Below are positions 1 to 55,265 of a stretch of DNA of 55,265 nucleotides, piece by piece. The position numbers were made by a program, and so were the translations under genes. Source of the DNA: a virus; IMG/VR virus record IMGVR_UViG_3300037508_001536, positions 1-55,265 of that record; one strand, given 5' to 3'. Positions within the stretch are counted from its first letter, which is position 1, and each line of letters starts with the position of its first letter. The notes beneath the pieces are model-generated. The model worked only from the letters and a program-made list of their open reading frames with translations, ran no database searches and had not been told where the DNA came from.

Positions 1-1
1 A

Positions 2-961
2 TGTCCCGAAGGATTCTCTCCGGATGAATATTTAAGAGAATTATGTAGAAAAGGTTGGAAAAATAGAATTATACCGAATATTGACAAATCACAACACGAT
101 ATTTATGTTGATAGAATAAAATATGAATTAGATATTTTGCAAGGCGCTGGGTTAAGTAGTTATTTTCTAATTGTTCAGGACATAGTTAATTATGTACGCA
201 ATAATAATTGGCTTCCTGGACCAGGACGAGGAAGTGGCGCCGGATGCTTGGTTTCTTATTTGGTGGGTATTACCGATATAGATCCTATAAAATATAGTTT
301 ATTATTTGAAAGATTTTACAACGCCGGTAGGAATACCAAGGATAGAATTTCTATGCCAGATATCGATATAGATATTCCAATAGACAAAAGAGAACAAGTA
401 TTAGAATATATAAAAAGTAAATATGGACATAGTAAAGTATCACAAATGATTACTTTTAATACTATGAAAGGTAGAGGAGCATTAAAAGATGTACTAAGAG
501 TATATGGTAATATATCTTTTGAAGAAATGAATTCTATTACTAAATTTATCCCTGACGAAGCAAAAATAGCCGACGAGCTTCAAGAAATGAAAGAAGATAC
601 AGGAGAAGCCTCAATTATTAGATGGGCCTTAGAGAATAATACAGACAAGCTTAAAGAATGGTGCTACATAGCAGAAGATGGTTCGTTGGCTGGTCCATTG
701 TCAAAAAGATTTGAACAGGCCATAAGACTAGAAGGAACAAAATCTAATCAAAGCAAACATGCTGCTGGTGTAATAATAGGTACCGAAGATCTTGCATCTC
801 TGTGTCCTATGGTCTATGATAATAGAAATGATCAGCTGATAGCGGGCATGGAGATGAATGATCTAGAGAGTTTGGGTTTAATTAAATTTGATATATTGGG
901 TATAGCTTATTTGGACAAAATCATGTCTGTATCAGAATACCTAAAAAACGGAGAACTATAA
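2..961 (+). CDS. dnaE: DNA polymerase III alpha subunit (DnaE-type), N-terminal/palm part, partial at left edge
   Basis: The reading frame is open from base 2 to the TAA at 959-961 and has no start inside the window, so the gene begins to the left. A TTG at 137 is in frame but lies inside conserved sequence and is not a believable start. Family hallmarks are visible: SSYFLIVQDIV, the nucleotide-binding GPGRGSGAG near 224-250, the aspartate-rich palm motif MPDIDIDI at 353-376, ITFNTMKGRGALKDV, HAAGVI and KFDILG (Asp codon at 890). All three catalytic aspartates expected in C-family polymerases are therefore in this half. The protein then stops about 20 residues past KFDILG, before the FQLES segment that normally follows in one polypeptide. 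That segment is in the gene at 1843. The stop overlaps the next ATG by one base (TAATG). Any PHP domain would lie outside the window. Family assignment is secure; the missing N-terminus is not visible. Confidence 0.93.
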   Translation, partial: CPEGFSPDEYLRELCRKGWKNRIIPNIDKSQHDIYVDRIKYELDILQGAGLSSYFLIVQDIVNYVRNNNWLPGPGRGSGAGCLVSYLVGITDIDPIKYSLLFERFYNAGRNTKDRISMPDIDIDIPIDKREQVLEYIKSKYGHSKVSQMITFNTMKGRGALKDVLRVYGNISFEEMNSITKFIPDEAKIADELQEMKEDTGEASIIRWALENNTDKLKEWCYIAEDGSLAGPLSKRFEQAIRLEGTKSNQSKHAAGVIIGTEDLASLCPMVYDNRNDQLIAGMEMNDLESLGLIKFDILGIAYLDKIMSVSEYLKNGEL

Positions 962-1143
962 TGTTAACAAAAACATTAGACCAAGTTGCTGTGGGCGAAA
1001 ACTTTAAAGCTAATAATGTAGAATATACTAAGATCCAAGAAGTTAGAGTAAGTTGTTGCAGAAGCGTTAATTGTCATGTTGCAACAGATAGTAATCAAAG
1101 GACTTTTTTCCCAGGAAACACAGTAGTGGAGACAAATGGCTAA
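961..1143 (+). CDS. small phage protein of unknown function
   Basis: A 60-residue protein whose ATG overlaps the stop of the dnaE palm half by one base and whose end overlaps the exonuclease gene by eight bases, so all three are probably translated in a coupled way. It has a short beta-rich pattern (VGENFKANNVEYTKI) followed by a Cys-containing stretch SCCRSVNCHV, then a hydrophobic, Asn/Thr-containing end. Proteins of this size and pattern, shaped like a small SH3-type barrel, recur in phage genomes beside unrelated genes. No catalytic motif is visible. The three cysteines could bind metal but do not form a standard zinc site. Function is unknown; its position between two replication genes is the only clue. 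Confidence 0.75.
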   Translation: MLTKTLDQVAVGENFKANNVEYTKIQEVRVSCCRSVNCHVATDSNQRTFFPGNTVVETNG

Positions 1144-1837
1144 TTTACAAAAAATTTGTGTATTTGATTTAGAAACGGACGGGGCTAATCCTGACCTTTG
1201 TAGCCCCGTTCAAATTGCCTCTCTGATAATAGATCCATATAAATTAGAAATTATCAAAGACTCAGAATTTAATATTAATCTAAAACCATCCATATTGGAT
1301 GAAAAACCTGATTATATATATGATGATAGTGATGTTCTTGATTTCCATGCCAAGGTTAGAGGATGCGAGAAAACTAAAATATTAGAGGACTGGAAATCTT
1401 ATCAAAATCAGGATAATGGATGGAAAATGTTCGTATCTTATTTAGAGAAATATCATATAAGATCGGATAAAAAATCTTGTTTTACAGCACCAATAGCTGC
1501 TGGATACAATATAAATAGATTTGATCTTAGAATTATAGAAAGACTAAGTACTAAATACAATAATGTCAATAAGGAGGGAAGAACATCTCTTTTTTATCCA
1601 CGAGACGTTATAGATCTAATGAATGTTATATTTTATTGGTTTGAAGGAAATAATGAACTAAAAAACTATACATTAGATAATGTTAGAGAATACCTAGGTC
1701 TTGGCAATAGTGGATCTCATGATGCGCTAAATGATGTAAGAGCCACCGCTGATATTCTCATTAGATTTATGAAACTTCATAGAAATCTTGGTAATAAGGT
1801 TAAATTCAAAAACGCGTTCGCCACAGTGTCCGCATAA
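1136..1837 (+). CDS. DnaQ-like 3'-5' proofreading exonuclease (DEDDh family)
   Basis: A 233-residue protein with the three exonuclease motifs in order. Exo I is VFDLETDG with D11 and E13. Exo II is GYNINRFDLRII with N125 and D130. Exo III is SHDALNDVRATADIL, where H195 and D200 give the DEDDh (RNase T/DnaQ) signature. This family removes mispaired 3' ends, and as the epsilon subunit it proofreads for DNA polymerase III alpha. The gene lies exactly between the two halves of a DnaE polymerase on the same strand, which makes a proofreading partnership very likely (inference from context). Its length matches epsilon-type proteins. There is no obvious clamp-binding peptide. A general RNase T-like nuclease would be the alternative. 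Confidence 0.88.
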   Translation: MANLQKICVFDLETDGANPDLCSPVQIASLIIDPYKLEIIKDSEFNINLKPSILDEKPDYIYDDSDVLDFHAKVRGCEKTKILEDWKSYQNQDNGWKMFVSYLEKYHIRSDKKSCFTAPIAAGYNINRFDLRIIERLSTKYNNVNKEGRTSLFYPRDVIDLMNVIFYWFEGNNELKNYTLDNVREYLGLGNSGSHDALNDVRATADILIRFMKLHRNLGNKVKFKNAFATVSA

Positions 1838-1842
1838 TATTT

Positions 1843-3456
1843 ATGAATCATCACTATACGTTTGATTGTGGTTGTAAATTTAAGGTATTGGACTATACCC
1901 AGGATGGTATTCCTAGAATAGATTTCGATGGCAAACTAGAAAATCTAAATCTAGAATGTTCCAAAACATGGGATATGATAGCACAAGGAAACACAAAAGG
2001 CGTTTTCCAATTAGAGTCCAGACTAGGCTCTAGCATGTCCAAAAAACTTAAACCACAGAATATAGAGCAGCTTTCTGCATTGATTAGTATTATGCGACCA
2101 GGATCGTTAGAGGCATATAGGGAAGGCAAAAGTATTAGTGATCATTATATAGACAAAAAAAATGGTCAAGAAGAATTAGACTATTTTCATCCTTCTCTTG
2201 AGCCTTCATTAAAATCGACCTACGGCGAGATGATTTACCAAGAACAGGCCATGCAAATCGCTCAGGCGGTGGCTGGATTCGATCTTCAAGAGGCCGATAT
2301 GCTTCGTAAGGCTATAGGCAAAAAGAAACCAGAAGAAATGGCCAAAATTAAAGTTAAATTCAAAGATGGTGTTAAAAAACTTAATATTGTGTCGGAAGAT
2401 GAGAGCGAAGAAATTTTTGGTTGGATAGAAAAAAGTCAAAGATATAGTTTTAATAAGAGTCATGCTGTAAGCTATGCTATGAATGCATACTCATCAGCAT
2501 ATGCTAAAGCGCACTTCGCGAAAGTGTTTTTTGCATCATATTTAAAGTTTGCAAAAGACAAGATGGATCCACAAAAAGAAATCAAGGAATTAATCAGGAA
2601 CGCCACAGAAATGGATGTTACTGTTTGCGTTCCAGATTTAAGAAAACTTAATAAGCATTTTACCATAAATGATGATAAAATTTATTTTGGCTTAACAGAT
2701 ATAAAAGGGGTTGGTTATTCGGTATATGATAAGATCATAGAGATAGTCAAAAATATTGATCTTAATTCCATATCATGGTATGGCTGTTTAGTAAAATTAC
2801 TCAATAAAATAAACTCTACAGCCGCTAAGGCGCTAATATCATGTGGCGCTCTTGATTATTATCATATGTCGCGCACACAAATGTTGTTTGAATATGATAT
2901 AATATCGGAATTAACATCTAGAGAATTAGATCTTTTAGATATAAACCAAAAACATCTAGGACAAGTTTTAGAGAATCTGCTAACTAATAGTAAGATTAAT
3001 ACTAAACGAAAAACTAATATACAAAATTTAATTAAGCTATATGAAAATCCACCATACTCATTAAATGATAAAATAGAATGGTTATCTGATACAGAAAATG
3101 CGTTGCTTGGAGCATCCATTACCTGTTTTAAAATAGATTCATACGATATCAGCATGACAAACTGTGATTGCAAAATGTTTAAACATACCAATAATGTTAA
3201 AAATATTATTTTGGCTGGTGAAATTAGTAATATAAATTTTGTTAAAACAAAGAATGGGAAAAATGCTGGTGCAGAAATGGCTTTTGTTACAATAGAGGAC
3301 CAATATGCGTCCTTAGACTCGGTCATCTTATTTCCTGATCAATTGTCTAAATACCGAAACTATCTGTTTGAAGGAAATGTACTAATATTTCTAGGTAATA
3401 AGAGTCCTAAAAAAGATTCTTTTATAGTAGAAAAATGTTTTATACCAAGGTCTTGA
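1843..3456 (+). CDS. dnaE: DNA polymerase III alpha subunit (DnaE-type), C-terminal/fingers-OB part
   Basis: A 537-residue protein that continues the polymerase of gene 2-961. Residues 55-59 are FQLES; then IMRPGSL, YGEMIYQEQAMQIAQ, ADMLRKAIGKKKPEEM and FNKSHA (residues 203-208) mark the fingers. DIKGVG is the helix-hairpin-helix segment, and about residues 450-537 (IILAGEISNINF onwards) form the OB-fold. It ends soon after the OB-fold, so the extra tau-binding C-terminal domain of long bacterial DnaE appears absent. The first ~45 residues (HHYTFDCGCKFKVLDY and after) form an unusual lead-in before the normal linker LECSKTWDMIAQGNTKGV. No intein splice residues occur here or at the end of the other half, so the two polypeptides would have to associate non-covalently. 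No clear ribosome-binding site precedes the ATG, which lies five bases after the exonuclease stop. Confidence 0.93.
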   Translation: MNHHYTFDCGCKFKVLDYTQDGIPRIDFDGKLENLNLECSKTWDMIAQGNTKGVFQLESRLGSSMSKKLKPQNIEQLSALISIMRPGSLEAYREGKSISDHYIDKKNGQEELDYFHPSLEPSLKSTYGEMIYQEQAMQIAQAVAGFDLQEADMLRKAIGKKKPEEMAKIKVKFKDGVKKLNIVSEDESEEIFGWIEKSQRYSFNKSHAVSYAMNAYSSAYAKAHFAKVFFASYLKFAKDKMDPQKEIKELIRNATEMDVTVCVPDLRKLNKHFTINDDKIYFGLTDIKGVGYSVYDKIIEIVKNIDLNSISWYGCLVKLLNKINSTAAKALISCGALDYYHMSRTQMLFEYDIISELTSRELDLLDINQKHLGQVLENLLTNSKINTKRKTNIQNLIKLYENPPYSLNDKIEWLSDTENALLGASITCFKIDSYDISMTNCDCKMFKHTNNVKNIILAGEISNINFVKTKNGKNAGAEMAFVTIEDQYASLDSVILFPDQLSKYRNYLFEGNVLIFLGNKSPKKDSFIVEKCFIPRS

Positions 3457-3479
3457 CAAAACGCTGCCGCTTGGTATAA
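3440..3479. promoter_or_regulatory. 10-bp inverted repeat overlapping the ssb promoter (candidate operator)
   Basis: TTATACCAAG at 3440-3449 is matched exactly by its reverse complement CTTGGTATAA at 3470-3479, with a 20-base spacer. The right arm covers the -10 box and the spacer contains the -35 box, so a dimeric protein bound here would cover the promoter. It could instead form an RNA hairpin at the end of the polymerase transcript, but there is no T-tract after it. Confidence 0.5.
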
Positions 3480-3480
3480 T
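3453..3480 (+). promoter_or_regulatory. sigma70-type promoter for ssb
   Basis: TTGACA at 3453-3458 and TATAAT at 3475-3480 are both perfect consensus hexamers, 16 bases apart. The -35 box overlaps the TGA stop of the upstream polymerase gene. A start of transcription near 3487 would give a leader of roughly 35 bases before the ssb start codon. This is the clearest promoter in the window and implies recognition by host RNA polymerase. Confidence 0.8.
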
Positions 3481-3508
3481 ATTGTATAGTTGTAGCGTTT
3501 TTACTTTT

Positions 3509-3513
3509 AGGAG
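3509..3513 (+). promoter_or_regulatory. ribosome-binding site of ssb
   Basis: AGGAG at 3509-3513 lies eight bases before the ATG at 3522. This spacing favours ATG 3522 over the in-frame TTG at 3516, which would be only two bases from the site. Confidence 0.75.
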
Positions 3514-3521
3514 TTTTGAAA

Positions 3522-3890
3522 ATGAATATTACATTGTTGAAGGGTAATCTTGCACGAGATCCTGAGTTAAGAGTTGTTAATCCAAATGGAAAACAAACTA
3601 GTGTGGTAAATTTTACCATTGCTGTTAATAGAGATTATGTAAAATCGAATGGAGAAAAAGATCGAATTACATCTTTTATTAATTGCGAAGCATGGGATAG
3701 CGGAGCTGAAACTATTGCTGAGTCACTAAAGAAGGGTGATCTGGTTATGGTTGAGGGGTCACTTAGAAACGATACATGGGAAAAGGATGGAGTTAAGCAT
3801 AGTAGTCTAAAGGTTAGAGTTAATAACTTTTCAAAGATTACTAAGCTTAGTAGGTCGAAAACTGAAGAATCAGAAACAGTTGCTTTCTGA
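3522..3890 (+). CDS. ssb: single-stranded DNA-binding protein
   Basis: A 122-residue OB-fold SSB of the bacterial type. It begins MNITLLKGNLARDPELR, followed by VVNFTIAVNRDYV, FINCEAWDSGAETIAESLKKGD and VEGSLRNDTWEKDG, which are the classic SSB blocks. The protein protects and organises single-stranded DNA at the phage replication fork. The end, EESETVAF, is a short acidic tail with a terminal Phe, like the tip that bacterial SSBs use to recruit partner proteins, although the linker is much shorter than in E. coli SSB. The start is set by the AGGAG site at 3509-3513. It has its own consensus promoter directly after the polymerase gene, which suggests it is expressed separately and more strongly than the polymerase. 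Confidence 0.95.
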   Translation: MNITLLKGNLARDPELRVVNPNGKQTSVVNFTIAVNRDYVKSNGEKDRITSFINCEAWDSGAETIAESLKKGDLVMVEGSLRNDTWEKDGVKHSSLKVRVNNFSKITKLSRSKTEESETVAF

Positions 3891-3910
3891 CCAACACCAA
3901 AGGAATGCAT

Positions 3911-3947
3911 ATAGAATATTGGGGGTGAAATATCCCCCGTATTCTAT
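3911..3947 (+). terminator. strong stem-loop between ssb and the glycosyltransferase operon
   Basis: ATAGAATA (3911-3918) and GGGGG (3921-3925) pair with CCCCC (3934-3938) and TATTCTAT (3940-3947), with a small internal loop and an 8-base loop. No run of T follows, so it is not a textbook intrinsic terminator. It ends seven bases before the ATG at 3954, in the place where a ribosome-binding site would be expected, so it could also control translation of the glycosyltransferase or stabilise the ssb message. Confidence 0.5.
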
Positions 3948-3953
3948 TCCATA

Positions 3954-5597
3954 ATGGCAAAATCTAAATTAAAAATATTGATGTGTTCCGAAGCCAGTTT
4001 TATAAATTCTGGTTTTGGAAAATATGCAAAACAGATATTATCGAGATGGCATAGAACCAATAAGTATATTATTGCAGAGTTTGCCTCATACGGAATGGTA
4101 AATGATCCAAGAGATAAAAATATAGACTGGATTTATTATGCTAATGCTGTGCGAGATAACGACCCTAGATATAAAGAGTATATGTCTAGGACAGATAATC
4201 AATTTGGAAGATGGAGATTCGAAAAGGTTCTATTAGATTTTAAGCCAGATATTGTAGTTGATGTTAGAGATTTTTGGATGAGTGGATATCAAACCCTATC
4301 CCCTTTAAGACCTTATTTTCATCATATTCTCATGCCCACGGTAGACTCTGCTCCACAGCAAGAAGAGTGGGTGGATGTATTTCTATCAACAGATGCTATT
4401 TTTACATATAGTGATTGGGGCGCTCAAATCCTTAAACAGCAAACTAATGATAAAATAAAATATATTGCCACAACTAGCCCTGGTGTTGATTTAGATATTT
4501 TTAATATTAAGGATAAAAATAGTTGTAGACAAATTCTGGGTATAGATAATGATGTATTTATAGTTGGTTCTGTTATGAGAAATCAAAAAAGAAAACTGAT
4601 TCCAGAGCTTTTAGCTTCTTTCAAAAAAATATTATCTATTTTTGAGAAAGAAAAACGATCTGATAAAATATTTCTATATCTTCATACGACATATCCAGAT
4701 ATGGGATGGGATATACCTGAGTTGCTAAATGATCACCAAATATCTAATAATGTTCTTTTTACATACTTATGTAAAAATTGTTCTAATATAGAGAGTTGCG
4801 TATACTCTGGGCCTCAAAAAATATGCTCAAAATGTTTTAATAAATCATCGCAATTTCCATCTGTATCTCAAGGCGTTACTGACGAACAACTTAGTATAAT
4901 CTACAATACATTTGATTTATATGTTCAATATGCTATATGCGAAGGATTTGGTATGCCACAAGTCGAAGCTGCCGCCTGTGGTATCCCTATAGCAACTGTC
5001 GAATATAGTGCTATGGTAGATATTATATCAAAGTTAGAAGCATATCCAATAAAAATTAAAACATATTTCAAAGAACTCGAAACAAAAGCTATTAGAGTAT
5101 ATCCAGATAATGATTGCCTAATTGATATTATACTAAAAGAATTAGATAAACCAATATCTATTAGAAATAATAATAGAATTCGAATAAGAAATTTAACAGA
5201 AAAATATTATAACTGGGATAATATTGCAAAAATTTGGGAGAATTATTTTGATAATCTAGACTTTAGATCAGACTGGTCCAAACCTCTACCAATCTTGCGC
5301 AAAGCGAGCATATCTAATAAGGATTCTAATTTTTCACAATTCATTAACCTATGCAATAATACGATGAAGAATAGTGAACTTTTATCGTCTTTCAAGTTTT
5401 TGAATATGCTTCAGAATGCAGACTATGGTTTCCATTATGTATCTCCAACACAAATCTCTGCATATGGTATAAATAATTTATGCGATCATATCAATACTAT
5501 GATAGATAATAATAATAGATCAGAAGAAGTCAGACAAAAAAATATTAAATTTGAAGAAGACTTTATACAATATGCACATTTAAAGAATGATATATGA
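3954..5597 (+). CDS. GT4-like glycosyltransferase with an inserted four-cysteine zinc knuckle
   Basis: A 547-residue GT-B-fold glycosyltransferase. The N-terminal half has a nucleotide-binding-like start (LKILMCSEASFINSGFGKYA). The C-terminal half has the family-4 donor-binding signature EGFGMPQVE, giving the E-x7-E pair at residues 330 and 338, followed by AAACGIP. Such enzymes transfer a sugar from an activated nucleotide donor. Between about residues 270 and 300, C273, C276, C291 and C294 (CKNC and CSKC) form a probable zinc knuckle set in the donor domain. About 130 residues after the GT core are not recognised. It heads a run of overlapping genes (ATGA overlap with the next) that look like glycan-modification genes. 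There is no clear ribosome-binding site; a hairpin occupies that position. The acceptor is unknown; phage DNA, a virion protein or the host surface are all possible. Confidence 0.82.
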   Translation: MAKSKLKILMCSEASFINSGFGKYAKQILSRWHRTNKYIIAEFASYGMVNDPRDKNIDWIYYANAVRDNDPRYKEYMSRTDNQFGRWRFEKVLLDFKPDIVVDVRDFWMSGYQTLSPLRPYFHHILMPTVDSAPQQEEWVDVFLSTDAIFTYSDWGAQILKQQTNDKIKYIATTSPGVDLDIFNIKDKNSCRQILGIDNDVFIVGSVMRNQKRKLIPELLASFKKILSIFEKEKRSDKIFLYLHTTYPDMGWDIPELLNDHQISNNVLFTYLCKNCSNIESCVYSGPQKICSKCFNKSSQFPSVSQGVTDEQLSIIYNTFDLYVQYAICEGFGMPQVEAAACGIPIATVEYSAMVDIISKLEAYPIKIKTYFKELETKAIRVYPDNDCLIDIILKELDKPISIRNNNRIRIRNLTEKYYNWDNIAKIWENYFDNLDFRSDWSKPLPILRKASISNKDSNFSQFINLCNNTMKNSELLSSFKFLNMLQNADYGFHYVSPTQISAYGINNLCDHINTMIDNNNRSEEVRQKNIKFEEDFIQYAHLKNDI

Positions 5598-6562
5598 ATA
5601 TTCTATATATAGGTCCTTATAGATCATTAAGTATCGATGGTTATTTGTCTTTAAATCTATTATTGAATTTAAAAGATCTAAAACAATATACTGTGACAGC
5701 TAGACCCATATTTATATCAAATAGAGTTAATAATCTAGCCAGCAAATTAAATGATACAATTCTGTCAATGGAAAATCATCAATCTAAATCTTTTGATCTA
5801 TTAATACAAAACACAGAGATCAATACTATTTCTTATAATTCTAAGATACCATATCATATCTTTTTTCCTAATTATAAAGATATTATTCCTGATGATAGTA
5901 TATCACAAAAATATGTATTTCTAAGTAACAGTGGATTGCTATTATATAGTAATAATATTCATAAAAAATTATTAGAATATCTTAATATTGATAATGGTTT
6001 ATTTCTTAATAACAATATTAACAATAAATTATTATCTCCAACAAATAATATATTTAATTTAGGTATCTATAATAGATATAAAAAATATTATACCATAATT
6101 CAATCCAATATAGATTATGATACAAAAAAAATAATTGTAGATTTTATTAAACTTAATCAAGAAAATAATTGTTTGGTATTATTTATACAAGATATTGATC
6201 AGGAAATGCTCAATAAATGCAATGAATATATAAAGAGTGTGTATAAAAAATTTGAAATCAATAATACTATTTCAAAAGTTATAATTGTTCCCACATTGTT
6301 AAACGAAACGTCCATCAGATCAATACATAATACTGGCGATGTCTATATACACAAAGACAATGAGCTTCATCTTATGCTTGCTAAAGAATATGGTAAACAT
6401 ATTGTATTAAATACATCTAATGTTACTATACAATGGGATCAAAACGATCTGCATAAATATGGTAAATTAAAAAATACACAAGATAGCGACCTTTTATCTG
6501 AGAAAAAATATCCCAGTTTAAAAAACAATCTTAGCGAAATTATAGATGCCTATGTTAAATAA
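5594..6562 (+). CDS. divergent GT-B-like protein, probable degenerate glycosyltransferase
   Basis: A 322-residue, very Asn/Ile/Lys-rich protein starting in an ATGA overlap with the upstream glycosyltransferase. The start MNILYIGPYRSLSIDGY resembles the first strand and loop of GT-B enzymes. Near the C-terminus GDVYIHKDNELHLMLAKEYG sits where active family-4 enzymes have a D-x-Y-x...E-x7-E block, but the second glutamate arrangement is lost. It may be an inactive partner or a donor-binding subunit. Assignment rests on fold-like pattern and neighbours only. Confidence 0.5.
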   Translation: MNILYIGPYRSLSIDGYLSLNLLLNLKDLKQYTVTARPIFISNRVNNLASKLNDTILSMENHQSKSFDLLIQNTEINTISYNSKIPYHIFFPNYKDIIPDDSISQKYVFLSNSGLLLYSNNIHKKLLEYLNIDNGLFLNNNINNKLLSPTNNIFNLGIYNRYKKYYTIIQSNIDYDTKKIIVDFIKLNQENNCLVLFIQDIDQEMLNKCNEYIKSVYKKFEINNTISKVIIVPTLLNETSIRSIHNTGDVYIHKDNELHLMLAKEYGKHIVLNTSNVTIQWDQNDLHKYGKLKNTQDSDLLSEKKYPSLKNNLSEIIDAYVK

Positions 6563-7397
6563 TTTAGCCTGTTCAAACATTATTAATAATTTACTAGATA
6601 ATAAAACCATATACTATATTGGTAAAAAGAACATATTTTTTTATATGTTAAATGTTAATTCTGATTATAATATCATTACCGAACCATCTCAACCTTTTTC
6701 AGCTATCTTATCCGACGATCCTTTGTTTTATTCTCAAAACATAGAAAAGCTGTCTTTAGAATATAATGTAAATAGTGTTCTGATATTTCATGATCCACCA
6801 TCAAATATAATTAAAAAAGAAGATAAATATATTCTAGATAGAAAACTAAGAAATAGTCATAGAATATTTTTTAGTAAAACTATTAAAGAGTTATGGAACA
6901 TGGACAATAATTGTCATATTCTACAATATGGCCTGCCAGAGAATATTGATATGACGAAAGATAAAGACATTATAATATTAAATATTGATCATAGTAATGT
7001 CAATATAGAGCTATATAACTATATCAAAACATTAGCAAATAGTTGTGACATATTAAATAAAAACGATATTAGTTCTTATGAAGATATATTAAATATAATA
7101 TCTAAATATAAAATATGTATTGTAACACAAGGTCAATACGACGCTATCCTTAGTTCTGCTTTAAATTGTTTTGTTTTAACAAATATTCCATTATCTCAAG
7201 AGTTTTATAATCCTCTAATAAAAAATATCAACAATAAAAATATAAACGAGCAAATAAAATCCATACTAGAAAACTATTCTTTACCAAAAGAAATACAATC
7301 TTATTCTAATACATATATAAAGATAGAAAATATGCAACATAATATAAATCAAGTTTTTAATCAAGTCTTTAAAAGAGTATATATTTATGAGCCGTAA
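6546..7397 (+). CDS. unknown protein of the glycan-modification run, weakly GT-B-like
   Basis: A 283-residue protein overlapping the previous gene by 17 bases (an in-frame ATG at 6552 would reduce this to 11). It has alternating hydrophobic strands (NSVLIFHDPPS, KDIIILNIDH, YKICIVTQG) that suggest an alpha/beta Rossmann-type fold. No catalytic motif can be named. The layout of a YKICIV strand, then a helix, then CFVLTNIPLSQEFY recalls the donor half of GT-B enzymes, where a residue stretch decides which sugar is bound, but this is only suggestive. It is strongly AT-rich like its neighbours. Confidence 0.45.
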   Translation: MPMLNNLACSNIINNLLDNKTIYYIGKKNIFFYMLNVNSDYNIITEPSQPFSAILSDDPLFYSQNIEKLSLEYNVNSVLIFHDPPSNIIKKEDKYILDRKLRNSHRIFFSKTIKELWNMDNNCHILQYGLPENIDMTKDKDIIILNIDHSNVNIELYNYIKTLANSCDILNKNDISSYEDILNIISKYKICIVTQGQYDAILSSALNCFVLTNIPLSQEFYNPLIKNINNKNINEQIKSILENYSLPKEIQSYSNTYIKIENMQHNINQVFNQVFKRVYIYEP

Positions 7398-7791
7398 TAT
7401 CAACATATCCATCACAGAACCTTCTGATAAAAACACTATTCACATAAATGATCTTGCATCAATAATTAACTATTCTTGCGATAGTATTAAAGTTTCGTGT
7501 TTAGAATTCTTACCAGAGAATGCCCATGGACAGGTTATTAATATATTATTATCTAAGCTAAAACCTCTCGGAAAACTCATTATTACAATTAATAATGTTA
7601 CCAGCATCACTAAAAATTTTATGGCTGGAAGTATGTCATATCAAGATTTCTTAACCTTTTTTCAGAATAAACAAAGCTTACTATCTATAGATAGTCTTTA
7701 TACATTTATAGACTTTAATACTTTCGATATTATACATATAAATCAAGAAGAATATTTCACAACACTATTCTTAGAGAGAAAACAGTTATGA
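7387..7791 (+). CDS. short methyltransferase-like protein (C-terminal half of a class I fold)
   Basis: A 134-residue protein beginning with an 11-base overlap. IKVSCLEFLPENAHGQVINI followed by LSKLKPLGKLIITINNV matches the pattern of class I SAM-dependent methyltransferases: an acidic turn, a helix, then a LKPGG-like turn into a beta strand. The N-terminal glycine-rich SAM loop is missing, so the protein is either a remnant, a non-catalytic partner or a different small alpha/beta protein. It sits between glycosyltransferase-like genes, where a sugar O-methyltransferase would make sense. Confidence 0.4.
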   Translation: MSRNINISITEPSDKNTIHINDLASIINYSCDSIKVSCLEFLPENAHGQVINILLSKLKPLGKLIITINNVTSITKNFMAGSMSYQDFLTFFQNKQSLLSIDSLYTFIDFNTFDIIHINQEEYFTTLFLERKQL

Positions 7792-8510
7792 GAAATACAC
7801 TATGTCAAGACTGTTATTTCGCTAAAAAAACAACATCAGACGATAAAGCGTGTTTTTTTGATATTCCAACAATAATAAAAGATATTCACAATATACGTAT
7901 TGATAATGAATTTAATATTATAGAAAACTATCAGTGCAGATATGGAATGAGTAATAAAATATACAAAGAAAATATTGATAAATTTCATTCTGTGGATCTT
8001 ATAGAATATATTAAACAACAAAACACAATTCGCTACTCCATCGCAGTTATTCTAGACAAATCTCCAGATATTGATCTGCTGATAAATAACTTAAATAATC
8101 TATCTATTAAACCGTACTATATAACCATAGTCTGTTATAATAATACCGAAAATTTAACAAAAAAAATCAACAATCTTGGTATTAAATATAAGATCCATAA
8201 ATTTTTAGAAGATATTCCTGGACCACAAGCTCTTCACATTGCACTGGAAACAAATAAGAAAAATATCCAAAATGTGTTGTGGATTCTAACAGAAGCAGGA
8301 TTAGATCATGTTATTAAGAACGATAGCATACAAGAAATCAATTATTTGGTGAATGTGGAACAAAAATCTATTCATTATTATAAATGTTCTGATATAGATT
8401 CAAATATTGATGGCGTTTTTATAGGCACAGATAACTATAAGCTTTTCTCAAAAACTATAGACTATACTATAGAACAAAATACGAATATATTATTTGATTA
8501 TTATGATTGA
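7788..8510 (+). CDS. GT-A-like protein with an N-terminal cysteine cluster
   Basis: A 240-residue protein that begins in an ATGA overlap. Residues 1-50 contain LCQDCYFAK, then a Cys in KACFF and another in YQCRYG, giving four cysteines in a likely zinc-binding arrangement. From about residue 85 the pattern RYSIAVILDKSPDIDLLINN, then KPYYITIVCYNN, resembles the first two strands of family-2 GT-A glycosyltransferases (strand, helix, strand ending near an Asn/Asp). The DxD metal motif is not obvious. It is best described as a divergent glycosyltransferase-like protein; activity is uncertain. Confidence 0.45.
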   Translation: MRNTLCQDCYFAKKTTSDDKACFFDIPTIIKDIHNIRIDNEFNIIENYQCRYGMSNKIYKENIDKFHSVDLIEYIKQQNTIRYSIAVILDKSPDIDLLINNLNNLSIKPYYITIVCYNNTENLTKKINNLGIKYKIHKFLEDIPGPQALHIALETNKKNIQNVLWILTEAGLDHVIKNDSIQEINYLVNVEQKSIHYYKCSDIDSNIDGVFIGTDNYKLFSKTIDYTIEQNTNILFDYYD

Positions 8511-9171
8511 TATACTAATAATAACTCCAGAAATAACGAAAGGAATGAAATCTATAGGATCAAAGTGTTTACTTAATCTAAAAAAGAATATGAGTGTTTT
8601 GGAATACCAAATTAGTCAGGCTCAAAAAATAAATAAAATATCTAATATAACAATTAATATAGGTTTTGATTATGACAAGATTATTAGTAAGCTTTATAGA
8701 TATAAAAATATTAATTTTTTAATTAATAACGAATATGAGCATACTAATCAAGCACAAAATCTTATAACTTATATTAATAAGTATAGACCAAAAAATTTGT
8801 TAGTAATCAACAGTGGAATACTGATTAAAGACAAAATTATAGATAAAAGCTTTCTAAATAATGAGTCAAAAATATTTATGCTTAACAAGCCTAAAAAAAA
8901 TTTTACAATAGGATCATCATTATCTACAAATCTCGAATATCTTTTTTTTGATATGGAACAGTCGTGGTCGGAGATAGTCTATTTTAATAATTTGGCCATA
9001 GACACCTTCTTGTCATGCGATAGTTCTATGTTTAAACAAATGTATCTGTTTGAGGCTATCAACTTTTTACTACAAAAAAATATTGTGTTTAAGAAAATTT
9101 ATATTAACAAAAATAACATAATGAAAATAAATAATGCTAAAGATATTACAAGCGCCAGGATATTTATATGA
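8503..9171 (+). CDS. sugar-nucleotidyltransferase-like protein
   Basis: A 222-residue protein. The ATG at 8503 overlaps the previous stop and is preferred to a TTG at 8494. It follows the plan of the GlmU/IspD-type nucleotidyltransferase family: strand MIDILIITPE, a loop region GMKSIGSKCLLNL in place of the usual G-x-G-T/S-R...K-P block, SVLEYQISQAQKINKISNIT, then NINFLINNEYEHTNQAQNL, which matches the common V-x-N-x-x-Y/F-x-x-T-N-x-x-x-S/N-L pattern. Members activate sugars or polyols as NDP derivatives. The phosphate-binding glycine loop is poorly kept, so catalytic ability is uncertain. The neighbouring glycosyltransferase-like genes would be natural users of the product. Confidence 0.5.
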   Translation: MIDILIITPEITKGMKSIGSKCLLNLKKNMSVLEYQISQAQKINKISNITINIGFDYDKIISKLYRYKNINFLINNEYEHTNQAQNLITYINKYRPKNLLVINSGILIKDKIIDKSFLNNESKIFMLNKPKKNFTIGSSLSTNLEYLFFDMEQSWSEIVYFNNLAIDTFLSCDSSMFKQMYLFEAINFLLQKNIVFKKIYINKNNIMKINNAKDITSARIFI

Positions 9172-9881
9172 ATAATTTATTAGTACAGTATAAAAACATT
9201 AAATTTATTAATAATATAGGTTTATCTAGCACTGATTTTTGTAATAAGATAGTTACAGAAACTAAGAATAATCTATATAAACTATATTATACTTATAATT
9301 TTAGTCATGTAATTTTCATAGCGTCAATGATGGAACAGGAAGAATATCAATTTATAGATGATTTTGGTAAAAATATAAACATATTCGTATATAACGATAA
9401 TAATATTCAATTAAGAAAAAACTTAAATATTAAAAAGATTTTGCAAAAAGATAAAAATCAATCCGAGTATGATACAATTAGTATTCCTAAATTAGTTAAT
9501 AATGAGCTATTTTTTTCTTCTCCAGATCAAACAATAAAGAATAATCATATTATATCTTTTCTAGATAGTATTGATTCTTTGCCAAATTGGCTACATAATT
9601 TTTTATATCCAACAAGCAAACTACCTATTAAATTATTCAATAATAATACTATTATTCATCCTCAAAATTTAGGGCTCGTCTCCGAAAACGATAAAGCCTT
9701 ATTGCTGCGACAGTCTAAGTACTATTTAGCAATAAATGACGATTATGTTCCAGAAGCGTGGGCGAGCCAGTGTTTAGTTTTGTCGAAAGATGATCTTGAA
9801 ACCTTACAGCCCACAACTTATAAAAATAGTAAAAGTTTTCAATCGTATTCTAATTTTTTAAAGGTACTATTCCGTGAATAA
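9168..9881 (+). CDS. unknown protein of the glycan-modification run
   Basis: A 237-residue protein starting in an ATGA overlap. Strands such as SHVIFIASMM and INIFVYND suggest an alpha/beta fold. The end DYVPEAWASQCLVLSKDDLE resembles the helix-and-strand segment after the donor site of GT-B enzymes (E-A-x-A-x-G/Q-x-x-V). No catalytic residues can be named. It shares the AT-rich composition and translational coupling of the run, so it probably works with these neighbours. Confidence 0.45.
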   Translation: MNNLLVQYKNIKFINNIGLSSTDFCNKIVTETKNNLYKLYYTYNFSHVIFIASMMEQEEYQFIDDFGKNINIFVYNDNNIQLRKNLNIKKILQKDKNQSEYDTISIPKLVNNELFFSSPDQTIKNNHIISFLDSIDSLPNWLHNFLYPTSKLPIKLFNNNTIIHPQNLGLVSENDKALLLRQSKYYLAINDDYVPEAWASQCLVLSKDDLETLQPTTYKNSKSFQSYSNFLKVLFRE

Positions 9882-10329
9882 AAAAAGCATAGGCTTTATG
9901 ATCATTAATATAGAAAATAATGAATATTATGATAATATTCTAAAAAATATTAAACTTTTGATAGATAACAATCCCTATTATAATATTGTAATATTCAATA
10001 GTAATTGTGATAAAGTATTAACCTATAATATACCAATATTACATCTTTCCCATGCTAAGTTTTTTAAAGGCGATTTATGGACATTCGATTTAGTTAGTCT
10101 TATTATATCGAAAAAATTTCCAAATATTAATAAAAAGATATTATACTGTAATGATATACCATGGATTAAAAATAGAAATAATCTATACAATGAATGGAAA
10201 GATATCTACAATGATATAGATTTTGTAGCTTCTAACCAATATATATATGATATATATGATATGTCTTGGAGAAAACCATTAGATATTATGGAGAGTTTTA
10301 ATTATGAAAAAATACAACACATCTTATGA
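9874..10329 (+). CDS. unknown protein, possible small glycosyltransferase-related protein
   Basis: A 151-residue protein with a GTG start at 9874, inside the end of the previous gene. It has a Rossmann-like opening (IGFMIINIEN), a second strand NIVIFNSN, then SHAKFFKGDLWTFDLVSLII and KKILYCNDIPW. The last block, a strand ending in an Asn-Asp turn before a Trp, looks like the metal/donor region of GT-A-type proteins, but the protein is far too short for a full enzyme. Its 3' end overlaps the endonuclease gene by 26 bases. Confidence 0.42.
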   Translation: MNKKSIGFMIINIENNEYYDNILKNIKLLIDNNPYYNIVIFNSNCDKVLTYNIPILHLSHAKFFKGDLWTFDLVSLIISKKFPNINKKILYCNDIPWIKNRNNLYNEWKDIYNDIDFVASNQYIYDIYDMSWRKPLDIMESFNYEKIQHIL

Positions 10330-11116
10330 CAATTTGTCTGACCAAGACAAAAAAGATCTAATTCTATCTCTATATTCTGAACAAGGTAAAAGTTTTGCAG
10401 ATATAGCTATTATGTATGATACGTACGCTAATAGGATAAGGAGGGATGCTAAAAAATTAAATATTAAAATACGAGATAAGAGTGAAGCTCAAAAAAATGC
10501 TCTAAAAACTGGTAAGCACTCGCATCCAACAAAAGGGAAAGAAAGATCTCAAGATACAAAACAAAAGATAGGCATGGGCGTATTAAATGCATGGGAAAAT
10601 CTAGAAGATGATGAAATACAAAAAAGAAAACTTCAAGCTAAACAAAATTGGGAAAACTTAGACGATAATACAAAAGAGAACATCCTTAAATCTGCTAATA
10701 CCGCGGTCAGAGCCACCAGCAAGGTAGGATCAAAACTAGAAAAATATTTACATAAAAGACTATTAAATGACGGATACAAAGTAGAATTTCATAAGGAACA
10801 AACTCTGGTGAATACTAGGTTGCAGATTGATCTGTTCGTTCCTAGTATAAATCTAGCGATAGAGGTCGATGGTCCATCTCACTTTACCCCTGTTTGGGGT
10901 CAAGAATCATTAAAAAGAAATAAAAATTACGATAATAAAAAAGAAGGACTAATAATTGGTAAAGGATGGAATTTATTGAGGATCATACAAACCAAAGATT
11001 ATTCTGATGCTCGCGCCTTCTTAATTTATGATCAAATACTTCAAATTATAAAAACAAATCATTCCAACCTTATTTCTGGGCAACAGAAATTTACTATAAA
11101 GGATACCAATGGCTAA
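10304..11116 (+). CDS. Vsr-like (EDxHD) DNA endonuclease with HTH and NUMOD-like region, probable homing-type nuclease
   Basis: A 270-residue protein with three parts. Residues ~15-60 form a resolvase-like helix-turn-helix (KSFADIAIMYDTYANRIRRD). Residues ~70-105 resemble a NUMOD-type DNA-binding segment (HPTKGKERSQDTKQKIGMG). Residues ~140-235 form a PD-(D/E)XK/Vsr-like nuclease core with D176 (QIDLF), E187, D189 and H193 (EVDGPSH), which fit the EDxHD arrangement known from phage homing endonucleases such as I-Bth0305I. The core ends in a strand and RIIQTKD. A GGAG site lies upstream of the ATG at 10304. Such free-standing nucleases usually cut a related phage genome to favour their own inheritance. 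A role in DNA repair is the alternative. Confidence 0.75.
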   Translation: MKKYNTSYDNLSDQDKKDLILSLYSEQGKSFADIAIMYDTYANRIRRDAKKLNIKIRDKSEAQKNALKTGKHSHPTKGKERSQDTKQKIGMGVLNAWENLEDDEIQKRKLQAKQNWENLDDNTKENILKSANTAVRATSKVGSKLEKYLHKRLLNDGYKVEFHKEQTLVNTRLQIDLFVPSINLAIEVDGPSHFTPVWGQESLKRNKNYDNKKEGLIIGKGWNLLRIIQTKDYSDARAFLIYDQILQIIKTNHSNLISGQQKFTIKDTNG

Positions 11117-11837
11117 AAAAGATAAGAACGAAACGATTGAGAATACCGAAGATAATATCGTTGAAAAGAAAATTCCAACTATTGCTGACTTAGATTGGAC
11201 GGACTATGTTCTTGGACTTTTATCAGACGACGAGAAGATTGCTGGTAATCCAACAACGGATGGTTTAAGACGTATTTTTGAAACCGTCCTAAATTGCAGA
11301 TTAATATCGTCAACAAGTTCGGTTGTTCAGTCTCCTAGTCCAGAAAATGAAAAAAGAGCAACGGTCATACACTCCCTATCTTACTGTTTAAATCCAGCTA
11401 TTCAGGACTTAAACGGTTTAAATATTGTGTCTGTGGATGGCTCTGCGGACGTTTACTGGGGCAACTGCGATAAAGTATACCGCAATCATCCCGTTGCTGT
11501 TGCGGAAACCAGGGCAGAAGGAAGGGCCCTAAGAAGAGCATTAAGACTACGCAAAGTAGTAGCGGCCGAAGAATTATCAAAAGATATAGAAGATCATCCT
11601 GATCAGGATACAGTAAGTAAGATTAGTAACCAACAAATTAATTTTATAGACGTTTTGGCTCAGAGATTAAATATTAATGTTATCAAATTATTAGAACAAA
11701 ATAATATGGAAACTAAGAATATTTATAGTTTGACACATGAGAGTGCAGTTGATATAATAAGATTATTATCAAAATACCAACAAAATATTGATAGTATACC
11801 ACAAGATATTTTAGGCTACTCTAACGAATGGAAATAA
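11109..11837 (+). CDS. possible Rad52-like single-strand annealing/recombination protein
   Basis: A 242-residue protein with an acidic, lysine-rich N-terminus. The segment HPVAVAETRAEGRALRRALR (residues 127-146) matches the AETRAxGRALR helix typical of phage recombination proteins of the Rad52/Sak type, which anneal single strands. The C-terminal part from about residue 175 (NQQINFIDVLAQRLNINVIK) looks like a small helical domain often found at the end of those proteins. The start overlaps the nuclease stop, with AAAGGA just upstream. The annealing role is inference from one motif and from nearby ssb and polymerase genes; another DNA-binding role is possible. Confidence 0.45.
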   Translation: MAKKDKNETIENTEDNIVEKKIPTIADLDWTDYVLGLLSDDEKIAGNPTTDGLRRIFETVLNCRLISSTSSVVQSPSPENEKRATVIHSLSYCLNPAIQDLNGLNIVSVDGSADVYWGNCDKVYRNHPVAVAETRAEGRALRRALRLRKVVAAEELSKDIEDHPDQDTVSKISNQQINFIDVLAQRLNINVIKLLEQNNMETKNIYSLTHESAVDIIRLLSKYQQNIDSIPQDILGYSNEWK

Positions 11838-11840
11838 TTT

Positions 11841-12164
11841 ATGAAAGTACTATATAAAGCTAATGATAAATTACAATTTGAATTAGAAGGCAGTGGGCAA
11901 AAAGAAATATTTAAAGAGCTTGCTCTAATCCAAGAAATTTTTGGAGAAGCCAAATGTGGTATGTGCGGTAGTACTAATATTAAGTTTGTTGTTAGAAATG
12001 TTGATGGAAATGATTACTATGAATTAAGATGTTCTGATTGTGGTGCCATCTTAGCATTTGGTCAGCACAAAAAGGGTGGAACATTATTTCCAAAACGTAA
12101 AGACGATAATGGAAACTATCTTCCACATAATGGATGGCACAAGTGGACTAAAGATAAAGAATAA
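11841..12164 (+). CDS. zinc-ribbon phage protein
   Basis: A 107-residue protein with a four-cysteine zinc ribbon: C39 and C42 (CGMCG) and C64 and C67 (CSDCG), separated by a beta-rich stretch VVRNVDGNDYYELRC. After the ribbon comes AILAFGQHKKGGTLFPKRKD, a basic, glycine-containing tail that could contact nucleic acid. Proteins with this exact plan are common in phage replication regions, but their role is not established. It is the last gene of the plus-strand unit and ends immediately before the converging minus-strand gene. Confidence 0.7.
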   Translation: MKVLYKANDKLQFELEGSGQKEIFKELALIQEIFGEAKCGMCGSTNIKFVVRNVDGNDYYELRCSDCGAILAFGQHKKGGTLFPKRKDDNGNYLPHNGWHKWTKDKE

Positions 12165-12527
12165 TTACCATCGATTCATCGGACATTGCTCGCTAACCAA
12201 GCTTAATTTATTAATATAATTACGTGTTCTATTGACTGGACATCCACACTGTGAGCATATTGAGTTCTTAAAAAATTCACAGCTTTCGCAAATTTTAAAA
12301 CGTCTTTCTATTTCATCATCAGAAGCAATATCTTCATTATTTATTGTTTTATCTAATATGTCTGTAGACAAGTCCCTTAGTTCCTTAATGAAGTCTGGTT
12401 GATCAGAATCGATATCTATTGAGGAACATGGAAATATCGGAGCATCTCCATCATTTGTCGAAATCTCTATACCGCATTTACTGCACTTATATATATTGTT
12501 ATTTTTTAATATGAAATTACAAAACAT
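12165..12527 (-). CDS. small cysteine-rich zinc-binding protein
   Basis: A 120-residue protein at the end of the minus-strand unit. It has an N-terminal CSKCG knuckle (C15, C18) and a C-terminal cluster C80, C83, C91, C94, C96 and C115 in the pattern C-x2-C-EFF-x5-C-x2-C-x-C followed by CPMNRW. That cluster is typical of small phage metal-binding proteins. The middle is acidic and helical (about 46-76). It lies four bases after the giant 2704-residue gene with no visible ribosome-binding site. Function is unknown. Confidence 0.65.
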   Translation of the reverse strand: MFCNFILKNNNIYKCSKCGIEISTNDGDAPIFPCSSIDIDSDQPDFIKELRDLSTDILDKTINNEDIASDDEIERRFKICESCEFFKNSICSQCGCPVNRTRNYINKLSLVSEQCPMNRW

Positions 12528-12531
12528 TTAA

Positions 12532-15500
12532 TTAGAGCTGTACAGCATCGTCTCCTAATGGTGGTTCTGAAATTATTTTAGGCTTGGTAAAAAATTCATA
12601 TGGAATTAATTCCCATAAAAATTGACTAATCATGTCATTGGTTTTAATTTCTATACCATCAACAGATCCATAGAATGCCCTATACATCATTTCATTCATT
12701 AATTGGAAAAATAATGGGGTCGAAGACGGAATTAATGTGTTTGTACTATTATCTATTTCCATACATTTCCAATAATGGAAATCATTGTTAATGATATTTA
12801 CTCCGCCGCTAAATGCTCCGGCGCTAACAACTGTGAAAGGATCTAAGGGCTCTAGAGCAGATCTTCTAGGATATGCTCTGTATGGAACCTCTGTACCGTA
12901 TCTAAATATGGTAGATAGCATATCCATTCCTCTTACTAGTCGTGGTAATTTTCTAATTTTAACTTTTAAATTATTGATATTGTCTAAATTACAAACATTA
13001 TAGATTTTAACAGATTGTTCCGCCCTAATTCCTTGACTTAGCAGGCCGTAACCGTTTGGCGATCTCGATTCTCTACTAGCGAGAGCTGGAATTCCACCTT
13101 CTTTTCCAAAATCATTCACGTCTCCATCTGAAGTAGTTTTTATAATAGCTTTACCATTATTGTTTTCTACTTCTGTAAGTAATATGTCGTATGTTTCAAA
13201 AGCGGTTACGAGTATTTCTTTATTATCATAAGCAAGATCGAGATTTTCTGTATCTCCATTTATATGATAATCTCTTCTCGATACCCATTCTTTCCAATAT
13301 ATTGGTAATCCTTGTTGTCTAAGTTTATTCTCTAAATTAGTTTTTTTAGAATTTATAATATTTTCATTAATTTCATATATATAAGATTCATAAGATGGTC
13401 CTCTACCAGAGTTTTTATTGCTTTTTTTGAAAGTAACATGATCCCCTATATTATTTTGTATAGATTGTCCTCTTAATCTTATACAAATATTGTTGCTTGG
13501 TAATAATGGTGTGCCAGCGATAGTTTGTATAAATGGTGTTCCTCTACATATATATTCTATCTTTTTGAGCACCTTGGGTCTTAATTCTTCCGCTATGCTG
13601 CAAGATTGATGTGGATCTAAGTTGATCCAGTAGTCGTCATTATTTTTCTCATAATTGATATCATAAACATTAAAACTACGCATCCATTCAAATGGTGCTA
13701 TTAAAGAGATTTTAGCTATTTCTTGTCCTCTAATGCCCGATGTGTTTCTAGTAAAAGCTCTTCTAATATTTAGAATATTATCTTTTTCTATTTTTTGTAT
13801 TTCTTCTTGTATTTTTATTTCAATATTATTAGTATCTTCAGAAATAATATCTCCAATAATAGTATTATTATTAATTAGATTAATTTCGGCTGTTTGCTTG
13901 ATACTTATTTCGCTTAATAATCTTATTATATCTTCTTTTTCTTTATAAAGTACTCTTAAAGCATATTCCGTTCTTTTTTTATGAATATTATAATTTGATA
14001 ATTCTACTAAGTGCTTATTTATATAATTTAAGTTTCTAGATTCTAAGATTTGATTAGTTTGATTATCCACCCCTATGCTCTGTTCTAGACTAGGATATTC
14101 TCGTTGGTCTTCTAAAATATTTAGCCTAGCTATAAGATAATTATATGTTGTATCTGACATTTCTTGTCCAATAGGTTGGTCTGGACCTAGCCCCTCTCCA
14201 TTTATTGGAGTTATAGTTTTTTTAATTTCCAAATCATCTTCTATACTGATATTACCAATTAATGGAATATTTTCTTTTTTAAGTTGATTATTCTTAATAT
14301 AAAATAGAGAATATGTAGATTCAATATTATTAAAAACATACTCTAATTTATTTTTTATGGTATCATCTAAATTATTTTCTTGAACTATATAATTTTTTTG
14401 ATTCATTATTTCTGGTATATCTATAATTTTATGTGGATAGCCAATAGACTCCGATGAAATTATAGTATTATTATTAATAGTAATTTTTGGTTTTTTAAAT
14501 TTATCATTAATATGATTATTTAATATATCATCAAGTTTTTTAATATTATTATATGATGGGACTGTATTAAGTATATTTTTATTTCTAAAATTAGATCCGT
14601 TCCCATATGATCCTATACTATGTGTGGTCTTTAATATTTCTGGAGGGTACTGTGTACCAATACTGTCTTTTTCAAAAGCATATTGATTTAATGGGCTTTC
14701 TTTATTATCAAAAGATGATGATAGATCAAAAATAACAACAACATTATCTTGTGGACTTATAAAATCGACTCCAAGCATTGACCTATCCATTTTTAATACG
14801 CTATATGGTTTGTAGTCTTTATAGATTAGAGCTTTAGCTATAACTTTTCTAGTATATGTTGGCCCGGTATCTCGTTGTAAAACAGGCTGCGGAGTATTGT
14901 CTTCTGTCGGTAATCCTGGTGTAGTTTCCGGACCGGTTGTTTCTTCTATAATAGGATCTGGTTCCAGATTATTACCACTTACATCTACATTATCATTAAG
15001 AGAAAATATTTCATAGGGTATTTTACCATTTAAAATAATTATTTGGTTACCTGTTGCATTGACAGTAAAATTTGAAAAAATATTATTTGTACGATAAATA
15101 TCTTGATTATTAAAAAGAATATTGTTATCAGAAATATAATCTAGATTACTATTTATTAACAATGGATTGCCTGTCAATAAGGTCCACTGATTATCTGTAA
15201 CAGAATAGATTCCATTCTGGCATGATTCCGTAGCATTAGATTCATTGTCTATCGAAAAAGAAACATCTACCAGATCATATGAGTTATAAGACATATTATT
15301 ATATGTTATCGGACCAACCAAAGAGGCTGCGCTGCTACAAGGTAACGACAATGACTTAATATACTTATCGTCTATCAAATCCCTAATATCTGTTACAAAA
15401 TCAAATGTAAATCTAGATAATATAGGAAATGAATTTTTATTTAATTTAATATATGTATATTGTTTTTGAGATAAAACAGGAGTATTGATGTATTTAAATA

Positions 15501-18500
15501 TCGAAGCCTCTGCTTTATACCAGAATACGCCATCTTTACTAAAATTAATTAATATTTTTTCTGGACTACCAAAAGGATATCTACTATAGTCTTGATGAAA
15601 AATATCATGCGAAATATCTTGTTGGTATTCAGCTGCTCTAATACTACTAAAATATGCGACAAGAGCCCCATATGCGCTATCCAAACCTGGGCCTGATCCA
15701 GCTATTCCAGCACCTATTCCGACCAGACCGGCTCCGCTCATGCCAGCCATTCCTGCTATAATTGTCATTATATTTAAAATTGCATTTGTTGGAAAATCAA
15801 CAAGATAGCCTGGCGTTGGAGATCCTAGTTGGTCTAGTTTAGCGGATTGACATAGACTATAGTCATAAAAAAATATATTAGGAGCATTAATATTACTAAA
15901 TGGTAAAAGATGTTTATGATTCTTAAGATTTGCTATAAAACTATAGCCAGCATATTTAGGCTTATTAGAATAATCTATTAATGCTAATGCTTCATTATTT
16001 CCGTAGGTATGACACGAGCTTAAATTAGGCATTGTTGGTTTAATGACATCATTTACATGTAATAACAGATCCCAGCTACATAGAGCGTTATCAAATTGAC
16101 TAGTATTAATTTTTCCAGCAAAGTCATAGGCGTTCGTAAACATCATAGAGCTGACATTATTGTTTAACGGAAACATATCGTCAGATTCGTCATATACCGT
16201 TATGTTCAAAGAAAAAGAAGTTTGACTATCGTATCTAGGTCTACCAACCGGCACATTTATTCCTATGCAAGCAGAATTATGAAATAATGGCTTAGCCCTA
16301 TACTTTGCAAAACTATTATTGACTATATTTATTTTATTAGTAGTCATAATATTTTGATAAATAGCAGCCTGACGATCCGAATAATATATCGAGCTTGTTG
16401 TTGGTTTGATACTATCATTATTACCAATAATATATTGATTATTATATGGTGGAGCGGTTTGATTATCTACATCTATTTCGTTGAATACTGCATCACCAGC
16501 ACCATATCGAAGACTGCTTTGAGATATCGAGTTGACACCAGAGCCTTTTGTTGCAAAGCTCTTGTCATACAGCACACTATATTTATTTGCATTATCTGAA
16601 AAAGTTAAACTTAAATTCATACTATGATTTTGAATATATTCTTGATTTAACAAATATAACACTTGTGGTTTTAGTACATCTTCAAAAGCTTCATTTTCTA
16701 TTTTAACAGGATCATAGACCGTATTCATTATGGTTAGTATACGAAGATAATCGTCAAAATCATCATTACCTAATGGAATAAAAGATAAACTGTTTTTAAA
16801 ATTTACATTGCCATCACCGGCACTTGGTCTCCAATTATTAAATTTAGTATATCCATTACCCAATAGCCTATAAGGGCCATCCACAGTAGTTCCTACTGTT
16901 TGATCAATAAAAGTATTTGCTTCAGGTTTTATAGCAGACTCTAGAGGAAAACGAGGAGGATCCTTACACTTAGCATCACATATTCTAGTATACTCATCTG
17001 TACACGGAGTTAAAGCTAATGATATAGCTATATCTTTTGTATTAACATAATTCAAAAAATTTAATTTTACTTCAAGATCTTGAATAGTAAAATCTAATAC
17101 TCTTGGATTTCTTATACCATTCCATCGCCCGGTTGGATCCGGGACTCCTTTGTAATAACCTCCTTCTGGTTTTGATCCGTCTGGTTTTAAACAATTTGGT
17201 TGAGGTAAGCCAGAAGAAATATCTCCTGTTTCTGAATCTATATTATCTCTCGGCGTTGTTAGAGTCCTAAAAAAGTTATTAATCTCATCAGGAATGGGAC
17301 TAATTGGATATGCTGGTCCAGATTGAGTAAAAAGATAATTAAAGCTATTATTCATAGTATCGCTAGTAAAATTGAATTCATCCATAACTGGATTTGAATT
17401 AGAATTAATTCTTCTTTCTATTCTTTTGGGTACTCCTCCTCCCAATATTCTATATCCATGAGCATCATTTATGCCAGGTGTATTATTTGGATATTGATCT
17501 GTAGTGTCTCTATGTAGTTGATTCAGCCATTCCCATTCTGGTGGCACATCAGGTCTGCATGGTGTTATATTTATATTGCATGGCTGGGTATATGGTAAAA
17601 ATTGAGCATCAGGAATTACGCCTAAATTAATTGTGGACTTACATATTTTAGGTAATATATATACAATATCATTTTCTACAATATATCCTTCATTATTCAA
17701 GTTTGTAATGCTTGGGCCTGTAAAACTAAATGAGTCTCTTGCACCAGGATTAAATTTTAACACGCTAGATGTATTTCTAACATTGTTATAGTGGATGCTA
17801 TCGTGTGGAATCCATCCGCTTTGAGGATGAAAAACTCCTTTGTTAAAAGATAGATAACTAGAAGTTGATTCTGGTAAATAGTCCTCGAAACAATATTTCT
17901 TTTTACCAAAAGGGGCTTCTTCTCCAGACTTATCGGCGGAATAATATAAGGGTCTGCCCGTAATAGCCGGAAAAGTTTGTCCTGGACCTATATGATCTGG
18001 AATCGTAGAAATACCTAGAGTATTAATTATATTTTGATCATAACCACCATAAGATTTAATTGGTGGACTATAATCTGTAGATATTGAAGGAAGAGTATAA
18101 TAACGAAATATTTGTTCTAGACCATCGGCTTTGCTAATCCCCACAAGAGAGAAAGCGACTTCTGTTCCTCCAGCACCGCCTTTGATCCTATTCCAAAGCT
18201 TTCCATTACTATATAATTGTGGTAAATAGAAACTAAAACAATCAGCACATTTTGGATCATTATTAATTCTAGTATTTTCTAATACTATTTTATCTAGTCT
18301 ATATTTTGTATTATTTAAACTATATTCTAATATTAATGTACTTGGATCAGATGATCCTCTGTTATCGAACATAAATTGAAACATTGGTAAATTAACCAAT
18401 AGTTGAGGTCTTTGCTTAATTTTTTTGATATACAAATTAGTATCTACCGGCCAACATAGTCCATTTGCATTCAAAGCAATTTTATTAAATTTTGGCACTA

Positions 18501-20646
18501 TAACTCTTAAATTATCTTGATTAAGATAAATAGGTAAACTCTCTTTTTGTTTAATATAAAATTCGTCCGATGGTTCTGGAACAAATATTTCTTCTGGGTC
18601 TGGATCTAGTGGTATTTGATTTCCCGGAGTTCCAGCATCTATCCAATCCTGACGTATAGGTGCTGTAACATAAAAGGTTTTAATCTTTACAAAGGTACCA
18701 TATGGTGTTTTTATAGTACATTTTATTTGATATCTACCAGATTGGCTAGGCCAAACATATGCCTCTGTTGATCCAATAAAAACATCAGTAGATATATCAT
18801 ATCCTGATAAGTCTGTAAATCTTCCATTCGAAACCACTATTACTGGACCACTATTGGGAGAAATATACATTTTTATATGATCAATAAAAAATATGGGTGG
18901 TCCGCTAACCTGCTCCCATCTGCATTGAATATAGTCTTTTGCAATAATTTCCGATGGAGCAAAAGGATCCTCTGCGTATCTATATGTGTCTAACTCGAAA
19001 TCGTCTGTAACAACATTAAACTTTATCAGCTCTGTAAAAAATTTAATAGATCTATTAAACTTAAATAAAACATTAAAAGGACTATTTTCTGATGAAGGAT
19101 TAATATTTTCTGGATGATTAGGAATATTACAGGTTTTTTCCATTACAAGATTGATTTTATTTTTTCTACTATTTTTTATCTTTGGCATATATGCATTCGT
19201 AGCATATAATGGTCTTGGCCGAGCGTAACCTCCTCCATCTTGCCCCAGCCCAACATCTGTTTGTGGCGATGGAGGACCAATAAAAGATACCTTAGATTCT
19301 TCTTCATTAAAATTTGTCCCAACAGTTAAGCCACCAATCTTAATATTTTGATTAGCAACAACATGGGTATTCTTAATATCTTTATCTACTAAATAGGCCC
19401 CTACTTGATTCACAACAATATTAGCGCCATGTCTCAATGGCTGTGTGCTATATATTGCGCTACTATTAGATAGTTGTAATTTTAATCCATATTTTTGTAT
19501 TATTTTTAATTTTAGATCATGTAAATTAAAGATTATATTAGTATTTAAAGTATTTTTTATATCGTCTATTAAACTTTTTGATTCTAAATACTGCACTGTT
19601 TTAATTAATGCATTTTGCAGATTAGTATCTAGTATATAGTTATTGCTAATGTCTCTAATTTTTTTATTTGATAGTCTACTAATAGAAAACTCATCTATAT
19701 ATGGACTTGTGGCTAAATATTTGGCTAAATTTTTATAGCATCTAGCGATATTAAGCTGTCTTTTTTCAAAATCTTTCGCATTATCTAATGTTATTCTATG
19801 ATAACAAGCATTATAGGCTTGATAAAGAGATGATGGGCAAAATGCTTTTGGCTCTAAATTTCTTCTACTTTCATCTAAATTTGTATAATAACTATATACA
19901 TCTCCATTTGGTACCCATAATAAATATTTACTACCATTGATAATAATATCTGATTCTTGGTAAATAGTAGATGTTGTTTGAAAAGATCTATTTTCTGCAC
20001 TATGATTATTAGTTATGGTAAATAATGGAGTGGTTCCGCCACCCAAAGTATTTATTTTAACAAAATTATTATAAGGATTATTATCACCATAATTAAAAGC
20101 AATAGTATTACTGGTAAATCTATGAGATATTTTAGTATTATCTCCAACCTCATATAATGTTTCATTATCTATTTTAATAAAAACCCTGCCATTAAATAAT
20201 AATCTACTATTATTTGGAAAAGTGTCTATGGGCGACGGACTGGATAGCGGCATTGGCAATTTTTTAAACCACAACAACAAACCTTTCACAGGAAAATGCG
20301 ATGATAATGGATTATTTAATACCCAGTCAGCCACCATCTCTCCATTTTCAACATTCCAAAAATTAAATCTTGGATTTTTTAAAGACAAAACATCTTGAAT
20401 TCCTAAAAAGTTATAATTATTATCGTATCCAGAAATATATCCTAAATCAGATAGTAGTTTATAGGGACAATATTCTCTACTATTGTCAATATTAATAAAT
20501 AGTGGTGTCCAAATATTATCTTCATGTGTTGTATTTGTAATCAATGAAGATATAGCATTAAAATTTAATACAGCATCCTTAACGGATGATTCGAAATCGA
20601 TCAGGTCCTCTAAAAAACTTTTGTTATAAACTATACAGTTATTCAT
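12532..20646 (-). CDS. giant predicted virion (tail tip/baseplate) protein, 2704 residues, unknown family
   Basis: One uninterrupted frame of 2704 codons, starting in an ATGA overlap with the 2240-residue gene upstream. Most of it is Asn/Ser/Tyr-rich and beta-like, as in phage tail and fibre proteins. At about residues 570-660 a PKD-like Ig domain can be recognised from CRWEQVSGPP and PSQSGRYQIKCTIKTPYG. A Gly/Ala-rich hydrophobic stretch lies at about 1623-1655 (TIIAGMAGMSGAG and on), which could insert in a membrane. A helical, charged region follows around 2170-2290. A DLSSS at about residue 1972 recalls a MIDAS motif, but the rest of a vWA domain is not visible. No enzyme domain is recognised. 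Its position, last of the large tail genes, suggests a tip or baseplate component. Confidence 0.72.
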   Translation of the reverse strand: MNNCIVYNKSFLEDLIDFESSVKDAVLNFNAISSLITNTTHEDNIWTPLFINIDNSREYCPYKLLSDLGYISGYDNNYNFLGIQDVLSLKNPRFNFWNVENGEMVADWVLNNPLSSHFPVKGLLLWFKKLPMPLSSPSPIDTFPNNSRLLFNGRVFIKIDNETLYEVGDNTKISHRFTSNTIAFNYGDNNPYNNFVKINTLGGGTTPLFTITNNHSAENRSFQTTSTIYQESDIIINGSKYLLWVPNGDVYSYYTNLDESRRNLEPKAFCPSSLYQAYNACYHRITLDNAKDFEKRQLNIARCYKNLAKYLATSPYIDEFSISRLSNKKIRDISNNYILDTNLQNALIKTVQYLESKSLIDDIKNTLNTNIIFNLHDLKLKIIQKYGLKLQLSNSSAIYSTQPLRHGANIVVNQVGAYLVDKDIKNTHVVANQNIKIGGLTVGTNFNEEESKVSFIGPPSPQTDVGLGQDGGGYARPRPLYATNAYMPKIKNSRKNKINLVMEKTCNIPNHPENINPSSENSPFNVLFKFNRSIKFFTELIKFNVVTDDFELDTYRYAEDPFAPSEIIAKDYIQCRWEQVSGPPIFFIDHIKMYISPNSGPVIVVSNGRFTDLSGYDISTDVFIGSTEAYVWPSQSGRYQIKCTIKTPYGTFVKIKTFYVTAPIRQDWIDAGTPGNQIPLDPDPEEIFVPEPSDEFYIKQKESLPIYLNQDNLRVIVPKFNKIALNANGLCWPVDTNLYIKKIKQRPQLLVNLPMFQFMFDNRGSSDPSTLILEYSLNNTKYRLDKIVLENTRINNDPKCADCFSFYLPQLYSNGKLWNRIKGGAGGTEVAFSLVGISKADGLEQIFRYYTLPSISTDYSPPIKSYGGYDQNIINTLGISTIPDHIGPGQTFPAITGRPLYYSADKSGEEAPFGKKKYCFEDYLPESTSSYLSFNKGVFHPQSGWIPHDSIHYNNVRNTSSVLKFNPGARDSFSFTGPSITNLNNEGYIVENDIVYILPKICKSTINLGVIPDAQFLPYTQPCNINITPCRPDVPPEWEWLNQLHRDTTDQYPNNTPGINDAHGYRILGGGVPKRIERRINSNSNPVMDEFNFTSDTMNNSFNYLFTQSGPAYPISPIPDEINNFFRTLTTPRDNIDSETGDISSGLPQPNCLKPDGSKPEGGYYKGVPDPTGRWNGIRNPRVLDFTIQDLEVKLNFLNYVNTKDIAISLALTPCTDEYTRICDAKCKDPPRFPLESAIKPEANTFIDQTVGTTVDGPYRLLGNGYTKFNNWRPSAGDGNVNFKNSLSFIPLGNDDFDDYLRILTIMNTVYDPVKIENEAFEDVLKPQVLYLLNQEYIQNHSMNLSLTFSDNANKYSVLYDKSFATKGSGVNSISQSSLRYGAGDAVFNEIDVDNQTAPPYNNQYIIGNNDSIKPTTSSIYYSDRQAAIYQNIMTTNKINIVNNSFAKYRAKPLFHNSACIGINVPVGRPRYDSQTSFSLNITVYDESDDMFPLNNNVSSMMFTNAYDFAGKINTSQFDNALCSWDLLLHVNDVIKPTMPNLSSCHTYGNNEALALIDYSNKPKYAGYSFIANLKNHKHLLPFSNINAPNIFFYDYSLCQSAKLDQLGSPTPGYLVDFPTNAILNIMTIIAGMAGMSGAGLVGIGAGIAGSGPGLDSAYGALVAYFSSIRAAEYQQDISHDIFHQDYSRYPFGSPEKILINFSKDGVFWYKAEASIFKYINTPVLSQKQYTYIKLNKNSFPILSRFTFDFVTDIRDLIDDKYIKSLSLPCSSAASLVGPITYNNMSYNSYDLVDVSFSIDNESNATESCQNGIYSVTDNQWTLLTGNPLLINSNLDYISDNNILFNNQDIYRTNNIFSNFTVNATGNQIIILNGKIPYEIFSLNDNVDVSGNNLEPDPIIEETTGPETTPGLPTEDNTPQPVLQRDTGPTYTRKVIAKALIYKDYKPYSVLKMDRSMLGVDFISPQDNVVVIFDLSSSFDNKESPLNQYAFEKDSIGTQYPPEILKTTHSIGSYGNGSNFRNKNILNTVPSYNNIKKLDDILNNHINDKFKKPKITINNNTIISSESIGYPHKIIDIPEIMNQKNYIVQENNLDDTIKNKLEYVFNNIESTYSLFYIKNNQLKKENIPLIGNISIEDDLEIKKTITPINGEGLGPDQPIGQEMSDTTYNYLIARLNILEDQREYPSLEQSIGVDNQTNQILESRNLNYINKHLVELSNYNIHKKRTEYALRVLYKEKEDIIRLLSEISIKQTAEINLINNNTIIGDIISEDTNNIEIKIQEEIQKIEKDNILNIRRAFTRNTSGIRGQEIAKISLIAPFEWMRSFNVYDINYEKNNDDYWINLDPHQSCSIAEELRPKVLKKIEYICRGTPFIQTIAGTPLLPSNNICIRLRGQSIQNNIGDHVTFKKSNKNSGRGPSYESYIYEINENIINSKKTNLENKLRQQGLPIYWKEWVSRRDYHINGDTENLDLAYDNKEILVTAFETYDILLTEVENNNGKAIIKTTSDGDVNDFGKEGGIPALASRESRSPNGYGLLSQGIRAEQSVKIYNVCNLDNINNLKVKIRKLPRLVRGMDMLSTIFRYGTEVPYRAYPRRSALEPLDPFTVVSAGAFSGGVNIINNDFHYWKCMEIDNSTNTLIPSSTPLFFQLMNEMMYRAFYGSVDGIEIKTNDMISQFLWELIPYEFFTKPKIISEPPLGDDAVQL

Positions 20647-23600
20647 GATCTAGCAGACGAAAGTGTCCATTTTCCATTGATAAAAATAAAAATTCCTTTG
20701 GTCCCAACAGATGCTGATAGTCCTAATGGATTGGAATAAGATATAACAAAAACTGGTGCTTGTCCAGCTCTTCTTCCAGATACATAATGTGCTTCTATTC
20801 TTGCTTGATTGCCTGTTCCTATTGTTCCTATTGCTGTCACAGACGGTTTCCCTATAGGCTCATAAAAACCACTAAATCTGTCGTATCTGCATAATAACTT
20901 GGTTCCTCTTGGTGCGGTATAGCCCGTTTTATCTATAACATATACTAATCTTCTATATCCGTTTTGCACAGGCTCTTTATTATATTCTATATCATCAATA
21001 AAAGCTCTTGTAGAATATGTACTATCATAATCATCTTCTTTAATCATGTCACTTTCTAATGTGACATAAATATTTCTATATGGACATTTATTTTCTGTTT
21101 TATTTTCTAAAAATTCTTGTAGTGTTGATATGTCTGTTCTATTAGTTACTATAAATGGCGGCAAAATCTCTTCTTTGCAGCCTCCGCCACTAGCATCCCA
21201 TACTCTTCTCTCATTATCCCATCTAACATCGATTGGACCAACAGGCCAAAGATCAGGCCTTTCTGCCCAATTAAGATAGAATTTTTTAGATGGTTTATTT
21301 TTTTTGGTCCATTTTCCATTTCCAGTATTTATACCATTTCCGGTGCCTTTCCATTCGTATCTTGTTGTAATTATATCTCCTAATGGAGCAGTGTCTCCGG
21401 TTGATACTTCGTATTTACCAAATGTTTCTAAATTATTCGAACCAAACTTATTATTTCCAGTATCGGAAACAAGCTGAAATCTCAACTGTCTTCCTTTATC
21501 GTCTATGCTATATGGCATATCATAAGCATTTGGTATAGGATATCCATCAGTATCGAATCCCCAGCCATGCATCATTAATGGGCCTCTCAGGGCTAAAAAT
21601 CTTTGATTGAGTAGCACATTAATATTTTCTAAGTCTTGAACCTTAGTATCAAATCTAGAAAAATCAGGATTATTTCCATCTCTATAAGTATTAATATTAG
21701 TATTGATATAAAAACTTTCTTCGGTAGGATTATATTCTCCTCTGCTAATAGCGCCAATAGAATGTCTGCATCGATCAATACCAGAAGCATATGGGTTTCT
21801 AAATTCTCCAGATGAAACAACTATTGGATTTAAACTATATAAATTAATATCTGGTAATCCTGTTTCTCTATCCGGAAATTTATCATTTTTCTTAACTTGT
21901 ATCTTTGCTCTGCTACAAACTGGGCAAGGAATTGGCACGTCTGCTCCTGGCGATTTATCATCATAGAATGTAGTGCTTAATCCCTCTCCAGGATTAGTAT
22001 GATAGTCGAAATAAGGTATTGTAATATATCTTTTATTATAGCAATATGGACAAGTTGTATCTGTATTACCGTTTCCTACCGGAACACCGCTACCGGCTAC
22101 ATATGTACTAATATGAAAAGTTCTATTTTTTTGTGTTGGATAAAAAGATACCGGAGACATTAGTCCATCCAAACTCATAGCGGCCTTACTATTATATTGC
22201 TCTAATAATTCAGCCCCTATTTCCTTTCCCATCACGGCACCAACCCATGAATACATTCTCTTTTGATTTAAAAATCTTATTCGATCTTCAATAGTGTTTC
22301 CAATTGGTAAAGGGTTGTCTCCAACGTCCTCAACAAGATTAGTATTTATATTTGTCCACCAAGCAGGATTTTTTAAACTAGTAATATTTTGTCCGACAAA
22401 AATTTCTACTGGGCTTTCTCCATAGAGTTGTGTTTTAAATTTATCAATACCAAACGGAGTTCTGCCTGTCCTTGCTTCTTTTAAAGTTTTTAATCTTTCT
22501 GCTTCCATTTTTGAAGTAAGATTATTTTGTACGCTAGCTATAGCTTTTTGTAATTTAGTAGTATCTTTATTAAATTCTCTAATAGCATCAGAATAGGTTT
22601 TACTAAATAGGCCTGTTTTTGGATTATAGGTTTGAAACTGATATGTTGTAGTGACACCATCAATACCCACCTGTATACTAATAGTACTTATTAGGGGCCC
22701 ATTAGATGATACTCCTCTATGATCTATTCTTAAACAATCATATGTAACTTCTCTATATCCATTTCTTTTGGTATCAAAAAAAGTATTCGGAATATATCTT
22801 ACTCGATAATTATCATTATCAAATCTATATTGGTTTGCTGGTGGAGTAGAGTTTGGATTATCAAAAAATATTCCACCTAAACCAAATATTGGCGGACCTA
22901 CAATAGATATGGAACCTCTTTCCAAAATTGTTTGATAATTAACATCACTATTTAATCTATAACCAACGGCACGATCCAAAGCGCTAGACGATCCATATTT
23001 CCATGGCACTAACTCTGTGTCATATTCTACTTTAGAATTATGAATTAGATTATTAATATATGGTTGTGCAATAAAATTATCAGCATAATTTGTCCAAGGA
23101 CCATAGCAGAATTGATTACTTTTTAGAGGTATAGCAAAAAAGTATGGATGAGCAGCTCTTGGCGCCATCCTTGCGTGTTCAACGCTAGGATTTGATTTTG
23201 GTCCTGTAGTTACTAAATATCTAGGATCTATTTCTGGTACAATATAAGCTTTTAGATATCTAATATAGTTAACCTCCGTTTTAAGAATACGTATATCTTC
23301 TAATATCTGATCTGCTAATTCAGTATCTCCATTTTCTAATGCTTCATTTCTAGCTTCTCTAGCTTGATTAAGTCTATTTTTAATTTTCATATAAATAGCA
23401 CTATCCTCTATAGCTATATTAGCGATAATAGACAATCCTGGATCTTTTACATAAGCTAGACTAGTATCAAAAACATCTAACTTATTAACTTTCATGATTG
23501 CTCTAGGATCAGTAAGATTAATAATATTTTTGTAAATAATTCTTCCATAATTAGCTTTAATAAATAATTTCGACGATCTTGGAGACTGTCGTCCAAATGG

Positions 23601-26600
23601 TTCTTTTTTAGAAGAAACCGGGATAATAACATAGTCGGCATCTGATCCTCCTCCTAAACCAGATATATCTAAAGAATGAACACCAAAAGTAAGTAAATCT
23701 ACATCTGGTAAGGATTCTCTTGCATTATTTACTGCTGTTGGCCACTGATCTTTTAATGTTTCTAATCCCTCAACAGTCGGATTGTCTAAATATTCTTCTA
23801 TGGATTCATTAATACTTTCCCACATAAGTCCCCAAGTCATTGATATATTAGCTTTATCTAAAGTGCTATAGCAATTAATAGTTGTTCCAAATTCTCTAAG
23901 TTCTTTCATGCTCTCTGTTTCTCTTTTTTTCTTAATACCATGTAATATCTGTCGTATTCTTTCTGTAGTTTCTGGTCTATTATCATCATTCATATTTCTT
24001 ATCATGCCCTCGATCTCGGCTTTAACCCCATCCAGTGCTGCCTGCATTTCTATTCCAACATTATTGTCTCTGGTTCCAAACAATCTTTCTATTCTTGCTT
24101 GAGCATCTAATTGACACCATCTTTGTCTAACATCATCTATGTTTAGACTATTATTATATCCAGCTATTGGCTCTATAAGATTATTTTCATCAGTAAAAAT
24201 TTTTGATGCATTAGAACCAATCATTATGCAGTCGTCAATGAAGTTGCCTGGTTCTTCCCATGCTCCCTCAGTTAACTGGTAGTTTCCAAAAATTTTATTA
24301 CTACCAGCATATACAGCAATACTACTATATACTCCTGGTATTCTAATACTAGCATATTGAGAATCTCTATATAAAATCATATCCGGTAGCTTAACCATAT
24401 ATTCCTTACCATAGTATCGGTCCGCTAAATTTTTAATAAACTCACAAACTATTTGTAAGTCCTTAATAAAATTATGATTCAAATATAAGTTCCAATTCAT
24501 ATTCAGATCAGTCTTGTGAGGATTTGCTGGTTGAGAGTTTATACCATCTTGACTAATATTTTGTTCAGATATTCTGGCCCCTCTGCTTAACCCGCCGCCT
24601 TTCAAATCGTCTTTAGTAACTCCATAATATGTTCCAAAATCTTCATTAGGAAATAAATCTCCTCTAAGTTGATAAGCTGAAACTAGCATCATAAATAAAT
24701 CAGGTTTGCTATATTTACTTTTACCTAAACAATACGCTAAATAACTATCAAAACTTTGAGATGCTCTCATCTCGCTTTCTGTAACAACAAATCCTGGCTT
24801 ATTGTAAATATATTGTCTTTCTGGATCTGTACCTAATGGTTGCCAGAAACCAGCGGCAGAACCGGAACCGGCGGGATTTGGCAAATCTTCTGCGTTAGGT
24901 TGATTATTTCTTCCTGCTGGAAGAGTGCCTCCTCTATCTAGTCCGTTAGTTATGTCTTGAGGTATTCCATTACCGCTATTGAATATGGTATGATCATATA
25001 ATGATAGTGGCTCTCCTATATTTAAATTTGGTAATTCGTGCATATAAAAACCAACTACTATTTGATTTGTCCACAAATCAAGATGTACTGGTCTTATACT
25101 TCTAAATTCGTTAGCATCATCAGCGGGCGGCAATCTTTCTTCTAAAGTTCTGCCGAAGTACGGACATATCCAATCGTTATGCAAATTCAAATATCTGCTA
25201 CGAGGAGCATCAAAGCCAGTAACTGGTACGAAGCCTCCTTCTTGAAAATCAGGCGTATCATCCATCGTAGGATCCTGATTGGATTGATTTCCACCTGGCT
25301 GTTCCGGATTATCGGCACAATTTGGCTCTTCCCTCCCTTTACTAGGACATGGCGTTGGAACAACATAAGCACATGTGATGTCAATATAGTGGGCATCTAA
25401 AGTTTGACCATCTGGTAATTGTCCTGGGGTACAAGGTATAAGTGGCCTAGGTTGCACGTCCGGATTCAAATCGTTTTCTGTGACAATATGACTTCTAAAT
25501 GGAACCAAAGAGCGACTACTAATTCTATAATTACCTTGAGTAATTTGTTCGGTTCTTCCTGTATAGCTAATATCGACTTCTCCATCTTGACGTCTAATAA
25601 TATCAGAATGCTCATCTTTCCATTTATTATCTATTCTTTGATTAGTAAATCTAACATTTCTTTCAGTATCATTAATATTTATTCTATCCCCAATATATGG
25701 TCCTAGACTCAATGTGGAAATATATGGATGTCGCGTTGACATCACATCAGGAACTCTTGCTTTATTCCAAGGTCTATTTAAAGTGATAAATTTTTTAAGA
25801 ATAGGATTATAGATATAATTAGTTTGAGCATATGGAAGTCTATAGTTTTTAATTTGCAATAATCTTTGTTGAGGCCCGCCTATAATAAATTTATGAGTAA
25901 CATTTTCATTAACGTCTTGGCCAAAATTACTATTAGATATAGAAAATCTCTGATTTTCTAAATTTGTAACAATAGAGCGTATATTATATGGGGATCTATA
26001 AGTTGTCCTATCAACAGTCATTATTTTGATCACAAACTGATATAGACTATCATTAGTAATGGCGGGAATGACTCTTGTGGTGTAATCTGTTCCGTTTGCC
26101 GATGTTAATTCTTGCAATAAAGAAGATATGCTCTTTGATGTATTTTCAATTCTATAGTCTGATATTAATCCTCCAATATCAGATAAATCAAGACTAAAAG
26201 TATTATATAATGGTGGAGGATTATTTATAACATTTCTATTAGTTCCTATTGTTGGTGTTATAATACCAAAGTTTTTAACATCTACAACCCTGCCATTAAT
26301 ATCAGCCATAGATTTCGTTAATATGCGTCCAAATGGAGAAAAAGCAGCATCTCTGGCTAATCTAGTGTGAGAAGATGTTAAAGCTGCTAGTCCAGACAAC
26401 ACATCGACTGCTCTTAATCCATTATCATTAAGATTGGATCCCCCAAAAAAATCTATTCCGAAACTTTCTAAAAATCCATAAACATTAAAAATATTAGGAA
26501 TATTTCCCTGACTCAATAGTCCATTATAATTAAATTGACTTAAATCAATATTATTAATAGGTGTTCCTTTAATGGGTCCTCCTGATATAGTATTCGCTAT

Positions 26601-27365
26601 TTCTGAGCCAAAAATAGCTCCACCATAAGGATCCAATACGAGCCAACAGTTATCTAATAAATTCTCAAAACCATCTATAGTAACACTATATGTTATACCT
26701 CCTGGTCTATTATTTCTTTCCCAACTTTTAACCAATCCTATAAACTCAAAATTATCAAACTTAAAATATACTGGAGTATTAATAATATCGTAGGTCCATA
26801 AACCACCGGGCGTATTAAGAGGTCGTACATTATGACCGGCGTCCATAGATACTGTACCATCCGGCTGTACCCTAGTACCTGTTGCAAAAAATCCGGGATC
26901 TTCCCATGGCCAATATTTAGAGACAAATTTATTATTTACCCATTCATAATATATTTTACCAGGAACATTTTTTTCTTTTGACACATTAGCTACATAAGGG
27001 CCCCCTAGTTCATTCACATAACAACTATCACCAACACATGTATAATAATGATTATCCGGATAAGAAGTGGTATTATAGTGTGGAATATCATAAAAATTTC
27101 GACCTAGATTAGTATTTCCACTATGACCACTAGGCAATGGCAGTCTCGATGGCTCGTCTGGCAAAGTAGGAGATAGCTCATTATGAAGATGTCCGTAATC
27201 TGCTGGTTGGTTTTGATAAAATTTTCTAAAAGGAGCTTGACCAAAAGGCTGAATATCTTCTACTAGCTCAACAGTAAGACTGCTGCGACTACCGCCCCAG
27301 CCAATATTACTAGAAAAACTAATAACACTAGCTCCTAAAAATAGCGTTTGTCCCACAACCTTCAT
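20643..27365 (-). CDS. giant predicted tail/baseplate hub-like protein, 2240 residues
   Basis: A single 2240-codon frame, one base after the 667-residue gene and overlapping the next gene by ATGA. AGGGA precedes its ATG. Near residues 180-250, FKFDNFEFIGLVKSW then TYSVTIDGFENLLDNCW resembles the beta-barrel pattern of phage hub proteins (gp27/Tal-like N-terminus), which is the main reason for the hub suggestion. A Pro-rich hinge lies near 660-720. A helical, charged region occurs around 1120-1200 and 1340-1380. At about 1771-1818 two CxxC pairs (CPYC and CPVC) about 45 residues apart form a probable zinc-binding module, rare in tail proteins. No lysozyme or peptidase motif was seen. The family is not identified; a structural role at the tail tip is inferred from order and composition. 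Confidence 0.7.
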   Translation of the reverse strand: MKVVGQTLFLGASVISFSSNIGWGGSRSSLTVELVEDIQPFGQAPFRKFYQNQPADYGHLHNELSPTLPDEPSRLPLPSGHSGNTNLGRNFYDIPHYNTTSYPDNHYYTCVGDSCYVNELGGPYVANVSKEKNVPGKIYYEWVNNKFVSKYWPWEDPGFFATGTRVQPDGTVSMDAGHNVRPLNTPGGLWTYDIINTPVYFKFDNFEFIGLVKSWERNNRPGGITYSVTIDGFENLLDNCWLVLDPYGGAIFGSEIANTISGGPIKGTPINNIDLSQFNYNGLLSQGNIPNIFNVYGFLESFGIDFFGGSNLNDNGLRAVDVLSGLAALTSSHTRLARDAAFSPFGRILTKSMADINGRVVDVKNFGIITPTIGTNRNVINNPPPLYNTFSLDLSDIGGLISDYRIENTSKSISSLLQELTSANGTDYTTRVIPAITNDSLYQFVIKIMTVDRTTYRSPYNIRSIVTNLENQRFSISNSNFGQDVNENVTHKFIIGGPQQRLLQIKNYRLPYAQTNYIYNPILKKFITLNRPWNKARVPDVMSTRHPYISTLSLGPYIGDRININDTERNVRFTNQRIDNKWKDEHSDIIRRQDGEVDISYTGRTEQITQGNYRISSRSLVPFRSHIVTENDLNPDVQPRPLIPCTPGQLPDGQTLDAHYIDITCAYVVPTPCPSKGREEPNCADNPEQPGGNQSNQDPTMDDTPDFQEGGFVPVTGFDAPRSRYLNLHNDWICPYFGRTLEERLPPADDANEFRSIRPVHLDLWTNQIVVGFYMHELPNLNIGEPLSLYDHTIFNSGNGIPQDITNGLDRGGTLPAGRNNQPNAEDLPNPAGSGSAAGFWQPLGTDPERQYIYNKPGFVVTESEMRASQSFDSYLAYCLGKSKYSKPDLFMMLVSAYQLRGDLFPNEDFGTYYGVTKDDLKGGGLSRGARISEQNISQDGINSQPANPHKTDLNMNWNLYLNHNFIKDLQIVCEFIKNLADRYYGKEYMVKLPDMILYRDSQYASIRIPGVYSSIAVYAGSNKIFGNYQLTEGAWEEPGNFIDDCIMIGSNASKIFTDENNLIEPIAGYNNSLNIDDVRQRWCQLDAQARIERLFGTRDNNVGIEMQAALDGVKAEIEGMIRNMNDDNRPETTERIRQILHGIKKKRETESMKELREFGTTINCYSTLDKANISMTWGLMWESINESIEEYLDNPTVEGLETLKDQWPTAVNNARESLPDVDLLTFGVHSLDISGLGGGSDADYVIIPVSSKKEPFGRQSPRSSKLFIKANYGRIIYKNIINLTDPRAIMKVNKLDVFDTSLAYVKDPGLSIIANIAIEDSAIYMKIKNRLNQAREARNEALENGDTELADQILEDIRILKTEVNYIRYLKAYIVPEIDPRYLVTTGPKSNPSVEHARMAPRAAHPYFFAIPLKSNQFCYGPWTNYADNFIAQPYINNLIHNSKVEYDTELVPWKYGSSSALDRAVGYRLNSDVNYQTILERGSISIVGPPIFGLGGIFFDNPNSTPPANQYRFDNDNYRVRYIPNTFFDTKRNGYREVTYDCLRIDHRGVSSNGPLISTISIQVGIDGVTTTYQFQTYNPKTGLFSKTYSDAIREFNKDTTKLQKAIASVQNNLTSKMEAERLKTLKEARTGRTPFGIDKFKTQLYGESPVEIFVGQNITSLKNPAWWTNINTNLVEDVGDNPLPIGNTIEDRIRFLNQKRMYSWVGAVMGKEIGAELLEQYNSKAAMSLDGLMSPVSFYPTQKNRTFHISTYVAGSGVPVGNGNTDTTCPYCYNKRYITIPYFDYHTNPGEGLSTTFYDDKSPGADVPIPCPVCSRAKIQVKKNDKFPDRETGLPDINLYSLNPIVVSSGEFRNPYASGIDRCRHSIGAISRGEYNPTEESFYINTNINTYRDGNNPDFSRFDTKVQDLENINVLLNQRFLALRGPLMMHGWGFDTDGYPIPNAYDMPYSIDDKGRQLRFQLVSDTGNNKFGSNNLETFGKYEVSTGDTAPLGDIITTRYEWKGTGNGINTGNGKWTKKNKPSKKFYLNWAERPDLWPVGPIDVRWDNERRVWDASGGGCKEEILPPFIVTNRTDISTLQEFLENKTENKCPYRNIYVTLESDMIKEDDYDSTYSTRAFIDDIEYNKEPVQNGYRRLVYVIDKTGYTAPRGTKLLCRYDRFSGFYEPIGKPSVTAIGTIGTGNQARIEAHYVSGRRAGQAPVFVISYSNPLGLSASVGTKGIFIFINGKWTLSSARS

Positions 27366-27366
27366 T

Positions 27367-29370
27367 TTAATGGTCCCTAAAATCTCTTGTTATTGAAAGT
27401 TGCTGATATGTCCAGCTAACATTTCTAGAATACTTTCCAGCAGTAGGATTCCATGTTTCACTATCCTGAGATGTATACACCAAACCTTCTGTCTGTATTG
27501 GTTCATTAGTCAAGAAATTACTTGGAGAATATGGTCTATGTGCCTCTATAATTTGTTCGATAGTTTGAAAAAGATAGCCAGTTTTATGCATAGGACATAG
27601 TGGGCTATTAATAGATAATTGATTAATTCCTGTTATTGGCATTATTCCTATTTCTACACTAACTGTTTTTTTAGGTAAAGATCTTCCGGTTCTTTGTATT
27701 ATTGGGCCCAAAGCTCTACCTATAATATTTAATTCTGTGGTACTATCTATAGGATTATCATAATTAACACTAATATTTTCGCTAATTACGCCACTAATAA
27801 TTGTTAAGCGACTACTATATTCATAACTATAATTAATCGTTCCTTTCCTCGGATCGTGTCCTTCGCTTGTATTTACGGGAATTGTGCTTAATAATGTTTC
27901 TTGACTATATATAGGATTATTAGGAACTGTTGGAGGATTTGTAGGATAAGATGGAGTATAGGTCATCGTTCTATCTGCACTATTAACAGCTAGACATGCT
28001 CTCCTATAAAGCATCGGCTTAATATGTTCTAGCCAAGCATTACGAGCATTGTCATATTTTGTACCAGATATAGACTGCGACGCTAAAGCAGAGTTTGATT
28101 GTCCAAAAGTGGTGGCTGTTGTATCTAGAGAATTATAGGTAGTTCCATAATTTTGTCCATTAACAGCATAGTTATCTAGTCTTAGTACAGAATTTATATC
28201 TCCGCCGTTGCCAGTGCCGCTAACTAAAACGCCACTATTTGTCATTAATCCGTGATTTGATATTACCAATCCAACTATAGTACCAGCTACTCTTACTGTT
28301 CTAACATAGTCTTCTCCTGTGGATGTTTCTAAAGTGTAAGTTTCGGTATATGGGATACCGCTGGGCATTGCTAGCCAAGTATCATTAATCTCGTATGTAC
28401 CATTATATATATCAATATTAATTGTTCTATTATGATTAAAAGCAAATAAATTTTGATCAAAAGGATTTTTAAAATATGGAGAACTATTATTTGTTATATC
28501 CGATGTTTGAAAACTCTTTTTTGCCATATTCTCAACCCATGTTTTGGCAAAAACATATGGTTTTGTATTTTCATTATATAGATTTGACCTAGATATTTTC
28601 CCGGCTGGATCATTTGGTCTGACAGATCCTTTGGCGGATAGTCTTCTAGTTATACGAAACTGCGGAATATTAGTAATTTGCAAAGAATTTGTTTCTGATG
28701 ATGGTCCTCCGGGAGTGCTAAACGAATTTGGTCCGGCTCCTTGTGGTCTGTTAAGCTTAGGATTACTATACTCATATTTTCCTGTAACAGATCTGGTGAA
28801 ATTTGTGTATGTGCTGTCGTCTAAAGGCTCAATATTCCATGTGTCCTGTCTTTCTGTCACAAATGCTTCTATTGCATCGTCTCCGCTTCCGCTCCACAAT
28901 CTTTCTGATCCTTCCAAAGTGATTGTATAGTCGGCGGTTTGCGCCCAATTATCTTCTGTATTATTAATTTGTATATCTCGTACTCTTAATCCGCTTATTT
29001 CATGCAATATTGAAGAACCGCACTTAAATTTCAGAACGCCATACGGTTCGTCTGTAAAAATTTTTCTCAATCCACTAACACCAGCTATAATACCACTAAA
29101 TCCTGGCATTGCTTTGTCGGCATCTACACCACCGATATTTTGGCCTTCTGGCCACCTAAGAATTTTACCAGCAAGATTTATATTTGTTGTTACACTTTCG
29201 GCTAGATCATTACCATTATTATTAAAGCTGTAAGTAATATCAACAACAGGAACTGGTCCAGTTATATTATGAATATCGGTTCCGTTATAATTTACTACGA
29301 TTTTAGGTGTATTTCCAACACTCTGAGTAGTAAAATTATTTTGTTGTAAATTTAATTGATTATATAACAT
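27367..29370 (-). CDS. predicted tail structural protein (distal tail/tip)
   Basis: A 667-residue, beta-rich protein directly upstream of the 2240-residue gene (one-base gap), so the two are probably co-translated. Patterns such as VVDITYSFNNNGNDLAESVT, ISGLRVRDIQINN and ADYTITLEGSERLW alternate strands as in phage tail tube and distal tail domains. The C-terminal part has GRSLPKKTVSVEIGIMP and ends NVSWTYQQLSITRDFRDH. There are no catalytic motifs. No ribosome-binding site is evident before its ATG. The name reflects location and fold-like pattern only. Confidence 0.6.
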   Translation of the reverse strand: MLYNQLNLQQNNFTTQSVGNTPKIVVNYNGTDIHNITGPVPVVDITYSFNNNGNDLAESVTTNINLAGKILRWPEGQNIGGVDADKAMPGFSGIIAGVSGLRKIFTDEPYGVLKFKCGSSILHEISGLRVRDIQINNTEDNWAQTADYTITLEGSERLWSGSGDDAIEAFVTERQDTWNIEPLDDSTYTNFTRSVTGKYEYSNPKLNRPQGAGPNSFSTPGGPSSETNSLQITNIPQFRITRRLSAKGSVRPNDPAGKISRSNLYNENTKPYVFAKTWVENMAKKSFQTSDITNNSSPYFKNPFDQNLFAFNHNRTINIDIYNGTYEINDTWLAMPSGIPYTETYTLETSTGEDYVRTVRVAGTIVGLVISNHGLMTNSGVLVSGTGNGGDINSVLRLDNYAVNGQNYGTTYNSLDTTATTFGQSNSALASQSISGTKYDNARNAWLEHIKPMLYRRACLAVNSADRTMTYTPSYPTNPPTVPNNPIYSQETLLSTIPVNTSEGHDPRKGTINYSYEYSSRLTIISGVISENISVNYDNPIDSTTELNIIGRALGPIIQRTGRSLPKKTVSVEIGIMPITGINQLSINSPLCPMHKTGYLFQTIEQIIEAHRPYSPSNFLTNEPIQTEGLVYTSQDSETWNPTAGKYSRNVSWTYQQLSITRDFRDH

Positions 29371-29376
29371 TACTTA

Positions 29377-31245
29377 TTAAATATTTCTTGTCCTAAATAC
29401 ATTGTATGTATGTCTTGACCCTCCAGTTTCGATGCGTGGAACTGGCGCGTATGCTATGTATTTATTAAGTGACGAATTAAATAATATCTGTTTAACTTTT
29501 CCGTCTGTATTTTCTGTAAATGTTGACGGAATTGGAGTATTATAATTCGACATTCTAACTGTTGAACCATTTTTTACATAACACAAATCGAACGAAGATA
29601 CTATTACAAAACTATCACTACTACCCACGGTATCTAACAAAATAAAATTATCTGTGAAACGTTTTTTAATATACAAAGATCCTTCTACACTAACAAGTAT
29701 TGCTGTTTCCTGGAAACTCGTCACCGAAAAATGTTTGATCGATCCAAAGTTTCTGCTACCATTAAAAGATTGTGTATATGTCTTTTGTATAGTCCATGCT
29801 ATAGTATTATTTGTAATAGAGCCCGCAAGCAAGTACATAGCTGATCCCGCGGACCCAACCACCATAGTTACTGTACTAGGTGATATTTTATGTATACTAA
29901 TATGAGTCCAGATCGTGTTTAAGGCATTAAGATCAGATATAGGAGTCCATGTGTCACCAAAATCTGTACTATAATACATATTTTTAAGATTACCATCACA
30001 AGCCACCAACACAGACAAATCTTCGCTACTATCAAATAGCGATATTGCATTAGGCGTAGATTGTGAACTGATCGCACTCCAATTATTACCACCATTTGTG
30101 CTTTTATATAGTGTTTGATTGCCTAGCGCTATATTAATAGTATTATTAGTATTAGATTTAATTATTTTATAGTCAAGTTTTTCTGATTGGATAGAGCCTC
30201 TAAGAACACTAATATTATTATTGCTAAGATTTATTTTTAGTAATCTACCAGCTTGTGAATTAGCATCTGGTGAAAGGATCTTGGTATATGTAGCCCGAGC
30301 ATAGTCAGGGGGGGCACACATCTCATCATACTCAAAGCTTAGATCATAAATTCGTGACAAATCAAAAGATACGGTTCCGTCCGAAGAAGTCAAAGGGTAG
30401 TATCCGGGACCACCATCACAAGTCTCAAATACATCTAGTTTCTGTGAAATTAATATTACATTCTCATTATTTAATATCAAATTATTTGTTGCCTCATATC
30501 CTGAACAAGGAAAAACTAAAGATGCTAGATAACCGAAGGTTATCTGACCACAGCCTTCGATAACTTGCGATGGAGCATCATATCTTCGTGCTTGTAACAA
30601 ATCATAATTTTGTAAATTTTGTTCTAATATTGGAATATTAGTCCATTCTAGGAAATTCCTAGAAGGAGTAATAGTAGGTGTTGGAGATTTAGTTGGTGAT
30701 AAAGATGGAGTAAAATTAGGAGTTAGTGTTGGTGTTAGGGTTACTGTTGCTGAATTAGTAAAATTAGGAGTATTCGTCGGAGTAATTGTAGAAGTAGCCG
30801 TTGCGGTTAATGTTGGAGTTGCTGTTAGTGTTGTAGTAATAGTTGGAGTGATGGTTGGAGTGGATGTAATTGTTGGTGTTAATGTGGTCGCTTTTGTTGG
30901 AGTAGCAGTTGGAGATATGGTTGCTGTTGCGCTAGGTATTGGAGCGTCACAATCACTAAATCCTGGACAAGTAATAAAATTACTATAAGTTAAACTATTA
31001 TTATCGGTTAAATCAAAAACATTAACTTCTAGTAAAACATTATTAATTCTACTGTCTTTAGTCAATAAAACAAAAGCATTTTGAGTATCTCTACTACTTC
31101 TAAAATTAAATAGATATTTATCTAATTTAGCCTCATACTGATTTCTACCATAGTGTAATCTGTATATTACTTGGTAATCATGACAGTTTATAAGATTTTT
31201 TAATTGAACTTTAATTATATCTGTAGTATATATTATTTCGCTCAT
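29377..31245 (-). CDS. Asp-box (BNR-like) tail protein with a Thr/Pro-rich linker
   Basis: A 622-residue protein. Residues 1-100 form a beta-rich attachment-like domain. About 103-200 is a mucin-like Thr/Pro/Ser linker of repeated T-P-T units. The C-terminal part from about 200 contains two Asp-boxes, STNGGNNW (near 378) and STDFGDTW (near 424), spaced as in sialidase/VPS10-type beta-propellers. Such propellers in phages bind or cut glycans at the host surface; no catalytic Arg triad or Asp pair could be assigned, so binding is more likely than cleavage. A good ribosome-binding site, GAGGATATAATG, precedes the start. Homopolymeric T-P linkers of this kind usually space a receptor-binding head away from the tail. 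Confidence 0.68.
   Translation of the reverse strand: MSEIIYTTDIIKVQLKNLINCHDYQVIYRLHYGRNQYEAKLDKYLFNFRSSRDTQNAFVLLTKDSRINNVLLEVNVFDLTDNNSLTYSNFITCPGFSDCDAPIPSATATISPTATPTKATTLTPTITSTPTITPTITTTLTATPTLTATATSTITPTNTPNFTNSATVTLTPTLTPNFTPSLSPTKSPTPTITPSRNFLEWTNIPILEQNLQNYDLLQARRYDAPSQVIEGCGQITFGYLASLVFPCSGYEATNNLILNNENVILISQKLDVFETCDGGPGYYPLTSSDGTVSFDLSRIYDLSFEYDEMCAPPDYARATYTKILSPDANSQAGRLLKINLSNNNISVLRGSIQSEKLDYKIIKSNTNNTINIALGNQTLYKSTNGGNNWSAISSQSTPNAISLFDSSEDLSVLVACDGNLKNMYYSTDFGDTWTPISDLNALNTIWTHISIHKISPSTVTMVVGSAGSAMYLLAGSITNNTIAWTIQKTYTQSFNGSRNFGSIKHFSVTSFQETAILVSVEGSLYIKKRFTDNFILLDTVGSSDSFVIVSSFDLCYVKNGSTVRMSNYNTPIPSTFTENTDGKVKQILFNSSLNKYIAYAPVPRIETGGSRHTYNVFRTRNI
30660..30936 (-). repeat. 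Thr/Pro-rich low-complexity repeat coding for a linker
   Basis: About 90 codons of imperfect T-P-T/T-x-T-P units within the Asp-box protein. Repeats vary in codon use and register, so they are degenerate rather than recent copies. Confidence 0.85.
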
Positions 31246-31257
31246 TATATCCTCGTC

Positions 31258-32766
31258 TTATGAAGCGCAGCTATCAGTTCTACAAACCAGTCCTATACTA
31301 TCGTATGTTTTTATATTAGTATTAGAATGTATTAGTTCAAAGGTCAATAGTGTCTGAGCATAATCGGTTAAGTTTGTGCTCATAATAGTATTCACTTTTC
31401 CTACTCCTCCACTACCAAAATAAATTTCTCCTGTGCTAGGACTAAAAACCAGAAAAACAGTACCGGTTGATGGAGTACTGCTAAAACTATATGTATATCT
31501 ATCGCCAGGAATAGCATTATTAATATTAACACTTAAAAACTTTTGACCTTGACAACATCCAGAGGGCAATTCTATCAAAGGCGATCCACTAAATAATGCA
31601 CTAGCATATTTGATACATGGTAAGCAATCATCGCATTCTATTATTCCTTGCTTGCTAGCTATTATCTCTCCGCATTCAGAAGTTAACTTTAATTTTAAAT
31701 TAGTATATAATTTTTTTTGATTAAAGTCTTTTTCCGCTAAAGTATCCAAAGAATATGGTAATAAATTTTGTGTGCCGCTAGGACAGTTGCCGGATGGATA
31801 ACAAAACATTAACTGAGTAGATATTGTTTGTTGCGCCGTTTCATTGGTAGATTCTGGCATCAAAAAAGTTCCAGAAATAGGCTTGAGTATAGTCGGCCAA
31901 TTACTATCTTCACACTCAAAAAGATAATTATAAGACTTACCAGGAGATAAATCGTATGCTATAGTATTAAGATTAATAATATTGCCAGTATTGGATGTTA
32001 AAGAAATTTTACTAGGAAAATCAACTCTAGGTTTAGGTAAACAATTTTTACAATGAACTAATACATTATTACTAAATATTTTTTCATTATTACAAGCATC
32101 AGGACTAATTGATAATTCAAGATTAATATAAATATTATTTTTGTCATTAAATAATGGTGGCGTAAAATTCAAAATATTAGAACCATTACAACAACCACTA
32201 TTAGAACAAAATTTTAATTTATGTCTCAAAGTATAAGAGTCGTTATTTGCAACAAAAGATCCTCCTGTTGGAGTTATCATATATGCTGGCCAATTTGATC
32301 CTATGCTTTTTATGCTATAATTATATATTGAATGAGTTTCTAATCCATTAAATGCCGTTGTAAAATCCACAGTTGATTTATCTGTTAAAATTGTTTGCTC
32401 AGGAGATATTACTATATCTATATTAGGTAAACAATTATTACATTTAACTAATTCTGTAGAAGATAAAGTAACATAATTATCGCTTAAGCTTATAACTCTA
32501 GCAACAACATTAGTAAAAATTTCTTCGTCCTCAAAACCGCATGATGATAAATTATACGGCAAAACATTTTGGTTATGAACCGATCCTGTTGTTGGTAAAA
32601 AACTAATACTAGTATTAATACTAGCTGTTTTACTCGAAGCAGTAAATAATCCGCTCATAGGTGTTGCTATAGCTGGCCAGTTTCCTCCAAGACCAACAAT
32701 TTCATATCGGTAGTCTTCTCTTTTAATTAAGCCACTAACAGGAATAGAAATGTGGAAATTATTCAT
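31258..32766 (-). CDS. tail protein built of Cys-containing Ig-like repeats (three clear copies plus one degenerate)
   Basis: A 502-residue protein made of about 130-residue units. Each unit has Y-x-Y-x...NWP-x4-P-x-SG (GGNWPAIATPMSGLF, SNWPAYMITPTGGSF, DSNWPTILKPISGTF), usually a central FC-x-x-SG-x-C motif (FCSNSGCC, FCYPSGNC) and an end motif C-x-x-CLP (CNNCLP, CKNCLP, CDDCLP). A fourth unit is degenerate (TYSFSSTPSTGTVF). These look like small beta-sandwich domains with possible disulfides or metal sites. AGGGA lies before the ATG. The upstream gene carries two more copies and stops exactly at a C-x-x-CL, so the two genes may once have been one. It is probably a fibre or decoration protein; no enzyme motif is present. 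Confidence 0.62.
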   Translation of the reverse strand: MNNFHISIPVSGLIKREDYRYEIVGLGGNWPAIATPMSGLFTASSKTASINTSISFLPTTGSVHNQNVLPYNLSSCGFEDEEIFTNVVARVISLSDNYVTLSSTELVKCNNCLPNIDIVISPEQTILTDKSTVDFTTAFNGLETHSIYNYSIKSIGSNWPAYMITPTGGSFVANNDSYTLRHKLKFCSNSGCCNGSNILNFTPPLFNDKNNIYINLELSISPDACNNEKIFSNNVLVHCKNCLPKPRVDFPSKISLTSNTGNIINLNTIAYDLSPGKSYNYLFECEDSNWPTILKPISGTFLMPESTNETAQQTISTQLMFCYPSGNCPSGTQNLLPYSLDTLAEKDFNQKKLYTNLKLKLTSECGEIIASKQGIIECDDCLPCIKYASALFSGSPLIELPSGCCQGQKFLSVNINNAIPGDRYTYSFSSTPSTGTVFLVFSPSTGEIYFGSGGVGKVNTIMSTNLTDYAQTLLTFELIHSNTNIKTYDSIGLVCRTDSCAS

Positions 32767-32776
32767 AATTTAATCC

Positions 32777-34018
32777 CTATAAGCAATCATTACAATATAT
32801 TGTGATTGGAGAACTATATACACTACTACTATTTTGGAATAAATAATATGGTTCAATACAAGTATTTGGACTAATCTTTAATACAAAAGAAGCATAGTAA
32901 GATTCAATAAATTTTGGATCAATACTATAGTCTAAAACAGAAGAATCTGTTTTTGGACATAATCCGGTTGTTGGACAAAAGAATAATTTTGACATGAGCG
33001 TAAAGTCTTCATTAGTTTGATATGATGTTATTACTCCGCTAATAGGGGTAATAAACATAACTGGCCAGTTGCTTCCTACGCTAACATATTCGTATGTATA
33101 ATTTTGAGTAGGTTCCAAATTAGAAATTATACCAGAAATATCCACAGTATTTGTAGAAGTAAGATTAATAACAGACTTGGGGTCACCTGATGGTTTGCTA
33201 GGATCATCAGTATATTTTAGATTTACACGAACTCGAGGTAAACAATCTTCACACTGTATAGTAAATGGACTGCTTCTAATAGGTAGTCCACTAAAAGATA
33301 TAGGTTTAACTTCTAGTTCTAGTGTACTATATAAATTTATTTCATTAAAGTTAGGACATCTATTTTTAATATTACCCATAACTATATCTGGATCGATTAC
33401 ACAAGAACAACAAGCTCCAGATGTTGCACAAAAAGATAATACAGAACTTAATTGTAATCCGCTTGATGATGGTCTTATAATACCGGATATTGGAGATACT
33501 GTAATTGGCCAATTAGCAGATAGTCCTTTGTACTCATAGGAATATGTTTCGTATTGTTGTAGTTGTCCTATCTCTGGTCGTATCACAACAGTATTTCCAG
33601 AATCTGATGTTAATAATATGTTTTCTATATCCGAAACAATTGGCGCTAAACTAGTATCTGTAAAGCCAGCCGCTGTTTCTCCTATTATTGGAACTACTAG
33701 AGGAATACTATCAAGATCTCTCACAATAACATAATATGATTGTTTTGAGTCTAATTGTGTTAAAGTACAATCTGGATGAGGTTGATATCCGACAGCAGTA
33801 TTACCTAAATCATCAACCAAACCTATTCTGCGAGTCCAAAATACTGGAATATCATCATTAATAGTTTGACTAGCATATATAGTATCTACAGATTGTATAA
33901 AAGCGTTATATTGAGATAATAATATTGGGTCTTCCAGTACCTCTGGAGGAGCATTTATTAGATCAAGAGGTTTGGATCCGGCATATGAAAAAATATAAAA
34001 TTGATTATTAATAATCAT
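32777..34018 (-). CDS. tail protein with N-terminal unique domain and two Cys-containing Ig-like repeats
   Basis: A 413-residue protein. Residues 1-130 are unlike its neighbour (IPVFWTRRIGLVDDLGNTAV, then YYVIVRDLDSIPLVVP). Two copies of the NWP/Cys repeat follow: SANWPITVSPISGII with FCATSGACCSC and CEDCLP, then GSNWPVMFITPISGVI with FCPTTGLC and a terminal CNDCL. The protein ends at that point, ten bases before the next gene, which opens with a further copy of the repeat in a different frame. A candidate extended -10 promoter lies upstream in the largest gap of the tail block. It is likely a fibre-associated structural protein. Confidence 0.6.
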   Translation of the reverse strand: MIINNQFYIFSYAGSKPLDLINAPPEVLEDPILLSQYNAFIQSVDTIYASQTINDDIPVFWTRRIGLVDDLGNTAVGYQPHPDCTLTQLDSKQSYYVIVRDLDSIPLVVPIIGETAAGFTDTSLAPIVSDIENILLTSDSGNTVVIRPEIGQLQQYETYSYEYKGLSANWPITVSPISGIIRPSSSGLQLSSVLSFCATSGACCSCVIDPDIVMGNIKNRCPNFNEINLYSTLELEVKPISFSGLPIRSSPFTIQCEDCLPRVRVNLKYTDDPSKPSGDPKSVINLTSTNTVDISGIISNLEPTQNYTYEYVSVGSNWPVMFITPISGVITSYQTNEDFTLMSKLFFCPTTGLCPKTDSSVLDYSIDPKFIESYYASFVLKISPNTCIEPYYLFQNSSSVYSSPITIYCNDCL

Positions 34019-34036
34019 ATTTAAGTCTCAGTAAGT

Positions 34037-34067
34037 ATTATATCAGTATATACACCATATTAGTCAT
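34037..34067 (-). promoter_or_regulatory. possible internal promoter before the 413-residue tail gene
   Basis: On the minus strand TGATATAAT (34045-34037) is an extended -10 box. ATGACT at 34067-34062 is a poor -35 with a 19-base spacer. It lies in the 49-base gap after the 294-residue gene, the longest gap in the tail block. It is weak because AT-rich DNA yields such matches by chance. Confidence 0.3.
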
Positions 34068-34952
34068 TTATGAAATGTTCACTAAACATTGCGAAGAATT
34101 TATTACCCTGCCAAGCCCATAAACTTCCGAAACAGACGGAATAGGGGCTGAAGAATCTTTGCTAATAAGAACACTTAAATTCTTAATTGGTAAATAAATT
34201 TCTATACTATCATCTAGCGTATTATTTCTAACAAATTTAATTACAGTTTGTTCGTCATATAGTTGTGACCAGTTATTGTCTTTATTTAGTCTTATGTATG
34301 TTGTTTGAACAGACTTATTATTTAGTTGCTCGCTATTTGCACATGTGAGCGTTCTAGAAAATTTATATATTGAAGATATTTGATTAGGTATAAAAGATGC
34401 TGGTTCTGATAATTCTATATCCGATGATCGACCTATAATAAAACTTCTGATAACAAGATTTTTATCTTCTGGTATACCAGGTCCCTTTACAGACATGCCC
34501 AATGTTAAAGAGTTACTAGCATTTGCATCGTCCATTCTTAGTACAGATCCGCCGTTAGGTCCTATGCCATCTGCGGAAGTGTTTGAAACAAATCTTCCTT
34601 TGAAACTAAATTCTGAAACAGGAGAGCATATAACTAATAAATAATCATTATATATAATTGTATTATATTGATCTCTAACAATAGCTTGTATTAATGATTG
34701 CGTTTCAAAATTATGGCTAGCTTTAATTTTTACATTTACTGTTGGAGAAAAATTTTTGTTTTTTACTATGCTATATATTGGATTATTCGGTATAAAAGTA
34801 ACAGTTGGCGGAGACAATGTTGGAAGAACAGATGCTACTTTAAAATCTATTATATAGATATCTTTATTTGGTAATGATGCTGGTACCGGCGGAAATATTA
34901 ACAATATTCCCGATTCTCCATCTGTTAGACTAAAATTTCTGATATTTATCAT
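34068..34952 (-). CDS. beta-rich tail/fibre-associated protein, unknown
   Basis: A 294-residue protein if started at the ATG at 34952, which makes an ATGA overlap with the upstream stop, as at several other junctions. An in-frame ATG at 34970 would give 300 residues but has no ribosome-binding site. The middle contains SLTLGMSVKGPGIPEDKN followed by SSDIELSEPAS, a strand-turn pattern often seen in fibre proteins. The first half (NVKIKASHNFETQSLIQAIV, then YLLVICSP) resembles the Ig-like part of its neighbours. No catalytic motif is present. Confidence 0.55.
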   Translation of the reverse strand: MINIRNFSLTDGESGILLIFPPVPASLPNKDIYIIDFKVASVLPTLSPPTVTFIPNNPIYSIVKNKNFSPTVNVKIKASHNFETQSLIQAIVRDQYNTIIYNDYLLVICSPVSEFSFKGRFVSNTSADGIGPNGGSVLRMDDANASNSLTLGMSVKGPGIPEDKNLVIRSFIIGRSSDIELSEPASFIPNQISSIYKFSRTLTCANSEQLNNKSVQTTYIRLNKDNNWSQLYDEQTVIKFVRNNTLDDSIEIYLPIKNLSVLISKDSSAPIPSVSEVYGLGRVINSSQCLVNIS

Positions 34953-35491
34953 AGAGATGCTTCCAAACATTTAAGAGTTATAATTTGTTCAACTACAATA
35001 GCGCCATTCTGATCAGTAATAATAAACTTAAACATACTAATATTATTATAATTAGTATTTTTAATAGAAAAATTAATTGGTATTGTACATTTTCTTACGC
35101 TACGAACAACACCGTTTATAGTTTCCTGATATGTTTCAAATTTTGGATCGGATACCGATATTAGCTCTGTTGCAGAATTTTGAGTAAGCTCAACAAAACT
35201 AAAATTATATACATATGGTTCTGTTTTTAATTTGTCTACTTTAACAATAATATTATCACCAGCACAACAAAATCTATCAATATTACTAATACTTTGATTA
35301 TTATATTCGAAAGCTATAGTAGGGACAGGCTCGAAACATATCTTTTGCCCAATCCATTCGATTATGGAGCCATCGACTAATTTTGTATACAATTTACCAG
35401 TTTTACTATTTATAACTAATTCTCCGATAGCTATTTGATCCGGTGCTGGAAAACCTGTTCCTGTCTCATCTCTTTTTAATTGTAATCTCAT
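34949..35491 (-). CDS. small fibre protein with Mtd-N-like N-terminal domain
   Basis: A 180-residue protein starting in an ATGA overlap with the FN3 fibre gene. Residues 1-50 (LKRDETG...IAIGELVINSKTGKLYTK then DGSIIEWIG) match the short N-terminal domain common in phage tail fibres and in the Bordetella phage major tropism determinant, which attaches the fibre to the virion. Residues 60-180 form one Ig-like unit (FCCAGDNIIVKV then IFKFIITDQNG-like strands, ending KCLEASL) related in pattern to the Cys repeats of the downstream genes. The short length suggests an adaptor rather than a full fibre. Confidence 0.68.
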   Translation of the reverse strand: MRLQLKRDETGTGFPAPDQIAIGELVINSKTGKLYTKLVDGSIIEWIGQKICFEPVPTIAFEYNNQSISNIDRFCCAGDNIIVKVDKLKTEPYVYNFSFVELTQNSATELISVSDPKFETYQETINGVVRSVRKCTIPINFSIKNTNYNNISMFKFIITDQNGAIVVEQIITLKCLEASL

Positions 35492-38079
35492 ATGCTACAT
35501 ACTCCTGTAAATAAAATAACGCCAAAATCCCAATTGCCCAAAACATCTTCTCTATCATCTATTTCTTCTTGAGTTTCTTCTTCTGTTTCTATAACCACTT
35601 CTGCTTCTTCTGGATCTATTTCTACAATTCTTATACCAGAAGAGTATATAAAAGAATATGCGCTTTGACCGCTGCTATTCCATGCGCTAATTCTATATAA
35701 ATAATCAACTGTACTCGATAATCCCGTTATAACCTCCTCTGTTTCTGTTATAAAGCTATTGCCAGAAGGCATATTATAGTAGTACCATGTGTTGCCATTG
35801 TCTTCGGATTCTTCGATTACATATCCTGAAAACATAGCTTCTCCACCGAATCCTAATTGGGCGCTGCTACTCCAAGATAATTTTAGTTCTGATATATTTG
35901 AGTCAATAATTTCTCTTGTCCCAGATAAGGATATAGGAGCAGTAGGAACTGTTGTGTTGGCTATAAATAAACTTGTTGCTTCGGAATAAGATCCTATACC
36001 GACTCTATTCTGTGCCGCTACTCTAAATATAACATTACTACTAATACTCTTGATGGTGCTAGATAATTGTGTTTGTATACCACGATCAATATAGGCTACG
36101 CTTGTAGCAGAAGTCGTTTGAGCATTTGTCCATGTTGATCCTCCATCCAATGAAAATTGTATATGATATTTAATAATAGTACTATTACCATCATTAGCTG
36201 GCGGATCCCATTGGATAGAATACTCATAATGACCGGCGCCGAGACTATAATGACCAATTGTACCTCTAACGTTTAATGGTCTAGATGGCACTGTTGGATT
36301 TACTCTTGGTGTTCTAGATACAATTTTGCCATTACTATCTAAGGTTAATAATGCATTACTAATATATTTTCCAGAATTATCCTTTATGGGTGTTGGTCTG
36401 AGATATATATCCTCTGTAGTTAAGCTTGTAGAATATGTATGACCACTTACTGTCAAATCAGCGTATGTAGATAGTATAGATGTTCCACTAGGTATACTAG
36501 CTAAAACATATGATCCACTAGTATTGATACAAACCTTAGCTTTGTCTTCAAAACTCCAACCAGAAGGGATAGTTTTTGCTCTATCAAGATATGTACTAAA
36601 AATAACACCAGATGGAGAACCAATAACAGAATTTTCTATATTTGCATCAATTTTTAAGGCTGGCACCAAACCTTGTGGAATATAATTATTATTTAGATTA
36701 TAGATATTGGAATAATTATTAAAAGGCAAAGTTTTTTTACCATACACAAGAAAATCTATGTTTTCTCCTAACATATTAAAAGCTGTATGTATATTAGGAC
36801 GTATACTAAGATTATTACATGTAGATGGCTTAAATGTTATAAGAGTATCCTCTGGACATCCCATAACATCTGTAGCATCAGGAGATAATTGCATTGGCAA
36901 ATAACCTCCTTTAGTAACAGAATTAGATAATCCGTTTGTTGGATCTCCATTTTCAATAGCCTGATTAATAGTTTGCCAAAAACCGTCATCGGAAGGACAC
37001 ACATGAATAGTTAATATGGTCGCTTCTTGAGGCTGTCCTTCGTCGTCTACATCCATAGGATCAAAATATGTTTCGGTTTCAAAAAGAGACTCTAAATTGT
37101 ATGGTCCAATAATCAATCCTGTTGGTACAGACTCTTGAAAAGCAGAAATATCTGTTGTTGCAAACTTGGTAAATGTGTGCTGTACGTCCTGACCATTACC
37201 TCCCATTGTTTGTAATCTTAATGTATCAAATCCTTCTCCAAACTCTTTAATAATTTGATTAACATTAGCAACTGGAGGATAAGGCGACCATGGTCGATCA
37301 GATATATAGAATCCTATTTTATTATTTTCTAAAAATACTATTGGTCTTCTGGGAAATCTAATCCACGATAATCCGACATCCTCCAGTCCCTCGAAGTCAG
37401 CTTCTGTATCATAATTTTCTCTGATATATGTAGCAGGAGCCCATTGTGCCACATTGCCTGATCCTGCATGTGTTAGAATAAAACCTTTGTATGAATCTAA
37501 ATCGCTATTAGGCCCTAAAACTATTCCTGGTTCAGCAAACAATGGAATATCTGTTGCAATCGATGGCGGCTCTGCTACCGACCCATTAGCATTTGTTGAT
37601 TGTGGCTTAAAACTTATATGAGAGAAAGTCCCAATTTTATTAGTACTAGGAATAAGATTTCCAAGATTAACATATGCTGGGATAGTATATAATAATTTAC
37701 CTGACTCACCACTAGTAAATGCCAATGAGCCGTCCCCTAGACTACTAAAATATGATGTAGAAACAAGTGTAGAGTCATCTTTTCTGACCATTAGGCCACT
37801 TGTTGATCCAGAATAGAGCGGCAATTGATTTCCACTATTGTCTATTCTACCAAAATTTTCTGCTAAAACTATGCTTGCTCTTAATCCACTAGTATCAACA
37901 AAAGATGGGCTTATTAATTTAATACCACTATTAGCGGCTAAAAACATACTTCCACTGGCAGCTAAACTTACATGATTACTACTTAATAAGTTATAGTAAA
38001 CACCATCAACTTTATTATTACCTGTCTTAATATTGACTCCAGGCCAATTACGTGGATTTAAAATATTATACCATAACAT
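35488..38079 (-). CDS. tail fibre protein with two C-terminal fibronectin type III domains
   Basis: An 863-residue protein. The start has AGGA seven bases upstream. Residues 1-400 are beta-rich fibre sequence (HVSLAASGSMFLAANSGIKL and on). About 415-555 contains a block, GGYLPMQ...LSIRPN...IDFLVYG...ADLTVSG, whose two ends also occur in the 1186-residue fibre upstream. Two FN3 domains follow at about 595-700 (PSRPLNVRG, YSIQWDPPANDG, FRVAAQNRVG) and 705-815 (PTAPISLSG, LKLSWSSS, YRISAWNSSG). FN3 pairs in tail proteins commonly mediate weak carbohydrate binding. A strongly acidic stretch (EEAEVVIETEEETQEE) precedes the C-terminus. Confidence 0.75.
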   Translation of the reverse strand: MLWYNILNPRNWPGVNIKTGNNKVDGVYYNLLSSNHVSLAASGSMFLAANSGIKLISPSFVDTSGLRASIVLAENFGRIDNSGNQLPLYSGSTSGLMVRKDDSTLVSTSYFSSLGDGSLAFTSGESGKLLYTIPAYVNLGNLIPSTNKIGTFSHISFKPQSTNANGSVAEPPSIATDIPLFAEPGIVLGPNSDLDSYKGFILTHAGSGNVAQWAPATYIRENYDTEADFEGLEDVGLSWIRFPRRPIVFLENNKIGFYISDRPWSPYPPVANVNQIIKEFGEGFDTLRLQTMGGNGQDVQHTFTKFATTDISAFQESVPTGLIIGPYNLESLFETETYFDPMDVDDEGQPQEATILTIHVCPSDDGFWQTINQAIENGDPTNGLSNSVTKGGYLPMQLSPDATDVMGCPEDTLITFKPSTCNNLSIRPNIHTAFNMLGENIDFLVYGKKTLPFNNYSNIYNLNNNYIPQGLVPALKIDANIENSVIGSPSGVIFSTYLDRAKTIPSGWSFEDKAKVCINTSGSYVLASIPSGTSILSTYADLTVSGHTYSTSLTTEDIYLRPTPIKDNSGKYISNALLTLDSNGKIVSRTPRVNPTVPSRPLNVRGTIGHYSLGAGHYEYSIQWDPPANDGNSTIIKYHIQFSLDGGSTWTNAQTTSATSVAYIDRGIQTQLSSTIKSISSNVIFRVAAQNRVGIGSYSEATSLFIANTTVPTAPISLSGTREIIDSNISELKLSWSSSAQLGFGGEAMFSGYVIEESEDNGNTWYYYNMPSGNSFITETEEVITGLSSTVDYLYRISAWNSSGQSAYSFIYSSGIRIVEIDPEEAEVVIETEEETQEEIDDREDVLGNWDFGVILFTGVCSI

Positions 38080-38092
38080 ATATAATTCCTAT

Positions 38093-41000
38093 TTAATAAA
38101 AATATGGCCCTATTAATCTACCATTTGGACGACACCAAAATGGTACATTATTATTATCTATAAGCTCTGGATCATCACAGTCTATGTCTTCTCCGTTACC
38201 GTTCGGTGGTAATGGTGGCGATGTTGTTCCGAATACCCCGTCAACCCTTGGCGATGCGGTAGAATTTGACCAGAATGTGTTGCTGCTGGAACCACCAGCT
38301 TGTGTCGATGTTGGTATGGCTCCGGCGACTATGTTTTGTACCGTTGGTGATTCTTCTTCTTCTGCTGTTGGCACTTCCGGTTCGAAACCAATATTTGTAA
38401 GAGGAGATCTAATTGTGCCATCTTTAACAATAAGTCTATCAACAACCAACCACCCACTTACAGTTAAATCTGCAAATAATTGTTTTGGTACGGTATTGGC
38501 TGGGCTATTTTCTGGTAATTTTTCTGTGGCCACAATATATGGAGAATCTGTGTTGATTGTGGTAACAGGTTTGCCGGATACTAAAATAGTCGAAACTGGC
38601 TCAAAATATGCTGCTTTATGCCACTGATTAATATTAGGTAAGAAATATTTTTTATTATCATTATAACTAATTAAATATGTATCATTTTCTGTAAATATAC
38701 TATATGCTCCATCTTCTAATACTTCCTCTATAAATTTATTAGCAAAAGCATTTCCAGAAGGTGTTCCGTTATGCAGCCAATTAGTAAATTTAATAGCATT
38801 CAGATAACTTACAAAATTTACAGGCTTATTAGCCATATCTATTTTTGTTGTATAAGAATATACTAATCCGTTCGATGTTCTTAGGATGCCTCCTGAATTA
38901 TCGGAAGACATCCTAGTATCATATAGTCCACTACTTGTATAATTTATTCCTGTTGCTACCGAATTAAGAAATCTAGCATATTGGCTATTGGTGGTTTCAA
39001 ATGTTGCTATTCTATAACTTTGATTAACATATCCAAGATTCACAAAGGTTTCTGCGTCATACACACTTGACATTTCCGATGATCTAACAAATAGTAGCCC
39101 AGTATCAGGCACATTTTCTGGATCATTAATATTCTGAAAACTAAAATTTAAAATTGATGTTATAGCAGAACTATCCGTTATGTTCGATATACTAGCAACC
39201 CTAAAACCAATATGAGAATATCCATTTATTCCGGATGCTGATTCTATACTTTTAAGATTAGGCGCCGATACTGTTTGTACCGATCCACCAGCAGCGTACT
39301 GTACGGGATTGTTGGCTTCTATTGGATCAGCTTCTAACCATTCCGAAACGTTTCCATTTTGATCGTATGTTCCGTAGTGACTAACCACACCATTGGTACC
39401 AACAGACGATAATACTCCACTAAATAGGTTATTAGTATTTGTATAATTAAAATTAGCAGAGCTAAAGTTGTTGTTGATTCCGCTTCCGCCAATATTAATT
39501 GGTATGGCGGCTATGGCACTATTTTGTGTTGCATAAGTATTGTACACTCCAGATAGTTGATTTTTTAAACCTATGCTCGAATATACTTTTAGTCCTGGTG
39601 TTTGACTAGTTCCAAATACGGTAAAATCTATTTGTTTTTGTAAAGAATTAAATACAGTAGGAATATTAGGTCTTATACTAAGAGTAATAGATGTAGAATC
39701 GGACTCAACATCTGTTGTGCTCTTTTGAATACTTAAATATCCACCTTTGGATACGGATAATATTGTCAAATCATCCAATACTGTATTAGTAACATTTTGA
39801 TCTAGTAATAATTCGATAATCGAATTTTGTGCTAAAATCACATCAGTTACTGTTCTGTAAAGAATTGTGTTTCCATTGACGATCTCAACCTGATCACCAA
39901 TACTAAATTCTTCGATAGGAATAGCTGTATCAAAAAGAACCTGTTTTAAACATATGCTACATGGTCTTGGGGAATATTTATTCCAAATAATATCTTTTTC
40001 TGTAAGAAAATAATCATCAATGCTAAACGAACCAACAACATTCTTATTAGCATCTGTTGTTAAAAATCTATTACCAGAAATATTACTAAAAATTAAACCA
40101 TTATTTCCACTATTTACAGATATACCATTTATTGGTACTATAGTTTTATTATTAGATAATGCTAATATGCTACTAGCAGCAATATTAGGTAGTGTTATTG
40201 TGCTTGCAGATATATTACTAGCGGATAAAATTCCATTTGAAGTTATTGATCCCGATCCCAAAAATAATGTATTAAAATTTGTGGTTATACTATTATTATT
40301 ACAAACTATATTCGCATTATTGGTTCCTACTGTGACGGAAGATGATCCGAGCGCGCTAATATTGGAACCGGACAATGCAATATTTCCATTATTGCTAATA
40401 TTAAGCTGTCTACTATTATTATATCCTATATTGATATTGCTTAAATCTCCAGAAACTATATTTTGTTGGTTATTTCCAGAAGCAACGCTTAATACCAAGC
40501 CACCATATCTATTTGTTGGACTAGAGGCCAAACCTCTAACCATAGCATAGTCTGTTTGAACATTATTAGAATCTTTACCAGCTAAATTTAGTATGGAGCA
40601 TACTGTATTATCGGACAGGGACGATGATGGCTTGTGATAAATAGTCAGTTTAGCTGGTTGACAACTTGTTCTATTTTCTAGTCTTAATATTTCGCTACAA
40701 CTATAATTTACAACATGAAAAATAGTTTGTGGTCTGGATCCAGATGGAATATTAATACCAACCCTACCATCATAGCTAAAAAATAAATTCCTATATGGTT
40801 GTCCGCTACCATATACTATAAAGTCGCTAGCTTGATAATCTTGATTAAATATTGTATCTGCTGAACCGGAAGTAGGTATAACAGCATGGGCTAAAGACTC
40901 TGAGCTTGATCCTAACAATAGTTTATTAGTATTTCCAGAACTCCAATACAATTCGGAACCTAACAGTCCATTAGATCCGTCATTATATTGAAAAGAATAT

Positions 41001-41653
41001 GCTGCTCCGCCAGGATTACTTTGAGCAGAAAAAGTTGGATTAGATAACGAAGCATAGTCATAGTGATCGTTCTCATTTAATATGTACCAAGTTTGTCCAT
41101 CGCAAACTAGCCTGATTGAATTTTTTGTTGACTCAAAAATTGAACCATCATTATTTCTAATAATTACATTATGAGCAGACGAGATGGGCTTGATATCGAC
41201 AACTACATTTCTAGCGTTGTTAGATTGAGGTAATACACAATCAATATTTTTATCATTATTATCTACCAAATAAATGCTTGTTACATTATCAATAGTAAAG
41301 TGATCATTTTTAAGAATAACATTATTAAAACTAGTATTAAAATTAGTATTATTTACAAAGAGATAAAATTCATTTTCATTACCAGTAAATATTACTGACT
41401 TATTATTATTTGATGAGCTAGATATTTCGATTTTTTTGATACTTAATAAGCTATCAATAAATTGAACTTCGCCAACTCCAATTTCCCATTTATATCCATC
41501 TTTGATATTTCGAATTAAATATGGTATAAAATATCCAATACTATCTTGTTCTAATAGTTTATAACCTGTTATAACCTTATTTGGAATAATAATATTTTGA
41601 TTAATAGAGCAATAAAAGCCTATATTATTAAATATTTTAGTTATTTTATTCAT
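38093..41653 (-). CDS. tail fibre protein with a circularly permuted FGE/C-type-lectin domain
   Basis: A 1186-residue protein immediately after the tape measure gene. Residues ~45-90 (GYKWEIGVGEV then KIEISSSSNNNKSVIF) match the N-terminal attachment domain of phage fibres. Residues 200-600 are long beta-rich fibre sequence with many S/N/G. At about 702-818 lies the C-terminal half of an FGE-sulfatase (SUMF1-like) domain: YGTYDQNGNVSEW, GGS and IGFRVAS. At about 850-1050 lies the N-terminal half: YRIATFETTNSQYARFLNSV, KPVNFVSYLNAIKFTNWLHN, EDGAY and FLPNINQWHKAAYFEP. The halves are thus in reversed order. In phages this fold usually serves as a ligand-binding head, not an enzyme. The region sits between the GGYLSIQ...IDFTVFG and ADLTVSG motifs shared with the neighbouring fibre. 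The last 130 residues are Pro/Ser/Gly-rich. Confidence 0.78.
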   Translation of the reverse strand: MNKITKIFNNIGFYCSINQNIIIPNKVITGYKLLEQDSIGYFIPYLIRNIKDGYKWEIGVGEVQFIDSLLSIKKIEISSSSNNNKSVIFTGNENEFYLFVNNTNFNTSFNNVILKNDHFTIDNVTSIYLVDNNDKNIDCVLPQSNNARNVVVDIKPISSAHNVIIRNNDGSIFESTKNSIRLVCDGQTWYILNENDHYDYASLSNPTFSAQSNPGGAAYSFQYNDGSNGLLGSELYWSSGNTNKLLLGSSSESLAHAVIPTSGSADTIFNQDYQASDFIVYGSGQPYRNLFFSYDGRVGINIPSGSRPQTIFHVVNYSCSEILRLENRTSCQPAKLTIYHKPSSSLSDNTVCSILNLAGKDSNNVQTDYAMVRGLASSPTNRYGGLVLSVASGNNQQNIVSGDLSNINIGYNNSRQLNISNNGNIALSGSNISALGSSSVTVGTNNANIVCNNNSITTNFNTLFLGSGSITSNGILSASNISASTITLPNIAASSILALSNNKTIVPINGISVNSGNNGLIFSNISGNRFLTTDANKNVVGSFSIDDYFLTEKDIIWNKYSPRPCSICLKQVLFDTAIPIEEFSIGDQVEIVNGNTILYRTVTDVILAQNSIIELLLDQNVTNTVLDDLTILSVSKGGYLSIQKSTTDVESDSTSITLSIRPNIPTVFNSLQKQIDFTVFGTSQTPGLKVYSSIGLKNQLSGVYNTYATQNSAIAAIPINIGGSGINNNFSSANFNYTNTNNLFSGVLSSVGTNGVVSHYGTYDQNGNVSEWLEADPIEANNPVQYAAGGSVQTVSAPNLKSIESASGINGYSHIGFRVASISNITDSSAITSILNFSFQNINDPENVPDTGLLFVRSSEMSSVYDAETFVNLGYVNQSYRIATFETTNSQYARFLNSVATGINYTSSGLYDTRMSSDNSGGILRTSNGLVYSYTTKIDMANKPVNFVSYLNAIKFTNWLHNGTPSGNAFANKFIEEVLEDGAYSIFTENDTYLISYNDNKKYFLPNINQWHKAAYFEPVSTILVSGKPVTTINTDSPYIVATEKLPENSPANTVPKQLFADLTVSGWLVVDRLIVKDGTIRSPLTNIGFEPEVPTAEEEESPTVQNIVAGAIPTSTQAGGSSSNTFWSNSTASPRVDGVFGTTSPPLPPNGNGEDIDCDDPELIDNNNVPFWCRPNGRLIGPYFY
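38485..39550 (-). other. FGE/SUMF1-type (C-type lectin fold) domain with reversed halves
   Basis: Coding order is C-half first (Y-x-TYATQNS near 39545, GTYDQNGNVSEW near 39340-39375, GFRVAS near 39195-39212), then N-half (FETTNSQYARFLN near 38970-39010, PVNFVSY and NWLHN near 38770-38820, LPNINQWHKAAY near 38600-38645). In normal family members the N-half comes first and the chain runs from KAAYY to the YPTxS block. Here the break lies in that loop. Confidence 0.75.
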
Positions 41654-41654
41654 A

Positions 41655-44600
41655 TTATGTAAATATTCTAGGGTCTACATCTATATCAAAATCCATAGTA
41701 TTATTCTGTGGGTTTTTTGCTTTAAGATCCGCAAATGCGCCTCTGATAGCAGATATAACTATTCCGGCTATATCCGGACGTAATTGATTCAATACTGTGT
41801 CTCCATTAATTGTAACGACAACATCATGTTTTCCTGTTATAGTAATTTGTGGTGGTATATAAATATTACTAAGTATATTAGCAATATTATTTAATCTATT
41901 AACAAAATTATCAATACTAGCAAGATCGGCGCCATTATTAGATACACCACCAGTAGCATTGTTTGGTTGTTTTAGACCAGACAGTGCTTTATCAAAAGCT
42001 TCTGTTATACTACTACTAACGGCTCCTACTAGACTATTTAAATATTTGGTAAAGTCAAAAGATGGAGTAGCGGAACCTGCGGATCCCATGAATCCTCCAA
42101 CAAATTTATATTCTGGAATATAACCACCTTTATTTAGATAATTAACTATCCCTCCTCTGGCATAGTTACCGCTATTAATAGCCTCAAGAACAGGCTTATA
42201 TTTTTGGGTTGAATCTCTGTTGATTACAAATTCACCTGGTGTTAACATCGCAGGAACGGTATCTGTTCCTTTGGGTTGAAAATTAATCAATGCGCCATTT
42301 TGAGCATATACTAAGCCGCCAGTGGCGAAACTCCCAGGTTGAGAATACCCAGCACCAACAGTGATTCCTCTTCTTTGTCTTAATCTTTCTCTCTGTTTTG
42401 CTTCTCTTTTTCTCTTTAATTCAGCGACCACTTCTTTTACTGGTCGATATGGATTTAATTTAAATTCATCGAAAGATCTTTGCTCTACACCCTCATTAAC
42501 ATTTTTAAGGTATTTTAGTGCAACAAACATATCTTTTCTGCTATAGTCTCCTGGTTCTCTATCATCGTCGAGATTTCTCCAACCACCTTTCATAGCAACA
42601 AGAGATAATAGGCTATTATATCTACTATTTTCGTAACGAGTAAGAGGATCTGCTGTTTTCGGATTAGTATTAGATGCTGCTATGGCTTTTGCCGTAACTA
42701 CTTCTAATAATTTTTTACCAAGTTCTTCTTGAGAAGTTGTACTATCATCTAGTACTCCTGTTAGATACGGATCAAGCTTACCCTCTTCATAGGATCTTTT
42801 TTCTTTACCCTTATTAACATTATCTAAGTATTTTAATGTAACAAACATTTCTTTTCTACTATAATCATCATCATTTTTCTTGTGAGAATCAAGATTTTTC
42901 CATCCACCTGGAGTTAAAGCAATTAAGTTAATAAGACTATTTAATCTGCCTTTTTCGGTATTATCTAAAGGAGATGCTCTTCTAGGTTTGCTTTCTGATA
43001 CTTTCTTGGCTTTTACTATAATTTTTTCTAATAAAGCTTTACTTTTAGCTGCTGATAATTCATCATAACTATCGTGACCTTCTTTAGCAGCTTGTCTGTC
43101 TAAATCAGCCGCAGTGACACCGGCTCTTGGTCCACTCGGTTGTTGTTGTGGCTGCTGAGACGATTCTGTTTTCGGATATCTCCATGGATATAATGCTCTC
43201 ATGACCCTATCCATATACTCCGCGTGTTGTCTCTTTCGTTCTTCATCGATAGGGGACGTGTATTCTGGTATACCATACAGAGGATCTCCAGGTTTTCTTC
43301 CTTTTTTATCTGGTATAAAAGGTAGTCTATTACCAGGAAGCCCACCTGTAACATTAGATCGTTGTCCTCTAAGCATCGTACCATCTGGTAAAACAACAGT
43401 GCCCGGAGCAGGATTTCTACGATTTAATTCTTCTTGTGCAACATCGCCTCCTGTTGCTCGATTATATTCCCTATCAAAATCTTGCATTCTCTTATCTGCT
43501 TCTTCTTCTTGTTTAGTCTTTTGTCTAGGAACAATACTATCTTTAGTCCATGCTTCAACACTGTCCGCGTTGTCTTCTTCATTTGCCCAAAGCCTAGATT
43601 TTATTAATTTTTGTCTAATTTTAGAATTCTGTTCTGCTAAGATTTTATTTAATTCATTATCATCTATAGATAATCCTTTAGCTTTAAATATTTCTCTAAT
43701 ATGATGTTTTCTAATTTTATCGATATGATTTTCTAGTAAATCATGTGCCATATTTAAAAATTGTGGCTTTCCTGTGTTTCTACTAATCTCTAAATCGTTC
43801 AAAGATATGCCTATATTATTCGATAATTCTTGTCTAACTCTTGATAATTGATTAGACATAACAGCATTTAATTCTTCGTCTGAAATACTATTAAAATCTC
43901 TGGAAACCATAATTGCTCTGTCCAGAGGCATACCAGACTCTACTAACATATCCATAAGTTTTTGTTGATTTGCATCCGCTACAACTTTAACTCCAGGATT
44001 TTTTATATCCGGACCCATAGGAACAACATCTTTTATAAGATCGCCAGCACGAACAAAAAGATTTTTTATTTCTCTATCTGTTAAATTTATTTCTGGATCT
44101 AGCTCAAAGTTAGATTGACTCAATAATTTAAGAGCTTTTAAATCTGTTGTTTTGGTATTAATATAATCATCAGCATATCCAACAAATTCTTTATATAAAC
44201 TAGTTACTCCAGTTCTTAATGTAGTATGTTGTTTTTTATATGGATCGATTAATAGTTGTTTTTCTGCTTGTGTTCCTGTAAAATATTTGGATTCAATTTT
44301 ATTAGCAACTGATAGTGGCTCTTGTAGGCTCTTATGAATACTAATCATATTCTGTTTTCTACCAGCTAATCCTCCATCAGCATAATATCCGCTATTAATA
44401 CTTTGTAGTAATGGTAAATTTTTTCTTGTAGCATCTTTATTTATTACAAATTCACCAGGAGTAAGCATTGCCGGAACAGTATCTGTTCCTTTTGGTTTAA
44501 AATTAACTAATGTACCATTACTAGCATAAATTAATCCTCCTTTATTTTTAGTAACGGGTTGTTCTAATTTGGTTTGGTCTAAATTATTTGCTAAATCCAA

Positions 44601-47600
44601 GCCAAGTTGATCTATTGCTGATGCTAATCTATTATTAAATTCATCCATTCTAGCTTTAACTTCTGGACTGTCTGTACCAAGCTCGGAGAATGTCCAATTC
44701 TCTTGATCTACTTGTTCAACGGCTAAATTTTGTAATCTTTGTTGTGCCAAGCCTAGTTTTTCTTGTTCAGATGATATAGCCGACGCTATGTCCTGATTAT
44801 CATAGGTTAATGATCCCATATTTTGAGCAGATTCTAGCTCTTGTATTCTGTCCTGAAGCATAGCTACTTCTTTGATGGCTGATTCTGTGCTTATATCTAT
44901 TCCCATACTCCAATCGTTTGCTTTTTTATCCACTTGAGTCAAACGTCCCTGATCATCCGTTACGTATTCTTTAGTTTTGCTTTCTTCTAACATTCTGTCT
45001 GTTTTTGCTTGAGATTCCATAGCAACAGACGTATCTCTTGCAAGACCGGATCCTGCTTTGTAAACTTCTCCAGCAGTAGCTGTGCTTAATCCAACAACCG
45101 CTCCTGGAACACCACCAACTGTTGCTCCTTGTGCTGTTTTACTTAATACATTCTCATAATAAGCGGCCATAATATCTGCGGAACCATTTTCTTCCAAGCC
45201 TATTAATCCTGCTAAATCTGATCCTCCAACATCCCCGCTTCCTGTAGTAGCTGCTAAAAGACCTCGTTCTACTATGCCTCTTTGTTGAGCATCAACAGTA
45301 TCTGGAGTAGAGTTAATCTCTTCATAAACATCCGTTCCAGTTTGAAAAGCAACTCCAGCAATTCCTAAGTTTTTTGATAATCCTGTTGTTCCGGCTAGTA
45401 ATCCTGTTTTTCCGGCTAGCTCAGACGCATTTTGTGCTATATTTAATGCATCGGCACCTCCTTGTTTCTTTAGTCTCTCGTATGGGTCTTGTTCTGGAGT
45501 TTTTTCTAAAGTGGCTGCTTCGTATATTCCTCTACCCAGATTCATTGTTGATCCTACTATACCAGCAACTTCTCCAACAGGTCCAGAACCAGGAATATTT
45601 TCAATCATAGACAAGCTACTAGTAGCAATATCCAATCCGTCACCTTCTCGTACTGCTTTGATAGCCTCTAAAGTTGAATATACTGTATCTTTTGCTCCCG
45701 TTGCTTTGTCAATACCACGCAATGCTGTATTAGTATTGGTTTCTTCTCTTACTCTTTTACGATCAGCGACTGCCCGTTCTTCTTCTGCCCAATATCTACT
45801 ACTTTGTTCTGGCGTATTAACGCCTAGTCTTTCGTCAACATCGTCCATCCTACTATTTCTGGACGGCATAGCAGGAGCGATGTCTACTTGTTCCGGAATA
45901 TCATATTGATAATCTTTAGATGATAGACGTCGCATTTCTTCCTTTTGTTTTTCCTCAGCTTGTACTGGTGGTTTGATTGTAGGTAGCGGAGTAATAGGCT
46001 GATTAGGATCTTCTGGATATCTAGGTAGCGGAGTAATAGGCTGATTAGGATCTTCTGGATATCTAGGTAGCGGAGTAATAGGCTGATTAGGATCTTCTGG
46101 ATATATAGGAGGCTCAACTGTTGGTTGCGGTAAAGGAATTGGGGGCTGGGCTGGAGGAAGAGGCGGTATTTTATCTGGCTCAGGAATTTCCGGAGGTACT
46201 CTAGGTGGACTAGGAAGAGGCGGCATCCGTGGTGGTGGTAATGGTGGGGTTGATTCAGTTGGACCGTCCGGTATCGGAATAGATGGTATCGGCGGAAAAT
46301 CTGGTACTGGAAAGATTTCTGTTGGTATCCCCTCTTCGGTTGGCCCTGGCGTAGTTTTATCTTTACAGCAAAAATCTACTGTTTTTATATAACTAAGAAG
46401 CTCTTGTAGATTAGCATTGATAGGAATAAGATAACTTGTATAACTCGATATATTATTATTAAGATCTATTAAATTTTGAAGATTTTGAATAACATTTTTG
46501 GTCAAGATGACTAATTGATTTAATCTATTATTTCCAGAAAGACCTGTTTTTGTAACAGTATAAACAGCATTTATTACCTCGGTATCGTCACCACTAGGAG
46601 CAAAGCTTTGTGCTCTAATATTTCCTCCGTTTTGAGCATATACAATGCCTCCATTTGCGTAGTTACCACTATTGATGCTTTGTAACAATGGTAAATTTTT
46701 CTGTGTTGCTGCTCTATTTACAACGAATTCACCAGGAGTTAACATGGCAGGAACAGTATCTGTGCCCTTAGGTTGAAAGTCTATTAGTCTTCCATTACTA
46801 GCATAAATTAATCCACCTGTCTGCCGAGTTGCGGGTTTTGTGTCGGCAACTGGTGTTGAATTGAATAATGTATTAAATTGATTTTGAAGCGTATTTAAAA
46901 ATTGTTCCAATAAAGAAGACATCGCGGTGTCGCCACTCATAGTCTCCGGGTTGTACAGCGGTCTTGCCGTTATCAATACCAAAAGTGATAGCCAGTCATT
47001 TGTAGCTTTTGATTCCTCTAAAATTCTATTTGAAATTTCTTTATTGGTACTCGCACTATTTAGTATAATAGATGCTGTTTTTGTAGTAAGACTATTTAAT
47101 ATTTTAGATTGAGTATTAGTATTTTTATTAACATTTAGATTAGATGAAGTAATATTAAGTAATTGACGACTATCAGGAGACGGTGATAAATTTTGAGAAT
47201 CTACTCGTTGAACAGATTGTGTTACGCCTCCACTTTGTGCGTAAACAACGCCCCCTTTAGAATAGTTTCCACTATTAATATTTTGTAGAAGAGGTAAATT
47301 ATCTCTGGTTGATCTTCTGTTTACTACAAATTCTCCTGGGGTCAACATGGCCGGAACAGTATCGGTACCTTTAGGTTGAAAGTTTACCAATGTTCCATTT
47401 GATGCATATATCAATCCACCTTTTGCTCTGTTAATTGGTTCTTTAATTTCTAGTTGAATTTGATCTAATAAGCGATCACCATCTGGCAATGCTCCATAGG
47501 TATTACCGGTTAAGAAAGAGTGTGCTGGCTGAGCCTCATTATTTCTTAGAGTATCGAGATCTTTTCTAAAATTTTTGCCTATCATTAAATCTTCTTGACT

Positions 47601-50600
47601 TCGGACAAAATCAGCACTGGTATTTAGTACTTTATCTTGATAGTTTGTATACCAATCTTTTAATATACCAATACTCTTAGCTGCTGTTAAGGCTGACGGA
47701 TCTCCATAGTTGAATACAAGATTTCCATTTTGATCTGTTCCATCTTTATATAATTCCTCTAAAGCGCTTAAATAATTCTCACTTCTAAAAGTTGCTGTAG
47801 GAAATACATTTCTTGGATTTAGCCCAATTTCAGCAACTTGTTGATATGACTTAGGCACAATATCTTCACCCGGCTGATAAATAGTATCGCTACCTTCCTT
47901 GTAGATTCTAGCATCTGAAGTACTAATTTTAAGTTTTTCTTTATTTTCATCACTTAATTTTCCAGCAAAAGCAGCTCCGCTTTTCATTGCTATTTCTCGA
48001 TTAATAATATTTTTGATAGCATTTTGTGCAGCTGCTAGAGCGCCTGCTTTATAATCACGATAAGCGACATCGGTTTTATTTCTAAATCCTGGCACTGCAA
48101 CAGGCGCACCACCACCCTTCTCTTCAAAACTAAGATCGTCTATTGGCAATCCTAATCCTTTCAAAAATTGAGGAGTATCATCATCTTTGTCAGAGTATTG
48201 TCCTTTATATAATTCCACAAAAAATGCTCTATAAGCATCATTCATTAACCACTGTGGATTAGTAATTCTTTGATTTGGAGCTGCTTTAGAGAAGTTTTTA
48301 GACAACTGTGTTGCTTTCTGACTCAATTCCGATATAACAGAGCGAACACCATCCAAATTAGTTGGTTTTGATGATGTTAGTCCTAGTTGTTTTTTGCCAA
48401 TATCAAATAGTGCTCGTGCAACGCCAACTTTTTTAGCGTTTGTAAAAGCTTCTGTATCTTCTAGTGTTACTCTAAATTTTTTCTTTGCACTATCTATAGC
48501 TTTGCTTTGGGCTTCTTCTGCTTGTTTTTTATTCAAGAAATCAGAATAAGCTTGATTTCTAAAAAATATATCATTTACATTCAAAGTACCGTCTGTTGAT
48601 GGTACAATAGCATGGTTTTCTTGCGCTTGTCTAATGTCAGGGGCTGACATATATTTATTTAAATCTGAATTAACAGGATTAAAAGCATACTCAAAATTAT
48701 ATCCAGTAGTTGGATCTTTTTGATTAGCCTCTATTTGTGATTTAAGGTCTATGATAAAATCATCCCAATTAGTGGCGGGAATATAAAGTGATTTAGTTAA
48801 ATTAGCGAAGGGTGCTGTTTCATTTTTTGTATCAGAAGATATTACCATGTACTTTTCTAAAGGCCGATCAAAACCTCTTATAGACTCATCATATGTCGTT
48901 CCTTTAGAAACTATTTTATAAGGAAACATCAAGCCAGATTTTTCGTCTCCTTGGTTTTCTGTTGTTATGGATCCGAAATACTGGTTTTTTAAGAAAGATC
49001 CTCTTGAATCTTTTACAAAGTTTTCTGAATCAATTTTAGTTATACTATTAAAATCCTTTCCTGTCCATGGAAAAATCTTACTACTTCTATTTATTTTATC
49101 ATCTAATCTAATAAAATTAGTAGGATTGATAGGAAGGGTTTTGGAAAGCATTTCCGGATCAATCTTGTCTAATTCATCTTGATAATTTCTAATTTTATCT
49201 AACCAATCTTGTTCATTATTTATATTATATAAAGTTAATGGTAAAGATTTACCTTTAGCTTTTTCCCCATCTAAAACAGAATCATCCAATTGTATCGAAA
49301 ATAGTTTACCGTCATAAAAATCTTTTAATAAACTGACATTTTCTTTTCTATTTTGTGATCCTTGTGTTTCTTGAAAAAATCTAGGATTATTAATATCTAT
49401 TCTTTTTAAACGGTCTAAATTTTCTTTAACAATATCAATCAGATCGTAGTCTTTTGGAAGTATTTCTGGTTTGATCTTAGAGGCCAAATCTTTACTATTA
49501 GAATAGTCTTTATTATTAACTGTCCATCCTGCTGGAACTGTGGATCCTGGAGTAAATAAAGGATACAGAGCATCCTTTACAAAATCATTAATATTAGAAT
49601 CCAATAAATATTTTTTATCTTTAGAAATACTAGATAAATTATCTATCGTAGTCTCAACATTATACGGAGTACTATTATTTAATTTAATGCTAACATCTGA
49701 TGTGTCTTTTGGAGTATTTTCGATAATATCTTTAAAATTAATATTATTATCTAGCTTAGTAATTAATTTAGAATAATATTCTTTATATTTTTCAATTTGT
49801 GGCATGACCAAGCGTTTCTGCTTTGATATTATTTCTGGTTTTTGAAATAATGTAATATTTTTAAGGCCTCTTCTAAATTCTTCAGATATAGAGCTGTCAG
49901 ATTTCAAAACAATCGGGAGTGCTGTGCGCCCATATTCGTCTGAACTACCAGAATAAAAGGTTTTTATAGTCTTGAGAAAAAAACCAGGAGTATCATTATG
50001 TATTCTAGTACTGTTTTGCAATACCGAGAGATTTTTCAACTCGCCGCCTGTAATTTTTTCTTCCGGGATTGGTCCTTGTTTATATGATACTGCTGGTCCA
50101 ATAATATATTCTTTAAAATTATCATTCCTTGATGTAGGATCTTTATCGTCTTTAAAAACGATAAATCTATCCTGGGTCTCTAGATCGGTATCTGTTCTAT
50201 TTCTTCGTAATTCAGTTTCTGTTTTTCTATTTGACCAACCAAAACCAGGCACAATCCCACCATCGGCTAAATAATTAACTTTACCTCCCTTATTTTTATT
50301 TATACTTTGTAATAATGGAAGATTACGTTTTGTTGAGGCTCTATTAACAACAAACTCTCCGGGTGTTAACATAGCTGGTACAGTATCTGTACCTTTAGAT
50401 TGAAAATCAATCATTCTTCCATTACTAGCATAAACTATTCCACCATTTGCTAATCCAGCAGCAGCGGGTCCTCTTTTCTCAACCAACTTCTTTAAGTTAA
50501 TAATTTCTGATCTAATATCACTTAATACTGTTTCTTCAAATGTAAACTTTACTCCTTGCATAGCAACTTTTAATTTCTCAGCAGCAGCATCTGCTGTATT

Positions 50601-53600
50601 TTCCGACATTAATTGTTTAATTTCGCCAAGTCTAGAATTTGCACTAGCTTGTAAATTAACGCCTTCTTTATAGACACTAATAGCCTCTTGCATCTCCGGG
50701 TCACCTTCCGGATTTCGTAAACTATCCAAAACTTGTGCAAACATTGGGTTGACGCCCTGTCCGCTTTCAAGCAACATACTTTCTAGCACATTGGCTCTTA
50801 ATTCATTTTGTTTAGCCCCTTCTCCTAATAATGGAGCTATCATATTAAATGCTTGTAGACTCTCTCCTCGCTGTTCGCTTGTGGTTCCAACATTAGCAAC
50901 TCCCATCATATTATTTTGTAATCTAGCTATGGCGCTATTAAGTTTATTAATTTCTTCTGGACTAGATGTTACAAGTTTTTCGATAAGATTAGCACCAGCC
51001 TGTCTTCTTTGTTGAATTTCTTGTATTTTATTTAATGCAGCGCTAGCTATTTCACTACTATCTGCTAAATTTTTTAGAGCATCGAAGTTTTGTCGTAATG
51101 CCAAATTATTATTGCGAAGCCTATCTTGCATGATTTTAAATTCGTCTTGAGCAGCTGGTCCTTTTGTTGCGGCAGTCTCAGAAGCTCCTTGTAAAATTTT
51201 TCTAGAATTTTCTAAATTTGTAATATTTCTAGATATATCAACAGGATCTGTTGCTCCTCCTGTTTGTCTTCGTGTTTTACCCAAAGACTGTGTTAAAGTA
51301 TCTCTCAAGCTAATTTCTCTACCAAAAGTTTTAGATAATTCATCAGATGAGCTGCTTATGATATCCGATGCTCTAGCAAAATCTTTACTAGCATTAAATT
51401 GCAACTCTACCATACTATTCATAGCATTAGCATACTCATTTAATTGAGATTGATAAAACTCTAATGCTCTAACAGCAGTTTCTTGTGCTCGTCTAGCAGC
51501 ATCAATTTGTTTGGTTAGCGCCGGAACTTTTTCTGCTATTTCATTAAAATTAACAGTATCTAGATCTCCTTGTGTTGATATGTCTTTGAGAGCATCTTTT
51601 ATTTGATTGCTAATGGATGGAACCAGACTATCTGGTATTTGTAAATCGGTTAGTTGTCTATCAAGAGCTGATCTTATACTGGCCAATACTCGTTCGTTGG
51701 TTGCTCCTGGCTCGGCACCGCGTGTTCTATTGATGGTTTGTAAAATAGTACTTTCTAATTTATCTCCAATATTAAGTATTGATGATATAGCGGGACTAGT
51801 TGATCCAAAAAAAGATCCAGCTAAGTCAACGGCTTGATTTTGTTGTTCTGGTGAATATGCTCTTCTATTTTGTAATACATTAATAGCTTCTAAATTAATC
51901 TGTCCGGCTTTGGCATTTCCACTCAAAGCTTCTGATGCAAGATCGGCGCTTGCTGATAGTTTTTGAATATCGAAACTAGCCTTATTTATACTCATTTCCA
52001 TATTGCTATAGATTCTTTCCAAACTATTAACAAATGAGTCTGTTGCCTTGTTTAATTTTTCAAATTCTATTTGTCTAAGAGTTGCTGTGGTATTTAGTAT
52101 AGTTTGTTTTTCTGCTTCTCTAGCAATTATACTATCAACAATTTTTTGTTTCTCGGTATCGCTTATATCTGCTCGTGCTTGAGTTTTAATAATTTGTTCT
52201 TCTATAATAGGATTAGAACGAGCAATAGCTGTGGCAAATTGTGATACTCCTCCTCCTGCTGTTTTAAGTTGATCCATTATGTCATCTGACGAACTTCCTG
52301 TTCGTAATTGTTGCTCAAATAATCTAAATGCGTTTTCAGCGGCTGGTTTTAGGGAAGCAGATTGTTGGGATGCTAATTGTGGAGCAAGATCGGACATATA
52401 CGATTCCAACTGCTGATTCCCTCCTGGCATAATAGTATTAAAATAAGCACCAACTCCTTGTTTTTCAAGAACTATACTTCGTTGAGCAGCTTCGCTTCCG
52501 CCCATAGCAGCATCTATCATATTAACCCAAAACATTTTTGGTACAGTGGCATCGATATTAATATTTTTCATAGCGGCTGATATAGCAGTGTTTAATTCTT
52601 TGCTGATATCTCCAAGCAAATCTTTCTGACTCATATCTTTACCAAATTGATCAAACATTGTGCCAACTTTACTCAAACTATTTTCAACAGTTTTAGTATT
52701 TAGCTGCTTATCAAATTCTCGTGCCGCATTGTAAGCATCTTTAAAAGCTGCTGCTAAAGAGATCCCCGCCCCAGCAATTATTCCGAAAGGACCGGTCAAT
52801 ACTTTTGTCAGGCCGGGTAATACTGATCCGGCTAGTTGTCCTATGCCAGTGTTACCAAATAATCCTTTAGGATCAGATAAATCTTTTAAAGTTTGAAGAC
52901 CTTGTCCAACACCAACTGCTAACGTAGAAGCTGTGGATGTGCCACCAGAAATTGCTGCTGCTGCCATCGCTGCACTTCTACTTTCTGTTGCATCTATAAA
53001 TTTAGCTATAACGCTACCAGCAGCCCCAATAGCCAAACCAAACTTAGTAAACTTTCCAGATATTTTGTCGATTTCCTTAAATAATTGTTGGGTTTCTCCT
53101 CTTGATTTTAGAGCTTCTGCTGTAGCTCCTGTAATTTGATTTGGTTGTATTTTATTTTGGGCAGCGACTGTTGCTGTTGCTCTTGAAGCTATTGCTTCAT
53201 CGGTTGATATTTGTTTTATAGCGTCGGAAAGACTTTGAACATTAAAAGCTTGTGTTGGATCAGTATTCTTTAGCTTTGCCATTATATCTTGTAATATTTT
53301 ATTTCTAGCATCTCCAGAAAAATTTTCTCCTAAAATATCACTAAGATTATTGCCTATACTTTCTTGTATTTGTGAAATATCAATACTTTTTCTCTCTTGT
53401 CCTTCTTGACCAGCATATTCTCCTCTAGCTTCTCTAGCACTTATATTATCAAGAGCTTGTTTAGCATCAAATAATTTTTCTTGAAAACTATCCAAAGCGC
53501 CAGGAAGATTATTTTTAATCTGTTCGGCTAAATTCAAAGCTTGATCTGATAGTGTCTGGGTATATTGTTCAAGACTTTCGCCCGCTAATCGAGCTTTTAG

Positions 53601-55265
53601 AGCCAAATATTCAGTAGCCCTCTCTGCTGCGGTTAATGAGCCAACTGTAGCAGCACCACTAACAGATACTGGAGGTCTTGACTGTTTGATGTCGCTAGTC
53701 GTTATTTTGGTAGCCGATGGATCAGCTTTAATACGAGCCAAGGCTTCGGTAATAGCTTTAGAATCAATTCCAGACTTAGGATTAAGTGATTCAATAAATT
53801 TTTGATTTGCTACCGATGTTAATTCTAGACTAGCAGCTGTTCTACCCGCTGCTAATGCGGCTGTGCGTGATGCGCCAGCAGCTTTTTGCTCATTAATAAC
53901 TCTAAGTTTTGTAGCTTTGCTTAAATTTATAAACTCTATCATTAATGCTTGAACATTAGCTTCAAAATCTCCAGGATTTTTACCTCCCTTAGCAAAAGCT
54001 CTAATCCCAACGCCTCCACCACTACTTAATCCTAGTGCTTTAGTGGCCTTTTCTCTTATTATAAAACTTCCTACTGGTAGATTTGTGGGTATGCTATCGC
54101 TAGTTCCACTTCCCGGTCCCTTAAATACGCTAATTCCACCATCACTAAATCGCCTCATACCATTTTTATCAGCTTGATTCATACGATCTAGTGTTCCGTA
54201 GCCAATACGTTTAGCAAGTTTAGGGGGCACATAAGCCTCGCCATTACTAACTAAGGCCGGAACAGAACCACCATCAGCAAAACGGCTTATTGGTCCGCCA
54301 TCGGCTCTTTGAAAATATGCTAGAGCCATGCTTCTAGAATCAACAGGTTTTTGTGCTTTATTATTTCTTTTTACTTGTTCTGGATCATTAAGCAAGGTAG
54401 GGCTCTTGCTGTATCCGCTCTGTAGTATCCAAGCCGGATCTGTTGCTGGTGGCCATGTTTCTCTTCTTCCATAAAGCTTAGGATCTATTAGTGCTTGGTT
54501 TTTAGTCCAATTTTCTGGTTCTAATGGTGTTTTTTTAACATCTCCTCTATTCTTAAAATAATAAGCCCAGACCTTTTGAGCATCGGCGCTAACCATGCTT
54601 CTGTCAGAAGTTAGCATAGCTCCTTTTTCAGTAACAGCCTCCATAGCCACATCGTACAATCTTGGTCCATATCCTTTGGTAGCTTTTGATAATCCAACAT
54701 ACCATAGATTATCTTTATATTTCATTGCTTGTACATATCCTGATCTATTATCATTTTTAAGATATCCAACACTAAGCATATTTCCATCTTCTGTAACGCT
54801 TATTTTTCCAAAATCTTTTTCTTTTTTATCTGTTTGTTGGCTTCTATTTCCGTATAATCCTTGCATTAATCCTGACATGGCTTCTGTAGAATCTGCTAAT
54901 CCGCCGAGAGCAAATTTTTGTCTGCTTATTCCGGCACCTCCCAATAAGTCATCCAGAGTACTATCCAAAATTCCCCTTAAATTTTCATCTAATAATGGTA
55001 ATTTTTGTACTAGTGTTGTTAAAAATTCTTCTTTACCATTATCTTCATATTTATCTATAACATCTTGACTTATTTTACCTCTTAATAAAATATCATTAAC
55101 TCTAGGATTCAGTGGCTTGAAAGCTTTAGCATTTGTGGTGGACTGTGTTTCGGCCCAAGTTTTTCTTAATTCTGGAACATATTCCGGATCACTATTAACA
55201 TATTTTTCAAATGACTCTTTTTTAGCGGAGCCTATCATTAAACTGCTTAGTCCACTAAGTTTATA
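41655..55265 (-). CDS. tail tape measure protein, at least 4536 residues, open at right edge
   Basis: The frame is open from the window edge to the TAA at 41657. The first ATG is at 55238, but nine sense codons precede it and there is no ribosome-binding site, so the true start may lie outside. Five copies of a GTDTVPAMLTPGEFVVN repeat, long coiled-coil stretches and hydrophobic Ala/Gly segments (about residues 730-770, 815-840, 3290-3400) are typical of tape measures, which fill the tail tube and set its length. A module with YGPRLYDVAMEAV and SDRSMVSADAQKVWAYY lies near 170-230. A Pro-rich segment (about 2973-3093) includes three perfect 14-residue repeats. A duplicated ~85-residue unit lies near 4080-4270. 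The C-terminus (ITGKHDVVVTINGD, then a helix) is the usual tape measure end. The fibre gene follows one base later. Confidence 0.88.
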   Translation of the reverse strand, partial: YKLSGLSSLMIGSAKKESFEKYVNSDPEYVPELRKTWAETQSTTNAKAFKPLNPRVNDILLRGKISQDVIDKYEDNGKEEFLTTLVQKLPLLDENLRGILDSTLDDLLGGAGISRQKFALGGLADSTEAMSGLMQGLYGNRSQQTDKKEKDFGKISVTEDGNMLSVGYLKNDNRSGYVQAMKYKDNLWYVGLSKATKGYGPRLYDVAMEAVTEKGAMLTSDRSMVSADAQKVWAYYFKNRGDVKKTPLEPENWTKNQALIDPKLYGRRETWPPATDPAWILQSGYSKSPTLLNDPEQVKRNNKAQKPVDSRSMALAYFQRADGGPISRFADGGSVPALVSNGEAYVPPKLAKRIGYGTLDRMNQADKNGMRRFSDGGISVFKGPGSGTSDSIPTNLPVGSFIIREKATKALGLSSGGGVGIRAFAKGGKNPGDFEANVQALMIEFINLSKATKLRVINEQKAAGASRTAALAAGRTAASLELTSVANQKFIESLNPKSGIDSKAITEALARIKADPSATKITTSDIKQSRPPVSVSGAATVGSLTAAERATEYLALKARLAGESLEQYTQTLSDQALNLAEQIKNNLPGALDSFQEKLFDAKQALDNISAREARGEYAGQEGQERKSIDISQIQESIGNNLSDILGENFSGDARNKILQDIMAKLKNTDPTQAFNVQSLSDAIKQISTDEAIASRATATVAAQNKIQPNQITGATAEALKSRGETQQLFKEIDKISGKFTKFGLAIGAAGSVIAKFIDATESRSAAMAAAAISGGTSTASTLAVGVGQGLQTLKDLSDPKGLFGNTGIGQLAGSVLPGLTKVLTGPFGIIAGAGISLAAAFKDAYNAAREFDKQLNTKTVENSLSKVGTMFDQFGKDMSQKDLLGDISKELNTAISAAMKNINIDATVPKMFWVNMIDAAMGGSEAAQRSIVLEKQGVGAYFNTIMPGGNQQLESYMSDLAPQLASQQSASLKPAAENAFRLFEQQLRTGSSSDDIMDQLKTAGGGVSQFATAIARSNPIIEEQIIKTQARADISDTEKQKIVDSIIAREAEKQTILNTTATLRQIEFEKLNKATDSFVNSLERIYSNMEMSINKASFDIQKLSASADLASEALSGNAKAGQINLEAINVLQNRRAYSPEQQNQAVDLAGSFFGSTSPAISSILNIGDKLESTILQTINRTRGAEPGATNERVLASIRSALDRQLTDLQIPDSLVPSISNQIKDALKDISTQGDLDTVNFNEIAEKVPALTKQIDAARRAQETAVRALEFYQSQLNEYANAMNSMVELQFNASKDFARASDIISSSSDELSKTFGREISLRDTLTQSLGKTRRQTGGATDPVDISRNITNLENSRKILQGASETAATKGPAAQDEFKIMQDRLRNNNLALRQNFDALKNLADSSEIASAALNKIQEIQQRRQAGANLIEKLVTSSPEEINKLNSAIARLQNNMMGVANVGTTSEQRGESLQAFNMIAPLLGEGAKQNELRANVLESMLLESGQGVNPMFAQVLDSLRNPEGDPEMQEAISVYKEGVNLQASANSRLGEIKQLMSENTADAAAEKLKVAMQGVKFTFEETVLSDIRSEIINLKKLVEKRGPAAAGLANGGIVYASNGRMIDFQSKGTDTVPAMLTPGEFVVNRASTKRNLPLLQSINKNKGGKVNYLADGGIVPGFGWSNRKTETELRRNRTDTDLETQDRFIVFKDDKDPTSRNDNFKEYIIGPAVSYKQGPIPEEKITGGELKNLSVLQNSTRIHNDTPGFFLKTIKTFYSGSSDEYGRTALPIVLKSDSSISEEFRRGLKNITLFQKPEIISKQKRLVMPQIEKYKEYYSKLITKLDNNINFKDIIENTPKDTSDVSIKLNNSTPYNVETTIDNLSSISKDKKYLLDSNINDFVKDALYPLFTPGSTVPAGWTVNNKDYSNSKDLASKIKPEILPKDYDLIDIVKENLDRLKRIDINNPRFFQETQGSQNRKENVSLLKDFYDGKLFSIQLDDSVLDGEKAKGKSLPLTLYNINNEQDWLDKIRNYQDELDKIDPEMLSKTLPINPTNFIRLDDKINRSSKIFPWTGKDFNSITKIDSENFVKDSRGSFLKNQYFGSITTENQGDEKSGLMFPYKIVSKGTTYDESIRGFDRPLEKYMVISSDTKNETAPFANLTKSLYIPATNWDDFIIDLKSQIEANQKDPTTGYNFEYAFNPVNSDLNKYMSAPDIRQAQENHAIVPSTDGTLNVNDIFFRNQAYSDFLNKKQAEEAQSKAIDSAKKKFRVTLEDTEAFTNAKKVGVARALFDIGKKQLGLTSSKPTNLDGVRSVISELSQKATQLSKNFSKAAPNQRITNPQWLMNDAYRAFFVELYKGQYSDKDDDTPQFLKGLGLPIDDLSFEEKGGGAPVAVPGFRNKTDVAYRDYKAGALAAAQNAIKNIINREIAMKSGAAFAGKLSDENKEKLKISTSDARIYKEGSDTIYQPGEDIVPKSYQQVAEIGLNPRNVFPTATFRSENYLSALEELYKDGTDQNGNLVFNYGDPSALTAAKSIGILKDWYTNYQDKVLNTSADFVRSQEDLMIGKNFRKDLDTLRNNEAQPAHSFLTGNTYGALPDGDRLLDQIQLEIKEPINRAKGGLIYASNGTLVNFQPKGTDTVPAMLTPGEFVVNRRSTRDNLPLLQNINSGNYSKGGVVYAQSGGVTQSVQRVDSQNLSPSPDSRQLLNITSSNLNVNKNTNTQSKILNSLTTKTASIILNSASTNKEISNRILEESKATNDWLSLLVLITARPLYNPETMSGDTAMSSLLEQFLNTLQNQFNTLFNSTPVADTKPATRQTGGLIYASNGRLIDFQPKGTDTVPAMLTPGEFVVNRAATQKNLPLLQSINSGNYANGGIVYAQNGGNIRAQSFAPSGDDTEVINAVYTVTKTGLSGNNRLNQLVILTKNVIQNLQNLIDLNNNISSYTSYLIPINANLQELLSYIKTVDFCCKDKTTPGPTEEGIPTEIFPVPDFPPIPSIPIPDGPTESTPPLPPPRMPPLPSPPRVPPEIPEPDKIPPLPPAQPPIPLPQPTVEPPIYPEDPNQPITPLPRYPEDPNQPITPLPRYPEDPNQPITPLPTIKPPVQAEEKQKEEMRRLSSKDYQYDIPEQVDIAPAMPSRNSRMDDVDERLGVNTPEQSSRYWAEEERAVADRKRVREETNTNTALRGIDKATGAKDTVYSTLEAIKAVREGDGLDIATSSLSMIENIPGSGPVGEVAGIVGSTMNLGRGIYEAATLEKTPEQDPYERLKKQGGADALNIAQNASELAGKTGLLAGTTGLSKNLGIAGVAFQTGTDVYEEINSTPDTVDAQQRGIVERGLLAATTGSGDVGGSDLAGLIGLEENGSADIMAAYYENVLSKTAQGATVGGVPGAVVGLSTATAGEVYKAGSGLARDTSVAMESQAKTDRMLEESKTKEYVTDDQGRLTQVDKKANDWSMGIDISTESAIKEVAMLQDRIQELESAQNMGSLTYDNQDIASAISSEQEKLGLAQQRLQNLAVEQVDQENWTFSELGTDSPEVKARMDEFNNRLASAIDQLGLDLANNLDQTKLEQPVTKNKGGLIYASNGTLVNFKPKGTDTVPAMLTPGEFVINKDATRKNLPLLQSINSGYYADGGLAGRKQNMISIHKSLQEPLSVANKIESKYFTGTQAEKQLLIDPYKKQHTTLRTGVTSLYKEFVGYADDYINTKTTDLKALKLLSQSNFELDPEINLTDREIKNLFVRAGDLIKDVVPMGPDIKNPGVKVVADANQQKLMDMLVESGMPLDRAIMVSRDFNSISDEELNAVMSNQLSRVRQELSNNIGISLNDLEISRNTGKPQFLNMAHDLLENHIDKIRKHHIREIFKAKGLSIDDNELNKILAEQNSKIRQKLIKSRLWANEEDNADSVEAWTKDSIVPRQKTKQEEEADKRMQDFDREYNRATGGDVAQEELNRRNPAPGTVVLPDGTMLRGQRSNVTGGLPGNRLPFIPDKKGRKPGDPLYGIPEYTSPIDEERKRQHAEYMDRVMRALYPWRYPKTESSQQPQQQPSGPRAGVTAADLDRQAAKEGHDSYDELSAAKSKALLEKIIVKAKKVSESKPRRASPLDNTEKGRLNSLINLIALTPGGWKNLDSHKKNDDDYSRKEMFVTLKYLDNVNKGKEKRSYEEGKLDPYLTGVLDDSTTSQEELGKKLLEVVTAKAIAASNTNPKTADPLTRYENSRYNSLLSLVAMKGGWRNLDDDREPGDYSRKDMFVALKYLKNVNEGVEQRSFDEFKLNPYRPVKEVVAELKRKREAKQRERLRQRRGITVGAGYSQPGSFATGGLVYAQNGALINFQPKGTDTVPAMLTPGEFVINRDSTQKYKPVLEAINSGNYARGGIVNYLNKGGYIPEYKFVGGFMGSAGSATPSFDFTKYLNSLVGAVSSSITEAFDKALSGLKQPNNATGGVSNNGADLASIDNFVNRLNNIANILSNIYIPPQITITGKHDVVVTINGDTVLNQLRPDIAGIVISAIRGAFADLKAKNPQNNTMDFDIDVDPRIFT
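42120..42323 (-). repeat. tape measure repeat copy 5 (most C-terminal)
   Basis: Encodes GGLVYAQNG, then KGTDTVPAMLTPGEFVIN, then EAINSGNYARGG. It is one of five clear copies of the same ~60-residue unit in the protein. Confidence 0.85.
42430..42990 (-). repeat. tandem duplication of an ~85-residue unit in the tape measure
   Basis: Copy one (about 42990-42767) and copy two (about 42661-42430) share GGW(K/R)NLD, DYSRK(E/D)MFV(T/A)LKYL and NVN(K/E)G-x-E(K/Q)RS. A ~35-residue linker separates them. The unit is helical and charged and not recognised. Confidence 0.7.
44365..44543 (-). repeat. tape measure repeat copy 4
   Basis: Encodes GGLIYASNGTLVNFKP, GTDTVPAMLTPGEFVIN and LPLLQSINSGYYADGG. Confidence 0.85.
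45981..46104 (-). repeat. three perfect tandem 42-bp repeats in the Pro-rich part of the tape measure
   Basis: Units begin at 45981, 46023 and 46065. The third is exact for 40 bases. Each encodes YPEDPNQPITPLPR in frame. Exact identity implies recent duplication by slippage or recombination, and unit number may vary among related phages. Confidence 0.9.
46625..46820 (-). repeat. tape measure repeat copy 3
   Basis: Encodes GGLIYASNGRLIDFQP, GTDTVPAMLTPGEFVVN and LPLLQSINSGNYANGGIVYA. Confidence 0.85.
47228..47423 (-). repeat. tape measure repeat copy 2
   Basis: Encodes GGLIYASNGTLVNFQP, GTDTVPAMLTPGEFVVN and LPLLQNINSGNYSKGGVVYA. It is only about 400 bases from copy 3. Confidence 0.85.
50262..50445 (-). 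repeat. tape measure repeat copy 1 (most N-terminal clear copy)
   Basis: Encodes GGIVYASNGRMIDFQS, GTDTVPAMLTPGEFVVN and LPLLQSINKNKGGKVNYLADGG. Two more distant relatives lie further upstream: SDSIPTNLPVGSFIIREKA near 54045-54100 and VPALVSNGEAYVPP near 54220-54260. Confidence 0.85.

Follow-up and report, generated by a model that had tools for sequence, protein, structure and literature searches.

Genes A and B and their surroundings

The window analysed here is the whole stretch of DNA in the IMG/VR virus record IMGVR_UViG_3300037508_001536 (positions 1 to 55,265; 55,265 bases), and its source is a large uncultured tailed phage. Two adjoining genes on its minus strand encode a common repeat. 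Gene A (32777..34018, 413 aa) consists of a conserved N-terminal domain and two Ig-like units and ends on CNDCL followed by the stop codon TAG; gene B (31258..32766, 502 aa) consists of three units with an NWP motif and a divergent C-terminal cap unit. Both open reading frames were present exactly where the original prediction had placed them, and its account of the junction, with gene A ending on YCNDCL-TAG and gene B starting 10 nt further on in another frame, was correct. The 10-nt spacer (32767..32776, minus strand) holds a TAA in the frame of gene B, two codons before its ATG.

The alignment of gene A showed that its first ~125 residues (33644..34018, minus strand) form a domain different from the repeat units, conserved across 12 aligned sequences and without a family match; the 12 gene A rows gave no match to PHROGs. 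It is followed by unit A1 (33236..33583, residues 146-261) and unit A2 (32780..33139, residues 294-413). Gene B carries unit B1 (32425..32751, residues 6-114), B2 (32035..32364, residues 135-244), B3 (31618..31971, residues 266-383) and the cap unit B4 (31285..31536, residues 411-494), all of them, like A1 and A2, on the minus strand. Unit B1 begins at the start of the gene, without the linker and strand that precede other units, and lacks the FC..C cysteines; the cap unit has neither NWP, FC..C nor CxxC.

Genes A and B occupy a central place in a minus-strand run of eleven genes that extends from a 4527-aa protein to a 2704-aa protein. The 4527-aa protein (41655-55238), encoded upstream of A and B on the same strand, matched a tape measure family (8.9e-29), and Pfam domains of the fn3 and FGE-sulfatase type were found in proteins neighbouring A and B. 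Based on this gene order and these neighbours, the products of A and B are probably tail parts.

Several other genes were noticed. The FGE-sulfatase domain (2.9e-10) belongs to a 1186-aa protein of the tail run (38093-41653, minus strand), which may conceivably be the target of a diversity-generating element. The gene after B (29377-31245, minus strand) encodes a T/P-rich stalk and has a weak match to a BNR/Vps10-type propeller; its counterpart is a stub in the relatives L002 and L004, is longer in L003, and is replaced in L008 (13854-20540 of that contig) by a protein of >2229 aa with a long proline run that, by eye, reads like subtilisin-type protease, propeller and FGE-type domains. In a 2240-aa protein (20643-27365, minus strand), CPYC...CPVC pairs stand late in the sequence; searches of Pfam and PHROGs and tblastn against phages found no match to it. 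On the plus strand, a replicative DNA polymerase III alpha-type gene is divided into two open reading frames that flank a gene for a proofreading exonuclease (2-961, 1136-1837 and 1843-3456), and the split polymerase frames cover positions 377-615 and 622-1054 of PHROG 405.

Repeat unit, predicted fold and conserved cysteines

The original prediction counted six repeat units over the two genes. Five of them are clear: the pattern [NDE]WP-x(3,8)-P-x-[SGT]-G occurs at A169, A317, B29, B158 and B289, whereas 2000 shuffles of the A and B proteins averaged 0.001 occurrences and never gave more than 1. The sixth (B 411-494), however, is remote and has none of the signature motifs. The predicted cysteine motifs are indeed usual, FC-x4/5-C being present in four of the five clear units and CxxCL in all five. 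A profile made from any four of the clear units recovered the fifth (E 1e-22 to 1e-23), and since the pairwise identity among the five is only 29-40%, they are regarded as old copies. The segment B 411-494 gave no match to profiles built from window units alone; only the family-wide profile picks it up (about 1e-9, over 52 of its 113 positions), so that the cap unit is linked to the repeat family only through relatives. The unit profile gave no hit at E 0.01 against reversed proteins.

The predicted structure of the unit agrees with the proposed Ig-like character of the repeat. The AlphaFold2 model of B2 and B3, made with 49 rows of unit pairs (49 of 59 pairs were kept for folding), had a mean pLDDT of 91.6, and that of gene A with 12 rows scored 78.2. 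In the comparison with the PDB, from which the N-terminal domain of gene A was left out, Ig-like sandwiches were the best matches, as with the single-domain matches to pilus chaperones (e.g., FimC 3bwu_C, Z 8.8, rmsd 2.9 over 101 residues); NCX1 CBD12 (3us9) reached Z 9.4 but with rmsd 8.2 over 213 residues. Z values near 8.8 are common for Ig-like sandwich folds. Foldseek against viral models returned tail proteins and proteins of the Ig/BACON/PKD type at 7-13% identity, and a sequence search of solved structures gave nothing better than E 0.2. Judged by its predicted structure, the unit is an Ig-like/FN3-like beta-sandwich domain.

Weak Pfam matches of the 49 unit pairs at E 0.1 (PF16656 in 34, PhoD_N in 10, fn3 in 8) point to the FN3 group. 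At the gathering cut-off, neither window protein belongs to PF16656 (Pur_ac_phosph_N) or PF00041 (fn3): gene A scored 17.7 bits against PF16656, whose cut-off is 30, and gene B had no match. Whole proteins of relatives exceeded the PF16656 cut-off in five of six cases in one set and in one of eight in another, and the fn3 cut-off in two of six. The novelty claimed for the repeat is supported for the window proteins, which had no Pfam match above cut-off and no PHROG match of note.

The cysteines had been singled out as unusual for a protein assembled in the reducing cytoplasm, and they are both enriched in A and B and conserved as a set in the family. Gene A has 13 cysteines in 413 residues and gene B 20 in 502, the other nine minus-strand genes having 0.04-2.8%. 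For the family as a whole, 79 non-redundant units remained of 111 hits (E up to 1e-5) once those with <60 matched positions or ≥90% identity to a retained unit had been removed; among the 79 are three cap units that have none of the cysteines. The set consists of C-x5-C and C-x2-C. Profile columns 52, 58, 108 and 111 hold cysteine in 70, 67, 70 and 68 of the 79 units, respectively, and all four are filled in 59. Association within the pairs is strong (phi 0.63 for 52/58 and 0.89 for 108/111), and the link between the pairs is weak (odds ratio 5.5, Fisher p 0.021 over 79 units, uncorrected for relatedness), so one obligatory four-cysteine site is not favoured. The set is dispensable in at least some units, as it is incomplete or missing in B1 and B4 of the window.

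In the models of all four window units studied, the first cysteine comes after one strand, and the last strand terminates in CxxC. The strand before C-x5-C would be strand E, and CxxC would stand at the end of strand G; the usual Ig topology presumably places both pairs at a common pole, turned towards the following domain. From there the pairs may stabilise each domain, either by binding zinc, should the protein stay reduced, or by forming disulfides after release of the particle, and this is the part of the proposed mechanism of which we are least sure. Disulfides in place of a metal site, oxidised after lysis or in a host with an oxidising cytoplasm, are a serious candidate, though we would stop a little short of backing them. 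The cysteines occur and vanish in tight pairs, and the two pairs are just weakly linked, as such bonds would have it. Against this, CxxC ends are common in metal knuckles too, and 2 of the 49 unit pairs matched the Pfam family zinc_ribbon_6 (best E 2.3e-5), a match that was not seen again when 14 whole proteins were scanned at E 0.01. The more elaborate proposal is a doubtful one: in this repeat family of large phages, four cysteines at the end of each Ig-like domain would form a metal clasp directed towards the domain that follows, zinc would make rigid a rod assembled in a reducing cytoplasm, and rod length would evolve by shuffling of units among the two or three adjoining genes.

Gene borders in the window and its relatives

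Relatives were taken from the IMG/VR viral_contigs collection, where a scan with the gene A alignment yielded 17 loci on contigs of 47-244 kb, which form 10 groups at >98% identity; earlier scans had found three loci with the same two genes and eight loci when the neighbouring 180-aa gene was used. No relatives were obtained by tblastn of A, B and the 667-aa and 2240-aa neighbour proteins in the phages collection, nor with the gene A alignment in genome_contigs, and gene B alone gave six pattern matches in viral_contigs, none of which was confirmed. The literature, followed by title and the start of the abstract, gave no description of the lineage or of a cysteine- or zinc-bearing Ig-like tail repeat, which is not proof that it is unpublished; in PMC12619734 (moraphages), neither Ig-like nor fibronectin occurs.

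Gene A is a separate gene in all 17 relatives, and the next gene carries repeat units in 16 of them, the exception being L032. No fused A+B was found among the 17 loci, as far as the scan reached; the lack of relatives with a fused form had been named beforehand, alongside proteomics, as evidence against the original prediction's reading of the junction. As the relatives have gene A separate, the A/B border is old and normal, neither broken nor frameshifted. The details of the border vary freely. Comparison covered 14 of 18 records; the other four, L018, L019, L020 and L027, match L017 or L016 at 99.9-100% identity. Of 11 distinct borders (the window and the 10 groups), three have a frame offset of 0 from A to the next gene, three of 1 and five of 2; the spacers measure 3-61 nt, and the stops are TAG, TAA or TGA. 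Gene A ends on the same CNDCL as in the window in L016 and L017, and at the same strand of the fold, without CxxC, in L021, L022, L024 and L025. Gene A of L023 has four units, and that of L029 has an added Pfam Big_13 domain.

The original prediction explained the junction either by a recent split of one long fibre gene or by a longer A-B protein made through frameshifting or read-through. A mutational split in this phage would account for the same repeat in adjoining genes, for a spacer of merely 10 nt and for a gene B that starts without the linker and first strand of other units. It is nevertheless very improbable, because gene A stands alone in all 17 relatives, down to 25% gene A identity, gene B of close relatives begins at the same place in the unit, and unit B1 groups with other first units of gene B.

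Programmed frameshifting or stop read-through deserves just as little credence: cases are described for other phages (PMC5009743 and PMC6669499), and in L021 and L022/L031 A and B share a frame and are parted by a single TAA and 3 or 6 nt, so that read-through could fuse them there and only there, but in the window the TAA in the spacer closes frame B, so no single shift (-2 to +2 over the last 30 codons of A, in simulation) enters B, read-through of TAG adds five codons before a TAA, and both offset and stop differ between close relatives (1 with TAG in the window, 2 with TAA in L016). In the simulation, gene B could be reached from A in the window only by TAG read-through plus a second shift, and no overlapping or shiftable frames that would join A to the Ig-like part were found there. 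The separate synthesis of A and B, by independent or termination-coupled initiation, is the reading we infer. A Shine-Dalgarno sequence before gene B was considered as support and dropped, since the operon shows no clear signal over background: the best match, AGG, has three letters, and as good a match occurred at 62.8% of 5000 random operon positions.

In the comparison of single units, window A1 pairs with A1 of L016 (81%) and A2 with A2 of L016 (83%), and by pairwise comparison B1 matches the first unit of the relatives' gene B. A form with three such genes (A, B and C) is present in 6 of the 10 relative groups (L021, L022/L031, L023, L024, L025/L026 and L029), and window B4 matches the last gene C unit in L021, L024 and L029. 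The maximum-likelihood tree was built from 73 of 74 units, one fragment of <70 aa being left out, over 114 columns, which is few. The clade of seven cap rows, including B4 and the relatives' last gene C unit, had support of 100/100, and the clade of six B1 rows 99/94. The group of penultimate units, which would include B3, reached 71/78, and B3 is at best weakly placed nearest to the relatives' penultimate gene C unit. Neither A2 nor B1, taken as a whole label, forms a single clade: L012, L028 and L029 differ, and among the eight B1 rows L012 and L029 fall elsewhere.

Taken from the unit matches by position and the single-unit tree, the window's gene B is most likely the start of a gene B joined to the end of a gene C, i.e., a B-C fusion and not an A-B split. 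The three-gene form is the more widespread one, which suggests, but does not prove, that the change went from three genes to the form in the window. Unit number also varies by whole units between the gene B copies of close relatives: L016 lacks the window's B2, and L017 has a B2-like unit and no close match to B3.

Probable tandem tail rods and known phage systems

We consider it likely that the locus comprises separate, neighbouring genes for tandem Ig/FN3-like tail rods or fibres, and not a split or frameshifted gene. Adjoining genes of the tail run would each encode a string of beta-sandwich domains, three such genes (A, B and C) being found in more divergent relatives. The products of A and B could serve as tail rods, fibres or decorations by which adhesion domains are presented or spaced, with rod length set by the number of units and varying by their gain and loss; the most likely role is that of fibres, spacers or decorations with an adhesion part. 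What is new here is the repeat family with its cysteine set; the A/B border is ordinary. A false lead, frameshift or gene decay, has been removed and a described repeat family put in its place, in which units correspond by position in 11 distinct phage groups and which shows multi-domain phage rods gaining, losing and fusing units across gene borders. Should the cysteines prove to bind metal, that would be an uncommon means of making a virion fibre stiff.

Among domain families, PF16656 and PF00041 are the closest. In most relatives gene C scores above the PF16656 gathering cut-off, as does one gene A, and the kind of fold is the same, but the repeat units described here carry the additional cysteine set. 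The Ig-like and FN3-like domains of phage virions, reviewed by Fraser and colleagues, as presented in PMC5009743, are mobile and variable in number. The likeness lies in small beta-sandwich domains on structural proteins in varying number; the present ones, in contrast, are in tandem, account for the greater part of two or three genes and have a conserved cysteine set, and no frameshift joins them in the window. Some phage capsid and tail proteins bear Ig-like extensions made by frameshift or read-through (PMC5009743 and PMC6669499). The lactococcal 936 phages and SPP1 resemble the locus in the Ig-like, adhesin-type extensions of their tail proteins; according to PMC6669499, these extensions are added to the major tail protein by programmed frameshift, whereas here the Ig-like units are encoded by separate genes.
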